Shown here: positions 1 to 47,230 of the stretch, piece after piece | Position numbering within the stretch: the first letter of the stretch is position 1 | How the letters are laid out: each line of letters opens with the position of its first letter | Assembly: GCA_003202005.1 (NCBI GenBank) | Contig: QJJF01000019.1 | Span: forward strand, 1-47,230 | Length of the DNA: 47,230 nucleotides | Direction: 5' to 3' | Origin: Williamsia faeni | GTDB lineage: Bacteria; Actinomycetota; Actinomycetes; Mycobacteriales; Mycobacteriaceae | Program-made: the position numbers and the translations under genes | Notes under the pieces: generated by a model | The model's database searches: none | Seen by the model: only the letters and a program-made list of their open reading frames with translations | What the model was told of the DNA's origin: nothing

Positions 1-110
1 ATGCCAAAACGTTCGAACCTTCATCACCGGAACCGGCGGTGTACCCATCCCTGCCACCCATCGTCAGGGTGTTGCGACGACCCCTTGACCCCAAGACGGT
101 GATTGGGGCA

Positions 111-168
111 CGCTCGGCGGTGGCTCGGCGGTGACCGTAGTGGTCACTGCCCACCGCCCGGCCGAGCG
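111..168 (-). terminator. Nested hairpin after the DUF427 gene
   Basis: Outer arms CGCTCGGC (111-118) and GCCGAGCG (161-168) are exact reverse complements. An inner pair, GTGACC (131-136) and GGTCAC (142-147), is also exact, and GGTGG/CCACC lies between them. The structure sits directly past the stop of the minus-strand gene at 179, so it probably ends that transcript. No strong U-tract follows. The sequence at 107-120 also resembles a unit of the 21-bp repeat elements found further on. Confidence 0.5.
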
Positions 169-178
169 TTGATCGGAC

Positions 179-598
179 CTACTTGACGGACTCCGTCGGC
201 GGGCGCCACGAAACGGCCGGATGTGCTTGTCCCAGTCGTACATCGACCGAATCCTGGTAGAACGCAACGTATCCGCGGAGTCGGGCCACCTCGTCGAAAG
301 GGGTCTCGTAGCTCCAGCAGATCGCGGAGTCGCCATCTCCGTCGAAACGCCAATGTGTGGCTTCGCCTTTGAACGGACAGCGACTCTGCGTATCGGGGTC
401 AGCGGTCAACTCGACGCGGATGTCGGTGCGCGGGAAGTAGAAGACCAGCCCGTGGTCCTGCTCATCGACGAGGAGCGAGCGGGACGTCTGCGCGAGTAGT
501 CGCCCGTCGACTGATGCCGTCACCACATTTCGGCGGGGGTAGATGTCCACCCGATAGTCAGGTCTGTCCGCGAAGGCACTGGTGTTCTGCGATGTCAT
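179..598 (-). CDS. DUF427 domain protein
   Basis: This 139-residue protein matches the small DUF427 family in length and pattern: a beta-rich single domain with a VDGRLLAQTSRSLLV-type strand near the N-terminus, then an FPRTDI segment and a CPFKGEATHW motif around the middle. The family is common in actinomycetes and has no settled biochemical role. No signal peptide or membrane segment is seen, so it is probably cytosolic. The ATG at 598 is preceded by TAGGAG at good spacing. It stands alone on the minus strand downstream of the TesB-like gene and is followed by a hairpin. The family call is confident; the function is unknown. Confidence 0.85.
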   Translation of the reverse strand: MTSQNTSAFADRPDYRVDIYPRRNVVTASVDGRLLAQTSRSLLVDEQDHGLVFYFPRTDIRVELTADPDTQSRCPFKGEATHWRFDGDGDSAICWSYETPFDEVARLRGYVAFYQDSVDVRLGQAHPAVSWRPPTESVK

Positions 599-675
599 TC
601 GGGTGGCTCCTAGCGAGGGAATGTCGGGGCAGCATTGCCGATCAGGGGCAAAACCGGCACATGTCTATGCGTGGT

Positions 676-1557
676 TCACAATCGCTTCGCCGATGGAATG
701 CTCGAGTCGGCAGATCGGATCGGCCGGATGATCGCTTCCTGGGTGAACGAGGCCAACAACTCGCCGGCCTCAGTGTGGATCTGGCCGCGCACGTAAGTCA
801 TACCGGCACCGACCTGCGTGCTCTCATGCGAATAGAGAATCCACCCGTCCCATGCCACCGGCTCGTGAAAGCCGATGGTCACAGTCATGACTCCAGTGGA
901 TACGGTCTGATGGGCCTGGCTCGCACCGATCCCGGCGTGAGCCCGCATCGTCGTGGCCACCGACAGGTGACCGGTGAAATGCGACAGCAGTGCCTTCGCC
1001 AGATCGTCGCGGTCCGGGATCTGGTCGTACTTCAGCCACGCGTACAACTCGGGCGGCCCCACCTCGTCGGGGCTGTTGACATCGACGACGTCGACGAGCC
1101 GGACTTCGCGTCCGATCATCGGCATGTCACGCACGTTGGACTCGGCGGGCGAGGCCACGTCAGGGAGCGGAGCGGAGTGCCGGATCAGGTCTTCGGTCGG
1201 CACATCGGCGAGCACCGACACCATCGCGCAGCGCCGACCTCCCTGACATACCGCCACGTTGGCGCTGGCCATCGATCGGCCCTCATGGATCACGTCCACC
1301 TCGAACTCGACCGGAATCGTCGCATCGACGGCGCGGGTGAAGACCGCCCGCGCCGACCTGATCGACTTGCCGGGAAAACGCTTGGCGGTTGCCACGATCG
1401 CCTGGGCGAGCAACTGGGTACCGTCGGCCACCTGACGCGCCCCGCCGTCACTGGTGCCGGTGAACCGGTCAGGACCGGCCTCCGCGACATCGAAGATGTC
1501 GAGCATCCGTTCGACGGACGACTCGGCGAAGTCGGTCGTGGATTCCGTGGGTGCCAC
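676..1557 (-). CDS. Acyl-CoA thioesterase, TesB-like double hotdog
   Basis: About 293 residues, the normal size for TesB/ACOT8-type acyl-CoA thioesterases, which hydrolyse acyl-CoA to free acid and CoA with two fused hotdog domains. An N-terminal segment like LLDIFDVAEAG...F.G leads into VADGTQLLAQAIVA, the position where family members carry their GG(Q)-type helix. A second hotdog follows from about residue 160, with an RGQIHTEAGELLASFTQEA strand near the C-terminus. I chose the GTG at 1557 because AGGTTAGGA lies just upstream; the ATG at 1506 would trim a conserved-looking N-terminus. It could remove CoA from products of the acyl-CoA enzymes encoded elsewhere here, but nothing links it directly to one pathway. 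Confidence 0.75.
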   Translation of the reverse strand: MAPTESTTDFAESSVERMLDIFDVAEAGPDRFTGTSDGGARQVADGTQLLAQAIVATAKRFPGKSIRSARAVFTRAVDATIPVEFEVDVIHEGRSMASANVAVCQGGRRCAMVSVLADVPTEDLIRHSAPLPDVASPAESNVRDMPMIGREVRLVDVVDVNSPDEVGPPELYAWLKYDQIPDRDDLAKALLSHFTGHLSVATTMRAHAGIGASQAHQTVSTGVMTVTIGFHEPVAWDGWILYSHESTQVGAGMTYVRGQIHTEAGELLASFTQEAIIRPIRSADSSIPSAKRL

Positions 1558-1832
1558 TGTTTTGGTCCTAACCTGCGATCTGGATCGAGCGGAAGCTGCG
1601 ATCGAAATAACGTAACAGACCAGTTCACTCGCATTGTGCGGGTACAACTTCTGGCGCTGGATCATTGCTGCGTTGGAAGTCCAGGTGAACGACGCATTCC
1701 CGAGTTGGCTGGTCGCGGCCAAGCCTGAATTCCGGTGAGTTACCCTGAAAACCGATGACCGACCGATAGGTTGGTGTGCTCTGTCGAAGACAATGGCGCG
1801 CAAGGAAATTAGAGTCTCGAAAGGTCGCACGA

Positions 1833-2681
1833 ATGCCGAATAGCAGTCTTGAATCGCTGGGTTCCACCAGCTTCGCGAACCGTACCGTCGTGATGTCGGG
1901 CGGAAGCCGCGGTATCGGGTTGGCGATAGCACGGGCTCTGGCCGAACGCGGCGCCAACATCGTCTTGCTGGCGAAGACGGACACCCCTGACCCCCGGCTG
2001 CCCGGAACCATCCACACGGCGGTCGCTGAGATCGAGAGTGTCGGTGGAAAGGCCGTCGGTGTCATCGGGGACCTGCGGAATGCCGACGACATCGCGCGGG
2101 CAGTCGACACTGCAGTAGAGACGTTCGGTGGCGTGGACATCTGCGTCAACAATGCGAGCGTTCTCAACCAGTCGAAAACGGCTGATCTGCCGCTCAAGCG
2201 GTTTGACCTGATGCAGGGTGTCAATGTGCGCGGAACGTTCGCGCTGACCCAGGCGTGCTTGCCGCATCTCGAGAAGTCGCCTGCAGCACAGGTTTTGACA
2301 CTCTCTCCGCCGTTGAACATGGCACCGGAGTGGCTCGGTAAGTTTCCCGGTTACATGCTCGCGAAGTACGGGATGACGCTGCTGGCCCTGGGTTTTGCCG
2401 CCGAATTCGCCGAGCAGGGGATCGCCAGCAACTGCCTGTGGCCTGAAACCACCATTGCGACTGCTGCGGTGCAGAATCTGCTCGGTGGTGAAGAGGGGAC
2501 GATTCACGCGCGCGATCCACAGATCATGGCGGACGCTGCCGCATTGGTGCTGTCTCGGCCGACGTCGGAGACCGGGCAATGTCTCATCGACTCGGCAGTG
2601 CTCACCGATGCCGGCGTCACCGACCTGTCGATCTACGGCGGCCAGGATCCACTGGACTACGACTTCTTCATCGACGTTTAG
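1833..2681 (+). CDS. SDR oxidoreductase, HSDL2-like
   Basis: A 282-residue short-chain dehydrogenase/reductase. The NAD(P)-binding motif SGGSRGIG is at residues 22-29, the NNAS motif is in mid-protein and the active site YMLAK is at Y174/K178. The segment LTLSPPLNMAPEW and the long C-terminal tail ending in DYDFFIDV resemble the HSDL2/SCP-x associated SDR group, often annotated in lipid or sterol metabolism. The usual active-site Ser position reads LSPP, which fits that group. The start at 1833 is supported by GAAAGG eleven bases upstream. It is transcribed away from the TesB-like gene, so the region 1558-1832 probably holds divergent promoters. The substrate cannot be assigned. Confidence 0.85.
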   Translation: MPNSSLESLGSTSFANRTVVMSGGSRGIGLAIARALAERGANIVLLAKTDTPDPRLPGTIHTAVAEIESVGGKAVGVIGDLRNADDIARAVDTAVETFGGVDICVNNASVLNQSKTADLPLKRFDLMQGVNVRGTFALTQACLPHLEKSPAAQVLTLSPPLNMAPEWLGKFPGYMLAKYGMTLLALGFAAEFAEQGIASNCLWPETTIATAAVQNLLGGEEGTIHARDPQIMADAAALVLSRPTSETGQCLIDSAVLTDAGVTDLSIYGGQDPLDYDFFIDV

Positions 2682-2694
2682 ACACCATTGACGC

Positions 2695-2751
2695 AAACGC
2701 TCCACACATTCGAAGGCGCTTCAGCTCGCCAGTGAATGTGCGGAGCGTTTT
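2695..2751 (+). terminator. Long hairpin terminator after the SDR gene
   Basis: The arm AAACGCTCCACACATTC (2695-2711) pairs with GAATGTGCGGAGCGTTT (2734-2750) with a single mismatch in 17 positions and a 22-nt loop. A further T follows, giving TTTT. It lies 14 bases past the stop of the SDR gene and is a convincing intrinsic terminator. Confidence 0.8.
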
Positions 2752-3362
2752 GCTCATTCCGCCGGCCAACTGTTTCGGCACGGCGGCGGGCGCCACTCAT
2801 GCGGTCGGGGAGGTCGAAGGCACCTGCGATGGTCTCGTCGGAGCCGGCCGCAGTGTCAGATGCCGCCGCTCCCCGCCGCAACGCCAGAATTATTTCGACG
2901 ACCTCAATTCGGCGGCCACAGTCGTACGAGACAGACTGAAACCGGTTGCGAATCAACTCTTTGAAACAGTCGTCCACAACGTCGGCAAGGATGCCGCGAA
3001 CTGCTACGGCAAGACCGGCAAGTTTCTTCCCGGCGCGGCGACAACTGATCGGGCAACGCCTCACGATTCGGACCTGCGGCGAAAGCGTGGCCGATCTTTG
3101 CCGGCGATGAGTCGGCGCCATCTGCGTCTGGCACCTGGGGCGAGCGATCAACGAAATCAAGCGCACTGCCGCTGATGGGTGCGCACTCCTTCCCGGGTCG
3201 AAATTTCGACTCGATTCCGACACTCCAAACGCCGGGCGAAACTCGGCCGGAATGATATACAGTAACTCTTACAGTAGATTCGCCGTGGTGCTGTTGCCCA
3301 AGCGGTTGTGACCGTGAGGGCACCGTGCGCGATTCGTGGACCGCCAGCGCAGGAGAGTGTGT
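2752..3362. other. Gene-poor stretch ahead of the first P450
   Basis: About 610 bases. Open frames exist on both strands, for example 2678-3223 minus, but none resembles a known family or has a good ribosome binding site. The region has shorter-range composition like degraded coding DNA. The only clear signal is the repeat at 3258-3276. Confidence 0.5.
3258..3276. promoter_or_regulatory. Candidate operator, ACTGTAA type
   Basis: The sequence TACAGTAACTCTTACAGTA contains the inverted core GTAA-CTC-TTAC and, on the other strand, two direct TACTGT words. Related sequences lie at 17189, 29897 and 32454. It sits about 87 bases before the P450 start at 3363. The regulator is unknown; TetR-type is a guess. 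Confidence 0.5.
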
Positions 3363-4568
3363 ATGACCATCGCGGAGTTGGAGTTTGATCCGTTCTCGCA
3401 GGAGTTCTTTGACGGCGCGTATGACCTGTACGCGCGGATGCGCGAGGAGGCGCCGGTCTACTACAGCGAGAAGTATGACTTCTATGCACTGAGCCGGTAC
3501 ACGGACGTGGCGGCGGCCTATCGCGACTTCTCCACCTACTCGTCAGCGCGGGGGATCGACCTCGCCACGGTTCGACGCGGCGAGGTGCCGCCGCACAGGT
3601 CCATCATCGTGATGGATCCCCCTGAGCATCGCCACGTCCGGGGGATCGTCTCGAAGGTGTTCACCCCCCGCGCCATTGCAGAGTTGCGGCCGATGGCCAG
3701 TGATCAGATCGACCGCTTCCTGAGCGCTGTCGATCCGGCCGGATTCGATCTCGTACAAGACTTTTCGGCCCTGTTCCCGATAGAAATCATCTCGCGGATG
3801 CTCGGCGTGCCGGAAGCTGAACGCACCCAGGTCCGGCTCTGGACCGATGAATTGCTGCATCGCGAGGTCGGGCAGATCGAGATGTCAGAAGTCGGGTTCA
3901 ACGCGGTCGTGGAAATCTCGCGGTACTACTACGCACTCGCCAAGGCGCGGCGCGCAGATCCGCAAGACGACATGATCAGCCGCCTGGTCCAGGCCGAGAT
4001 CGAGCGTGACGACGATCAGCCACCGACGTTGAGCAACATGGAGATCGCGATGTTCGCGGCGTTGCTCGGCGGTGCGGGTGCCGAGACGGTTGCAAAATTG
4101 ATCGGTGGCGCCGGTGTTGCCTTCGCGCGGTTCCCGGATCAGTGGGAAAAGCTGCAGCAGGATCGGAGCAAGATCCCGGATGCGGTCGAGGAACTGCTGC
4201 GTTACGAATCGCCCAATCAGTACAACGTCCGATACTCGATGAAGGATGTGAGGCTTCACGGCGTGACCATCCCGGCAGGTAAACCGGTCTTTCTCTTGCT
4301 CGGATCGGCAAACCGTGATCCCGAGGCATTCCGCGACGCCCACGTACTCGACATCGACCGCGATCGATCCCAGGTGCCGAGTCTTGCATTCGGCTACGGC
4401 ATACACAGTTGCCTCGGAGCGGCACTTGCCCGGCTCGAAAGTTCCATCGCACTCAATCGGCTCCTTGATTTCATGCCGCGGTTCGAGGTCGATCTGGATC
4501 GGTGTACTCGCGTCACGATGCAGAATGTCGCGGGCTACAACAATGTTCCCGTCCGGGTGCTGACGTGA
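3363..4568 (+). CDS. Cytochrome P450
   Basis: A soluble bacterial class I P450 of 401 residues. The haem-binding motif FGYGIHSCLG is present with the thiolate ligand Cys350. The K-helix ExxR reads EELLR, and the I-helix has GGAGAET, so the acid-alcohol pair is E-T rather than the commoner D-T. It would need a ferredoxin and reductase; none is encoded nearby. The start at 3363 follows AGGAGAG. The closest-looking relatives I recall are mycobacterial P450s of unknown substrate, so no CYP number is given. It is followed by a hotdog thioesterase and an SDR in the same direction, a plausible small catabolic unit. The ACTGTAA-type site upstream is shared with the second P450. Confidence 0.93.
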   Translation: MTIAELEFDPFSQEFFDGAYDLYARMREEAPVYYSEKYDFYALSRYTDVAAAYRDFSTYSSARGIDLATVRRGEVPPHRSIIVMDPPEHRHVRGIVSKVFTPRAIAELRPMASDQIDRFLSAVDPAGFDLVQDFSALFPIEIISRMLGVPEAERTQVRLWTDELLHREVGQIEMSEVGFNAVVEISRYYYALAKARRADPQDDMISRLVQAEIERDDDQPPTLSNMEIAMFAALLGGAGAETVAKLIGGAGVAFARFPDQWEKLQQDRSKIPDAVEELLRYESPNQYNVRYSMKDVRLHGVTIPAGKPVFLLLGSANRDPEAFRDAHVLDIDRDRSQVPSLAFGYGIHSCLGAALARLESSIALNRLLDFMPRFEVDLDRCTRVTMQNVAGYNNVPVRVLT

Positions 4569-4713
4569 TGGCTGCTCAACGACCTCTCTTGTAACCGCGA
4601 TGACCACTGTGGCAGAGTCAAAGTAAAATAAGATGACTTAGTTGCCTATGAGAGGTCGTTGTGCACCGAGATTGCGGCGTTCGGCATGCGATCCATACCG
4701 AACCATCGTCGGT

Positions 4714-5394
4714 ATGACTCAGACTGCCGACCGAACTCCGCGTAGTGAAGATCCGGCCCTCGGACTCGATATCGCTGAACCTGCACCGCTGGCCCAGGTC
4801 GAATGGTGGACCGTACCGGTCGAGCCGGGTGGCGCGAACGACGACGGGTACGGGGAAATGGTTGCTCGTCTGCGTCGATTCCTGAACACGGTGACTGCAG
4901 CCCGACCGGACTCCGCGACAGTCGCGGCGCTGACCGCGGACCTCGCGGGCTGGGACGAGCGACTGGCCCCCACTGCGGTCTCGGAGCGCAACCAGTTCTT
5001 CGGGCGCCGTCCTGACCTACCTGGTCGCGGGCAAACGATGTCGCCGGTGTTTGTGGTCACCGAAGCAGACCGGAACACCGTGCGAGGCACGGTGACGTTT
5101 GGGCGATACTTCCTGGGCGGGAACGGAGCGGTGCACGGCGGTGCGATTCCGCTCTTCTTCGATGAGGTGCTGGGCCGGCTGTCGGTGACTGCCGGCCGCA
5201 CTCGAGCTCGTACGGCTTACTTGCACACAGATTTTCGTTCTATCACGCCTGTCGGTATCGAGCTCGACGTCCATGCGTGGTTTGTCAGCGAGGAAGGCCG
5301 CAAGCGAGTACTGCGCGCCGAGCTTCGTCACGCAGACGTGCTCTGTGCCGAGGCCGAGGGCTTGTTCGTCGCACTCAAACCAGGTCAGCCGTGA
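4714..5394 (+). CDS. PaaI/THEM4-like hotdog thioesterase
   Basis: About 226 residues. The C-terminal half is a single hotdog domain with GNGAVHGGAIPLFFDEVLG, where the HGG and the acidic residue of the helix match PaaI-type thioesterases that hydrolyse aromatic or acyl-CoA thioesters. The N-terminal half, about 90 residues, is helical and lacks a clear family. The start is uncertain: ATG 4714 has no good ribosome binding site, and the frame is open back to 4642. It lies between the P450 and an SDR, 145 bases from the former and 84 from the latter's start, so it may belong to the same transcript. It probably acts in the cytosol on a CoA ester made by the neighbours. Confidence 0.75.
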   Translation: MTQTADRTPRSEDPALGLDIAEPAPLAQVEWWTVPVEPGGANDDGYGEMVARLRRFLNTVTAARPDSATVAALTADLAGWDERLAPTAVSERNQFFGRRPDLPGRGQTMSPVFVVTEADRNTVRGTVTFGRYFLGGNGAVHGGAIPLFFDEVLGRLSVTAGRTRARTAYLHTDFRSITPVGIELDVHAWFVSEEGRKRVLRAELRHADVLCAEAEGLFVALKPGQP

Positions 5395-5478
5395 TGGGCC
5401 TTTCGGCTCTGTTCACTGGTCGCCGCCGTCCGGATGGGGCCACATAACACCATGGAGCACATCACAAATGGAGGATCG

Positions 5479-6189
5479 TTGAAGATCAAGAACTCAGTGG
5501 CATTGGTGACCGGATCCAATCGCGGCATGGGGCGCCACTTCGTCGAGCAGTTGCTGGCACGTGGGGTCACGAAGGTGTACGCGGCGGCGCGTGACGTCGC
5601 CGGCATCTCAGTCGAAGGTGCGGAAGTGGTCCCGCTCGATATCACCGAGCCCGCCGACGTAGTCGCCGCGGCAGCGCGCGCCGGAGACGTCTCGCTGCTG
5701 ATCAACAACGCCGGCTTTTCGGCGAATCAGAATTTCATCACCGGCGATCTGGATGAAATCCGCCGGGAGATGGAGACGAACTACTTTGGCACACTTGCGA
5801 TGTGCCGGGCATTCGCCCCGATTCTGGCAGCCAATGGCGGAGGCGCCATCCTGAACGTCTTGTCGGTGGTCTCGTGGATCTCGGCGGATGGAGCGAATGG
5901 TTACGCCGCGTCCAAAGCGGCGGCGTGGAGCCTGACAAATGGCATTCGGCTAGAACTGGCCGCACAGGGGACCCTGGTCACGGGTCTTCATCTGTCGGTG
6001 ACCGACACGGATATGGCTGCCGGTATCGACATGCCGAAGAACGATCCGGCTGAAGTCGTCCGGTCCGGACTCGACGGCCTGGAACGGGGTGACCTCGAGG
6101 TCCTTGCCGATGAACGTACGGTCGCCGTCAAGTCGTATCTGGCGAGTGCTCCGGCAGCGCTATATCCGCAGCTGGGGGCGGTGCCATAG
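5479..6189 (+). CDS. SDR oxidoreductase
   Basis: A classical short-chain dehydrogenase of 236 residues with the cofactor motif TGSNRGMG at residues 11-18, a NNAG motif, the active-site Ser in LSVVSW and Y142/K146 in YAASK. The TTG at 5479 is preferred because GGAGG lies four bases upstream and it places the first beta strand correctly; ATG 5434 and 5452 are in frame but add an unlikely leader. It follows the hotdog thioesterase by 84 bases and probably shares its transcript. The glycine-rich motif carrying an Arg favours NADPH. The substrate is unknown. Confidence 0.85.
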   Translation: MKIKNSVALVTGSNRGMGRHFVEQLLARGVTKVYAAARDVAGISVEGAEVVPLDITEPADVVAAAARAGDVSLLINNAGFSANQNFITGDLDEIRREMETNYFGTLAMCRAFAPILAANGGGAILNVLSVVSWISADGANGYAASKAAAWSLTNGIRLELAAQGTLVTGLHLSVTDTDMAAGIDMPKNDPAEVVRSGLDGLERGDLEVLADERTVAVKSYLASAPAALYPQLGAVP

Positions 6190-6452
6190 CGGGCAGCGCT
6201 GCGTCATCGCGCTTCCAATTGACGACGTGTCTTGCGGTGAGCACGTGTCGTGGCCCGATGACTGTGCCGGATGCATCAGATGTTGTCGGTGAAACCGTAG
6301 GTTCGATCATGACGCCACGTCGCGCTTCCTTCGCTACCCGAATCCGGCGAACGCCGATCCGGTCGTCCAAGGTAGGCACACCCATCGGGCCGACGCGAGC
6401 ACGGGCACTGATCCATTCCCTTCGGATGTCTCTTGGGCTAGGGTTTGGAATA

Positions 6453-6468
6453 CTTCAATTGATTGAAG
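6453..6468. promoter_or_regulatory. Palindromic operator before the mycofactocin-type SDR
   Basis: The arms CTTCAAT and ATTGAAG are exact reverse complements separated by two bases, in an AT-rich patch 35 bases before the start at 6503. A third CAATT half follows at 6476. The rest of the 313-base gap 6190-6502 shows no gene. Confidence 0.55.
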
Positions 6469-6502
6469 CAAAGGTCAATTTTCTCCGACAGCGAGGCCGG
6501 AT

Positions 6503-7327
6503 ATGAGTGATGGAACGGGCCGGGTTGCCGGCAAGGTTGCAGTGATAACAGGTGCTGCTCGAGGCCAAGGTCGGGCGCATGCTGTTCGGCTGGCCCAGGA
6601 GGGTGCAGACATCATCGCGATCGACATCTGCTCGACCCTTCCCAGCGTGACCTACGACTCCGCGACACCCGAGGACCTCGCCGAAACCGCACGTCTGGTG
6701 GAGAAGCACGGACGCCGGATCGTCACCGCGCAGGTCGACATCCGGGACCGCGCGAAACTGCAGGCCGCAGTCGACACCGGCGTTGCCGAACTCGGCCGTC
6801 TCGACATCATCATTGCCAACGCGGCGATTTCGCCGATCGCACCGTGGGACGAGATCACGTCGGAGGTCTTCGATGACACGATGTCGATCAATGTCGCCGG
6901 TACCTGGAACACGGTGATGGCAGGGGCCAAGTACCTCGTCGAGGCGGGTGGCGGATCGATCATCCTCGTCAGCTCTGCTGCCGGCATCAAAGTGCAGCCG
7001 TACATGGTCTCGTACACAACCAGCAAGTTCGCCGTGCGTGGCATGGCCAAGGCCTTCGCCGTCGAACTCGCGAAAGACCATATTCGGGTGAACAGTCTCC
7101 ATCCCACCGGCGTCGCAACCCCGATGGGCACCGGGGACGTCCACGCACGGATCGAGCGCGCGGTAGCCGGAAACCCCCGGCCCGCACAAATGTTCACCAA
7201 TATGCTGCCCGTGGATTACACGCAGCCCGAAGATGTTGCCGAGACCGTGCTGTTCCTCGCCAGCGACGAGTCCAAGTACATCACCGCGCACGAGATCGCC
7301 CCTGACGCGGGGATCACCGAATTCTAG
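6503..7327 (+). CDS. Mycofactocin-coupled SDR
   Basis: A 274-residue SDR of the mycofactocin-dependent (carveol dehydrogenase-like) subgroup. The cofactor loop TGAARGQGRAHAV (from residue 16), a long insertion after the second strand with LPSVTYDSATPEDLAET, the NAAISP motif, and YTTSK at Y171/K175 are all typical. In this subgroup NADH is thought to be bound without exchange and electrons pass to mycofactocin instead; this is family knowledge, and no mycofactocin biosynthesis gene is present in the window. It would oxidise an alcohol. The stop codon shares the bases CTAG with the stop of the convergent YdeI-like gene, leaving no room for a separate terminator. Confidence 0.9.
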   Translation: MSDGTGRVAGKVAVITGAARGQGRAHAVRLAQEGADIIAIDICSTLPSVTYDSATPEDLAETARLVEKHGRRIVTAQVDIRDRAKLQAAVDTGVAELGRLDIIIANAAISPIAPWDEITSEVFDDTMSINVAGTWNTVMAGAKYLVEAGGGSIILVSSAAGIKVQPYMVSYTTSKFAVRGMAKAFAVELAKDHIRVNSLHPTGVATPMGTGDVHARIERAVAGNPRPAQMFTNMLPVDYTQPEDVAETVLFLASDESKYITAHEIAPDAGITEF

Positions 7328-7764
7328 GTTCGCGTTCGTAATTCGGCGACGAGCGCCTCGATGCGCCGTACCCGCGTCTCCGGCTTCTTTGCGTTCTCGA
7401 TCATGCGTACGTGCTGCTTCTTCTGGCTCGGGGTCAGCCGGTCGTAGGCGGCACGTACGGGCGGGTCGGCGACCAGGGCGGCGACGAGGTCCTCGGGCTC
7501 GACGACCGTGATGGGTTCGTTGTCCAACTCCACCGTCACCTCGACGTCGTCGCCGATCGTGGATCCGGAGGCGATCCGGTTCGCGTTGCTGAGGCCGATC
7601 AGGTGACGGCCCCGCATGATCGCAATCCGGGTGCTCCAGGTGTGGCCGTTGATAGTGACAGTCACCCGGGGTCGCTTCCCGCCCGACAGCGACTCGACGA
7701 CGTCGGGAGGTACCTCAAGGCCTCTCATGGGCTCGGGTGGCTCGACGACGGTACGGAACTTCAT
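7324..7764 (-). CDS. YdeI/OmpD-associated family protein with DUF1905
   Basis: A 146-residue protein. The N-terminal 85 residues form a DUF1905-like beta domain (VTVTINGHTWSTRI...LIGLSNANR), and the C-terminal 55 residues carry the helical YdeI-type end DPPVRAAYDRLTPSQKKQHV...AKKPETRVRRI. The family is sometimes called bacteriocin-protection or YdeI/OmpD-associated, but its chemistry is not established. A paralogue with the same two-part order is encoded at 38662-39114. The ATG at 7764 has GAGGAG upstream. It ends convergently against the mycofactocin-type SDR with shared stop bases. Confidence 0.85.
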   Translation of the reverse strand: MKFRTVVEPPEPMRGLEVPPDVVESLSGGKRPRVTVTINGHTWSTRIAIMRGRHLIGLSNANRIASGSTIGDDVEVTVELDNEPITVVEPEDLVAALVADPPVRAAYDRLTPSQKKQHVRMIENAKKPETRVRRIEALVAELRTRT

Positions 7765-7847
7765 CGTTCAACTCCTCGCTCGGTTGGGTTGCGTGAAATA
7801 CAAGCTCTACCAATCGTGTTGACCCGCTCCGATAAGCCCCGCACCTA

Positions 7848-8027
7848 CCGTCGAGCGTGCCGTAGTCGCCGTCGAGCGTGCCCTCGTAGCCGTTGAGCGT
7901 GCCGTAGTTGCCGTCGAGCGTGCCCTTGTTGCCATCGGCTGTGTTCTTGTTCAAAATAATTGCGCCACAAGGGCACAGTCAACGGTTGTTTCGGCACGGT
8001 CGGCGGCTACTAGGGCACGCTCAACGG
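7848..8027. repeat. Two facing 21-bp-period arrays, copy 1
   Basis: Five units like CCGTCGAGCGTGCC start at 7848, 7869, 7890, 7911 and 7932, exactly 21 bases apart. After an AT-rich centre that includes TGCGCCACAA (7961-7970), three units of the reverse complement, like GGCACGCTCGACGG, start at 7972, 7993 and 8014, again 21 apart. The two arms can pair into a large imperfect hairpin. It fills the gap between two minus-strand genes. Read through, each 21-bp unit encodes seven residues such as GTLDGNY, but I see no real gene. It could be a terminator-like or mobile intergenic element. Confidence 0.85.
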
Positions 8028-8060
8028 GTTGTGTTGGCGTGCAGATCGGTTCGAGGGGGT

Positions 8061-9017
8061 CTACTTCTTGTCGTACGACGAGATGCTGTCGAGCCGATCT
8101 AGTTCGGATGCAGACAATTCCAGATCGACAGAGGCGAGAAGTGCACCGAGTTGTTCCGGGATCCTGGCGCTGGCCAGGGGTGCGACGATCGTGGGTTGTT
8201 GCCTCGTCCACGCGAGAGCAACGGTCGCGATCGCCACCTGATGTTCTTGTGCGATGGTGTCGAGTTCGGCGACCACCGCGAGTCCCTCGGCGCTGAAGAA
8301 CCGGCCGGCGAATGGCCCGCGCTCGGCGCCCTCGAGGTCTGCTTCGGTTCGGTACTTGCCGGTGAGAAATCCACTGGCCAATACCCAATACGGGAAGACG
8401 GCGAGGTCGAACTTCTCGGCGAGGGGCCGAATCCCCGTCTCGAAGTTCTGTCGTGCCACCAAACTGTAATTAGGCTGCAGTGCAATAGGTTTCGCAAATC
8501 CGTTGTCGTCGCATACGGTCAGCCACTCGGCGATCCGATCGGCAGAGTAGTTCGAGATACCGACGTGTCGGACCTTCCCGGACTGGACCAGGGCATCAAA
8601 TGCGGCGACTGTCTCGACCAGCGGTGTTTTCGCGTCGTCGTAGTGCGCGTAGTAGATGTCGATGTAGTCGGTGTTCAGTCGCGTCAGGGAGGCTTCCGCG
8701 GCCCGGACCACGTTGTCTGGGGCCAGACCGAAGGTGTCCGCGCGCAGTCCGACCTTGGTCGCCAGGACAATGTCGTCGCGGCGTTCACGTTTCCCGAACC
8801 ATTGTCCGAGAATGGTTTCCGAATCTCCGTCGGTCTTGTCCGGCATGGTGTAGCTGTCCGAGGTGTCGACGAAATTTCCGCCCGCGGAGACGTAGCCGTC
8901 GAGCACCGTGAACGACGTCGCGGGGTCGCTGGTCCAGCCAAAGGTGTTGCCGCCCAAAAGTAGTGGGTAGACATCGAGATCGGAGGTGCCGATACGGGTC
9001 ATGTGGGTGCTCTCCAT
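8061..9017 (-). CDS. Aldo/keto reductase
   Basis: A 318-residue member of the aldo/keto reductase superfamily, which reduces carbonyls with NADPH on a TIM barrel. The catalytic tetrad is complete: D51 and Y56 in DTSDSY, K88 in ATKVGL and H125 in YYAHYDD. Its length and the GxNTFGW start resemble the Tas/YajO-like class. The start at 9017 overlaps the stop of the upstream gene as TGATG, so translation is probably coupled; an in-frame ATG at 9002 is an alternative. With the TIM-barrel isomerase upstream it forms a two-gene operon that may handle a sugar-like or polyol substrate. Confidence 0.92.
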   Translation of the reverse strand: MESTHMTRIGTSDLDVYPLLLGGNTFGWTSDPATSFTVLDGYVSAGGNFVDTSDSYTMPDKTDGDSETILGQWFGKRERRDDIVLATKVGLRADTFGLAPDNVVRAAEASLTRLNTDYIDIYYAHYDDAKTPLVETVAAFDALVQSGKVRHVGISNYSADRIAEWLTVCDDNGFAKPIALQPNYSLVARQNFETGIRPLAEKFDLAVFPYWVLASGFLTGKYRTEADLEGAERGPFAGRFFSAEGLAVVAELDTIAQEHQVAIATVALAWTRQQPTIVAPLASARIPEQLGALLASVDLELSASELDRLDSISSYDKK

Positions 9018-9841
9018 CAGTTGACGTTATCGATCTGCGCGAGCAGATCGCGGGTTGCTTGTACGGCGTTACCGAGCTGGGTCGACAGTGGTACACCGGC
9101 CTGCATCGCCGAACGAACGGGCACCTCAAGGCCGATGACGAGATCGCGAGGCAGTACAGCGAGGATGTCGCGGAGCGGCAATTCGCCGGTTCCCGGAATC
9201 ATCCGCTCGAACATGGACTCTGCCATGTAGTCGTCGATGACCGGGACCAGCGGCGCGTCACTGACCTGGATATATCCGATGACATTCGGATCGACGGACG
9301 CGAGGTCCTCGGCGCCGGACCCGGACCGAACGAGGTGCATGGTGTCAACGAGAATCCGGAAGTCCGATCTGCCAACAGCTTTGACCACATACAAGGCTGT
9401 GTCCAGATCGCCGATGGTTGTCCCCGGACTGATCTCGACCGTGGTCTCGATCCCGCGCTCGGCTGCCATCTCGGCCAGGATCCCGAATTGGTCGATACTG
9501 CGGCCCAGATCTGGATCGAGCGAGACTGTGTTGACGCGGGTGACCCCGAGTTCTTCCATGATCGCCAGGTCGGCGGATTTGTCCCGGATCTCCATACCGC
9601 CACGAACCGACATCCCCTCACCGAGGGCGATGCTCACCCCTCGATCGCGCATGGCCGCAACCATCTCCCGACGCAGCGCGGGGTCGTCGCGCAGTGAAAA
9701 CGGTGGATAAAAGGGTGGGTCGTACGGGAACGACGTCAAACCCGACGAGATATGGCGGCAGCCGAGATCCGCCGCCAGTTCAACGTGTTCGATGGGTGGT
9801 AACCCGAAGACGCTGAGCAGTTCAATTCCCAGTCGCTCCAT
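9017..9841 (-). CDS. Sugar phosphate isomerase/epimerase-like TIM barrel
   Basis: A 274-residue protein of the AP-endonuclease-2-like (xylose isomerase-like) TIM-barrel fold, which usually binds a divalent metal and isomerises sugars or inositol derivatives. Visible family features are the early AADLGCRHIS strand, VEISPGTT with a Glu in a likely metal-ligand position, LVDTMHLVRSG with Asp and His, and GYIQVSDAP followed by the PGTGELPL motif near the C-terminus. The exact reaction is not clear. The ATG at 9841 has only a weak ribosome binding site. It is translationally coupled to the aldo/keto reductase downstream and shares a divergent control region with the VOC gene. Confidence 0.82.
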   Translation of the reverse strand: MERLGIELLSVFGLPPIEHVELAADLGCRHISSGLTSFPYDPPFYPPFSLRDDPALRREMVAAMRDRGVSIALGEGMSVRGGMEIRDKSADLAIMEELGVTRVNTVSLDPDLGRSIDQFGILAEMAAERGIETTVEISPGTTIGDLDTALYVVKAVGRSDFRILVDTMHLVRSGSGAEDLASVDPNVIGYIQVSDAPLVPVIDDYMAESMFERMIPGTGELPLRDILAVLPRDLVIGLEVPVRSAMQAGVPLSTQLGNAVQATRDLLAQIDNVN

Positions 9842-9903
9842 TGCGTTCTCACTTTCGATGAGCCCAGCTGAACCGCTCTACTGGCCGGCACTGCGCGTGC
9901 AAG

Positions 9904-9933
9904 AATGATGTTCTGAATTGCCAGAATATCATT
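9904..9933. promoter_or_regulatory. Inverted repeat in a divergent promoter
   Basis: The arms AATGATGTTCTG (9904-9915) and CAGAATATCATT (9922-9933) are reverse complements at 11 of 12 positions, with a 6-base spacer. The repeat is centred between the minus-strand isomerase operon (start 9841) and the VOC gene (start 10003). It looks like the operator of a dimeric repressor controlling both, but no regulator gene is adjacent. Confidence 0.65.
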
Positions 9934-10002
9934 GTCGACTGTGAAAATGTTGCTCTTGCGTCGCTCAATCGGGCCGCGCGAGCCAAAGATTGGAGCCACC
10001 TG

Positions 10003-10392
10003 ATGTTGGACCGGATCGAGGTCGGGCTCGTCAGCGCCGACGACGCCGTGGTGAACTTCTATACCACCGTTTTTGAGATGGATAAGCTCGAAGTCACCGA
10101 AGCAGGTTCGGGAACCGTGCACCGACTCCGGGCGGGCGGCACGGTGCTCAAGGTGATGGTGCCCAAGCAGCCACCGGCAGTGGCCGAACCGTCCGGGTCG
10201 TTCCTCGCTGCAACCGGGTTGCGATACCTCTCGTTCTACGTTGCAGACGGACTCGACGAGCTCGTCGAACGGGGTGTGGCCGCGGGTGGGCGGCTGCAGA
10301 TGGGTCCAATCGACATCGGTCCCGGAAAACGGCTTGCCATCTTCGCCGATCCCGACGGCAACACCTTAGAACTGGTCGAAGGACCGAGCTAA
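10003..10392 (+). CDS. VOC (glyoxalase/dioxygenase fold) protein
   Basis: A single vicinal-oxygen-chelate domain of 129 residues, with a first beta-alpha-beta-beta-beta half (VGLVSADDAVVNFYTTVFEM...) and a second half ending FADPDGNTLELVEG. The Glu in LELVE is the usual last metal ligand. The ligand expected at the first strand is less clear, since the protein starts LDRIEVGLVS, with no His or Gln there. It is therefore either an atypical metalloenzyme or a non-catalytic binder. The start follows GGAGCC. It diverges from the isomerase/reductase operon and probably shares its control. Confidence 0.82.
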   Translation: MLDRIEVGLVSADDAVVNFYTTVFEMDKLEVTEAGSGTVHRLRAGGTVLKVMVPKQPPAVAEPSGSFLAATGLRYLSFYVADGLDELVERGVAAGGRLQMGPIDIGPGKRLAIFADPDGNTLELVEGPS

Positions 10393-10442
10393 CCGCGCGC
10401 TCGTTGGTACTGCTCGGCGGTCAGAAATCCAAGCCGACTCCG

Positions 10443-10620
10443 CCGTCGAGCGGGCCGAACGGGCCACCGAGCGGGCCGAACGGGCCGCCGACCGTGCTCT
10501 TGTTGCCGTCGACCGTGCCCTTGTTCACTGGCTGCGCCACAACGGCACGGTCGACGGTCGGTAGGGCACGCTCGACGGTTGCGAGGGCACGGTCGACGGT
10601 CAGGAGGGCACGGTCGATGG
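10443..10620. repeat. Two facing 21-bp-period arrays, copy 2
   Basis: Four left units start at 10443, 10464, 10485 and 10506, and four right units in reverse-complement orientation start at 10544, 10565, 10586 and 10607, all exactly 21 bases apart. The best units are CCGTCGACCGTGCC on the left and GGCACGGTCGACGG on the right. The centre contains TTGTTC and TGCGCCACAA, as in copy 1. It lies between convergent genes, and its last unit forms the 3' end of the SnoaL-like gene. Confidence 0.88.
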
Positions 10621-11055
10621 GCCGGATCGCAGGTGGTCTGAGGTATCGCCGGTGAAGTCCAGCAGTGAGTAGTCACGTGAGGCAAATGTCCAGCCGTTGC
10701 CGGCCCGGACGACGGTGTCGTGGTGTCGGCCCGACGCGATGATGTCGATCCGTCCCTCGCGCGGTTGCAGCACGGTGTAACACGACCGCACCCGCGCCCG
10801 GTCGGGGCCGTCGAATTCGATGATCGGGTTGGTGATCAGGTGCCGAGTTCTGGGGGTGCCGTCCGCATGAAGGATCACCATCGTGCGAAACATCTGTTCG
10901 ACATGGGCTGCGCCGTGGCCGACCACGGTCTCTCCGATCAAGATGTCGGCATCGGTGAAAAGCGCTGCCATGGAGGCGAAGTCACCTGAGTCGACCAGTT
11001 CTGCGTACCGGTGGAGCAGTGCGCAGATGGCGTGTTCGTCGCGGCAGTCGGTCAT
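10600..11055 (-). CDS. SnoaL-like / nuclear transport factor 2 fold protein
   Basis: About 151 residues from the ATG at 11055, forming one SnoaL-like alpha+beta cone: a helix-rich start (AICALLHRYAELVDSGDFASMAALF), the strand VVGHGAAHVEQMF, then RTRHLITNPIIEFDGPDRARV and a final strand pair GRHHDTVVRAGNGWTFASRDY. Such proteins include ring-hydroxylating dioxygenase beta-like folds, hydratases and isomerases, so the fold alone does not give a reaction. Its ATG overlaps the ATPase stop as ATGA, so it is probably translated by coupling. The last residues, about GPSTVPS, are encoded by a unit of the 21-bp repeat element, which seems to have replaced the native end. Confidence 0.82.
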   Translation of the reverse strand: MTDCRDEHAICALLHRYAELVDSGDFASMAALFTDADILIGETVVGHGAAHVEQMFRTMVILHADGTPRTRHLITNPIIEFDGPDRARVRSCYTVLQPREGRIDIIASGRHHDTVVRAGNGWTFASRDYSLLDFTGDTSDHLRSGPSTVPS

Positions 11056-13841
11056 CGCGCGGCGGTTGGCTGAAGTGTTCCTTGCCGGGCACGGCGGCGC
11101 TGGCGGAAGCGGATGACCGCCTTGACGATCTCTTCGATCCACAACACGGACGACCCGATTGCCACGGCGACCAGCCATTGGTCGGCGGTCAGCGCGGTGG
11201 TATCGAACAGGTCCTGCAGGAAAGCGACGTGCACGACGGCGATCTGCAGCATGATCACCGCACCGAGCGAAACCCAGATGGCCTTGTTGGTGAACGACTG
11301 CGGTGAGAACACCGAGCGCGTGTCGGATCGGACGTTGAGCAGGTTGAAGACCTGATAGGACACGAATGTCGTGAACGCGAGGGTGGTGACAAAGAGCGGG
11401 TCGTCGGCGCTGTCGGGGAACATATCGTCAGCGAACGCGAGAACGGCGATGGTGCCGGTGGCCATCACGATGCCGAAGGTGAGAATACGGCGGATCCGGT
11501 TGCGGGTCAGCAACTGCTCGCCCGGTGGGCGAGGCTTCTCGGTCATCACGGACGACTCGGTCGGGTCGACGCCAAGCGCCAGGGCCGGCGGGCCGTCCAT
11601 GATGATGTTCACCCACAGGATTTGCAGCGCGGTGAACGGCGCACCACCGGCGAGGTCGAAGACCCCGGCGCTGAGGAAGACGAGAACGAAGCCCCACGCG
11701 GTGGTGAGCTGGAACTTCACGAACTTGATGATGTTTGCGTAGATCCCGCGGCCCTCGCGAACGGCGGCGACGATTGTGCTGAAGTTGTCATCGGTCAGAA
11801 TGATGTTGGCCGCGCCTTTGGAGACGTCAGTTCCGGTGATGCCCATGGCAATTCCGATGTCGGCCTGCTTCAGCGCGGGCGCGTCGTTGACACCGTCGCC
11901 CGTCATGGCCACCACACTGCCGTTGGCCTGCAACGCCTTGACCATTCGGATTTTGTGTTCCGGCGCGACCCGGGCCAGCACACCGAAGTCGCGGGCCCGT
12001 GCCGCGAGCTCGTCCTCGTCGAGGGCATCCAGCGCGGAACCGGAGGCGGCGTCGCCGGTGATACCCAGGTTGCGCGCAATCGCGGTCGCGGTGGTCAGAT
12101 GGTCGCCGGTGAGCATATGCACCTTGATGCCCGCGGCGTGCGCGATCTCGATTGCCGCAGCGGCCTCCGGGCGTGGTGGGTCGACGATGCCGACCAACGC
12201 GTAGAGGGTGAGGTGGTCGACCAGGTCGAACAACGCGGCGGAGTCGTCCGGTACGGTGTTGCCGATCTCGCGCCCGGCGATCATCAATGTCCGCAGGCCC
12301 TCGGCCGCCAGCTCGTCGATACGAGCTTGAATCCGTTCGTGATCTGCGGCCTCGAGTGGCCGTACCCCGTGTTCGGCGAGCACCGACCCGGCTCGCTCCA
12401 GCAGAACATCCGGCGCACCCTTCACACAGCAGCGGTAGGTGGGGCCCGCGCTCTCATCGATATCGCGATGGAAGGTCGCCATGAACTTGTAGTCGGAGTC
12501 GAACGGTACCTCCGCGACCCGGGGGAGCGCCTCGCGCGTGCCGTCGACGTCGACGCCACCCTTTTCCGCAAGAACCACCAGCGCACCCTCAGTGGGATCT
12601 CCGACCAGCGTGCCCTCGTGGATGGAGGAGTCGTTGCACAACGCCATCGCGGTGAGCGCATCGGTCAAGTCGGGCAACGGGAGTCCGTCGCCGATGAGGA
12701 TCTCCCCGGTGGTTGCGTAGCCCTCGCCGCTGACCCGGAAGCCGCGCCCGACGATGTGCAGTCGACGCACCGTCATCTGGTTGAGAGTCAGGGTCCCCGT
12801 CTTGTCGGTGGCGATGTCGGCGGTGCTGCCCAGGGTTTCCACCGCGGACAGCTGTTTGACGATCGCGCCGCGTTGCGCCAGCCGCGACGCACCCATGGCC
12901 AGCGTGAATGCCACTACCGCCGGCAGACCCTCGGGAATGGTGGCAACCGCAAGCGACACCGCGGTGAGGAGCAGGTCGGTCCATGAATCGCCGTTGATCA
13001 GCCCCATCGCGAAGACCAGGGTCACGACGACCAGGGCGATGATGGTCAACGTCTGCGCCAGCCGATCGATGCGACGTTGCAGCGGGGTCTTGTCGCCGCC
13101 CGCCTCGCCGAGCAGCGTTGCGATGGCACCGATCTCGGTGTCCATGCCGGTGCCGGTGACCACGATCGCGGCTCGTCCCCGGGTCAGCGCGGTGTTCATG
13201 TAGAGCATGTTCGTGCGGTCTGCCAGGGGGAGGCTCGCGTCATCGAGTGTGTCGACGAACTTTTCCACCGGCTGCGACTCACCGGTCAATGCCGATTCGG
13301 CCACCTGGACGTTCGCCGCCTCGACGATCCTGCCGTCGGCGGGGACCGAGTCACCGGCCTCGAGCAGCACCACGTCACCGGGCACGAGTTCCGAGCGGGC
13401 AACCTCCTGGAGTCGGCCATCGCGGCGCACCCGCGAATTCGCGACCGCCATGTCGCGCAATGCCTGGAGACTGTTCTCGGCGCGCGCTTCCTGCACGTAG
13501 TTCAGCACGGTGTTGAAGATGATCACCGCCAAGATCACAACCGGTGTCTCCCACTCGTGGGACACGAGGGCGCTGACCGCCGCGGCAATCATCAACACGA
13601 TCGTCATCTGGTCGGTGAGCTGGCGCGCTATCTTCTTCCAGCCCGGATCTTTTGCGGCCTCAGTGAGCAGATTGGGTCCGTGTTTGCCGAGTCGATCCGC
13701 GGCCGAGGTCGCCGTCAGCCCGGTGGCGGGGTCGACACCGAACGCGGTTTCGACATCGGTGGTCGAGCGGGTGAACCACGTATCCCGTTGGTCGGGGGAC
13801 CTTTCGGCTACGCGGGCTGTCGGGGTGATGCCGGAATCCAT
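11052..13841 (-). CDS. P-type cation-transporting ATPase
   Basis: A 929-residue P2-type ATPase, full length, resembling mycobacterial CtpF and calcium pumps. An N-terminal cation ATPase domain is followed by membrane pairs, the actuator motif LTGES, the PEGLP membrane motif (IPEGLPAVV), the phosphorylation site at Asp346 in DKTGTLT, the nucleotide site KGAP, the hinge TGDGVND and about six C-terminal helices. PEGLP with no Cys-Pro-Cys pair argues for calcium or another alkali/alkaline-earth ion rather than heavy metals. It acts in the cytoplasmic membrane. The ATG at 13841 has GAGGGAG at ideal spacing. It precedes and overlaps the SnoaL-like gene. Confidence 0.93.
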   Translation of the reverse strand: MDSGITPTARVAERSPDQRDTWFTRSTTDVETAFGVDPATGLTATSAADRLGKHGPNLLTEAAKDPGWKKIARQLTDQMTIVLMIAAAVSALVSHEWETPVVILAVIIFNTVLNYVQEARAENSLQALRDMAVANSRVRRDGRLQEVARSELVPGDVVLLEAGDSVPADGRIVEAANVQVAESALTGESQPVEKFVDTLDDASLPLADRTNMLYMNTALTRGRAAIVVTGTGMDTEIGAIATLLGEAGGDKTPLQRRIDRLAQTLTIIALVVVTLVFAMGLINGDSWTDLLLTAVSLAVATIPEGLPAVVAFTLAMGASRLAQRGAIVKQLSAVETLGSTADIATDKTGTLTLNQMTVRRLHIVGRGFRVSGEGYATTGEILIGDGLPLPDLTDALTAMALCNDSSIHEGTLVGDPTEGALVVLAEKGGVDVDGTREALPRVAEVPFDSDYKFMATFHRDIDESAGPTYRCCVKGAPDVLLERAGSVLAEHGVRPLEAADHERIQARIDELAAEGLRTLMIAGREIGNTVPDDSAALFDLVDHLTLYALVGIVDPPRPEAAAAIEIAHAAGIKVHMLTGDHLTTATAIARNLGITGDAASGSALDALDEDELAARARDFGVLARVAPEHKIRMVKALQANGSVVAMTGDGVNDAPALKQADIGIAMGITGTDVSKGAANIILTDDNFSTIVAAVREGRGIYANIIKFVKFQLTTAWGFVLVFLSAGVFDLAGGAPFTALQILWVNIIMDGPPALALGVDPTESSVMTEKPRPPGEQLLTRNRIRRILTFGIVMATGTIAVLAFADDMFPDSADDPLFVTTLAFTTFVSYQVFNLLNVRSDTRSVFSPQSFTNKAIWVSLGAVIMLQIAVVHVAFLQDLFDTTALTADQWLVAVAIGSSVLWIEEIVKAVIRFRQRRRARQGTLQPTAAR

Positions 13842-14052
13842 GCGCGAACTCCCTCGGTGTCGCAATGGTTGGTCGATCGCACTCGCGCTCACATCGTACG
13901 AAGAATGTGCGCTTCGCTCACGTTGTTCGTCGTTTCGCCAGTACCAGACCAGGTTGAGCACCACCGGGGCAATGTCGACCAGCGAGGTCCCGGCGACGTG
14001 GGATTGCCTTGTGTGCCAGCCGCAATCCGGCCGGGCGATCACAGCGACTCAG

Positions 14053-14964
14053 CTATCGAGTGATCTGAAGCTTGATCACTTCATCGACGGAATCGGCGTC
14101 GGATCCCGGCCGCTTCGCCGGATTTTCAGGGTTTACGAACACATCGTTGAGGTTGACGGTCCGAAGTTTGCGGTCGCGGATGATGTCGACGAGTTTCGGG
14201 TAGACATGGGTGACCGGCACGTAGTTGAGGTGGCCGATGACTATTGCCTGCGGGTTGAAGTACTGGTTGGCCATTTGGACGATGTAGTCCTCGGTGATTT
14301 GCGTGGAGTCCGACAACGAGCCGAACCACAGAGTCGGAACGGTGTGACCCAGGTCGGCGGCGACGCTGTCGACGGTGTCGTTGTGTTTTCCGTAGGGCGG
14401 CCGAAAGTACGGTCTCGCGTCTACACCGTAGGTCTGGCGCAGAAATTTGTCGTTCTGGGTGAGTTCGTCGGCGATGCGACTCTTCGACACTGTGGTGAGG
14501 TCGGGGTGCGACCAGGTGTGGTTGCCGAGTTGGATCTGGCCGGAGTCGACCAAGGGTCGTAGGATTGCGGTGTTTTCGGTCCAGGAGTCGTACACCCCGT
14601 TGACGAAGTACGTAAGCCGGATGCCGGTGTCCTTCGCGAACTGGGTATAGAGCCGCACGACCTCGCTGTTGACTCCGTCGTCGAGGGTCAACGCCAGTAG
14701 GTCACCGGTCCCCGGGATCTTTGTCAAAGCACCGCCGCCGGGTAGCGCTATTCGCGCAGTCGTCGGTGGCGGTGGCAGTAGTAGCGGCGTTGCTGGCGGT
14801 GGCCGCCGCGGGGGTGACGCTGCCGACGGCGTCACCGGATCGTCCGGACTCGCTTCGTCAATGGTCGACGCGTCGCTGATGCTGCAGCCGACCGTGCCGG
14901 TTGCACCAACAGCAGTGGCGGCAAGAAATGTCAGAAAACGGCGTCGTTCCACGGGTCGGAACAA
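14053..14964 (-). CDS. Polysaccharide deacetylase, Tat lipoprotein
   Basis: A 303-residue extracytoplasmic NodB-family deacetylase. The N-terminus has RRRFLTFLA, a twin-arginine type motif, then a hydrophobic stretch and the lipobox TVGC with Cys27 as likely lipidation site. A Pro-rich linker (about 50-72) precedes the catalytic domain with TLDDGVN (motif 1, metal Asp), GNHTWSHPDL (motif 2, two metal His) and RPPYGKHN (motif 3). These are the residues of Zn-dependent de-N-acetylases acting on peptidoglycan or other surface glycans. The start is a TTG at 14964; a GTG four codons in would also keep the signal. It lies 211 bases upstream of the ATPase on the same strand. Confidence 0.9.
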   Translation of the reverse strand: MFRPVERRRFLTFLAATAVGATGTVGCSISDASTIDEASPDDPVTPSAASPPRRPPPATPLLLPPPPTTARIALPGGGALTKIPGTGDLLALTLDDGVNSEVVRLYTQFAKDTGIRLTYFVNGVYDSWTENTAILRPLVDSGQIQLGNHTWSHPDLTTVSKSRIADELTQNDKFLRQTYGVDARPYFRPPYGKHNDTVDSVAADLGHTVPTLWFGSLSDSTQITEDYIVQMANQYFNPQAIVIGHLNYVPVTHVYPKLVDIIRDRKLRTVNLNDVFVNPENPAKRPGSDADSVDEVIKLQITR

Positions 14965-15307
14965 TAGTGCCCGTCGGAGTTGCGAACGCCGTCGACCCTA
15001 TCTAACATGTGCCTGCCACATTTGACCAGCACGAAGTGTCACCTCGCGAGAATCGTCGACTCGCGCCCAGTCGGTGGATCTGACATGAACTCCAAGTGCT
15101 CGCGCACATGCCCACGGCGGAAAGGGGTTGACGCCGGTCAAGGTGTGTATTTGTTGCAGACCGGCTTATTTGGGTCCGCAGGCCAACGAGACGCACCTCG
15201 GCCGGAGGCCTTACGGTAGGCACAGGCCGGGCGATTTCTGCGAGCGTCGATTTACGGTTGTTTTGTGTAGGCTCACGACGTATCCAGACGACGAAAGATT
15301 CACGATT
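14965..15307. other. Divergent intergenic region, no gene seen
   Basis: About 340 bases between the deacetylase (minus) and the SHOCT protein (plus). Reading frames cross it but have no start signals or family resemblance. A TTGACG about 30 bases before a TATTTG near 15150 could be a weak promoter; otherwise I see nothing distinct. Confidence 0.4.
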
Positions 15308-16129
15308 ATGAGGGCAAACCTCACCCCTGAAGCCGAAAGCGCCATCGCTGACATCGCGCAGCGTTATTCCCTCTCCCAGGACGCAGTGCTCGCCATGCTG
15401 TTCGCCGTCAACAACGGTGGCGGCACGATGGCCCAGTTCTCCATTCCCGAACTCGGTGGGTCCGGACAGTGGATGCGGGGCGGCATGACGATGGTCGGCA
15501 ACATGTTCGACAATGGACTCAAGTCGCGGGTGAACGGACTGTGCGGCGAACTGTCGCAACTTCTCGCAACCACCACAGTCTTTCCTCGCACGACGGTGGA
15601 TTCTTCAGGAGGGTTCACCTCAAACAACTGGTGGCCCTCCGACCTCGGCATGCCGAGCTCGTCCGGGGGACAGAACGACGCCCGGTACGCCATCTTTCCG
15701 AACACTCGGCGGCTGGCGATCCAAGCAAATGGCGTCACAAGGATTTTCGACACCGGCGAGCACAACATCGGTGGCGTCCAACAGCAACAGGGCGGCGCGT
15801 ATGGCACGGTGAGCTTCACGAGCCAGTTCGGGACCTTCGACGTGTCGAGCCTGCAAGAACTCGGGCCGCAACAGGTAGCCGACACTCCCGTCGCCGCACC
15901 TGCGCCTGAGATGTCGAACACGGCACCGTCCTACGCTCCTGATGCGCAGAACGGGTACGAGTCGGCACCGACTTTCACGCCGCAGGATCAGTCGCCCACA
16001 TCCGGCCAGTCCGGTGACCCCAACGCGATTGTCGCCGCGATCGAGTCCCTCGCCGGGCTGCACCAGCGCGGCATCCTCTCCGACGAGGAGTTCACCACGA
16101 AGAAAGCCGAACTCCTCGGCCGACTCTGA
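15308..16129 (+). CDS. SHOCT-domain protein
   Basis: A 273-residue protein of unknown function. The first 35 residues form a ribbon-helix-helix-like or small helical segment (LTPEAESAIADIAQRYSLSQDAVLAML). The middle is beta-rich with many Gly and Ser (residues about 50-190). A Pro/Gln/Ser-rich linker follows, and the final 30 residues match a SHOCT domain (IESLAGLHQRGILSDEEFTTKKAELLGRL pattern), a short helical module that often ends oligomerising or membrane-associated proteins. The ATG at 15308 fits the start of the conserved-looking N-terminus. No signal peptide is seen. It stands alone. Confidence 0.75.
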   Translation: MRANLTPEAESAIADIAQRYSLSQDAVLAMLFAVNNGGGTMAQFSIPELGGSGQWMRGGMTMVGNMFDNGLKSRVNGLCGELSQLLATTTVFPRTTVDSSGGFTSNNWWPSDLGMPSSSGGQNDARYAIFPNTRRLAIQANGVTRIFDTGEHNIGGVQQQQGGAYGTVSFTSQFGTFDVSSLQELGPQQVADTPVAAPAPEMSNTAPSYAPDAQNGYESAPTFTPQDQSPTSGQSGDPNAIVAAIESLAGLHQRGILSDEEFTTKKAELLGRL

Positions 16130-16156
16130 GGCCGACACCATCTTCCTCGACAGGAT

Positions 16157-16211
16157 CGTGCAGTTTCGCCAAAGGCACGTTCGCACAACCCTTTTGGGCG
16201 ATCGCACCTGA
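16157..16211 (+). pseudogene. 3' relic of a GntR/FadR-type regulator gene
   Basis: The frame ends RHVRTTLLGDRT-stop, nearly the same as the end of the intact GntR gene at 28056-28730 (RHVRTTLLGDHT-stop). At DNA level, the stretch CGCACAAC.CTTTTGGGCGATC.CACCTGA is shared, and similarity continues past the stop (TCGTGGTTCGA at 28733 against TTCGTGGTGGTTCGAA here). Only the last 15 or so codons survive; the rest of the gene is absent. It lies between the SHOCT gene and another GntR gene on the opposite strand. A duplication followed by deletion is the simplest reading. Confidence 0.75.
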
Positions 16212-16312
16212 TGGGTTCGTGGTGGTTCGAACGGGTGCTGTTCGCCTCATCGCTTCCGAAGTCAACGAACGAATGGATACTGCAGTGCCGGAGCGCTATT
16301 CGCGTTTTGTGG

Positions 16313-17044
16313 CTATCCGGCCAGATCTCGATCGCCCGTCTCTTCACGAATGACGCGGATGGTTCCGACGATGTGTCTTTCCATTTCTTCACGAGCGCGT
16401 TGTTGATCACCGTCGCGGATTGCGTCGGTGATGGCGCGGTGGTCGTGTTGGCGGTCGGCGAGAGCGTTGGAAAGCGGATTCGCGACACCGGCGGTATTGA
16501 TCAGGAAATCTGACAGGTCCCACATGCGCTGGGATGTCTCAGCCATGATTCGGGAGTGGGCCATGCGGTGTATGACTGCGTGGAACTCTCGGTTCTCGAG
16601 TCGGTAGCCGTGAGCACGGACGACGGGATCGGTTGCAGTGATGAGACCGTCGACGTGCGCAGACACGGCGTCGAGGTCTCGTAGCTGGGCATCGGTGCGA
16701 CGAAGAGCTGCGACGCCGGCGATGGTTCCTTCAAATCCGCCGAAGAGTGTGAAGAAGTCCTGGACTTCCTGCTTGCTGTACGACACCACCTGAATGCCGA
16801 CCTGGGGAACTATGTCGATCAGTTTGTCGCTCGACAGGCGCCGCAATGCATCCATGACGGGTTGTTTGCTGACACCGAATTCCTGGCGGACCGTCTCGAC
16901 AACGATCTTCTCCCCAGAGTGGTAGCGCCCTTCGAGAAGGCGGCTCTTCAGGGTGTCGTACAGCGCGGAGGACAGCCGAGCACCGGTGAGGCGGACGCTG
17001 GCCAGCGCCGCTGCCGCGTCCACAGCGGGATCGGGCGTGGTCAT
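16313..17044 (-). CDS. GntR-family regulator, FCD (FadR) type
   Basis: A 243-residue transcription factor with an N-terminal winged helix (about residues 20-90, with SALYDTLKSRLLEGRYHSGEKI and VSKQPVMDALRRLSSDKLI) and a C-terminal all-helical FCD ligand domain (about 100-230). The FCD metal-binding Asp and His are plausible in EFHAVIHRMAHS and DHRAITDAI. FCD regulators usually bind organic acids and repress a neighbouring catabolic operon. It is divergent from the seven-gene run starting at 17335, with 290 bases of repeat-rich DNA between, so control of that run is the natural inference. No good ribosome binding site precedes the ATG; it may be leaderless. Confidence 0.9.
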   Translation of the reverse strand: MTTPDPAVDAAAALASVRLTGARLSSALYDTLKSRLLEGRYHSGEKIVVETVRQEFGVSKQPVMDALRRLSSDKLIDIVPQVGIQVVSYSKQEVQDFFTLFGGFEGTIAGVAALRRTDAQLRDLDAVSAHVDGLITATDPVVRAHGYRLENREFHAVIHRMAHSRIMAETSQRMWDLSDFLINTAGVANPLSNALADRQHDHRAITDAIRDGDQQRAREEMERHIVGTIRVIREETGDRDLAG

Positions 17045-17163
17045 GGCGTAACGCTATCGAATTGTTCGCCGAATTGCGGTAGATGAGTTGACGATCTTGA
17101 CGTGCTGGTCGGTGTCGTACCGATCATTCGATTCCTCTCTGCACGATTCCACTGCAACTACTT

Positions 17164-17228
17164 GCATTCTAGTACTTGTGGTCTGCATCACTGTAAGTTA
17201 CCGTTGACTGGAACGCTAGCATTCCAGT
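17164..17228. promoter_or_regulatory. Divergent control region with several repeats
   Basis: Three signals lie here. GCATTCTAGT is at 17164-17173. CACTGTAAGTTAC at 17189-17201 has the GTAA-G-TTAC core of the shared ACTGTAA motif. ACTGGAA (17207-17213) and TTCCAGT (17222-17228) form an exact inverted repeat around CGCTAGCA. The region lies between the GntR gene and the LLM gene. The ATGCTAG/ATTCTAG words recur at the promoter near 20280, making them candidates for GntR binding. Confidence 0.55.
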
Positions 17229-17334
17229 TCAAACTGGTCGAGAGTTCGGCCGGTGCGGGGTGGAGATGGCCTGGCGTTTCCGATCTCGATCGATACGTCG
17301 CGCGGGCGACGGTTCAGCAAGGAGAAATCAGCTC

Positions 17335-18408
17335 ATGGAGTTCAGTATCGGTACGTGCGCGAAAATTGACCAGGTTTCCATGGTCAAGCAGGCAGAAGAC
17401 CTCGGCGTCAGCCACTTCGGCGTAGGAGAAGGTCCTCTGCTCTTCAGTGATCCGTACCAGTTCCTGGCCCTGGCGGCTCGCGAGACCAGCACCATCAAGC
17501 TCGGCACGATGGTCACCAACCCGCTCACGCGGATCGCTCCGGTGACTGCGAATTCGATGGCCACCCTCAACGCCTTGGCGCCCGGTCGCACCTATCTCGG
17601 CATCGGCACTGCGAACAATGCGCTGCGTTCGATGGGCAATAGCCCGGCGAAGATCTCCGAACTGATGCACGCCATCGAGGTCTCGAAGGAACTGATGGCC
17701 GGCCGCCGGACGACTCATACCTGGCGCGGGCAGACCACCGAGGTGGAGTTTCTCGACAAGGAAAGCGGTTATTACAACGTCACGGACAACATTCCGATCT
17801 GGGTCGCGGCCGGTGGACCCCGCGGTTTGGCCGAGGCGGTGAAGTATGCCGATGCCATTGTCTACTGCCTCGGACCGAACACGGACATGATCAAACTGAT
17901 CCGCAGTCGCCTGGACAAGGCGGTTGCCGACGTCGGCCGTGCGCCGGGTTCGGTCAAGCTGGTGTCGCTGTCGTGGTTCTACCAGCTCGAGAACGGTGAA
18001 ACCTGGGAAGACGGCGTCACCAACGGATTTGGCTCCGGACCGATCAGCTCGTGCATCACCAACGCCGGCCTGATGGACCAGCACCGCGACATCCTCGGCG
18101 ACCAGATTGTCGATGCGTCGATCACCGCCGCCCAGCAATACCTGGGCGATCCCACTGCCGCAGACCAACCGCACTATCTCGACACCTGGGCAAAGTACCT
18201 GCGCGGCCTCGACCCCAGGCACCGGCCGATCATCACCAAAGAACTGGTCGACTACTGGTGCCTGTACGGATCGCCGGCCGAACTGCGCGAAAAGACGGCT
18301 CTGATGCGCGAATCCGGTGTCGACATCACCCAGGTCTTCCTGTCGAATCCCTTCACCGCCCGCCGTGACATCGACAAGATCGGCCATTCGATCCTCGCTC
18401 ACGCCTGA
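17335..18408 (+). CDS. LLM-class flavin-dependent oxidoreductase
   Basis: A 357-residue luciferase-like TIM barrel, using either FMNH2 and oxygen or cofactor F420. It opens with MEFSIGTCAKIDQVSMVKQAEDLGVSHFG, the usual first strand and helix, and shows IKLGTMVTNPLTRIAPVTANSMATLNALAPGRTYLGIG, the typical strand with a cis-peptide-type turn, then VWAAGGPRGLAEA-like cofactor-site sequence (IPIWVAAGGPRGL). Actinomycete members of this size are often F420-dependent reductases or dehydrogenases; flavin monooxygenases of the RutA type are the other possibility. The ATG at 17335 follows AAGGAG. It is the first gene of the run and is followed after 30 bases by the isochorismatase-fold gene. Confidence 0.9.
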   Translation: MEFSIGTCAKIDQVSMVKQAEDLGVSHFGVGEGPLLFSDPYQFLALAARETSTIKLGTMVTNPLTRIAPVTANSMATLNALAPGRTYLGIGTANNALRSMGNSPAKISELMHAIEVSKELMAGRRTTHTWRGQTTEVEFLDKESGYYNVTDNIPIWVAAGGPRGLAEAVKYADAIVYCLGPNTDMIKLIRSRLDKAVADVGRAPGSVKLVSLSWFYQLENGETWEDGVTNGFGSGPISSCITNAGLMDQHRDILGDQIVDASITAAQQYLGDPTAADQPHYLDTWAKYLRGLDPRHRPIITKELVDYWCLYGSPAELREKTALMRESGVDITQVFLSNPFTARRDIDKIGHSILAHA

Positions 18409-18438
18409 GCAATCGTCACTGAATCAAGGAGCTTCACA

Positions 18439-19056
18439 ATGGAACTCGATCCCCGCACCACCGCGCTCATCGTCGTGCATTGTCAGGGCGATGTCGTCGG
18501 CCCCGACGGCGCCTTCTCCGATTTCTTCTATAACCAGGTCGTCGAACGTGACGTCGTCGCACGCATCGGTCAACTCGCCGACGGGGTACGACGGGCCGGC
18601 GCGCACGTCTTCTACACGAGAGTGGCCTTCAAACCCGACCTGTCCGACCTCCAGGTGAACTCGCCGATTCTCGGCATTGTGGAGCAATCCGGTTGTCTCC
18701 AGGAGGGCAAGCCACTGACGGATATCATCGAGCCGCTTTCCCCGCACCCCGACGACGTGGTTATCACCCACCAGCGGGTCGGCGGGTTCGAAGGCAGCGC
18801 ACTGGACCAGGCGCTGCGCAGCCGCGGCGTCACCACAGTGGTCTTCGCCGGAGTCGCCACCAACTTTTCGGTCGAAGGTACCGCACGCGTGGCCAGCGAT
18901 CTGGGCTACCGAACCGTCGTCGTGGACGACGCGTGCTCGGCGGCCACGCCCGAGACTCATTCGTCCAGCATCCAATCGCTGAGCCTGCTCGCTGATATCA
19001 CCTCGGTCGACGAAGTGACGCAAGCCCTTTCGGTCGGCGCGGGTGGCGTCTCGTAG
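18439..19056 (+). CDS. Isochorismatase-fold protein with altered catalytic triad
   Basis: A 205-residue member of the isochorismatase/cysteine hydrolase superfamily, recognised by TTALIVV at the first strand, GGFEGSALDQALRSRGVTTVVFAGVATNFSVEGTAR and the ending helix. The family's Asp-Lys-Cys triad is missing: the first-strand Asp is His14 (VVHCQGD), the Lys is His111 (ITHQRVGGF) and the nucleophilic Cys is Ser144 (ATNFSVEG). True isochorismatases lack the Cys, but losing all three is unusual. It may use another mechanism or only bind ligand. The ATG at 18439 has AAGGAG upstream. It lies between the LLM and MDR genes, a pairing reminiscent of RutA/RutB. Confidence 0.88.
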   Translation: MELDPRTTALIVVHCQGDVVGPDGAFSDFFYNQVVERDVVARIGQLADGVRRAGAHVFYTRVAFKPDLSDLQVNSPILGIVEQSGCLQEGKPLTDIIEPLSPHPDDVVITHQRVGGFEGSALDQALRSRGVTTVVFAGVATNFSVEGTARVASDLGYRTVVVDDACSAATPETHSSSIQSLSLLADITSVDEVTQALSVGAGGVS

Positions 19057-19106
19057 CGATGCACTCGTACCCAACCTGTCGTCCAGAGAATCAAGGAGCC
19101 CGATAG

Positions 19107-20216
19107 ATGACCCAGTCGATGCTGGTGGCCCGGCTGCATGAGATCAACCAGCCCATGAAGTTGGAGAGGTTGCCGATACCGCAGCCACGCCCGACCGATG
19201 TGGTGGTGCAGGTCAAGGCGTGCAACGTTGTGCCCAACCTCAACAACGTGCTCGCCACCTATGCCGAGTGGTTTCCGTACTTGCCCCTGCCGGAGCTGCC
19301 CGCGGTGTTCGGACTGGACTCGGCCGGTGTGGTGTCTGCGGTCGGGGACGAGGTCGGCAGCGTGCAGGTGGGGGACCGGGTCTACGTCAACCCCGGACTG
19401 TCGTGTGGTGCCTGTCGTGCCTGCCATGCCGGCAAGGATCAGAACTGCGACAGCTACACCTTCATGGGGTACTTCGCCTTCGGGCCCAACGGGCAGCAGT
19501 GTTTCGATGCCTACCCCTATGGCGGTCTCGGCGAGTATCTGACAGCGCCGGGGCGGAATCTGGTCAAAATCGCCGACTCCGTCAGTTTCGAGGAGGCCGC
19601 CAGATTCGGCTACCTGGGCACCTCGTTCTCCGCACTCCGCAAGGCTGCCGCAGGACCGGACACGACAGTCCTCGTCAACGGAATTTCCGGCACACTCGGG
19701 CTAGGAGCGTGCATGAATGCCCTCGCCATGGGCGTGCCCCGCATCCTGGGGACCGGTCGTGACGCCGCACTTCTCGAGGATGTTCGCAGCATCGCGCCCG
19801 AACGAATTAGTGTGCACGCGGTCGGCGCCGGCAACGTGAGCGAGTGGGCACGCATCGAGAACGACGGCCGGGGAGTCGACATCGTCATCGACGCGGTCGG
19901 CCCCGGCGCACCCGCCGAGTCGATGCTCGACGCAATCGCTGCCCTGGGTCGCGGGGGCGTGGCCGTCGATATCGGTGGAATGATGGAAAAGCCGGCGCTG
20001 GATATGTTTTCAATGATGTGCTCGCAGATCTCAGTACTGGGCAGCCTGTGGTTCTCGACCAGAGAAGCGCAAGAGATGGCCGACATGGCCGCTCGTGGTG
20101 TCCTGGATCTGAGCGTGCTGGAGCACCACACCTTTCCCCTCGAAGAGATCAACGAAGCACTCGGCGCCCTCCCGGCGCGGCACGGCGGATTCACCAACTT
20201 CGTCAGTGTGCCCTGA
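19107..20216 (+). CDS. MDR alcohol dehydrogenase-like protein without the catalytic zinc site
   Basis: A 369-residue medium-chain dehydrogenase/reductase. The structural-zinc loop is intact: Cys100, Cys103, Cys106 and Cys114 in CGACRACHAGKDQNC. The catalytic-zinc ligands are not: the usual second Cys of KACGVCH is Val42 (KACNVVPN), the His-Glu of GHE is Leu70-Asp71 (FGLDSAG), and the later Cys is replaced by Tyr in FGYLGTSF. The Rossmann motif NGISGTLGLGA is present. It may therefore be an NAD(P)H-dependent ene or quinone-type reductase rather than an alcohol dehydrogenase. AAGGAG precedes the start. It is the third gene of the run, followed by its own palindrome-rich promoter. Confidence 0.87.
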   Translation: MTQSMLVARLHEINQPMKLERLPIPQPRPTDVVVQVKACNVVPNLNNVLATYAEWFPYLPLPELPAVFGLDSAGVVSAVGDEVGSVQVGDRVYVNPGLSCGACRACHAGKDQNCDSYTFMGYFAFGPNGQQCFDAYPYGGLGEYLTAPGRNLVKIADSVSFEEAARFGYLGTSFSALRKAAAGPDTTVLVNGISGTLGLGACMNALAMGVPRILGTGRDAALLEDVRSIAPERISVHAVGAGNVSEWARIENDGRGVDIVIDAVGPGAPAESMLDAIAALGRGGVAVDIGGMMEKPALDMFSMMCSQISVLGSLWFSTREAQEMADMAARGVLDLSVLEHHTFPLEEINEALGALPARHGGFTNFVSVP

Positions 20217-20274
20217 CCACCAATCGGACTGGTGTGAGACTTGCGTCATAGCACTGGGCCGCGTAGTTTCAATA

Positions 20275-20294
20275 CTAGACGTCTAGCATGCTAG
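20275..20294. promoter_or_regulatory. Two overlapping perfect palindromes
   Basis: CTAGACGTCTAG (20275-20286) and CTAGCATGCTAG (20283-20294) are each perfect 12-base palindromes and share CTAG, giving three evenly spaced CTAG centres. They lie 29 bases before the TfdB-like start at 20323. CTAG is rare in high-GC genomes, so this is unlikely by chance. It suggests an internal operator that separates the last four genes from the first three. Confidence 0.7.
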
Positions 20295-20322
20295 ATGCAT
20301 TAGCCGGAACGGAACGAATACG

Positions 20323-22155
20323 ATGCCTGATTTTGATACTGACGTGCTCGTCGTCGGCACCGGCCCCGCCGGGTCTGCCGCGGCACTCGCGCTGGCCACC
20401 TATGGGGTGCGGGTGCACATGGTGAGCAAATGGAACTGGCTCGCGAACACGCCTCGCGCTCACATCACCAACCAGCGCACTGTGGAAGTCTTGCGCGACT
20501 TGGGTGTTGAGGACGAGGCGGCGAAGTACGCCACCCCGTGGGAGTTGATGGGCGACACCTTGTTCGCGACCAGCCTCGCCGGTGACGAGGTCGCCCGGGT
20601 CCGCACCTGGGGGACCGGCGATGACCGGGTCGGCGATTACACCGTCGGCAGCCCCTGTGGACTGCTGGACATCCCGCAGCTCTACATGGAGCCGGTGTTG
20701 TTCAAGAACGCGGCCGAACGCGGCGCGACCTTTTCCTTCAACACCGAGTACCTCTCCCATGTGCAGGACGAGAGCGGGCTGACCGCGACCCTGCGCGAAC
20801 GCCTCACCGGACGCGAATACACGATCCGCGCCCAGTATCTCATCGGCGCCGATGGAGCTCGGTCCACCGTCGCCGACGAGATCGGCCTCAAGATCGAGGG
20901 CGAAATGGCCCGCGCGGCAACCGCTTACGTTCTTTTCAAGGCGGACTTGAGTCGCTACGTCGGGCACCGGCCCAGCATCTTGCACTGGATCATGACTCCG
21001 AGTGCCAACTTCGGCGAGATCGGCATGGGTCTGCTGCGGGCAATCCGCCCCTGGGATACCTGGATCGCCGGATGGGGTTACAACATGGCCGATGGCGAGC
21101 CCAGCTTCGACACGGAAATGGTAACCGCGAAAGTCCGTGCGCTGGTCGGCGATCCCGACCTCGACATCGAGATCCAGTCGACCTCGACCTGGCAGGTCAA
21201 TCAGGCCTGCGCCGCCACTTATTCGGTGGGTCGCGCATTCTGCGCCGGCGATGCGGTACACCGACATCCACCGAGCAGCGGACTGGGATCGAACACCTCC
21301 ATCCAGGACTCGTTCAACTTGGCCTGGAAACTCGCTTACGTCGTCAAGGGATTCGCCGACCCGGCACTACTCGAGTCCTATTCGTCCGAACGTCAACCCG
21401 TTGGTGAGCAGATCGTGGCCCGCGCCAATCAATCCCGGGTCGACTACGGACCGCTCAACGCCTGCTTCCGCACCGAAGGCGAAGCCGATCCGGTTGCGGC
21501 CGGTCTGGCCAAACTCCGCGACCCCGGTCCCGCGGGCGTTGCCGTGCGCGAAGCGCTCGCGAAGGCAGTAGAACTCAAGAACTTCGAGTTCAACGCCCAA
21601 GGCGTCGAGCTCAACCAGCGGTACAGTTCCGACGCCGTCGTTCCGGACCCTGCGGCCGGCACCGAAGAGTTTGCCCGCGACCCCCAGTTGTACCTGCAGG
21701 CCACCACCCGGCCCGGCGCCAAACTTCCGCACGCCTGGCTCGTCGACGAGCGGGGCATTCGCGTGTCCACCCTCGACGTCACCGGTAAGGGCCAATTCTC
21801 GCTTCTCACCGGTCTGGGCGGCAGAGCTTGGGAAAAGGCCGTGGCGGCATTGGATCTGCCGTTCTTGTCGGCGATCGTTGTCGGCACCAAAGGTGTCGAA
21901 GACCCCTACTGCGCCTGGCAAAAGGTTCGCGAAACCCACGAAGCCGGCGCAGTGCTGGTGCGGCCCGACGGGTATGTCGCGTGGCGCCAGACCGCAGCGG
22001 TCTGGGATGAGCACGAAGCGCTGAACCAGCTGCAGGCCGCGCTGTCATCAGTCCTCGGTGTCGATCTCGACGAGACCCCCAAGCGTGGGTCTGCCGATAC
22101 CGCAACCATATTCGAAGAGCAAGGAGTGGAACTTGAGCACGCAACCGTTCACTAG
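20323..22155 (+). CDS. FAD-dependent phenol hydroxylase, TfdB-like
   Basis: A 610-residue class A flavoprotein monooxygenase. It has the dinucleotide motif VVGTGPAGSAAA (residues 10-21), TPRAHITNQRTVEVLRDLG typical of the TfdB (2,4-dichlorophenol 6-monooxygenase) branch, the DG motif IGADGARS, the GD motif CAGDAVHRHPP and a C-terminal thioredoxin-like domain (from about residue 430). Such enzymes put a hydroxyl ortho to a phenolic OH with NAD(P)H and oxygen, giving a catechol. With the ring-cleavage genes directly behind, a catechol product is well supported; the substrate is not known. Its end overlaps the start of the MhpC-like gene by 23 bases. Confidence 0.92.
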   Translation: MPDFDTDVLVVGTGPAGSAAALALATYGVRVHMVSKWNWLANTPRAHITNQRTVEVLRDLGVEDEAAKYATPWELMGDTLFATSLAGDEVARVRTWGTGDDRVGDYTVGSPCGLLDIPQLYMEPVLFKNAAERGATFSFNTEYLSHVQDESGLTATLRERLTGREYTIRAQYLIGADGARSTVADEIGLKIEGEMARAATAYVLFKADLSRYVGHRPSILHWIMTPSANFGEIGMGLLRAIRPWDTWIAGWGYNMADGEPSFDTEMVTAKVRALVGDPDLDIEIQSTSTWQVNQACAATYSVGRAFCAGDAVHRHPPSSGLGSNTSIQDSFNLAWKLAYVVKGFADPALLESYSSERQPVGEQIVARANQSRVDYGPLNACFRTEGEADPVAAGLAKLRDPGPAGVAVREALAKAVELKNFEFNAQGVELNQRYSSDAVVPDPAAGTEEFARDPQLYLQATTRPGAKLPHAWLVDERGIRVSTLDVTGKGQFSLLTGLGGRAWEKAVAALDLPFLSAIVVGTKGVEDPYCAWQKVRETHEAGAVLVRPDGYVAWRQTAAVWDEHEALNQLQAALSSVLGVDLDETPKRGSADTATIFEEQGVELEHATVH

Positions 22156-23005
22156 CGTTTGGTCCGACTTGGCCCAAGTTGAGTTCAGTCAGGGATTCAT
22201 CCAGGCCGGCCCCTACCGGACCCGTTACCTGCATGCCGGGGACTCCAGCAAACCCACATTGATACTGCTGCACGGCATCACCGGGCACGCTGAGGCCTAC
22301 GTCCGCAATCTTGCGGTCCATGCCGAACATTTCTCGGTCTGGGCAATCGATTTCATCGGGCACGGCTACAGTTCGAAACCCGACCATCCCCTCGAGATCA
22401 AGCATTACATCGACCACTTGCAGCAGTTCATGGCCGCGATCGATGTCCAGACGGCCTACTTCAGTGGGGAGTCACTCGGTGGTTGGGTCACAGCGCAATT
22501 CGCCAGTGACCATCCCGAGAGTGTCGAGCGGATCGTCCTGAACACCATGGGCGGCACCATGGCCAACCCGAAGGTGATGGAACGGCTCTACACGTTGTCG
22601 ATGGAGGCTGCGAAAGACCCCAGCTGGGACCGGGTCAAAGCTCGACTGGAGTGGCTCATGGCCGACCCGGCGATGGTCACCGACGACTTGATCAAAACCC
22701 GCCAGGCCATCTTCGCCCAGCCGGGCTGGCTCGCGGCCTGCGAATCCAACATGGCTCTGCAGGATCCAGAAACACGGGCCCGCAACATGATCACCGACGA
22801 GGTCCTGGAAAGAATCAAGGCGCCGGCCATGGTGCTCTGGACCACCAAAGACCCGTCGGGCCCGGTCGACGAGGCGCGCCGGATCGCCTCGCACATCCCG
22901 AATTCGCGACTCGAGGTCATGGAGAACTGCGGCCACTGGCCCCAGTACGAGGACGCCGACACTTTCAACAAGCTGCACCTCGATTTCCTTCTCGACCGCA
23001 GCTGA
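22133..23005 (+). CDS. Meta-cleavage product hydrolase, MhpC-like
   Basis: A 290-residue alpha/beta hydrolase close in length to MhpC/BphD C-C bond hydrolases, which split the vinylogous 1,5-diketone made by extradiol cleavage into a carboxylate and 2-hydroxypenta-2,4-dienoate. The oxyanion motif LLHGITGHA, the nucleophile Ser114 in SGESLGGW and the catalytic His268 in CGHWPQYE are visible; the acid is probably the Asp in TTKDPSGPVD. I chose the TTG at 22133, inside the end of the hydroxylase gene, because AAGGAG lies seven bases upstream and it gives the normal length. It is coupled to the TfdB-like gene and precedes the MhpB-like gene by 29 bases. Confidence 0.9.
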   Translation: MSTQPFTSVWSDLAQVEFSQGFIQAGPYRTRYLHAGDSSKPTLILLHGITGHAEAYVRNLAVHAEHFSVWAIDFIGHGYSSKPDHPLEIKHYIDHLQQFMAAIDVQTAYFSGESLGGWVTAQFASDHPESVERIVLNTMGGTMANPKVMERLYTLSMEAAKDPSWDRVKARLEWLMADPAMVTDDLIKTRQAIFAQPGWLAACESNMALQDPETRARNMITDEVLERIKAPAMVLWTTKDPSGPVDEARRIASHIPNSRLEVMENCGHWPQYEDADTFNKLHLDFLLDRS

Positions 23006-23034
23006 GCACTGCACCGCCGAACAAGGAGGTTCTG

Positions 23035-24042
23035 ATGCCGGTCGCTCTGTGCGCCATGTCGCATTCCCCGCTGATGGGGACCAACGACCCCGAGCCGTTG
23101 GTCGTCGCCGAGGTCGACGCGGCGTTCGAGCATGCCCGCTCGTTCATCCGCGACTTCGACCCCGAGTTGGTGGTGATATTCGCGCCCGATCACTACAACG
23201 GCGTGTTCTACGACATGCTCCCGCCGTTTTGCATCGGGTCAGCGGCCACCTCGGTCGGTGACTACGGCACGCAGGCCGGTCCGCTGGATGTCGACAGGGA
23301 CGCCGCCTGGGATATCGCCAGAGCCGTGCTGGCTTCGGGCGTCGACATCGCGGTCTCCGAGCGGATGCATGTCGATCACGGATTTGCCCAGGCTCTGGAG
23401 TTGTTGACCGGCTCGATCACCGCGATCCCGACTGTGCCGGTCTTCGTGAACTCGGTCGGTGAACCGATGACACCGGTCTCGCGGATCCGGCTCCTCGGCG
23501 ACGCCGTGGGCAAGGCAGTGGCCGGCATGGACCGGCGAGTGCTGCTGGTGGGATCTGGTGGGTTGTCTCATGATCCGCCAGTCCCACAGTTCTTCGGCGC
23601 CTCACCCGAGGTGCAGGCCCGATTGATCGACGGACGGAACCCCACCGCCGAACAACGGTCAGCACGAGAACAGCGGGTCATCGATGCCGGACGAGACTTC
23701 GCGGCCGGAGTCTCCACCATGCAACCTCTCAACCCCAAGTGGGACAACCATCTGCTCGAGGTGTTGGCATCGGGTGATCTCACGCCGATCGATTCGTGGA
23801 CCAACGATTGGTTCGTCCAGCAAGCGGGACACTCGTCGCACGAAGTGCGGACGTGGATCGCGGCCTACGCAGCGCTGGCCGCGAATGGCGCGTACACGGT
23901 CGAATCGACCTACTACCGGCCGATTCTCGAGTGGATCGCCGGTTTCGGCATCACCACCGCGCTGCCGGTCACCAACGCGAAGGCTGCCACCCGACGATAT
24001 CAACACAGCGCTCTCGATCTGAAGGCCGTCGAGCCCTCATGA
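23035..24042 (+). CDS. Class III extradiol dioxygenase, MhpB-like
   Basis: A 335-residue LigB-superfamily ring-cleavage enzyme, strongly similar in pattern to E. coli 2,3-dihydroxyphenylpropionate 1,2-dioxygenase. It opens with the LCAMSHSPLMG motif and has PELVVIFAPDHYNGVFYDMLPPFCIG. The two catalytic His of the E. coli enzyme are at the same numbers, His115 in VDHGFAQ and His179 in GLSHDPP, and the ending YYRPILEWIAGFG is conserved. It inserts O2 next to the catechol diol using Fe(II), giving a meta-cleavage product for the MhpC-like hydrolase. A perfect AAGGAGGT precedes the ATG. A 3-alkyl catechol is the likely substrate class. Confidence 0.95.
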   Translation: MPVALCAMSHSPLMGTNDPEPLVVAEVDAAFEHARSFIRDFDPELVVIFAPDHYNGVFYDMLPPFCIGSAATSVGDYGTQAGPLDVDRDAAWDIARAVLASGVDIAVSERMHVDHGFAQALELLTGSITAIPTVPVFVNSVGEPMTPVSRIRLLGDAVGKAVAGMDRRVLLVGSGGLSHDPPVPQFFGASPEVQARLIDGRNPTAEQRSAREQRVIDAGRDFAAGVSTMQPLNPKWDNHLLEVLASGDLTPIDSWTNDWFVQQAGHSSHEVRTWIAAYAALAANGAYTVESTYYRPILEWIAGFGITTALPVTNAKAATRRYQHSALDLKAVEPS

Positions 24043-24067
24043 TCAAGGACCACAACAACTCTCGGCC

Positions 24068-24835
24068 ATGAATACTCTGGACGGGAAGGTCGCCCTCGTC
24101 ACCGGGGCGAGTCGAGGGATCGGCGCCGCGATCGCGTCGGCGTTGGCTCAGGCCGGTGCGTATGTTCTTGTGCACTATGGGCGCAGCCAGAGCGACGCCA
24201 ACACGGTGGTCGCCCAGATCGAGCAAGCGGGCGGACAGGCCACGGTTATACAAGCCGATCTCAGCAGTGACGACGAAGTACACCTACTTTGGGATCGCAT
24301 CGACGCGGCGCTGCATTCGCTGAATTTTCCACCACAGGTGGATGTCATCGTGAACAATGCAGGCATCAACCTTCGTGGCCGAATTGAGGACGTCGAACCT
24401 CAGCAACTCGATCAACATCTCACCGTCAACCTCAAAGCTCCGTTCTTCGTCACGAAAATGGGACTACCGCGTGTACGCGACAATGGCCGCATCATCAATA
24501 TTTCATCCGGCTCAGCACGCTACGCCCGGCCCGACATCATCGGCTACGCCATGACCAAGGGCGCGATCGAGGTGTTCACCAGAACTCTTGCCGCGCAAGT
24601 AGGTTCCCGCGGAATAACCGTCAACGCAGTCGCGCCCAGCGTCATCGACACCGACCTCAACCAGGTGTGGCTGCACGGGAACGAAGAGGCCAAACAACGA
24701 GCCGGGTCGCAGACAGCGTTCGGCACCATCGCGGTACCCGAGGACGTCGCCGCGATCGTCACATTCCTCGCATCCGCGCAGTCGCAGTGGATCACCGGAC
24801 AAACTATCGACGCCACCGGTGGTAACCGGTTGTAA
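24068..24835 (+). CDS. SDR oxidoreductase at the end of the catabolic run
   Basis: A classical SDR of 255 residues resembling FabG-type 3-oxoacyl reductases and glucose dehydrogenase-like enzymes. The cofactor motif TGASRGIG is at residues 12-19, NNAG in mid-protein, ISSGSAR carries the active Ser, Y160/K164 sit in YAMTK, and the end is TGQTIDATGGNRL. It begins 26 bases after the MhpB-like stop without a strong ribosome binding site and ends convergently 55 bases from the amidohydrolase. It may oxidise or reduce a side-chain alcohol/ketone of the substrate or product. The specific step is not readable from sequence. Confidence 0.87.
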   Translation: MNTLDGKVALVTGASRGIGAAIASALAQAGAYVLVHYGRSQSDANTVVAQIEQAGGQATVIQADLSSDDEVHLLWDRIDAALHSLNFPPQVDVIVNNAGINLRGRIEDVEPQQLDQHLTVNLKAPFFVTKMGLPRVRDNGRIINISSGSARYARPDIIGYAMTKGAIEVFTRTLAAQVGSRGITVNAVAPSVIDTDLNQVWLHGNEEAKQRAGSQTAFGTIAVPEDVAAIVTFLASAQSQWITGQTIDATGGNRL

Positions 24836-24889
24836 CAGCGCCACCGCCGCAGCTAGGGAGCCATGTCGGTCCGGCGATCGAAGGAAACC

Positions 24890-26182
24890 TCAGGCGGGTA
24901 TGGGTGTGCCGCGGTGGGTTTCGCTCAGCTCGCGGGGCCGCGCTTCGGTGCCGTCGCCCGGATCCTTGTGGAATGCACCGTCTTTCATGATCCCGACGAT
25001 CCGGGAGCGGTCTTGCAGGACGGTGATGTCCTCGAGCGGATCCCCGTCGATGAGGATCATGTCGGCGAGGAAGCCGGCTTTTACCTGACCGAGTTGGCCG
25101 GGCATCCGCATGATCTGTCCGCCCAGCGCGGTGGCAGCGAGCAGGGCTTCCTTCGGTGTGTATCCCAGGAGTTCGACGAAGTGCTGCAGATCGCGGGCGT
25201 AGGTGCCGTGGGGTGTCCAGGCGAATCCGTAGTCGCCACCCGGAAGGATCCGGATGCCACGTTCCTTCATCTTCTTCAAACCTGCGATGGCGCATTCGAG
25301 TTCGTGTTTGTAGCCTGCCGCTTCGGCCGCCTCGGGCGGGTATCCGAAGTCGGCGGCGTCGTTGAGAGTGGCAACGAGCCAGTTCAGGCCCGGGGCTACA
25401 AAGATCTCGTCTTTCTTGGCCTCGAGCATGTCGAGGCCTTCGTCGTCGACAAATGATGCGTGGTAGATAATGTCGACGCCGTTGCGCACCGACATCTTCA
25501 CCGATTCACCCGAGCGTGCGTGTGAGCAGACCCGCAGGCCTCGGCGGTGGGCTTCGGTGGTGGCGGCCAGGGTCTCTTCGTCGGAGAAGTAGTTGTCCTG
25601 GGCGTGCTGGTTGCCGGTGATCTCTTCGCCGGACATGCTGAGCTTGACCAGGTCAGCACCCATTTCGACGTTGCGGCGCACTTGCTTTCGCATTTCTTCG
25701 GGTCCGTCGGCGAAGGCGGTGATGCCATGGACCAGGGCGCCGCCGGTGACGGCGATCTCCTGGCAGTTGGCGAGATAGCGTGGGCCGGGGATCTGGCCGT
25801 CGTTGATGGCGTTGCGGATCACGACGTCGAGCCGAGCTTTGGCGGCGGCGGCGCCGACGCACATGGTGTAGCCGTTGTCGATGTAGGTCTGGGCCGAGCG
25901 TGCGCACAGCAGGGTGTGCTCTTCGACGCCCATCGTGCCGAGACCGGGCAGGTCGGCGGAGTTGACCCACGAAAAGTGGGTGTGGGCGTCGCACAGACCG
26001 GACATCAGGAACTTGCCCTGACCGTCGATGACACGGACACCATCTCGGGGCAGATCGCCGGTCTTCGGGCGGACGTCGGTGATGGTGTTGCCGGTGACCA
26101 GGACCTCACCTTCAAAGGGGTCGGAACCTGAGGAATCAAAGATGCGGACGTTTGTGAAGAGGATGGGCTGTTCGGACGACAT
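24890..26182 (-). CDS. Metal-dependent amidohydrolase, imidazolonepropionase-like
   Basis: A 430-residue amidohydrolase-superfamily enzyme. A beta-sandwich start (LFTNVRIFDSSG) leads to the metal motif DAHTHFS, a likely carboxylated or bridging Lys in DLVKLSMSGE, His in VCSHARSG and IIYHASFVDD, and Asp in GGDYGF. The end DMILIDGDPLEDI is typical of the prolidase/imidazolonepropionase-like group that cleaves amide or cyclic amide bonds. ATG 26182 is chosen because AAAGGAG is eight bases upstream; a GTG at 26191 is too close to it. It is 36 bases downstream of the FAH-hydrolase fusion gene, so the two are co-transcribed. It could release an aromatic amide for the facing pathway. Confidence 0.88.
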   Translation of the reverse strand: MSSEQPILFTNVRIFDSSGSDPFEGEVLVTGNTITDVRPKTGDLPRDGVRVIDGQGKFLMSGLCDAHTHFSWVNSADLPGLGTMGVEEHTLLCARSAQTYIDNGYTMCVGAAAAKARLDVVIRNAINDGQIPGPRYLANCQEIAVTGGALVHGITAFADGPEEMRKQVRRNVEMGADLVKLSMSGEEITGNQHAQDNYFSDEETLAATTEAHRRGLRVCSHARSGESVKMSVRNGVDIIYHASFVDDEGLDMLEAKKDEIFVAPGLNWLVATLNDAADFGYPPEAAEAAGYKHELECAIAGLKKMKERGIRILPGGDYGFAWTPHGTYARDLQHFVELLGYTPKEALLAATALGGQIMRMPGQLGQVKAGFLADMILIDGDPLEDITVLQDRSRIVGIMKDGAFHKDPGDGTEARPRELSETHRGTPIPA

Positions 26183-26218
26183 TGTCGTCACTCCTTTCGA
26201 GCAGAGATAGGGCAGTGA

Positions 26219-27880
26219 TCAGGGCTTGGTCAGGAACTCGGTGAGCAGGCGGGACACGGTGTCGGGGTCTTCGAGGCTGTGCCAGTGTCCGACGCCTTCG
26301 AGGACTTGGAGTTGGGCGTGCGGGTAGATCGAGAGCAGGTCGTCGTTGGTGGCGACCGGGCTCACTTTGTCCTCGTCGCCGGTGATCAGCAGGACCGGAG
26401 CGTTGATCGACGCGAAGTCTGGTTCGACTGCGGCAGCGAGTGCTTCGCAGGCACTGGCGTAGCCGTCCGGGTTCTGGCCCAGCAACAGTTCGCGAACCGA
26501 TGCCACACTCAATGGTCGTGTGGTCTTGCTCTTTTCGGAGAGGGCGGCTGCGATGATGGTGTCGGCGACCGCGGACATGCCACCTTCGCGGACTGTGCGA
26601 GCGCGGGCGCGGGTGGCAGTCTTGGCCTGTTCGGGCTGCTGCCGGACCGGCCCCAGGAGCGCGAGTTTGCTGACGCGGTCGGGGTGATTGGCCGCGAAGG
26701 TGGTGGCCACCAGTGTGCCCATGGAGTGGGCGACGAGCGCGGCCTGATCGATGCCTTTGGTATCGAGTAGTGCCAAGAGTTCGTCGACCCAGTCGTCGAT
26801 GCTATTCGGCCCGGCGACGGGGGAGCGGCCGTGACCGGACAGGTCATAGCGCAGCACCCGATGGGTTTCGGACAGTGCGGCTACCTGCGGCTCATACACG
26901 GTGGTGGCGCCACCGAGGCCGTGGATGAGGACCGCGACCGGACCATCGCCGGTCTGCTCGGTGAACAGTCGATGCGAGCCGGCTTGGACGAGGTGGTCGC
27001 GGTCGGCGGGTTCGCCGATGGTGTTGGTGAGCACGCCGAGCCCGGTGGCGGAGATGGTGACCTCGTCGCCGATCTGAAGATACTTGGGTGGGTCGAATCC
27101 GATGCCGACGCCGACGGGGGTGCCGGTGGCGATCACGTCGCCGGGCTCGAGTGTGATTCCCGCCGAGAGCGTTTCAATAATCGTCGGCACATCGAAAATG
27201 AGTTGCGCAGTGCTCGTGTTCTGGCGCAGCTCGCCGTTGACGTGGGTCTGCAGCCAAAGGTCGGTGATATCGATCTCGTCGGCGCTGACCGCCCACGGAC
27301 CGAGCGGGCAGAACGTGTCGAGCGACTTGCCGATGAACCACTGCTTGTGGTCGCGCTGCAGATCGCGTGCGGTCATGTCGTTGATCAGCGTGTACCCCCA
27401 CACGTAGTCGAGGGCGTCGGCTTTGCTGACCTTGGAGGCGCGTTTGCCGATGATCACGCCGATCTCACCTTCATAGTCCAGCGCTGAGGTGATGCCAGTA
27501 TGTGGATCGATCGCATCGCCGGAGGCAATGACGGTGGCGGCCGGCTTGGTGAACACCACCGGGTACTCGGGGACATGTTGACCGTCGGCCGAACCCGTGG
27601 CATCGAAACCGCTCTTGGCGAACTCCGCGGCGTGCTCGGAGTAGTTGCGGCCCACGCAGAATACATTGCGGTGCGGGACGATGGGTGCCAGGAGTTTGCC
27701 CGGTTCGGCGGTGTCGGCGATCGTGAGTCGGTCGGTGGCGGCCGGGCCTCCGGCGATCAGCGACTGCAGATCTCGCACCGGTTCTCCGGTATCGCTGAAC
27801 CGAACGGCTCGAGCTGCTCCGTGCTCATCGACGGCACAGAGCCGTGCACCGTCCGAACTGTGAATCCGTGCAAAACGCAC
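26219..27880 (-). CDS. Fusion of FAH-family enzyme and alpha/beta hydrolase
   Basis: One uninterrupted frame of 553 residues joins two enzymes. Residues about 1-310 are a fumarylacetoacetate hydrolase-family domain with NVFCVGRNYSEHAAE, YPVVFTKPAATV, metal ligands E137 and E139 in DYEGEIGV, GKSLDTFCPLGPW and GDVIATGTPVGVG. Residues about 320-553 are an alpha/beta hydrolase with LIHGLGG, nucleophile Ser386 in AHSMGT and His532 in VGHWHS. FAH members include hydratases, isomerases and C-C hydrolases of ring-cleavage products. The GTG at 27880 has AGGAGG six bases upstream. A fusion suggests consecutive steps on one intermediate. It diverges from a GntR gene. Confidence 0.92.
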   Translation of the reverse strand: MRFARIHSSDGARLCAVDEHGAARAVRFSDTGEPVRDLQSLIAGGPAATDRLTIADTAEPGKLLAPIVPHRNVFCVGRNYSEHAAEFAKSGFDATGSADGQHVPEYPVVFTKPAATVIASGDAIDPHTGITSALDYEGEIGVIIGKRASKVSKADALDYVWGYTLINDMTARDLQRDHKQWFIGKSLDTFCPLGPWAVSADEIDITDLWLQTHVNGELRQNTSTAQLIFDVPTIIETLSAGITLEPGDVIATGTPVGVGIGFDPPKYLQIGDEVTISATGLGVLTNTIGEPADRDHLVQAGSHRLFTEQTGDGPVAVLIHGLGGATTVYEPQVAALSETHRVLRYDLSGHGRSPVAGPNSIDDWVDELLALLDTKGIDQAALVAHSMGTLVATTFAANHPDRVSKLALLGPVRQQPEQAKTATRARARTVREGGMSAVADTIIAAALSEKSKTTRPLSVASVRELLLGQNPDGYASACEALAAAVEPDFASINAPVLLITGDEDKVSPVATNDDLLSIYPHAQLQVLEGVGHWHSLEDPDTVSRLLTEFLTKP

Positions 27881-27898
27881 TACGACCTCCTGGTGCTG

Positions 27899-27937
27899 AC
27901 CAATGTGAACCAAATGATGTACTTGGTATGTATTGGT
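27899..27937. promoter_or_regulatory. Doubly symmetric operator, ACCAAT type
   Basis: ACCAAT (27899-27904) mirrors ATTGGT (27932-27937), and ACCAA (27909-27913) mirrors TTGGT (27923-27927), all around one centre at 27918. It covers the region just upstream of the fusion gene start at 27880 and lies 118 bases before the GntR start. Autoregulation by the adjacent GntR protein is likely. Confidence 0.72.
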
Positions 27938-28018
27938 TAGAATAGGTCGAGATGCTGTGATCGTCAACACTCGACGTCAGCCGTTGTGTTGGGGACAACT
28001 GGGTGGATGCAGGCTAGT

Positions 28019-28035
28019 ATTGGTTCGAATTGGTT
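28019..28035. promoter_or_regulatory. Two direct ATTGGTT half-sites before the GntR gene
   Basis: ATTGGTT occurs at 28019-28025 and 28029-28035, ten bases apart, so both lie on the same helix face. The same word forms the right end of the symmetric operator at 27932-27938. They sit about 20 bases before the GntR ATG and could block translation or transcription initiation when bound. Confidence 0.55.
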
Positions 28036-28055
28036 GCGGAAGGGGTTGGTCGGTC

Positions 28056-28730
28056 ATGACGCTTGCGGTGGGTCCTGTGGCAGTTGCGCGGCGCCATATC
28101 GAGAGGGTGATCAGCGACGGCGGTTTCGGTCCTGGTGACAAACTGCCCACCGAACGTGAACTCGCCGCGGCCGCGGGAGTCAGTCGTGCCGTCATCCGCA
28201 CTGCGCTCGATGAACTCGCCGCGACCGGGGTTGTCGTCCGGTACGTCGGCCGCGGAACATTTCTGGCCCCACCAGCGGTGCCTGAGCCTGCTGCCGGTGC
28301 CGGATTCGCGAGCCCCGCAGAGATCATGACGGCGCGCCTGGTTCTGGAGCCCGAGATCTTGCCGGTGACGGTGTCGGCGGCAACCCAGCAGGATATCGAC
28401 GAGATGCACCGCTGCTTGCGCGGTGGCGACGCTGCCCGGGTGTCAGAGGATTTCGAACGCTGGGATACCTTGCTGCATCACAGTTTTGCGCTCGCCACCC
28501 ACAATGTGGTCCTGATCAACCTCAGTCAGCTGCTGATCGATAGTCGCAATCAGCCGATCTGGGGTGGACTCAAGCGCCGGAGCTTCAGCCCGGAACGGCG
28601 CCAGTGCTATTGCGACGAACACAAGGCGATCGTGGCTGCGATCGAAGACCGAGACCCCGACGCCGCTCGCGAAGCCATGCGGGTTCACCTGAGACATGTA
28701 CGCACAACTCTTTTGGGCGATCACACCTGA
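28056..28730 (+). CDS. GntR-family regulator, FCD (FadR) type
   Basis: A 224-residue regulator with a winged-helix domain (about residues 8-72; FGPGDKLPTERELAAAAGVSRAVIRTALDELAATG is textbook GntR) and an FCD domain (about 90-215). Metal-binding positions are plausible at the Asp of WDTLLHHSF and the His residues in EHKAIVAAI and VHLRHV. It probably senses an intermediate of the facing pathway and represses the fusion/amidohydrolase operon across the ATTGGT sites. The ATG at 28056 is preceded by GGAAGGGG. The last 15 codons and the sequence after the stop recur as a relic at 16157-16211. Confidence 0.9.
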   Translation: MTLAVGPVAVARRHIERVISDGGFGPGDKLPTERELAAAAGVSRAVIRTALDELAATGVVVRYVGRGTFLAPPAVPEPAAGAGFASPAEIMTARLVLEPEILPVTVSAATQQDIDEMHRCLRGGDAARVSEDFERWDTLLHHSFALATHNVVLINLSQLLIDSRNQPIWGGLKRRSFSPERRQCYCDEHKAIVAAIEDRDPDAAREAMRVHLRHVRTTLLGDHT

Positions 28731-28790
28731 AGTCGTGGTTCGACCGAAGGTTTTGTGCCGCATCGTGCCCGGTCCTGCCACCGGACCTCG

Positions 28791-29831
28791 TCAGTGGGCG
28801 GCCTCGGCGATCAGCTGTTCCCAATCCGACACCAGCGGATTCGTCTCTTCCGGCGCGGGGCCGGCGAGTCCCCATTGCACCATGGCACGTGTAGCGGTGA
28901 TGCACAGGACCATCGCTCCGAACGCGGTCCAATATGCTGTGTCGACGACCGGGAATCCGGTGCGTTCACTCCACCGGTTCCAGGTCTCGTGAGGTGCGGG
29001 GATCCCGGGCAACGGGTGGTCGGTCCATTTGCGATGTTGTGTATCGAGGAACAGGGCGTATCCGACATCACTGGCGGGGTTTCCGAGGTAGGCGACTTCG
29101 AAGTCGATGAGCGCCTGCACGGTGGTTCCATCCACGATCGCGTTGGCCAGTCGGGCATCTCCCATGCAGACGGACGGATTGTCGTCCCCGCCCTCGGGCA
29201 CGTTGTCCTGCAACCACCTCAACGCGGCGAGTTGGCGCGGCACGGTGTCTGCCGGGGTGACATCGAGTAGGGAACTGCGCCAGTACTCGATGTATTCGGT
29301 GCTGCCACTGGTGATCTGGTGCCCAGCCTCTTTGATCTTGCGGCCGTCGACGTTGTGTAGGTCTGCCAGGGCGTCGATGAAGCTGTTCCAGATCGCTCGC
29401 TGATCCTCGACGGTGTGGTCGCGGTACCAGCCCTCTCCGTGGTACCCGGCAGGCGTCGAGTCGATGACGGTGCGGCCGTCGATGTGCTCGAGTACGAAGC
29501 AGGGACGTCCGACGGCCTCGGGGCCCGACGCCACCGCGACAACCCGAGGCAGCGGAGCGCCGAGTTCACGGGCGGCTTCGACGATCCCGGCCTCGCGGGA
29601 AGCATTTGCGTTGTATACGACTCCGGCCGGAATGGGTGCCTTGAGCACGAGCTTCGTAGGCGCTCCGTCGATATCGAGATCGATCAGCCACGCGCCACCG
29701 GAGTGCCCTGCCGCCAGCCTCGTCACCTGGGGCGACGTGATCGTCTTGCCCAATTCGCCGGCCAGCCGCTCGAGGAGACCATCGACGTCGAGTTCGTCCT
29801 GCGCCGTTGTTGCCTCGGCATCACTGGTCAT
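28791..29831 (-). CDS. APH-fold phosphotransferase family protein, altered Brenner motif
   Basis: A 346-residue protein with the aminoglycoside phosphotransferase/ACAD10-like kinase fold. Its N-lobe has LAAGHSGGAWLIDLDI and a Lys in LVLKAPIP. The catalytic loop reads CMGDARLAN, where the usual HGDxxxxN has Met223 for His; the catalytic Asp225 and Asn are kept. The metal Asp is in LIDFEVAYLGNP. Actinomycete relatives sit in lipid, sterol and hydrocarbon clusters and probably phosphorylate small hydroxylated or CoA-linked substrates rather than antibiotics. A GAAAGGATCC precedes the ATG. It diverges from the CrtC-like gene across an ACTGTAA-type operator. Confidence 0.88.
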   Translation of the reverse strand: MTSDAEATTAQDELDVDGLLERLAGELGKTITSPQVTRLAAGHSGGAWLIDLDIDGAPTKLVLKAPIPAGVVYNANASREAGIVEAARELGAPLPRVVAVASGPEAVGRPCFVLEHIDGRTVIDSTPAGYHGEGWYRDHTVEDQRAIWNSFIDALADLHNVDGRKIKEAGHQITSGSTEYIEYWRSSLLDVTPADTVPRQLAALRWLQDNVPEGGDDNPSVCMGDARLANAIVDGTTVQALIDFEVAYLGNPASDVGYALFLDTQHRKWTDHPLPGIPAPHETWNRWSERTGFPVVDTAYWTAFGAMVLCITATRAMVQWGLAGPAPEETNPLVSDWEQLIAEAAH

Positions 29832-29896
29832 CGGTGGATCCTTTCGTGCGGGCTCCGCGGTGGGATCGGCTGACCGCCAGCGGTACTGTACCGCAT

Positions 29897-29909
29897 ACTG
29901 TAACTTACA
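29897..29909. promoter_or_regulatory. Perfect TGTAA-C-TTACA operator
   Basis: The 11-base palindrome TGTAACTTACA (29899-29909) sits within TACTGTAACTTACAT, beside a second near-palindrome GGTACTGTACC at 29882-29892. It lies 66 bases upstream of the APH-like start and 78 upstream of the CrtC-like start. It is the most symmetric of the four ACTGTAA sites. Confidence 0.65.
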
Positions 29910-29986
29910 TCACATGCGCATTCGTCGCTTTCGGTCGATCGCGGAATGATGTGGCGTAGGGCTTCGGCAAGAAAGGTGATCCTCTT

Positions 29987-30952
29987 ATGGCTCAGGTGAT
30001 TCCGGCAGGCTTTGTGGCTGCTGACGAGAACGTCCATCCGGCCGATCCAGGGGAGTGGTCGTGGAGTGAATCCTGGTTCTTGTCGTTCGTCGACCTCGAC
30101 GATGGACCGGCAGGTACCTTCCGTGTCGGTATCACGCCAAACCAGAATCGCGCGATGCTCTGGTTTTTCGTGGCCATCGATGGTGCGTGGTACACGTTCG
30201 AGGAGTCGCGGCTGAACTATTCCGACTTCGACCTGTCGGCGGATGTGTCCTACGACAAGTGGGGCTTGCGGTTCGCCAGCCATTCGCGTGATCCATTCGA
30301 TACCGGCAGCTTCACATTCTCGGGTGTCGCACTGGTTCGTTCAGGTCCCAAGGCCGGTGCGCGCGTTCCGATGTCGGTCGAACTCGACTACGTGAGCGCC
30401 GCGCCCATGCATGGCACCGGCATCGGGTCCGATGAAGATCTCACGAAGTATGGCACCGGACGATTCGAGCAGTCACTCACCGCATCGGGCACGGTGACCG
30501 TCGGCGGCGAGGTCCATCAGATCCGTGCCGGCGCCCATCGTGACAAATCGTGGGGCCCCCGGGAGTGGACCAAGAACTTCGCGATGGGTGATCTGCAGGG
30601 CGAAGACCGCCAGCTCTACTTCGTCGGCGACCAGTGGCCCGGGCGGGCAATGGGATACGTCCGAGAGGGTTCCGACAACTTGGATTTCCTCCAAGTCGTG
30701 GACGCACACATCGAGTTTGCGGACGAGACCCGCTCGATCAAGTCCGCGGATCTCTCTTTCAAGAAGCGAGACGGCACGTTGCTGACGGCAACGTTGATCC
30801 CGGTCACCGACAGCATCAACTTCGATATCGCACACGCCGCAGAACCACCGGAGCACTGGCTGTACTGGCGAACCCTGGTGCAAGGCAATGTCTCCGGCTG
30901 GGACGAACCGGTGCGGGGCTGGTTCGAGGCGTCACGGTTCGGTGTGGCGTGA
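29987..30952 (+). CDS. CrtC/AttH-like lipocalin-type protein
   Basis: A 321-residue all-beta protein of the hydroxyneurosporene synthase (CrtC)/AttH-like group (DUF7064/7065-type in current naming). The signature GAHRDKSWGPREW near residue 180, with a Trp-rich surround (EWSWSESWFLSF, LYWRTLV), is typical. CrtC relatives hydrate isoprenoid double bonds, but many actinomycete members sit in aliphatic or terpenoid catabolic clusters with no proven reaction. AAGAAAGG precedes the ATG. Its last four bases GTGA are also the start of the enoyl-CoA hydratase gene, so the two proteins are translated together and may act in sequence. Confidence 0.82.
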   Translation: MAQVIPAGFVAADENVHPADPGEWSWSESWFLSFVDLDDGPAGTFRVGITPNQNRAMLWFFVAIDGAWYTFEESRLNYSDFDLSADVSYDKWGLRFASHSRDPFDTGSFTFSGVALVRSGPKAGARVPMSVELDYVSAAPMHGTGIGSDEDLTKYGTGRFEQSLTASGTVTVGGEVHQIRAGAHRDKSWGPREWTKNFAMGDLQGEDRQLYFVGDQWPGRAMGYVREGSDNLDFLQVVDAHIEFADETRSIKSADLSFKKRDGTLLTATLIPVTDSINFDIAHAAEPPEHWLYWRTLVQGNVSGWDEPVRGWFEASRFGVA

Positions 30953-31803
30953 GCGAGGCCGCGAGTGCCGGGGAGTCGCCGCCAATGGTGATCGTGGAGC
31001 GCCCGACGAAGCGATACGCTGTGGTGACCCTGAACAATCCGGGCCGGCTGAACGCACTGAGCATGCGGCTCGTGACTGCCCTGCACAGCACCCTCGACGA
31101 GTTGGCCGTCGATCCGCATTGCCGGGTGGTGATCCTCACCGGCGCCGGCCGCGGCTTCTGCTCCGGGCTCGATCTGTCCGAGCCGCCCGTGGCGCCGACC
31201 GCGCATCATCGGCGTGGAATGGGTGCGGGGTATAGAACGCAGGAGTTCATATCATCGTTGGTACCCAAGATGATTCACCTGCGCCAGCCGGTCATCGCCG
31301 CGGTCAACGGTCCAGCTTTCGGCGGTGGTCTCTCGCTGGCGGCAGCGTGCGACCTGCGGATCGCGTCCCGGGCGGCGACCTTCGGAGCCCCGTTTCTCAG
31401 TCTCGGAATCTCCGGTGGAGACGTCGGTATCAGCTACACGCTGCCGCGGGCGGTCGGTAACACTCGAGCTGCCGAATTGTTGTATACAGCACGAAAATTC
31501 GGTGCCGATGAGGCGCTGCGGATCGGCTTTGTGACGGAGGTCGTCGACCCTGAAAGTCTGATCGACCGCGCGTGCGAGATGGCGGAAACCATGGTCGGGC
31601 ACAGTCCGTTTGCGCTTGAACTCACCAAGCAGGTGTTGCGTACCAATGAGAACGCTCCGAACGTGGAGTCGGCGATCGCACTGGAGAACCGGACCCAGGT
31701 GCTGGCCGGTTCGGACGGAGATTTTGTCGAGGCGATGACCGCCCGCGCGGAGGGGCGGTTGCCGTATTGGCTGGCCGACGAGGAGTCGTCGACGGAAGGT
31801 TGA
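30949..31803 (+). CDS. Enoyl-CoA hydratase/isomerase family protein
   Basis: A 284-residue crotonase-fold enzyme. The oxyanion-hole motifs are TGAGRGFCSGLDL and NGPAFGGGLSLAAACDLRIA. The segment FGAPFLSLGISGGDVGISYTLPRAVG is the actinomycete EchA type, with Asp where many hydratases have a catalytic Glu, so hydration is not certain and isomerase or hydrolase activity is possible. The GTG at 30949 overlaps the preceding stop as GTGA; an ATG at residue 13 is an alternative. It acts on a CoA ester, perhaps made by the acyl-CoA synthetase encoded at 35111. A strong hairpin follows. Confidence 0.9.
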   Translation: MSEAASAGESPPMVIVERPTKRYAVVTLNNPGRLNALSMRLVTALHSTLDELAVDPHCRVVILTGAGRGFCSGLDLSEPPVAPTAHHRRGMGAGYRTQEFISSLVPKMIHLRQPVIAAVNGPAFGGGLSLAAACDLRIASRAATFGAPFLSLGISGGDVGISYTLPRAVGNTRAAELLYTARKFGADEALRIGFVTEVVDPESLIDRACEMAETMVGHSPFALELTKQVLRTNENAPNVESAIALENRTQVLAGSDGDFVEAMTARAEGRLPYWLADEESSTEG

Positions 31804-31813
31804 TCTCCGTACT

Positions 31814-31845
31814 GGCTGTCCGGCCCGCGGACGGGCCGGACAGCC
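31814..31845. terminator. Perfect 14-bp hairpin between convergent genes
   Basis: GGCTGTCCGGCCCG (31814-31827) and CGGGCCGGACAGCC (31832-31845) pair perfectly around the loop CGGA. It lies 11 bases past the hydratase stop and 23 bases past the SRPBCC stop on the other strand, so it can serve both. No strong U-run follows on the plus strand. Confidence 0.8.
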
Positions 31846-31867
31846 GAGATAATGTTGCTTTTACTGC

Positions 31868-32377
31868 CTACTCGGCAACAGCGGAGCGCGATTCCGAAAA
31901 CTTTCGAAGTTCTTTCAAGTAGCGACGCAGGATCAGGTCCATAAGGAACGGTTTGGCCACCGCGAGCGCGATGCGTGTACCACCGGCCGGATTGATGGCG
32001 ACGGTCCATGTCATTCGGCAACCATCGGTCGTCGTCTCGATCGCATAGTCCTCGGCGAACGCGTTGAAACTCTTGGTCGACGCGGAATCGAATCGGAAAG
32101 TCATGCGCCGGTTGTCTTCCCACGCCAGGAACTTCTCATCGCAGGCCATGGACTTGCCCATCTCGACCGTACGCGTGGTTCCGATACCGAATGGCTCCGG
32201 ACTCGTCCAGTTCACCTTGGTGATGGAACTGAGCCATTCGTGCCATGCGTCAGGGTCTTTGAGGACTTCGAACAGCTGCTCCGGTGTGACCCCGATGTCG
32301 ATGCTGTTGCGAAAGCGGTACGGAGCGGAATCGAAAAAGGTCAGATCGACCGGCTCGCAGGTGTGTTTCTGGGGCAT
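31868..32377 (-). CDS. SRPBCC (START-like) family protein
   Basis: A 169-residue single-domain protein of the SRPBCC/polyketide-cyclase fold, a helix-grip with a deep hydrophobic pocket. Typical features are the start IDIGVTPEQLFEVLKDPDAWHEWLSSITKVNW, the strand GIGTTRTVEM, and the long C-terminal helix LMDLILRRYLKELRKFSESR. Members bind or transform hydrophobic ligands; no catalytic residues can be named. ATG 32377 is chosen because AAAGGAG lies six bases upstream. It diverges from the second P450 across an ACTGTAA-type operator, so the two may act on the same hydrophobic compound. Confidence 0.87.
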   Translation of the reverse strand: MPQKHTCEPVDLTFFDSAPYRFRNSIDIGVTPEQLFEVLKDPDAWHEWLSSITKVNWTSPEPFGIGTTRTVEMGKSMACDEKFLAWEDNRRMTFRFDSASTKSFNAFAEDYAIETTTDGCRMTWTVAINPAGGTRIALAVAKPFLMDLILRRYLKELRKFSESRSAVAE

Positions 32378-32453
32378 GGTGCTCCTTTGCGGGACATCAA
32401 CGACAGGTGAGGCTGAGATCAAGACGGTTCGCCAGAAACTTTGGGCACCATCC

Positions 32454-32470
32454 AGTATAACTTACAGTAA
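32454..32470. promoter_or_regulatory. Candidate operator, ACTGTAA type, before the second P450
   Basis: AGTATAACTTACAGTAA contains, on the other strand, TTACTGTAAGTTAT, matching the sites at 17189 and 29897 over ACTGTAA-TTA. It ends 28 bases before the P450 start at 32498 and lies 77 bases from the SRPBCC start, suitable for joint control. Confidence 0.6.
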
Positions 32471-32497
32471 CAACGACAGCCGCCAGAAGGAGTTCAG

Positions 32498-33733
32498 ATG
32501 TCGACCAAGATCATTGACGACGTTTCCCGGGTCTTCGCCGACGCCAACGCCTATACCGAGGAGGTGTCCCTCCATGCGGCCTTCACACACCTGCGTGCCA
32601 ACGCGCCCATCTCGTGGGTCGAGGCACCGAATTACCGGCCCTTCTGGGCGGTCACCAAACATGAAGACATCATGACGATCGAACGTCAGCACAATCTGTT
32701 CACCAACTCGCCGAGGCCGGTGCTTGTCACCGCGGAAGCCGACGAGCTGTCAGCTGCATCCGGCGTGAGCACCCTCATCCACATGGACGATCCGCAGCAC
32801 AAGGTCGTTCGCGCCATCGGTGTCGACTGGTTTCGGCCGAAGGCAATGCGCGCGATGAAGATTCGCGTGCAGGAGTTGGCCAAGAACTACGTCGACAAGT
32901 TGGCGGAGCTGGGTGGGGAGTGCGACTTCATGCAGGAGGTCGCGGTCAACTTCCCGCTCTACGTCATCATGTCGATGCTCGGAGTTCCGGACGAGGACTT
33001 CCCGATGATGCTGCGGTGCACTCAGGAAATGTTCGGCAGCGAGGACGAAGAGTTCAAGCGTGGTGCCGGTCCGGAAGAGCAGATGGCCGCGATGATGGAG
33101 ATGTTCACCTACTTCACCGCGTTGACCGCGTCCCGCCGGGAGAACCCGACCGACGACTTCGCCTCCGCGATCGCGAATGCCACGATCGACGGTGAGCCGT
33201 TGTCCGACATCGATACGGTCTCCTACTACCTGATCGTCGCGACGGCCGGTCACGACACCACGAGCGCCACCATTGCCGGTGGCCTGCTCGCCTTGATCGA
33301 AAACCCGGACCAGTTGCAGCGGCTGCGCGACGAGCCCGAGCTGATGACCCTGGCCACGGAGGAGATGATCCGGTGGGTGACGCCGGTGAAGTGCTTCATG
33401 CGTACCGCGCAGGAGGACACCGAGGTCGGCGGTGTGCCGATCGCCGCCGGCGAGGCATTGCTGCTGTCGTACGCGTCCGGCAATCGGGACGAAGACATCT
33501 TCGACGACCCGTTCACCTTCGATGTCGCCCGAGACCCCAACAAACACTTGGCATTCGGGTACGGGGTGCATTTCTGTCTAGGCGCTGCGCTGGCCCGTAT
33601 GGAGGTCAGCGCATTCTTCTCCGAACTCATCCCGCGGCTGGAGTCCATCGAGCTCGCGGGCGAACCGGAGTTCATGAAGACAACGTTCGTGGGCGGGCTC
33701 AAGCATCTGCCGATCCGGTACTCCGTCAAGTAG
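32498..33733 (+). CDS. Cytochrome P450
   Basis: A 411-residue class I bacterial P450. The I-helix has the canonical AGHDTT (residues 250-255), the K-helix ExxR reads EEMIR and the haem motif FGYGVHFCLG carries the ligand Cys360. The opening, with a VFADANAYTEE-type N-terminus and ISWVEAPNYRPFWAVTKHEDI, resembles mycobacterial P450s of the CYP125/142/124-related clade that hydroxylate sterols and methyl-branched lipids, though I do not assign a family. The ATG follows AGAAGGAG. It is followed by a strong terminator and is monocistronic. Redox partners are not encoded in the window. Confidence 0.95.
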   Translation: MSTKIIDDVSRVFADANAYTEEVSLHAAFTHLRANAPISWVEAPNYRPFWAVTKHEDIMTIERQHNLFTNSPRPVLVTAEADELSAASGVSTLIHMDDPQHKVVRAIGVDWFRPKAMRAMKIRVQELAKNYVDKLAELGGECDFMQEVAVNFPLYVIMSMLGVPDEDFPMMLRCTQEMFGSEDEEFKRGAGPEEQMAAMMEMFTYFTALTASRRENPTDDFASAIANATIDGEPLSDIDTVSYYLIVATAGHDTTSATIAGGLLALIENPDQLQRLRDEPELMTLATEEMIRWVTPVKCFMRTAQEDTEVGGVPIAAGEALLLSYASGNRDEDIFDDPFTFDVARDPNKHLAFGYGVHFCLGAALARMEVSAFFSELIPRLESIELAGEPEFMKTTFVGGLKHLPIRYSVK

Positions 33734-33750
33734 TGGACTTCGGCTCGCGG

Positions 33751-33787
33751 AAAGGGCCCCCTACGTCTGTGACGTAAGGGGCCCTTT
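33751..33787. terminator. Strong bidirectional terminator
   Basis: AAAGGGCCCC (33751-33760) pairs with GGGGCCCTTT (33778-33787), and TACGTC pairs with GACGTA inside, with one C/A mismatch and the loop TGT. TTTCTC on the plus side and AAAGG-flanked T-run on the minus side suit termination of both the P450 and the convergent APH-like gene. Confidence 0.9.
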
Positions 33788-33799
33788 CTCGTCCCTCGG

Positions 33800-34879
33800 C
33801 TATCCGAATGCTTTGGCTCCCGGAAGAGCTTCGAGCGCGTCGGTGTCGAGAACGTGATCGCAGTGACGCGCCAGCGTGGTCATGAACAGGTGATCGCCGC
33901 GCTCGGTCTGCACGACACTGATCGATGCGGCGATCGACATGATGACTCCCTTGAAACTCTGGACTCGGACCTGCTGCCGAACATCTTCCAGGGTGACCTG
34001 TGAGTCCGGGCCCAAGGCCTCGTGATAGGTCTGCAGGAGATGGTCGTAGTGTGTGCGGCGGTCTGGTGTATGCAGTGCGCCGCCAATGAAGTACGAGAGG
34101 TCGGAAATACCCGGACCTCGCATCGCGCCCTGCCAATCGACAATAGTCAAGGCGTTGTCGGAGTCGACCTCACCGAACAGCATGTTGTCCAGTCGGTAGT
34201 CTCCGTGCACCAAGCCACTTTGGTCTGCATTGGCCATTTCTATGTACTCATCGAAGTTCGCGGCAATTGCGTCGCACACGACTTTCTGCTCCGCGGTGAT
34301 GACGGTGCTGTACCGTTCCGCGAAAATGGCATATAGCTGCTGAAAGAGCTCCTGTGTGATCATCGACCCGCGATCAAGCCAGTCAACTTCGACAAGGTCT
34401 GGGACTCCCGCGACCGTCGAATGCAATCGCCCGAGTTCTCGGACTGCGATCGTTGCCTGATCGAGGCCGGCCCCGCGGATCTCATCACCGGGCACTGCCG
34501 GCGCGGCGTCCCCGATGATCAGATCGAACACCCCGGTTTCGGCGTCGATGGCGGCGTAATAGCAAGGTGCGATCGATGTCCCGGTGAGTTGGGGAACGAT
34601 CTCGTTGTAGAAGCGAACTTCGCTCTCGTAGAGCCCCATCATGGCGGCGGTCTGTCGCGATGTGGGATCGGCGGCAGCAACTTTGAGTACCACTGAGCCC
34701 GGACCGGTGTCACCGGGCGCGTAGTCCAAAGTCAGCCGGTAGCAATCGCTTACCTGGCCGGTGCCGACAGGCTTGTACTCGAACGCGACGACCGTTCCGC
34801 GACCCAGTGCGGCAGTCAGCCATTCGGTGGTCAGCTCGCTCGGGTGTTCGACCACAGAGTTGTCAATTGGATTGTTCAT
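33800..34879 (-). CDS. APH-fold phosphotransferase family protein
   Basis: A 359-residue kinase-fold protein of the same broad family as that at 28791 but with an intact catalytic loop: HGDYRLDN with His225 and Asp227, and the metal site VDWQGAMRGPGISDLSYF. The N-lobe has VGTGQVSDCYRLTLDY and a Lys in VVLKVAAADP. Such ecdysteroid kinase-like/DUF1679-like proteins (EcKL-type) in actinomycetes often accompany steroid or lipid genes; substrate hydroxyl phosphorylation is the inferred activity. ATG 34879 gives the usual length although the frame extends upstream. It diverges from the acyl-CoA synthetase gene. Confidence 0.87.
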   Translation of the reverse strand: MNNPIDNSVVEHPSELTTEWLTAALGRGTVVAFEYKPVGTGQVSDCYRLTLDYAPGDTGPGSVVLKVAAADPTSRQTAAMMGLYESEVRFYNEIVPQLTGTSIAPCYYAAIDAETGVFDLIIGDAAPAVPGDEIRGAGLDQATIAVRELGRLHSTVAGVPDLVEVDWLDRGSMITQELFQQLYAIFAERYSTVITAEQKVVCDAIAANFDEYIEMANADQSGLVHGDYRLDNMLFGEVDSDNALTIVDWQGAMRGPGISDLSYFIGGALHTPDRRTHYDHLLQTYHEALGPDSQVTLEDVRQQVRVQSFKGVIMSIAASISVVQTERGDHLFMTTLARHCDHVLDTDALEALPGAKAFG

Positions 34880-35024
34880 GGGACCACGGTTTCTGAAGAT
34901 GGATGTTTGCTTGTTGTTGCAGACAGCGGTGGACAGATTGCGGCGACAGTGAGAAGCGAACAGACGTCCTGCATTCCGCCACGGTATCCAAGGATGAGCC
35001 TTCGGGAAGCAGTTTGGTGGTTTA

Positions 35025-35039
35025 CTGTTGCAACAACAG
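35025..35039. promoter_or_regulatory. Inverted repeat CTGTTG-CAA-CAACAG
   Basis: Exact 6-base arms around CAA, 72 bases before the acyl-CoA synthetase start and 146 bases upstream of the APH-like start. A related TTGTTGTTGCAGACAG lies at 34911-34926. It is probably the operator of this divergent pair. Confidence 0.6.
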
Positions 35040-35110
35040 AAAGGCTGTCGAGAATTGATGTCAAACGATCGAGACCGCCACCCGCAGATAGCAATACCCA
35101 GGGAGTAAGC

Positions 35111-36697
35111 ATGTCTGTAAGCGACCAGGTCTCGACACAACAGTCGGCCACCGCCGAAGAGTTGCCGTTCGGCTTCTACGCTCTCGCCGCAGCAGACCCG
35201 GAAAGGGTCGCGATCATCGACCCTGATGGCACCCTGATCACTGCCGGTGAGTTGCATGGCCGGGTGAACCGGCGCTCACGCGCACTCCTCGCACTGGGAC
35301 TCGAGGCCGGTGATCGCGTCGCGGCGGTGGTTCACAACGGACATGAATATCTCGAATTGATGTTGGCGACCGGGCAATTGGGCATGTTCATGGTGCAGGT
35401 CAACTGGCATCTCACCCCGAACGAAATGATCTACATCATCGAAGACTCCGGGGCCAAAGCCATCGTCGCAGCCGCTGAACAAGCCCGGATCCTTCCGGGT
35501 GATTCACTACCCGAATTGCGTTATGTCGTGGGCGAACCCGTCGAAGGGTGGACTCCTTTCGAGGATCTGGGCGCGGATGAATCGAGTGCACCGCCCGAGG
35601 GACGCCGGTTCGGTGCGCACATGGGGTACACCTCCGGCACCACCGGCAGGCCAAAGGGCGTTCGCCCGGCCAACTTGCCCGACATCGAACCAGAGATCAT
35701 TCTCGAGTTGGTGTACGGAACGCTCGCCAAGCGATACGGTCTGCCCCGGACCGGCGTGCACCTCGTCTGTTCCCCGATCTACCATTCCGCACCGAGCGCG
35801 CACGCTGTCGCATTCCTGCACGCCGGACACACGATCGTGATCCAGTCGAAGTTCGAGCCGGAAGCGGTTCTCGCTGCCATCGAGACACACGGCGTGACAA
35901 GCGTGCACCTGGTTCCGACCCACTTCCACCGGTTGCTCAAGCTGCCGGACGAAGTGCGGTCGACATACGACGTGTCGAGTCTGCAGGCCGTGGTGCACGC
36001 CGGCGCGCCGTGTCCGGTGCCGGTCAAGAATAAGATGCTGGACTGGTTCGGCCCCATCGTCTGGGAGTACCTCGCGGCGTCCGAAGGATGGGTGTGTTCG
36101 GTCAGTCCGCAGGAATGGATTGCCAAGCCCGGCACCGTCGGTCGTCCCGGGGATGACGTCGCCGTCAAGATCATCGGCGACGATGGCGAGGAACAGCCGG
36201 CCGGAGAGCCCGGGACGATCTACTTCAACAACCTCGCGATGGGCGGCCGGTTCGAGTACCACAACAACGCAGAGAAGACCGAAGCCAGTCGGAAGGGCGA
36301 CCTGGGCACGGTTGGCGACTACGGCTACTTCGACGAAGACGGATACCTGTTTCTACTGGACCGCCGGACGGACGTGATCATCTCCGGTGGCGTGAACATC
36401 TATCCGGCGGAGATCGAGCACGAACTACAGTCGCACCCTTCGGTCAACGATGCCGCCGTGATCGGCGTGCCGGACCCGGAATGGGGACAACGCACCCTCG
36501 GTGTTGTTCAGCTGGTCAGCGGTGTGGAGCCGAGTGACATTCTGGCGCAGGACATTCGAGAACATTGCGCAAAGAATCTGGCATCCTTCAAAGTGCCGAA
36601 GCAGATCGAGTTCGTCGACGAGTTCCCGCGGACCGAGACCGGCAAGCTCCAGAGAAGGCGTCTACGGGACAAGTTCATCCCTGTCGAGAACCCGTAA
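35111..36697 (+). CDS. Acyl-CoA synthetase (AMP-forming, FadD-like)
   Basis: A 528-residue ANL-superfamily ligase that activates a carboxylic acid as the adenylate and transfers it to CoA. The P-loop-like motif YTSGTTGRPKG (about residue 178), the A5-type motif YLAASEG, the A8 hinge LDRRTDVIISGGVNIYPAEIE and the catalytic Lys in RTETGKLQRRRLRDK are all present. It resembles actinomycete FadD enzymes for medium, branched or cyclic acids rather than the long-chain type with an N-terminal extension. GGGAG precedes the ATG at 35111; the frame is open far upstream. Its last 36 bases overlap the convergent TetR gene. Confidence 0.93.
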   Translation: MSVSDQVSTQQSATAEELPFGFYALAAADPERVAIIDPDGTLITAGELHGRVNRRSRALLALGLEAGDRVAAVVHNGHEYLELMLATGQLGMFMVQVNWHLTPNEMIYIIEDSGAKAIVAAAEQARILPGDSLPELRYVVGEPVEGWTPFEDLGADESSAPPEGRRFGAHMGYTSGTTGRPKGVRPANLPDIEPEIILELVYGTLAKRYGLPRTGVHLVCSPIYHSAPSAHAVAFLHAGHTIVIQSKFEPEAVLAAIETHGVTSVHLVPTHFHRLLKLPDEVRSTYDVSSLQAVVHAGAPCPVPVKNKMLDWFGPIVWEYLAASEGWVCSVSPQEWIAKPGTVGRPGDDVAVKIIGDDGEEQPAGEPGTIYFNNLAMGGRFEYHNNAEKTEASRKGDLGTVGDYGYFDEDGYLFLLDRRTDVIISGGVNIYPAEIEHELQSHPSVNDAAVIGVPDPEWGQRTLGVVQLVSGVEPSDILAQDIREHCAKNLASFKVPKQIEFVDEFPRTETGKLQRRRLRDKFIPVENP

Positions 36698-37282
36698 CCC
36701 CACGATCAGGGCGTCGACGAGGCCATCGAAGTGTCTGGTGGTTTCCTCGACTGTTCTGACGTGGGTGAGGATGCGGTACAACGTCGCGCCGATCAGCGCG
36801 TCTGCGACCGCCTCCAGGTCGACACCGGCCCGAATATCTCCGGCGTGCACCGCCCCATTGAGTCGGAGCAGCAGGGCGTCATGATGCGGTTTGGCGAGCT
36901 GGCTGTACAGGGCGTCGCCATCGAGGGAGTTGTCGGCCGAGGCGACCGCGAGTGCACGACTGAGGGCCACGTTGCGCGGCGAGCCGAGGTATTCCGCCTG
37001 CCCGTGGAGCCAGGTGCGCAGATCGGCTTCGATGTCGCCGGTGTCCGGCAACGCGAACTGGCGATGCTGCCCGTAGGCATCCATGACCGCCTCGGCGACC
37101 AGGGGCGCCTTCGATGGCCAGCGGCGATACAGGCTCTGCTTCCCGACACCGGCGAGATTGGCGACGCGATCCATGGCGACTTCCGAGTAGCCGCCGGACA
37201 GCAAGATGTCGCGGACGGCATTGAGGATCGCGTCGTGGGTCGCCTGACTCCGGGGTCGGCCGGGCCGCGGCGCTTCATTCAT
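36662..37282 (-). CDS. TetR-family regulator
   Basis: A 206-residue repressor. The N-terminal helix-turn-helix spans about residues 12-60 (ILNAVRDILLSGGYSEVAMDRVANLAGVGKQSLYRRWPSKAPLVAEAV), followed by a helical TetR_C-type ligand domain ending DALIVGLRVLDRDELVP. It diverges from the DapB-fold dehydrogenase gene with 190 bases between and converges with the synthetase, overlapping its 3' end by 36 bases. It could regulate either neighbour. It is the only TetR gene in the window and thus the nearest candidate for the ACTGTAA sites, which is only a guess. Confidence 0.92.
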   Translation of the reverse strand: MNEAPRPGRPRSQATHDAILNAVRDILLSGGYSEVAMDRVANLAGVGKQSLYRRWPSKAPLVAEAVMDAYGQHRQFALPDTGDIEADLRTWLHGQAEYLGSPRNVALSRALAVASADNSLDGDALYSQLAKPHHDALLLRLNGAVHAGDIRAGVDLEAVADALIGATLYRILTHVRTVEETTRHFDGLVDALIVGLRVLDRDELVP

Positions 37283-37472
37283 GTGGGCAGCTTACGGTCG
37301 TCGCCTGCATCGACGATGAGTTCGCCCTACTTGCGTCAAAACCGGATAATTTACGAGAAAGAATGTCTAGTATTGGGTCGCTCGGCCATGCCGGGCCAAC
37401 ACTCTTGACCCGAATTGTATGCACCTCACCGTGCGACCCGATCAGCCGACAGGCGTCAAACCGAAGGAACTC

Positions 37473-38540
37473 ATGGACAAGTTGCGCGTCATCCAATGGA
37501 CCACCGGCAAGGTCGGGAAGCTCAGTCTGCGAGGCATTCTCGACGATCCGCGGCTCGAACTGGTCGGTGTCTACGCCTACTCCGAGGACAAGGCCGGCAC
37601 CGACGCCGGACCCCTGTGCGGACGGCCCGACACCGGCGTCCTGGCCACCACCGACATCGACGCGCTCATCGCCTTGGGTGCCGACACCGTCTTCTACAAC
37701 CCGTTCATGGCCGACCTCGACCACACAGTCCGTCTGCTCGAGAGCGGACTCGATGTGATCAGCACCAACTTGTTCCTCAACGTCGGTGGCATCGCGGGCG
37801 AGACGGAAAAGCAGCTCGCCGCCGCGTGCGAGCGTGGCGACAGTTCGCTCTACATCACCGGAATCAATCCGGGCTGGATCAACACCATGGTGACGGCGAT
37901 GACCGCCATCTGCCGTGACGTGCAGCAGGTGTCGGTCTTCGAGTCGGCGGACTGCTCGGTCTACGAGTCGGCCGAAACCTGGCAGGCGCTGGGCTTTTCG
38001 CTGCCCGAAGCGTCCCCCGAGGTGCTCGAGATGGCGAAAATGTGGCTGAGTACGTTCCGCGATTCCGTCGGACGCATGGCAGTCGCGCTGCACTACGACC
38101 TCGATGACATGGAGTTCTTCATCGAACACCAGACTGCCTCGGAGGACGTCGATCTGGGCTGGCTGTTGATGAAGAAGGACACCATCGCCGCGATCCGCGC
38201 CGGGTGGAATGGCAAGGTGAACGGAAAGACCGTCGTCCAGTCCAACGTCGCCTGGTATCTGACGAAGAAGCTCAACGGGGACTGGGTGTTTGACGACGAC
38301 CACTACCACGTCGTGGTCAAGGGTGAACCCGAAATCCAGACCCGCATCCGCTTCATCCCACCCGAGCACTGGGGCAACCACGAATGGGACACGATGACCG
38401 CCATGCCGGCGGTCAGCGCTGCGCTCAACGTCGCCGCCGCACCGGCGGGCATTCTGACCCTGAAGGATGTGGGCTTGCCGTGCGCGCCCGCCGGAATCTG
38501 GGACAAAGAACGGAGCGAGGGACATTCGGTAACGGTCTGA
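37473..38540 (+). CDS. DapB-fold NAD(P)-dependent dehydrogenase
   Basis: A 355-residue protein with a Rossmann domain like dihydrodipicolinate reductase: VIQWTTGKVGKLSLRGILDDPRLELVGVYAYSEDKAG at the start, then GVLATTDIDALIALGADTVFYNP. The C-terminal domain is not that of lysine biosynthesis. The closest named relatives are 2,4-diaminopentanoate dehydrogenase-like proteins, which are common in actinomycete sterol and hydrocarbon clusters without a proven reaction. ATG 37473 follows GAAGGAAC. It is divergent from the TetR gene and monocistronic. Function is assigned only at fold level. Confidence 0.8.
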   Translation: MDKLRVIQWTTGKVGKLSLRGILDDPRLELVGVYAYSEDKAGTDAGPLCGRPDTGVLATTDIDALIALGADTVFYNPFMADLDHTVRLLESGLDVISTNLFLNVGGIAGETEKQLAAACERGDSSLYITGINPGWINTMVTAMTAICRDVQQVSVFESADCSVYESAETWQALGFSLPEASPEVLEMAKMWLSTFRDSVGRMAVALHYDLDDMEFFIEHQTASEDVDLGWLLMKKDTIAAIRAGWNGKVNGKTVVQSNVAWYLTKKLNGDWVFDDDHYHVVVKGEPEIQTRIRFIPPEHWGNHEWDTMTAMPAVSAALNVAAAPAGILTLKDVGLPCAPAGIWDKERSEGHSVTV

Positions 38541-38661
38541 ATTCCCGCGATTCCGAGGGCAATTCAGAGGTGGACGACGATGCGCTGTCCGGCTGAGGTG
38601 CAGACGTCGTCGTCCCACCTAATCGATTCCGGGAGTCCGCGCATCTCGGTACAGTCTGGCC

Positions 38662-39114
38662 ATGTCTGAACACACTCTTCGCCTGACTGTCGAACTGGAA
38701 CCGCGAGGTCCTGCGGCCGCGATCGTTTTGACCGACGAGCAAGTCGCCGGCTTGGGGGGCACCAAGACCGCTCCGGTCCGGTTCACCATCGGTGGAACGA
38801 CCGTGCGGGGGCGGCTGGCCCGGATGGGCGGGGAAAACTTGATCGGACTCAACAAAAGCGTCCGCGCCGAGCTGGGTGTCGAAGCGGGGGACACCGTCGA
38901 GGTGATCATCGAGCTGGACGCCGAACCTCGGGAGGTCGACCTGCCGCCCGCGTTGTCCGCCGCCCTGGATGCCGACCCGGCCGTGCGGGCGTCATTCGAC
39001 GCATTGGCGCCGTCGCGGCGGAAAGAACACGCGCGGTCCGTTGCCGATGCGAAACGTGATGAGACTCGGGACCGTCGCGTTGCGGCGATCGTCGACGCAC
39101 TACGCGCCACGTAG
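38662..39114 (+). CDS. YdeI/OmpD-associated family protein with DUF1905, second copy
   Basis: A 150-residue paralogue of the protein at 7324-7764. DUF1905-like N-terminal part (APVRFTIGGTTVRGRLARMGGENLIGLNKSVRAELGV) and the helical C-terminal part (DPAVRASFDALAPSRRKEH...AKRDETRDRRV). Both copies keep the Pro-Ser-x-(K/R)-K pattern at the start of the last helix, which may mark the functional surface. Its role is not established. It is a single gene, 121 bases after the DapB-fold gene, and ends next to the convergent small membrane protein. Confidence 0.83.
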   Translation: MSEHTLRLTVELEPRGPAAAIVLTDEQVAGLGGTKTAPVRFTIGGTTVRGRLARMGGENLIGLNKSVRAELGVEAGDTVEVIIELDAEPREVDLPPALSAALDADPAVRASFDALAPSRRKEHARSVADAKRDETRDRRVAAIVDALRAT

Positions 39115-39123
39115 CTGCGCAGT

Positions 39124-39360
39124 TCAGTTGCGGCACAAGGCGATCGACATCATCCCCGAAGAGCAGTATAGCCCGGTGAAGATGTAGCCGACCATCGTGA
39201 GCATGAGGCCGAGTTGACCGGTCCGTTGGTGACGTCGCGGTAGGAGTCGGAGGGCCGCGTCGTGGGCGGCGATGACGCCTGCGATGTGTCCGGCGAGAAC
39301 AAATCCGACCGGGGCCAAAGGTTTGTTCAACTGGGGTCCACCACCGCCACCGTCGTTCAT
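39124..39360 (-). CDS. Small hydrophobic membrane protein
   Basis: A 78-residue protein from the ATG at 39360 with GAGGTC upstream. After a Gly-rich start (MNDGGGGGPQLNKP) come two hydrophobic segments, about residues 15-36 (PVGFVLAGHIAGVIAAHDAAL) and 51-72 (LGLMLTMVGYIFTGLYCSSGM), separated by a basic loop RLLPRRHQRTGQ. By the positive-inside rule the loop would face the cytosol. I do not recognise the family. The frame is open further upstream, but that part is Arg-rich and looks non-coding. It converges on the YdeI-like gene. The 268 bases upstream to 39629 show no other gene. Confidence 0.55.
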   Translation of the reverse strand: MNDGGGGGPQLNKPLAPVGFVLAGHIAGVIAAHDAALRLLPRRHQRTGQLGLMLTMVGYIFTGLYCSSGMMSIALCRN

Positions 39361-39629
39361 CGCGCCGAAGACCTCGGCGCGTGATGTGTAAACGAAGGCC
39401 GAACACAAATAGACTGCGCCTTCCCACCGGATGCCGTATCTCCGGGGATCGCGAGTGCTGCGAGCCGATGCGTATGGCCGCAACTGTCGTGAAGTTGGCC
39501 GCGACTGCCATAGGGATCGGTGAGAATCGCTCATAGGTTGTGGAGTGACCATGACCTGCGTCACAGTCGGACGCTCCGTGCAGTGTCTGACCAGCGGGAT
39601 CTGTCACAGCGGTCGGAGAGGCGATATCA

Positions 39630-40580
39630 ATGCCATTGGATGCAGTCAGTCAAGGGTTCCTCGCGGAGATGGCGGCGTCGCGCACGCCACCGGTGCATGA
39701 GGGCACGCCCGCCATCGCGCGGATGTCCGGCATGGTCTTCGCCGGGATGAGTGGACGTGGCCCCGAGGTCAAAGAGGTGCGAAACCTGCGCCTCGATACG
39801 CCGGACGGCGAGACGATCCGGGTGCGCGCTCTCATCCCGGAGGGCGAACCGCGCTCGGTCATCGTCTACTTCCATGGCGGCGGCTGGGTGGTCGGGGACA
39901 TCGACCTGCAGTACGACCACGTGGCGCGCGACCTGGCGAATCGCACCCAGTCGACCGTGGTGCTGGTCAACTACCGCAAGGCGCCCGAACATCCATTTCC
40001 GACCGCACTCGAGGACAGCTGGCTCGGCTTGTGTTGGGCTGCCGAGAACGCCGGCGATCTCGCATTCGCCGATGCTCCGCTGATCGTCGGCGGCGACAGT
40101 GCCGGCGGCAACATCGCCGCAGTGCTGACCCGGTGGGCTCGCGACGGCGGAGGCCCCGCCATCGGATTCCAGTTTCTGGTGTATCCGGTCACGGACTGCG
40201 ACCTCGACCGCGCGTCTTATCTGGCCCCTGAAAACCAATTGCTGCTCAGTCGGGACACGATGGCGTGGTTCTGGGACCACTATCTCGCCGAACCGGAAAA
40301 GCGCACAAACCCCGATGCCTCGCCGATACGAGCCGACAGCCTCACCGGGCTGCCGCCGGCACTTGTGTACGTCGCGGAGTTCGATCCCCTCCACGACGAG
40401 GGCGTCGCGTATGCCGAGGCATTGAAGGCGGCCGGCGTGCCGGTGGCGCTCGAGGAAGCGTCCGGGCAGATGCACGCCTACTTCCAGATGGCCAACATCT
40501 TTCCCGGCTACACCGCAGGCGCCGACCTCATCTCCGAGCACATCCGAAAGTTCCTCGCCGACAATGGAAAGGGTGCATGA
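39630..40580 (+). CDS. Esterase/lipase of the hormone-sensitive lipase family
   Basis: A 316-residue alpha/beta hydrolase of bacterial HSL family IV. The oxyanion motif YFHGGGWVVG is at His82, the nucleophile Ser157 in GGDSAGGN, the acid Asp in EFDPLHDEG and the His in GQMHAYFQM. These enzymes hydrolyse short-chain esters in the cytosol. Its stop overlaps the ATG of the Baeyer-Villiger-like monooxygenase gene as ATGA. The pairing suits a ketone degradation scheme in which the monooxygenase makes an ester or lactone and this esterase opens it; that is inference from context. Confidence 0.93.
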   Translation: MPLDAVSQGFLAEMAASRTPPVHEGTPAIARMSGMVFAGMSGRGPEVKEVRNLRLDTPDGETIRVRALIPEGEPRSVIVYFHGGGWVVGDIDLQYDHVARDLANRTQSTVVLVNYRKAPEHPFPTALEDSWLGLCWAAENAGDLAFADAPLIVGGDSAGGNIAAVLTRWARDGGGPAIGFQFLVYPVTDCDLDRASYLAPENQLLLSRDTMAWFWDHYLAEPEKRTNPDASPIRADSLTGLPPALVYVAEFDPLHDEGVAYAEALKAAGVPVALEEASGQMHAYFQMANIFPGYTAGADLISEHIRKFLADNGKGA

Positions 40581-42172
40581 ACATGGCCGACCACGACGCC
40601 GTCATCATCGGTGCGGGATTCTCCGGGCTGTACCAGCTGTACAAGCTCCGTGAACTCGGCTTCGACGCCGTAATCCTCGAAGCCGGGCCCGAGGTCGGCG
40701 GCACCTGGTACTGGAACCGGTACCCGGGCGCCCGCTGTGACATCGAATCGATCGAGTACTCCTACTCTTTCGATCCCGAACTCGAGCAGGAATGGAACTG
40801 GAGCGAACGGTACGCAGCGCAACCCGAGCTACTCGCCTACATCCGGCATGTCAGCGACAAATACGACCTTCGCAAAGACATCGAATTCCAAACGCGAGTC
40901 ACCACACTCGATTTCGACGACGTCGCGTGCCACTGGACGGTCAGAACCGACGACGGGGCGAGCCGCACCGCACGATTTGTCATCGCGGCGACCGGATGCC
41001 TATCTGTTCCGGTCCAACCCGAAATCGAGGGCGTCGACGATTTCGGCGGCGATACGTACTGGACGTGGGACTGGCCGGAGGAAGGCGTCGACCTGACGGA
41101 TAAACGTGTCGCGGTTGTCGGAACCGGATCATCGGGTTTGCAGACCATCACCGCCATCGCGCCGGACGTCGCACACCTCACCGTCTTCCAGCGCACCCCG
41201 GTTTTCGCGATCCCGGCCTTCAATCATGAGATCGACGAGGAACTGGCCGAGGTCAAGTCGCGATACCCCGAGTTCCGCGCCGAGAGCCGGGTGACGCGCG
41301 GTGGGGCGCACTGCGCCGATCCCGAAGCCAAGTTCTTCGACGAGTACAACCCCGATGAGGTGGTCGACGAGCTCTCACGTCGCTGGGCTGATGGCGGATT
41401 GTGCTATCAGCAGTCGTTTCTCGACCTGGTGCTGGATCCTTCGGTCAACAAAGCGGCCGCCGACTTCGTCGCAGACCAGATCCGCCACAAAGTGAACGAC
41501 CCGGCTCTCGCCGAGAAGTTGATTCCCACGACATATCCCATCGCGACCAAGCGTATGTGCGTCGACACCGGCTACTTCGAGGTGTACAACCGGGACAATG
41601 TCTCCTTGGTCGACTTGCGAGAGGAACCGCTGAAAGGTGTTACCCCCCAAGGCATCATCGCCGGAGACACCGCGCACGAGTTCGATGTCCTCATCTTCGC
41701 CACCGGCTTCGACGCGATGACCGGCGCGTTGCAGGCCATCGACATCCGGCACGGTGACTTGACGTTGCGGGACAAATGGTCCGAAGGGCCCCGAACGTAT
41801 CTGGGATTGATGTCGGCGGGTTTTCCCAACCTGTTCACCATCACCGGACCGCAGAGCCCGTCGGTGCTGTCGAACATGCTGACCTCCATCGAGCAGCACG
41901 TCGACTGGATCAGCGACTTGCTGGTGGTCATGCGCGAGCGGGGTCAGCGCCGCATCGAGCCCGAGGTACAGGCCGAGACCACCTGGGTGGACATCACCAA
42001 CGACACCGCAGATCTGACCCTCTTCCCGCAGGCGGCGTCGTGGTACATGGGCGCCAATGTGCCCGGCAAGCGGCGGGTCTTCTTGCCATTCGTGGCCGGC
42101 GTCGACGTGTACAAGCAGATCTGTGACGGCGTCGCTGTCGCCGACTATCACGGCTTCGAGATGACTGCCTGA
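40577..42172 (+). CDS. Baeyer-Villiger-type flavin monooxygenase with altered fingerprint
   Basis: A 531-residue class B flavoprotein. The FAD motif GAGFSG is at residues 12-17 and the NADPH motif GTGSSG at 182-187, with GGTWYWNRYPGARCD between, typical of cyclohexanone/steroid monooxygenase relatives. The fingerprint FxGxxxHxxxWP reads F156-GGDTY-W162-TWD-WP, so the conserved His is Trp. In known enzymes this His affects NADPH-linked turnover, so activity may be changed. It would insert oxygen next to a ketone. It is translationally coupled to the HSL esterase upstream and ends at a terminator facing the AraC gene. Confidence 0.92.
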   Translation: MNMADHDAVIIGAGFSGLYQLYKLRELGFDAVILEAGPEVGGTWYWNRYPGARCDIESIEYSYSFDPELEQEWNWSERYAAQPELLAYIRHVSDKYDLRKDIEFQTRVTTLDFDDVACHWTVRTDDGASRTARFVIAATGCLSVPVQPEIEGVDDFGGDTYWTWDWPEEGVDLTDKRVAVVGTGSSGLQTITAIAPDVAHLTVFQRTPVFAIPAFNHEIDEELAEVKSRYPEFRAESRVTRGGAHCADPEAKFFDEYNPDEVVDELSRRWADGGLCYQQSFLDLVLDPSVNKAAADFVADQIRHKVNDPALAEKLIPTTYPIATKRMCVDTGYFEVYNRDNVSLVDLREEPLKGVTPQGIIAGDTAHEFDVLIFATGFDAMTGALQAIDIRHGDLTLRDKWSEGPRTYLGLMSAGFPNLFTITGPQSPSVLSNMLTSIEQHVDWISDLLVVMRERGQRRIEPEVQAETTWVDITNDTADLTLFPQAASWYMGANVPGKRRVFLPFVAGVDVYKQICDGVAVADYHGFEMTA

Positions 42173-42194
42173 CCTCGACCGACACCGACGAGGG

Positions 42195-42220
42195 CGCCGG
42201 CAGTCATCCGACTGCCGGCG
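42195..42220. terminator. Perfect 10-bp hairpin
   Basis: CGCCGGCAGT (42195-42204) pairs exactly with ACTGCCGGCG (42211-42220) around CATCCG. It lies 22 bases past the monooxygenase stop and 31 bases past the stop of the convergent AraC gene. Confidence 0.78.
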
Positions 42221-42250
42221 TGCGGGACTCCGTGTGCGGCCGGCCCTTGG

Positions 42251-43330
42251 TCAACTCGACCGCTGTGGATCTCCCCAGCGTCGCATCGCGCGGGTGAAGC
42301 TGGACCAGTCGCGGTAACCCAATCGCTGCGCGATCTGGGTTCGCGGGAGCGAGGTGTCCCGCAGCAGATCGTGAGCGAGGCTGCGGCGCACGTCATCGTG
42401 AATCTCCCGGTAAGAGGTTCCCTCTCGGGTCAGGCACCGTCGCAGCGTTCGACTCGAATAGTTCAGGTCGGCCGCGCACTCGTCGAGAGTGCGATCGAGG
42501 GTGGGCAGCGTCATCAGATGGGCGCGCACGCTACCGGCGACACCACCGGGTCGGATCCGCTCGGCGCGGAGGCGCTCGCAGTGTTCCACGATCACTGCTT
42601 CGGTGTGTTCGTTGGCCATCGGCAGTCGCCAGTTCAGGTAGTCCTCGTCGAAGACCAGTTCGGTGCGCTGCTGACCGAAGAGAACCGGCACCCCGAAAAC
42701 CTTCCGATACCTGGCGATCGCGTCCACCGGTGGGACGTCACGCTCGAAATGGACCTCTTGCAGGGGTTCCGTGGAGGAGTTCGCGAACAGTTCGCGCTGC
42801 ATCTGCAGGCTCGCACTGATGTCGCGTTCGACCACAAAGCAGGCGATGTCGTCGGGAACGTTGTCGGTGCGCAAGGTGAGCGCCCACCGGTCACCGGGGC
42901 GAAACTCACCGTGGATCGTCGAGAACGCGAAGGTGAGCGGGGAATACCGAAGCCCCAGGCGGAGCATCTCGGACACTACCGAGCAGGTCATGAGCAGATA
43001 GCCGTAATACCCGTAGGCCGTCAGGTGGTAGTCCCGGCCGACCTCGACGCCCAATCCCGGCCGGTTGTCGAACGCCCGGAGAAAGTTCCGGATAAGGGCT
43101 ATTTCCTGCTGCGCTTCGATCAAGTGCTCGGGGTCGGCGAGTGCTTCGGCGGTGATCCCCGTGCCGCGCAACAAGGTCGATGTGGCGCAGCCGCGGCGGG
43201 CTGCCCAGGCGCAGATCAACGAGACCCCTACGGTCGTCCGCCGATGGTCCCACGTATCCGTCGTCGCTGCGAAGACCCGGTGGGACGCGTGGTCGTCGAT
43301 CGGCGACGGACTGACGACTGCACCGCTCAT
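42251..43330 (-). CDS. AraC-family regulator, arabinose-binding-domain-like type
   Basis: A 359-residue regulator of the OruR/ArgR-like AraC group. Residues about 30-220 are the ligand domain (ALADPEHLIEAQQEIALIRNFLRAF, LGVEVGRDYHLTAYGYYGYLLMTCSVVSEML), and the last 100 residues carry two helix-turn-helix units: TLDECAADLNYSSRTLRRCLTREGTSYREI, then AHDLLRDTSLPRTQIAQRLGYRDWSSFTRAMRRW. Members of this type commonly activate alkane, ketone or fatty-acid monooxygenase genes, fitting control of the convergent esterase/monooxygenase pair. The ATG is at 43330. Confidence 0.92.
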   Translation of the reverse strand: MSGAVVSPSPIDDHASHRVFAATTDTWDHRRTTVGVSLICAWAARRGCATSTLLRGTGITAEALADPEHLIEAQQEIALIRNFLRAFDNRPGLGVEVGRDYHLTAYGYYGYLLMTCSVVSEMLRLGLRYSPLTFAFSTIHGEFRPGDRWALTLRTDNVPDDIACFVVERDISASLQMQRELFANSSTEPLQEVHFERDVPPVDAIARYRKVFGVPVLFGQQRTELVFDEDYLNWRLPMANEHTEAVIVEHCERLRAERIRPGGVAGSVRAHLMTLPTLDRTLDECAADLNYSSRTLRRCLTREGTSYREIHDDVRRSLAHDLLRDTSLPRTQIAQRLGYRDWSSFTRAMRRWGDPQRSS

Positions 43331-43961
43331 GTAACAGACCCGAATTGCATGTGATCAGTATCACGATGCGGCCCGCGCGAAGCAACAACTCGCGCCGCTG
43401 CCGGGGACGCGGGCTTACACGCTGTGACCCGGCCGATGGCCGTCGATCAGGCTCTGCTTTCGGACCACCGGGTGTTATTTCACATCAGAGGTGTCGCAGC
43501 AAGTAACGCGGAGCGCGTCGAAACCGATATGGCGCGAACGGAAGGGAAATGCCGTTTGAATGCGAAATGAGGAGTATTCGGCGAATTGGATGTTTCGCCG
43601 ACATAAAGAACTGCGGAGTGATTCGACGATGGTGTGCATCGGCTGCTGAACCAAGCGTGCGACGAGTTGCGGAAAGTGTTGTTAGGCAACCCTGATAAGT
43701 CCTGGGAGACTGCTCGAAAACGACCTCCGGCACTGCCGGTGTTTCGCGATCCGGACACATGAATAACTCCGGCGTGGTTATATCGAATGATCAATTCTTG
43801 GCGGTTCAGGCGGACGCCGCTGGATCCTCTCCCGTGGTTCTCGGAGGTACGCTGATGCAGTCGCGCCGGCGCTATTCCTTATTTCTGTCTGACATTTCGC
43901 GGTCCATCTGGATCGAGCTGAAATCCACGTCCGCGCGAAGCGGGGTGATCGGCGCGAGACG
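43331..43961. other. Long upstream region of the NRPS gene
   Basis: About 630 bases with lower GC than the genes around it. Apart from a possible 68-codon frame at 43759-43965 I see no convincing gene. TTAGGCAACCCTGATAAGT at 43682-43700 is a weak partial match to the DtxR/IdeR iron box (TTAGG..A..CT.A), not enough to call. Confidence 0.45.
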
Positions 43962-43965
43962 ATGA
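43759..43965 (+). CDS. Possible small ORF coupled to the NRPS start
   Basis: A 68-residue frame starting MNNSGVVISNDQFLAV and ending ARSGVIGARR. Its TGA (43963-43965) overlaps the NRPS ATG (43962-43964) as ATGA, an arrangement used for translational coupling. There is no clear ribosome binding site before its ATG, and the product resembles nothing I know. It could be a leader peptide or chance. Confidence 0.25.
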   Translation: MNNSGVVISNDQFLAVQADAAGSSPVVLGGTLMQSRRRYSLFLSDISRSIWIELKSTSARSGVIGARR

Positions 43966-46900
43966 CCCCCGCAGATCCTCCGGATCTGGGACATCGGGCC
44001 GTATTCGCGGACCCCTTGCCGGCGGAGGCGTTTCCGTTGTCTGCAGCGCAATACGGGATCTGGCTGGCATACCAGCTGGATCCGGACATCTCGCTGTCCG
44101 TCGCGCAGTGCGTCGAGGTACGTGGCGAGCTCGATGTCGCGTTGCTGAGTCAGGCATACGCCACGGCCGGCCACGAGTTCGAGACGTTCGGCGTCCGGCT
44201 CATCGACGTCGGAGGCCGGCCGTACCAGCTCGTCGATCACACACTCGACCAGTCGGTGGATCTCATCGACATGCGTGCTCATCGGGACCCTGTGACCACC
44301 GCATACGAGTGGATGGAGCGCGACTACACCCGGCCACTCGACGTGCTGAACGATCGGCTGACCCGTTCGGTCGTGCTCCGGACCGGAGACCGGCATTACC
44401 TGTGGTACTTCCGGGTCCACCACATCGTTTTGGACGGATTCGGCACGGTGACGATCTTCGATCGTATTGCCGAGCTCTACACTGCGGGCTTGCAGGACCG
44501 CGACCTCGAACCGCCCGTGGCAACCCGTTTGCGAGAGGTGTTCGAGATCGACCGGCGCTATCGGGATTCGACATCGTTCGACGAGGACCGGGCGTACTGG
44601 TCGGCGCAGTTAGGTGATGTGCGTGGGGTCAGCACGTTGGCCACCACCGACGCACCCGCCGCCCCGGTGAACCGACGTGCGATCGCGCCGCTGTCGGAGC
44701 ACGCGACCGCTGCGCTGTTGGGCGCGGAGCGACCTGCGGTCTCGGCGGCCACCGTCATGGCCGCTGTCGCCTGTTACCTGTCGCGGATGACGGGCCGCGA
44801 CGAGGTTGTGCTCAACGTGCCGATGTCGGCGCGCACCAGTCCCGAGGAGCGGCACGCCGGCGGGATGACAGTCGAGGTCGTACCGCTTCGGCTCCGGGTC
44901 GAGCCGGATGACACCGTCGGCCGGCTGGTTCGGCGGGTACGGCTCGCGGTGAAAGACGTCCTGCCACATCAGCGTTCCGGGATCGCCGACATTCGGCAGC
45001 AGGTCGGGGCATTCGGGACCCAGCGTTTCGGCGGGCCGGTGGTCAATGTGCTGCTCTACTTCCACTCGCTACAGCTGGGGTCGACGAGCTGTCAGGTCCG
45101 CATTCTCACCTATGGCCCGGAGCGGGACCTGTCGGTCAACGTGTATCCGGTAGGCACACCCGCCCGCGTATTCGTCGACTTCCGGGCAAACCCCGACCGC
45201 TACGACGAGGCGCAACTCCGCGCCCACCACGAGCGTTTCTCGACTCTGCTCGAGGAACTGCTGCAGGCAGACGCAGACACGGTCCTAACCGCAGTGCACC
45301 CGGAGACCGCACGCGCCGGTGCCGAGCTACGGCGGGCCGCAGGGCAGCTGGAGTACTGGCGCGCGGCGTTGGCGGGGGCCCCGGAAGTGATGGGGTTGCC
45401 CTTGGACCGACCGCGGCCGGTGGTGCGGTCGAGGCGCGGTGGGCGAGTGGATTTCGAGGTGGATTCGGAGCTACATCAACGTCTGGTCGGTGTCGGGGAG
45501 GCACACAGGGCGAGTCCGTTCATGACACTGCATGCCGCGTTCGCAGTGCTGCTCGCGCGGTTGTCCGGACAGGACGACATCGTCATCGGCGCGCCGGTGC
45601 CGGGCGGTGCGACGGCAGTCGACGTGGTGGCGTTGCGGACGCTGGTGGAGTCGGGGATGTCGTTCGGCGAGTTGCTGGATCGCGTGCGGGAGGCGGATCT
45701 GGGGGCGTTCGAGCATGCGGAGGTGCCGTTCGAGCGGGTGGTCGCCGACGTGGTTCCGGTGCGGTCCACCGCGCATACACCGGTGTTCCAGGTCGCCCTC
45801 GAGGAAGTGGATCCAGGGCAGCGCGCATTACTCGACGGTGATCCGGGCCACGCCCGATACGATCTGCTGGCCAGTGTGACCGAACGGTTCGATGCGCAAG
45901 GGCAGCCGGCCGGGATGGTGGTGGGATTGACCTACGCCGCGGATGTCTTCGATAAGGCGACGGCGCAGGGTTTCGCGGATCGCTTCGCGCGGACCCTGGG
46001 GGTGGTGGCCACCGACCCCGACATCACGGTGGGCGACGTGCAGCTCGTCGACTCGGGCGAGCGTCGGATGCTCGAAAGCTGGAACGAACCGGGCATCGAC
46101 ACCGGTGCGGCAACGATCGCAAGCATCCTCGCCGACCGGGCCGCACGGACCCCGACGGCCCCGGCCGTGCACGACGCCGATACCACCCTGACCTATGGTC
46201 AGCTTGCCGCGCGGTCGAATTGTCTCGCCCGACATCTCATCTCGCTGGGTCCACAACCGGGAGCACTCTTCACGGTCGTGTTGCCACGTTCCACCGAACT
46301 CGTCGTCACGCTCTCCGCTGTCCTCACCGCCGGCGGTGGATATCTGCCGATCGACGTCACGCATCCCACGGACCGCATCCGGACCGTTCTCGCCGATGCA
46401 GATCCGGTATGTGTCCTCACGACCTCGCAGTTCGCCGATACGCACGACCTCGGCCCCTATCCGGTGCTCCTGCTTGATGATCCGGAGACCGCGGCGGCGA
46501 TCGCCGCGCTGTCGCCGGAACCTGTGAGCGACGAGGAGCGGGTCGCACCACTACGACCCGACGACGCCGCGTATCTGATCTACACCTCCGGGTCGACGGG
46601 GGTGCCGAAGGGCGTTCTCGTCTCGCACCGCAGCGTCGTGCATCTGTTGGCCAACACAGTGGGCACGTTCGGCTTCGACGAGTCGGACGTGTGGACGATG
46701 TTCCACTCTCCGGCATTCGATTTCTCGGTGTGGGAAGTGTGGGGTGCCCTGCTCTCCGGTGGCAGCGTTGTCGTGGTCGATCACTTCACCGCACGTGAAC
46801 CGGTGCAGTTCCTGGAAGTGTTGCGGCGCCATCGCGTTACCGTGCTCAGCCAGACACCGATGGCGTTCTACCAACTCGCGGAGGCCGAATCGACTGCGGA

Positions 46901-47230
46901 CTCCGATGCGGCTCCATTGTCCTTGCGCTACGTCATCTTCGGCGGAGAGTCGCTGGACCCGGGACGCCTGAAGAACTGGTGGCAGCGCCACGACGACAGT
47001 TCGCCCGTCCTGGTGAACATGTACGGCATCACCGAGATCTGTGTTCACGCAACAGCGTTGCGGATGACCCGGGATACCGCTGGGAGCGTAGCGGCCAGTC
47101 CCATCGGCCGGACGATCCCGGGTCTGCGGTCGTACGTGTTGGATGCGCGGTTGCGGCCGGTGCCGGTGGGTGTGGTGGGGGAGTTGTATGTGGCGGGTGC
47201 TGGTGTGGCGCGGGGGTATTGGGGTCGGGC
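43962..47230 (+). CDS. Non-ribosomal peptide synthetase, 5' part (C, partial C, A)
   Basis: The frame is open from 43962 to the window end (1089 codons), so the protein is incomplete. Residues about 20-430 form a condensation domain with HHIVLDG (His153-Gly159). Residues about 455-705 match only the C-terminal lobe of another condensation domain (LEYWRAALAGAPEVMGLPLDRPRP, then FERVVADVVP), with no N-lobe HHxxxDG and an internal deletion. An adenylation domain follows, with TSGSTGVPKG near residue 875, FDFSVWE, NMYGITE and GELYVAGAGVARGYWGR. Pocket residues read D-F-W-S-I-G-M-V-H, one change from the threonine code. The start has only a weak ribosome binding site. A siderophore or lipopeptide product is possible. 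Confidence 0.93.
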   Translation, partial: MTPADPPDLGHRAVFADPLPAEAFPLSAAQYGIWLAYQLDPDISLSVAQCVEVRGELDVALLSQAYATAGHEFETFGVRLIDVGGRPYQLVDHTLDQSVDLIDMRAHRDPVTTAYEWMERDYTRPLDVLNDRLTRSVVLRTGDRHYLWYFRVHHIVLDGFGTVTIFDRIAELYTAGLQDRDLEPPVATRLREVFEIDRRYRDSTSFDEDRAYWSAQLGDVRGVSTLATTDAPAAPVNRRAIAPLSEHATAALLGAERPAVSAATVMAAVACYLSRMTGRDEVVLNVPMSARTSPEERHAGGMTVEVVPLRLRVEPDDTVGRLVRRVRLAVKDVLPHQRSGIADIRQQVGAFGTQRFGGPVVNVLLYFHSLQLGSTSCQVRILTYGPERDLSVNVYPVGTPARVFVDFRANPDRYDEAQLRAHHERFSTLLEELLQADADTVLTAVHPETARAGAELRRAAGQLEYWRAALAGAPEVMGLPLDRPRPVVRSRRGGRVDFEVDSELHQRLVGVGEAHRASPFMTLHAAFAVLLARLSGQDDIVIGAPVPGGATAVDVVALRTLVESGMSFGELLDRVREADLGAFEHAEVPFERVVADVVPVRSTAHTPVFQVALEEVDPGQRALLDGDPGHARYDLLASVTERFDAQGQPAGMVVGLTYAADVFDKATAQGFADRFARTLGVVATDPDITVGDVQLVDSGERRMLESWNEPGIDTGAATIASILADRAARTPTAPAVHDADTTLTYGQLAARSNCLARHLISLGPQPGALFTVVLPRSTELVVTLSAVLTAGGGYLPIDVTHPTDRIRTVLADADPVCVLTTSQFADTHDLGPYPVLLLDDPETAAAIAALSPEPVSDEERVAPLRPDDAAYLIYTSGSTGVPKGVLVSHRSVVHLLANTVGTFGFDESDVWTMFHSPAFDFSVWEVWGALLSGGSVVVVDHFTAREPVQFLEVLRRHRVTVLSQTPMAFYQLAEAESTADSDAAPLSLRYVIFGGESLDPGRLKNWWQRHDDSSPVLVNMYGITEICVHATALRMTRDTAGSVAASPIGRTIPGLRSYVLDARLRPVPVGVVGELYVAGAGVARGYWGR

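Follow-up and report, generated by a model that had tools for sequence, protein, structure and literature searches.

The ohp operon of Rhodococcus sp. V49, which Powell and Archer are said to have described in 1998, reportedly encodes a regulator, a transporter, a monooxygenase, a hydrolase and a dioxygenase for 2-hydroxyphenylpropionate; we know of no LLM, isochorismatase-like or MDR module in it. In the hcd system of Pseudomonas mandelii 7HK4, the ADH/MDR-type enzyme HcdE reduces 7-hydroxycoumarin, and a flavin hydroxylase, an extradiol dioxygenase and a hydrolase follow (PMC6222606, PMC7913881); coumarin itself is reduced 17-fold more slowly (PMC7913881). The XenA/couC/mhp route of Pseudomonas NyZ480 is described in similar terms, with reduction of the coumarin double bond, opening and MhpB-type meta cleavage, and a 2026 survey that used the Pseudomonas gene set found complete coumarin utilisers in Pseudomonadota only, to which all 23 strains with the whole set belong (PMC13181038). 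For the Actinomycetales, F420H2-dependent reduction of coumarin, hydrolysis, a melilotate hydroxylase and meta cleavage were proposed in 2012, in a paper that also urged experimental work on what becomes of coumarin (PMC3288000).

The locus described here lies in the soil actinobacterium Williamsia faeni, in a window of 47,230 nucleotides (the whole stretch of DNA that was analysed). All seven head-to-tail, plus-strand open reading frames of the first-pass annotation were recovered with their claimed families by Pfam and NCBIfam searches (Table 1). The intergenic distances, calculated from the coordinates from the LLM gene to the SDR gene, are 30, 50, 106, -23, 29 and 25 bp, with the hydroxylase/hydrolase junction as the single overlap. 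The best explanation that we can offer, put forward tentatively as a whole, is that the run may be one GntR-controlled catabolic cluster that degrades a plant-type ortho-phenolic lactone of the coumarin type, with coumarin as the best guess for the substrate.

Table 1. Positions of the cluster genes and the putative operator in the window.
Feature	Position	Strand	Basis or remark
GntR/FCD regulator, divergent from LLM gene	16313..17044	-	Pfam GntR + FCD
Near-perfect palindrome ACTGGAACGCTAGCATTCCAGT, putative GntR operator	17207..17228		conserved core
LLM-family oxidoreductase, PF00296 (Bac_luciferase)	17335..18408	+	Pfam
Isochorismatase-fold protein, PF00857 (Isochorismatase)	18439..19056	+	Pfam
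MDR-family reductase, PF08240/PF00107 (ADH_N/ADH_zinc_N)	19107..20216	+	Pfam
Class A flavin hydroxylase, FAD_binding_3 + Rng_hyd_C	20323..22155	+	Pfam
Alpha/beta hydrolase, HsaD/BphD/MhpC class	22133..23005	+	probable TTG start 22133; closest solved relative
MhpB-type extradiol dioxygenase, LigB/MhpB	23035..24042	+	ATG 23035; NCBIfam
SDR-family dehydrogenase, accessory	24068..24835	+	homologues in part of relatives' clusters

The seven genes had been read as one linked pathway, a reading that consistent separation of the first three from the ring-cleavage genes would contradict. We looked for such separation and found the opposite. A survey that had the hydroxylase as its sole seed, and was hence independent of the LLM query, took in 62 of the 63 hydroxylase places outside the window (G019, at a contig edge, was left out). 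The isochorismatase-like gene adjoins the hydroxylase in 16 of 18 close homologues (at least 64% identity), the two exceptions being short contigs of 4.1 and 6.8 kb, and it adjoins the ring-cleavage genes in all 16 loci of sufficient length; among distant hydroxylase homologues, 0 of 44 have it as a neighbour. These counts refer to loci and not to independent events, as some loci share one species or genome (L031 with L051, L041 with L067) and some genomes were counted again through plasmid records. Because the gene set is kept across many genera, its grouping is not due to chance, and by gene order the first three genes belong with the ring-cleavage genes. The set is both conserved and mobile; Rhodococcus strains that carry it include R. 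opacus PD630 and R. oxybenzonivorans S2-17. Less in keeping with the coumarin-type reading, L024 has a second cluster in which isochorismatase-like and MhpB genes lack an LLM or MDR of their own, and an LLM homologue (62%) occurs in L044 without any partner genes. In six loci from Pseudonocardia, Actinomycetospora, Geodermatophilus and Blastococcus (L036-L040, L043), the LLM and isochorismatase-like genes lie between those for the dioxygenase and the hydrolase, an arrangement that would suit a role of the LLM, MDR and isochorismatase-like proteins after ring cleavage, with either the fission product or the acid set free by the hydrolase as their substrate. Such a role is improbable, as the standard hydrolase and MhpD/F/E already cover that part of the route, and isochorismatase-like genes are also found away from MhpB, with a Rieske oxygenase on pCAR1 (37% identity, H-H-V) and, on R. 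opacus pRop44186_a, next to genes for a cupin protein and a distantly related FAD monooxygenase; these other settings also tell against the coumarin-type reading. As the first-pass annotation had supposed, the first genes probably act upstream of the phenol route.

The LLM is probably an F420H2-dependent reductase, to judge from its relatives and its modelled fold. A profile search of the PDB returned 11 solved relatives: 10 bear the name of Mer or of an F420 enzyme, and the remaining one, 9hav, is an F420-dependent G6P dehydrogenase according to its entry title; identity to F420 enzymes is about 20% and the model has a pLDDT of 73. FMN-dependent LLMs are fold matches too, though with weaker E-values. 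The host encodes an F420-dependent G6P dehydrogenase (660 bits). The F420 enzymes for which coumarin reduction is proven, FDR-A/B, come from a different, PPOX-related family. The description of the neighbouring reductase as a zinc-type MDR stands for the structural cysteines, which are intact, and fails at the catalytic site: the positions that we take to be the catalytic-zinc ligands of 1rjw align with Val, Leu and Tyr, and the usual residues are gone in 16 of 16 aligned sequences, which thus share replaced motifs and lack the ligand set of zinc alcohol dehydrogenases. We propose that it is an NAD(P)H ene-reductase. An LLM or an MDR is present in every one of the 16 linked loci, and three have the MDR without the LLM. 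The MDR is intact in L148, where the LLM is absent and 0.2 kb separates the palindrome from the isochorismatase-like gene, and in L146, where the LLM is reduced to a remnant; a stretch from Priestia (Bacillota) likewise has an MDR and no LLM. This pattern of presence and absence suggests that the two seem to replace each other and may do the same job, so that two unrelated reductases are apparently interchangeable in one cluster.

The isochorismatase fold of the second protein is borne out by its model (pLDDT 91.6; TM-score 0.91 to 3kl2). Alignment to YecD and to biuret and triuret hydrolases places H14, H111 and S144 at the Asp-Lys-Cys positions, and the stretches of at least 45% identity have H-H-S in 35 of 38 and H-N-S in two, one being truncated. 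Since His-His-Ser stands in place of the triad that marks the cysteine hydrolases (amidases) of this fold, the usual amidase chemistry is unlikely, and the earlier suggestion that this protein unmasks an amide finds no footing in its active site. The LLM-fold and isochorismatase-fold pair resembles RutA/RutB of pyrimidine degradation, and the fold matches include RutB and, further down the list, RutA; on that model the LLM would work as a monooxygenase with FMNH2, the isochorismatase-like protein would be an amidase, and together they would unmask an N-heterocycle or amide. We regard this as highly improbable: unlike in RutA/RutB, the Asp-Lys-Cys triad is replaced in 37 of 37 complete stretches at that identity and the window LLM is nearer to F420 enzymes, and the flavin reductase genes of the clusters go with HpaB-type hydroxylases (L033, L036, L038, L046, L072), and none was found in the window with one query at E 1e-12. 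A flavin reductase partner for the LLM was rejected, as in L033, L036, L038 and L046 its presence is explained by the adjoining HpaB-type hydroxylase; weaker matches (34-40%) lie near L031, L048, L049, L051 and L146. In the isochorismatase-fold subfamily defined here the standard catalytic residues are all replaced; the protein of the cluster is proposed to be a lactone hydrolase. A dedicated lactone opener may be unnecessary, because dihydrocoumarin reportedly hydrolyses spontaneously (PMC7913881, PMC3288000).

The hydroxylase has 2-hydroxybiphenyl 3-monooxygenase (509 bits) and 2,4-dichlorophenol 6-monooxygenase (488 bits) as its closest solved relatives, so its substrate is probably an ortho-substituted phenol. 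HsaD is the closest solved relative of the hydrolase (107 bits), and the dioxygenase scores 504 bits against NF009910, the NCBIfam 3-carboxyethylcatechol 2,3-dioxygenase family (cut-off 291), whose name implies a propionate side chain. The joint occurrence of phenol hydroxylase, MhpB-type dioxygenase and C-C hydrolase upholds the route from phenol through catechol to meta cleavage. The same architecture could serve another ortho-phenolic precursor, such as a chromanone, a benzofuranone, 2-hydroxycinnamate, another coumarin or an alkylphenol, whose side chain the LLM/MDR and isochorismatase-like proteins would trim ahead of an unchanged lower half. We take this possibility seriously while doubting it: hydroxylase type (TfdB versus HpaB/C) and hydrolase type vary among the relatives, another cluster of this genus (L047) retains the LLM and isochorismatase-like genes beside a dioxygenase just 37% identical, and 2-hydroxybiphenyl 3-monooxygenase accepts 2-alkylphenols, but the window MhpB exceeds the 3-carboxyethylcatechol cut-off and no single alternative has positive evidence. 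In L047 and in Priestia the MhpB homologue falls under that cut-off, at 207 and 200 bits respectively. SDR homologues (48-64%) occur in clusters L022, L024, L026, L030, L031 and L045 and are absent from most others.

MhpD, MhpE and MhpF were not found within the window; as had been anticipated, the lower pathway is elsewhere, on contig 18 of the same genome (G000), at 63, 81 and 86% identity to the corresponding genes that Gordonia sp. JH63 has inside its cluster. The FAH fusion protein, earlier considered as a substitute, and an amidohydrolase have no close homologue in L007-L046 (best 37-38%, to the FAH part), and for want of close homologues in the loci searched both, with a second GntR gene, were excluded from the cluster. 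That second GntR gene also lies in the window; in L024 and L035 a second GntR gene adjoins the hydroxylase operon.

The divergent GntR gene and the palindrome at the head of the cluster had both gone unmentioned in the first-pass annotation. Homologues of the regulator occur in 20 of 21 loci from genome contigs, and of 33 stretches that have the regulator, 26 show the palindrome core GAAYGCTAGCRTTC, allowing up to two mismatches, in the gap that separates the regulator from the first gene, its position being kept also where HpaB or MhpB comes first. The window copy is the only exact one in the 5.5 Mb genome. The palindrome is a probable GntR operator on this evidence, and can serve as a marker for locating the cluster in sequence searches. 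Where the hydroxylase operon stands apart from the rest (L024, L026, L032 and L035), no copy with up to two mismatches precedes it, nor does one precede MhpD/F/E on contig 18, and at the expected place in L033, L034, L068, L069 and L072 the palindrome was not found even at three mismatches.

Taken together, the coumarin-type reading would run as follows. The LLM (with F420H2) or the MDR (with NAD(P)H) would saturate an unsaturated ortho-phenolic lactone or acid, and the isochorismatase-fold protein would open the lactone, or assist its opening, by non-cysteine chemistry; we infer the order of these two steps. The product, for which our best candidate is 3-(2-hydroxyphenyl)propionate (melilotate) formed from coumarin, would be converted to a catechol by the TfdB/HbpA-like hydroxylase, the ring cleaved by the MhpB-type dioxygenase, succinate and 2-hydroxypentadienoate released by the HsaD/MhpC-like hydrolase, and the route completed by MhpD/F/E, encoded on the other contig. 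The scheme draws on features read from sequence, namely linkage, families, loss of catalytic residues, the LLM/MDR and TfdB/HpaB/C patterns, the palindrome and the lower-pathway genes elsewhere.

Some relatives show the order GntR-MFS-hydroxylase-hydrolase-MhpB, with the kinds of gene that are reported for the ohp operon of V49. Our literature search found no published description of the upper module (LLM/isochorismatase-like/MDR) and nothing relevant on the Priestia strain. Four other systems were set aside on the text available: the 2-isopropylphenol ipp cluster, whose gene table differs (PMC12442392); the skatole ska cluster, where LLM and isochorismatase go unmentioned (PMC13101512); p-cresol/styrene degradation in R. 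opacus 1CP, with no match recognised (PMC13101518); and Variovorax ifc, with isochorismatase, extradiol and luciferase all absent from that text (PMC11069340). The hcd system differs from the present cluster in having HcdD, HcdF and HcdG (chorismate-mutase-like, cupin-like and FMN reductase) in place of the LLM and isochorismatase-like proteins, and HcdB is there termed type I (PMC6222606, PMC7913881). The NyZ480 route differs in its OYE-family XenA reductases and partly scattered genes (PMC13181038). The lower half of our cluster is known mhp/ohp/hcd-type chemistry, and what may be new is the upper module. That an F420H2-dependent LLM, replaceable by the MDR, and a new non-cysteine isochorismatase-fold lactone hydrolase constitute the missing actinobacterial coumarin pathway, plasmid-borne in Rhodococcus and Gordonia, shared by further actinobacterial families and represented in Priestia by an MDR version, is a proposal that we think rather unlikely to hold as a whole; set beside the described systems, the cluster gives a specific candidate, open to experiment, for a coumarin route in actinobacteria.

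All seven genes that the first-pass annotation had described as one run, from the LLM (Bac_luciferase-family) oxidoreductase to the SDR, were found in the window (positions 1-47230 of contig 19, in a genome of 5.52 Mb), with coordinates and Pfam and NCBIfam families matching. The hydrolase probably starts with TTG at 22133, giving a 23-bp overlap with the hydroxylase; the dioxygenase start at 23035 is preceded by AAGGAGG. The FAA-hydrolase fusion, the amidohydrolase and their GntR gene perhaps form a separate small catabolic unit.

Features of the window and of related stretches
Stretch	Position	Feature	Remarks
Window	3336-4568	Cytochrome P450 gene	
Window	16313-17044	GntR/FCD regulator	Divergent from LLM; absent from first-pass annotation
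Window	17207-17228	Near-perfect palindrome	Between GntR/FCD regulator and LLM; absent from first-pass annotation
Window	17335-24835 (+)	Seven-gene cluster	
Window	24890-26191	Amidohydrolase	Adjoins fusion gene
Window	26219-27970 (-)	Fusion of FAA-hydrolase domain and PcaD-like alpha/beta hydrolase	583 residues
Window	27933-28730	GntR gene	Divergent; adjoins fusion gene
Window	28791-29831	APH-family protein	Near P450 genes
Window	32498-33733	Cytochrome P450 gene	
Window	33800-35257	Ecdysteroid-kinase-like/APH-family protein	Near P450 genes
L047 (G059 contig 29)	4410-12928	Second, diverged cluster	Same genus as host
L063 (R. opacus pRop44186_a)	2342-14290	Two ISO-like genes	H-H-T and H-H-S
L066 (pCAR1.3)	4986-5579	ISO-like gene	H-H-V
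L072 (Priestia aryabhattai p-LAD1)	2572-14874	Bacillota version of cluster	

Scanning genome contigs with the LLM query, with partners scored by local tblastn, gave 21 loci from Rhodococcus, Rhodococcoides, Aldersonia, Antrihabitans, Nocardia, Pseudonocardia, Geodermatophilus, Blastococcus, Actinomycetospora, Prauserella and MAGs labelled Frankiales and Actinoallomurus. The isochorismatase-fold (ISO) gene follows LLM in 20, the exception (L044, LLM 62%) being without all other cluster partners by tblastn. A GntR/FCD regulator is present in 20 of the 21, a ring hydroxylase in 19 (15 TfdB-like, 4 HpaB-like), MhpB in 18 and MDR in 11; several loci stop at contig ends. To avoid the bias of the LLM query, 301 family and 394 class genomes were surveyed with the hydroxylase; it matched at 63 places outside the window, of which 62 were examined. 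All 18 loci with homologues of at least 64% identity carry MhpB, and 16 carry the ISO gene and the regulator, the other two being contigs of 4.1 and 6.8 kb; consistent separation of the first genes from the ring-cleavage genes, which would have refuted a single pathway, is thus not what the loci show. The linkage breaks sharply below this level: MhpB, LLM and ISO were found in none of the 44 loci at 61% or less (E 1e-12), and distant MDR homologues (45 and 48%) in two. LLM-ISO-MDR-hydroxylase is again contiguous in Aldersonia and Antrihabitans (L028, L029, L030, L045), and elsewhere the modules are divergent, interspersed or otherwise ordered.

The MDR keeps its structural cysteines and has lost the residues at the presumed catalytic-zinc positions. 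The nearest match of LLM is the F420 enzyme Mer, which fills Foldseek ranks 1-8 on a model of moderate confidence (pLDDT 73). Among the stretches examined, LLM occurs without MDR in L033, L034, L036-L040, L043, L046, L047, L050 and L150, and MDR without LLM in L068, L069, L072 and L148, where LLM is absent from the palindrome-to-ISO interval. One or the other is present in all 16 assessable loci of the hydroxylase survey (LLM in 13, MDR in 14); the 13 include L146, whose LLM is reduced to a diverged fragment (gapped alignment over residues 85-304 of 357) beside an intact MDR. Such a pattern would be expected if both reductases served one role, but it is not proof that they do. A second cluster in L024, outside that survey, has ISO and an MhpB homologue (33%) and neither LLM nor MDR of its own. 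The hydroxylase type also varies, an HpaB-type oxygenase with a flavin reductase replacing the TfdB-like enzyme in L033, L036, L038, L046 and L072.

The predicted fold of ISO is firmly isochorismatase-like. Aligned to YecD and biuret and triuret hydrolases, it has His14, His111 and Ser144 at the Asp, Lys and Cys positions (the third is Gly in YecD). The triad is H-H-S in 35 of 38 distinct stretches of at least 45% identity, H-N-S in two and truncated in one. Of the 12 stretches below 45%, those in which position 14 is His have T, I, V or A as third residue, and five show other combinations (D-K-A, D-K-G, two E-R-A, one with K-C). A covalent cysteine mechanism is therefore closed to the subfamily of ISO. 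The presence of ISO-family genes in settings that are not mhp-like, on pCAR1 and R. opacus pRop44186_a, points to a role that is wider or of another kind. The pCAR1.3 gene has genes for a Rieske oxygenase, an SDR and a dienelactone hydrolase as neighbours; on the R. opacus plasmid the ISO-like genes and two MDR genes surround an LLM (28%), a protein with a cupin domain and a distantly related FAD monooxygenase, possibly another version of the same upper module.

The palindrome core GAAYGCTAGCRTTC was found with at most two mismatches in the regulator-to-first-gene gap of 26 of 33 regulator-bearing stretches, whether LLM, HpaB (L036, L038, L046) or MhpB (L040, L043) leads. L037 and L039 have a copy with three mismatches at the usual place, where L033, L034, L068, L069 and L072 have none. 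A total of 35 matches occur in the 728,589 bases: 28 in regulator/first-gene gaps, one upstream of the L044 LLM and six elsewhere. Each of 20 shuffled palindromes matched between 0 and 27 times, counted at any position. The host genome has no exact match other than the window copy, and the weaker sites there mean nothing, since 26 compare with 32 for a reversed control at up to two mismatches. We infer that the regulator binds the palindrome. Another GntR gene adjoins the hydroxylase operon in L024 and L035, which counts against a single regulon everywhere.

The lower pathway does lie elsewhere, as one earlier suggestion had it: of two acetaldehyde dehydrogenase loci in the genome, the contig 18 locus consists of MhpD-F-E genes with 63, 81 and 86% identity to the set within the Gordonia JH63 cluster, and the contig 4 locus shows 36-53%. 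Substitution by the FAH fusion, the alternative, need not be assumed; the relatives' loci searched contain no close homologue of the fusion. The contig 18 set adjoins an ORF that by eye resembles a regulator of L047. L047 comprises hydrolase, ISO-like, MhpB (37%) and LLM (48%) genes, then MhpD/F/E, with two regulator-like ORFs, presumably IclR. L072 comprises MDR, ISO-like, HpaB-type, MhpB (30%), MhpD/F/E and FAD synthetase-family genes, close to a beta-glucoside PTS and a GH1 gene.

At E 1e-60, LLM is present in 15 of 301 family genomes, the window's own being one of them; G059 alone among the eight other genomes of the genus has it, in the 48% version, and the hydroxylase is in none of the eight (E 1e-150). 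LLM is also on 13 of 72,556 plasmid records (E 1e-30; 12 Rhodococcus, 1 Gordonia) at 87-90% identity. This patchy pattern suggests that the cluster is mobile; transposase genes lie close to LLM in two of four plasmid regions opened.

The nearest relative of the hydroxylase is 2-hydroxybiphenyl 3-monooxygenase, and the window dioxygenase scores above the NCBI 3-carboxyethylcatechol cut-off, below which the L047 and Priestia homologues fall. Together these fit melilotate, an ortho-substituted phenol whose side chain is propionate, as a candidate hydroxylase substrate; a reductase and a proposed lactone opener upstream would be consistent with coumarin. Our search of the open-access literature found no description of the LLM/MDR/ISO module. 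The account of HqiA offers a precedent for lactone opening by an isochorismatase fold, although HqiA, unlike ISO, retains D, K and C (PMC5430456). HcdE, to which the MDR is likened by enzyme type, is described as an ADH/MDR-type enzyme that reduces coumarins (PMC7913881). The lower half of the cluster is ordinary mhp/ohp/hcd-type chemistry, already known. A route has been proposed for Actinomycetales in which F420H2 reduction of coumarin and hydrolysis are followed by melilotate hydroxylase and extradiol cleavage (PMC3288000).
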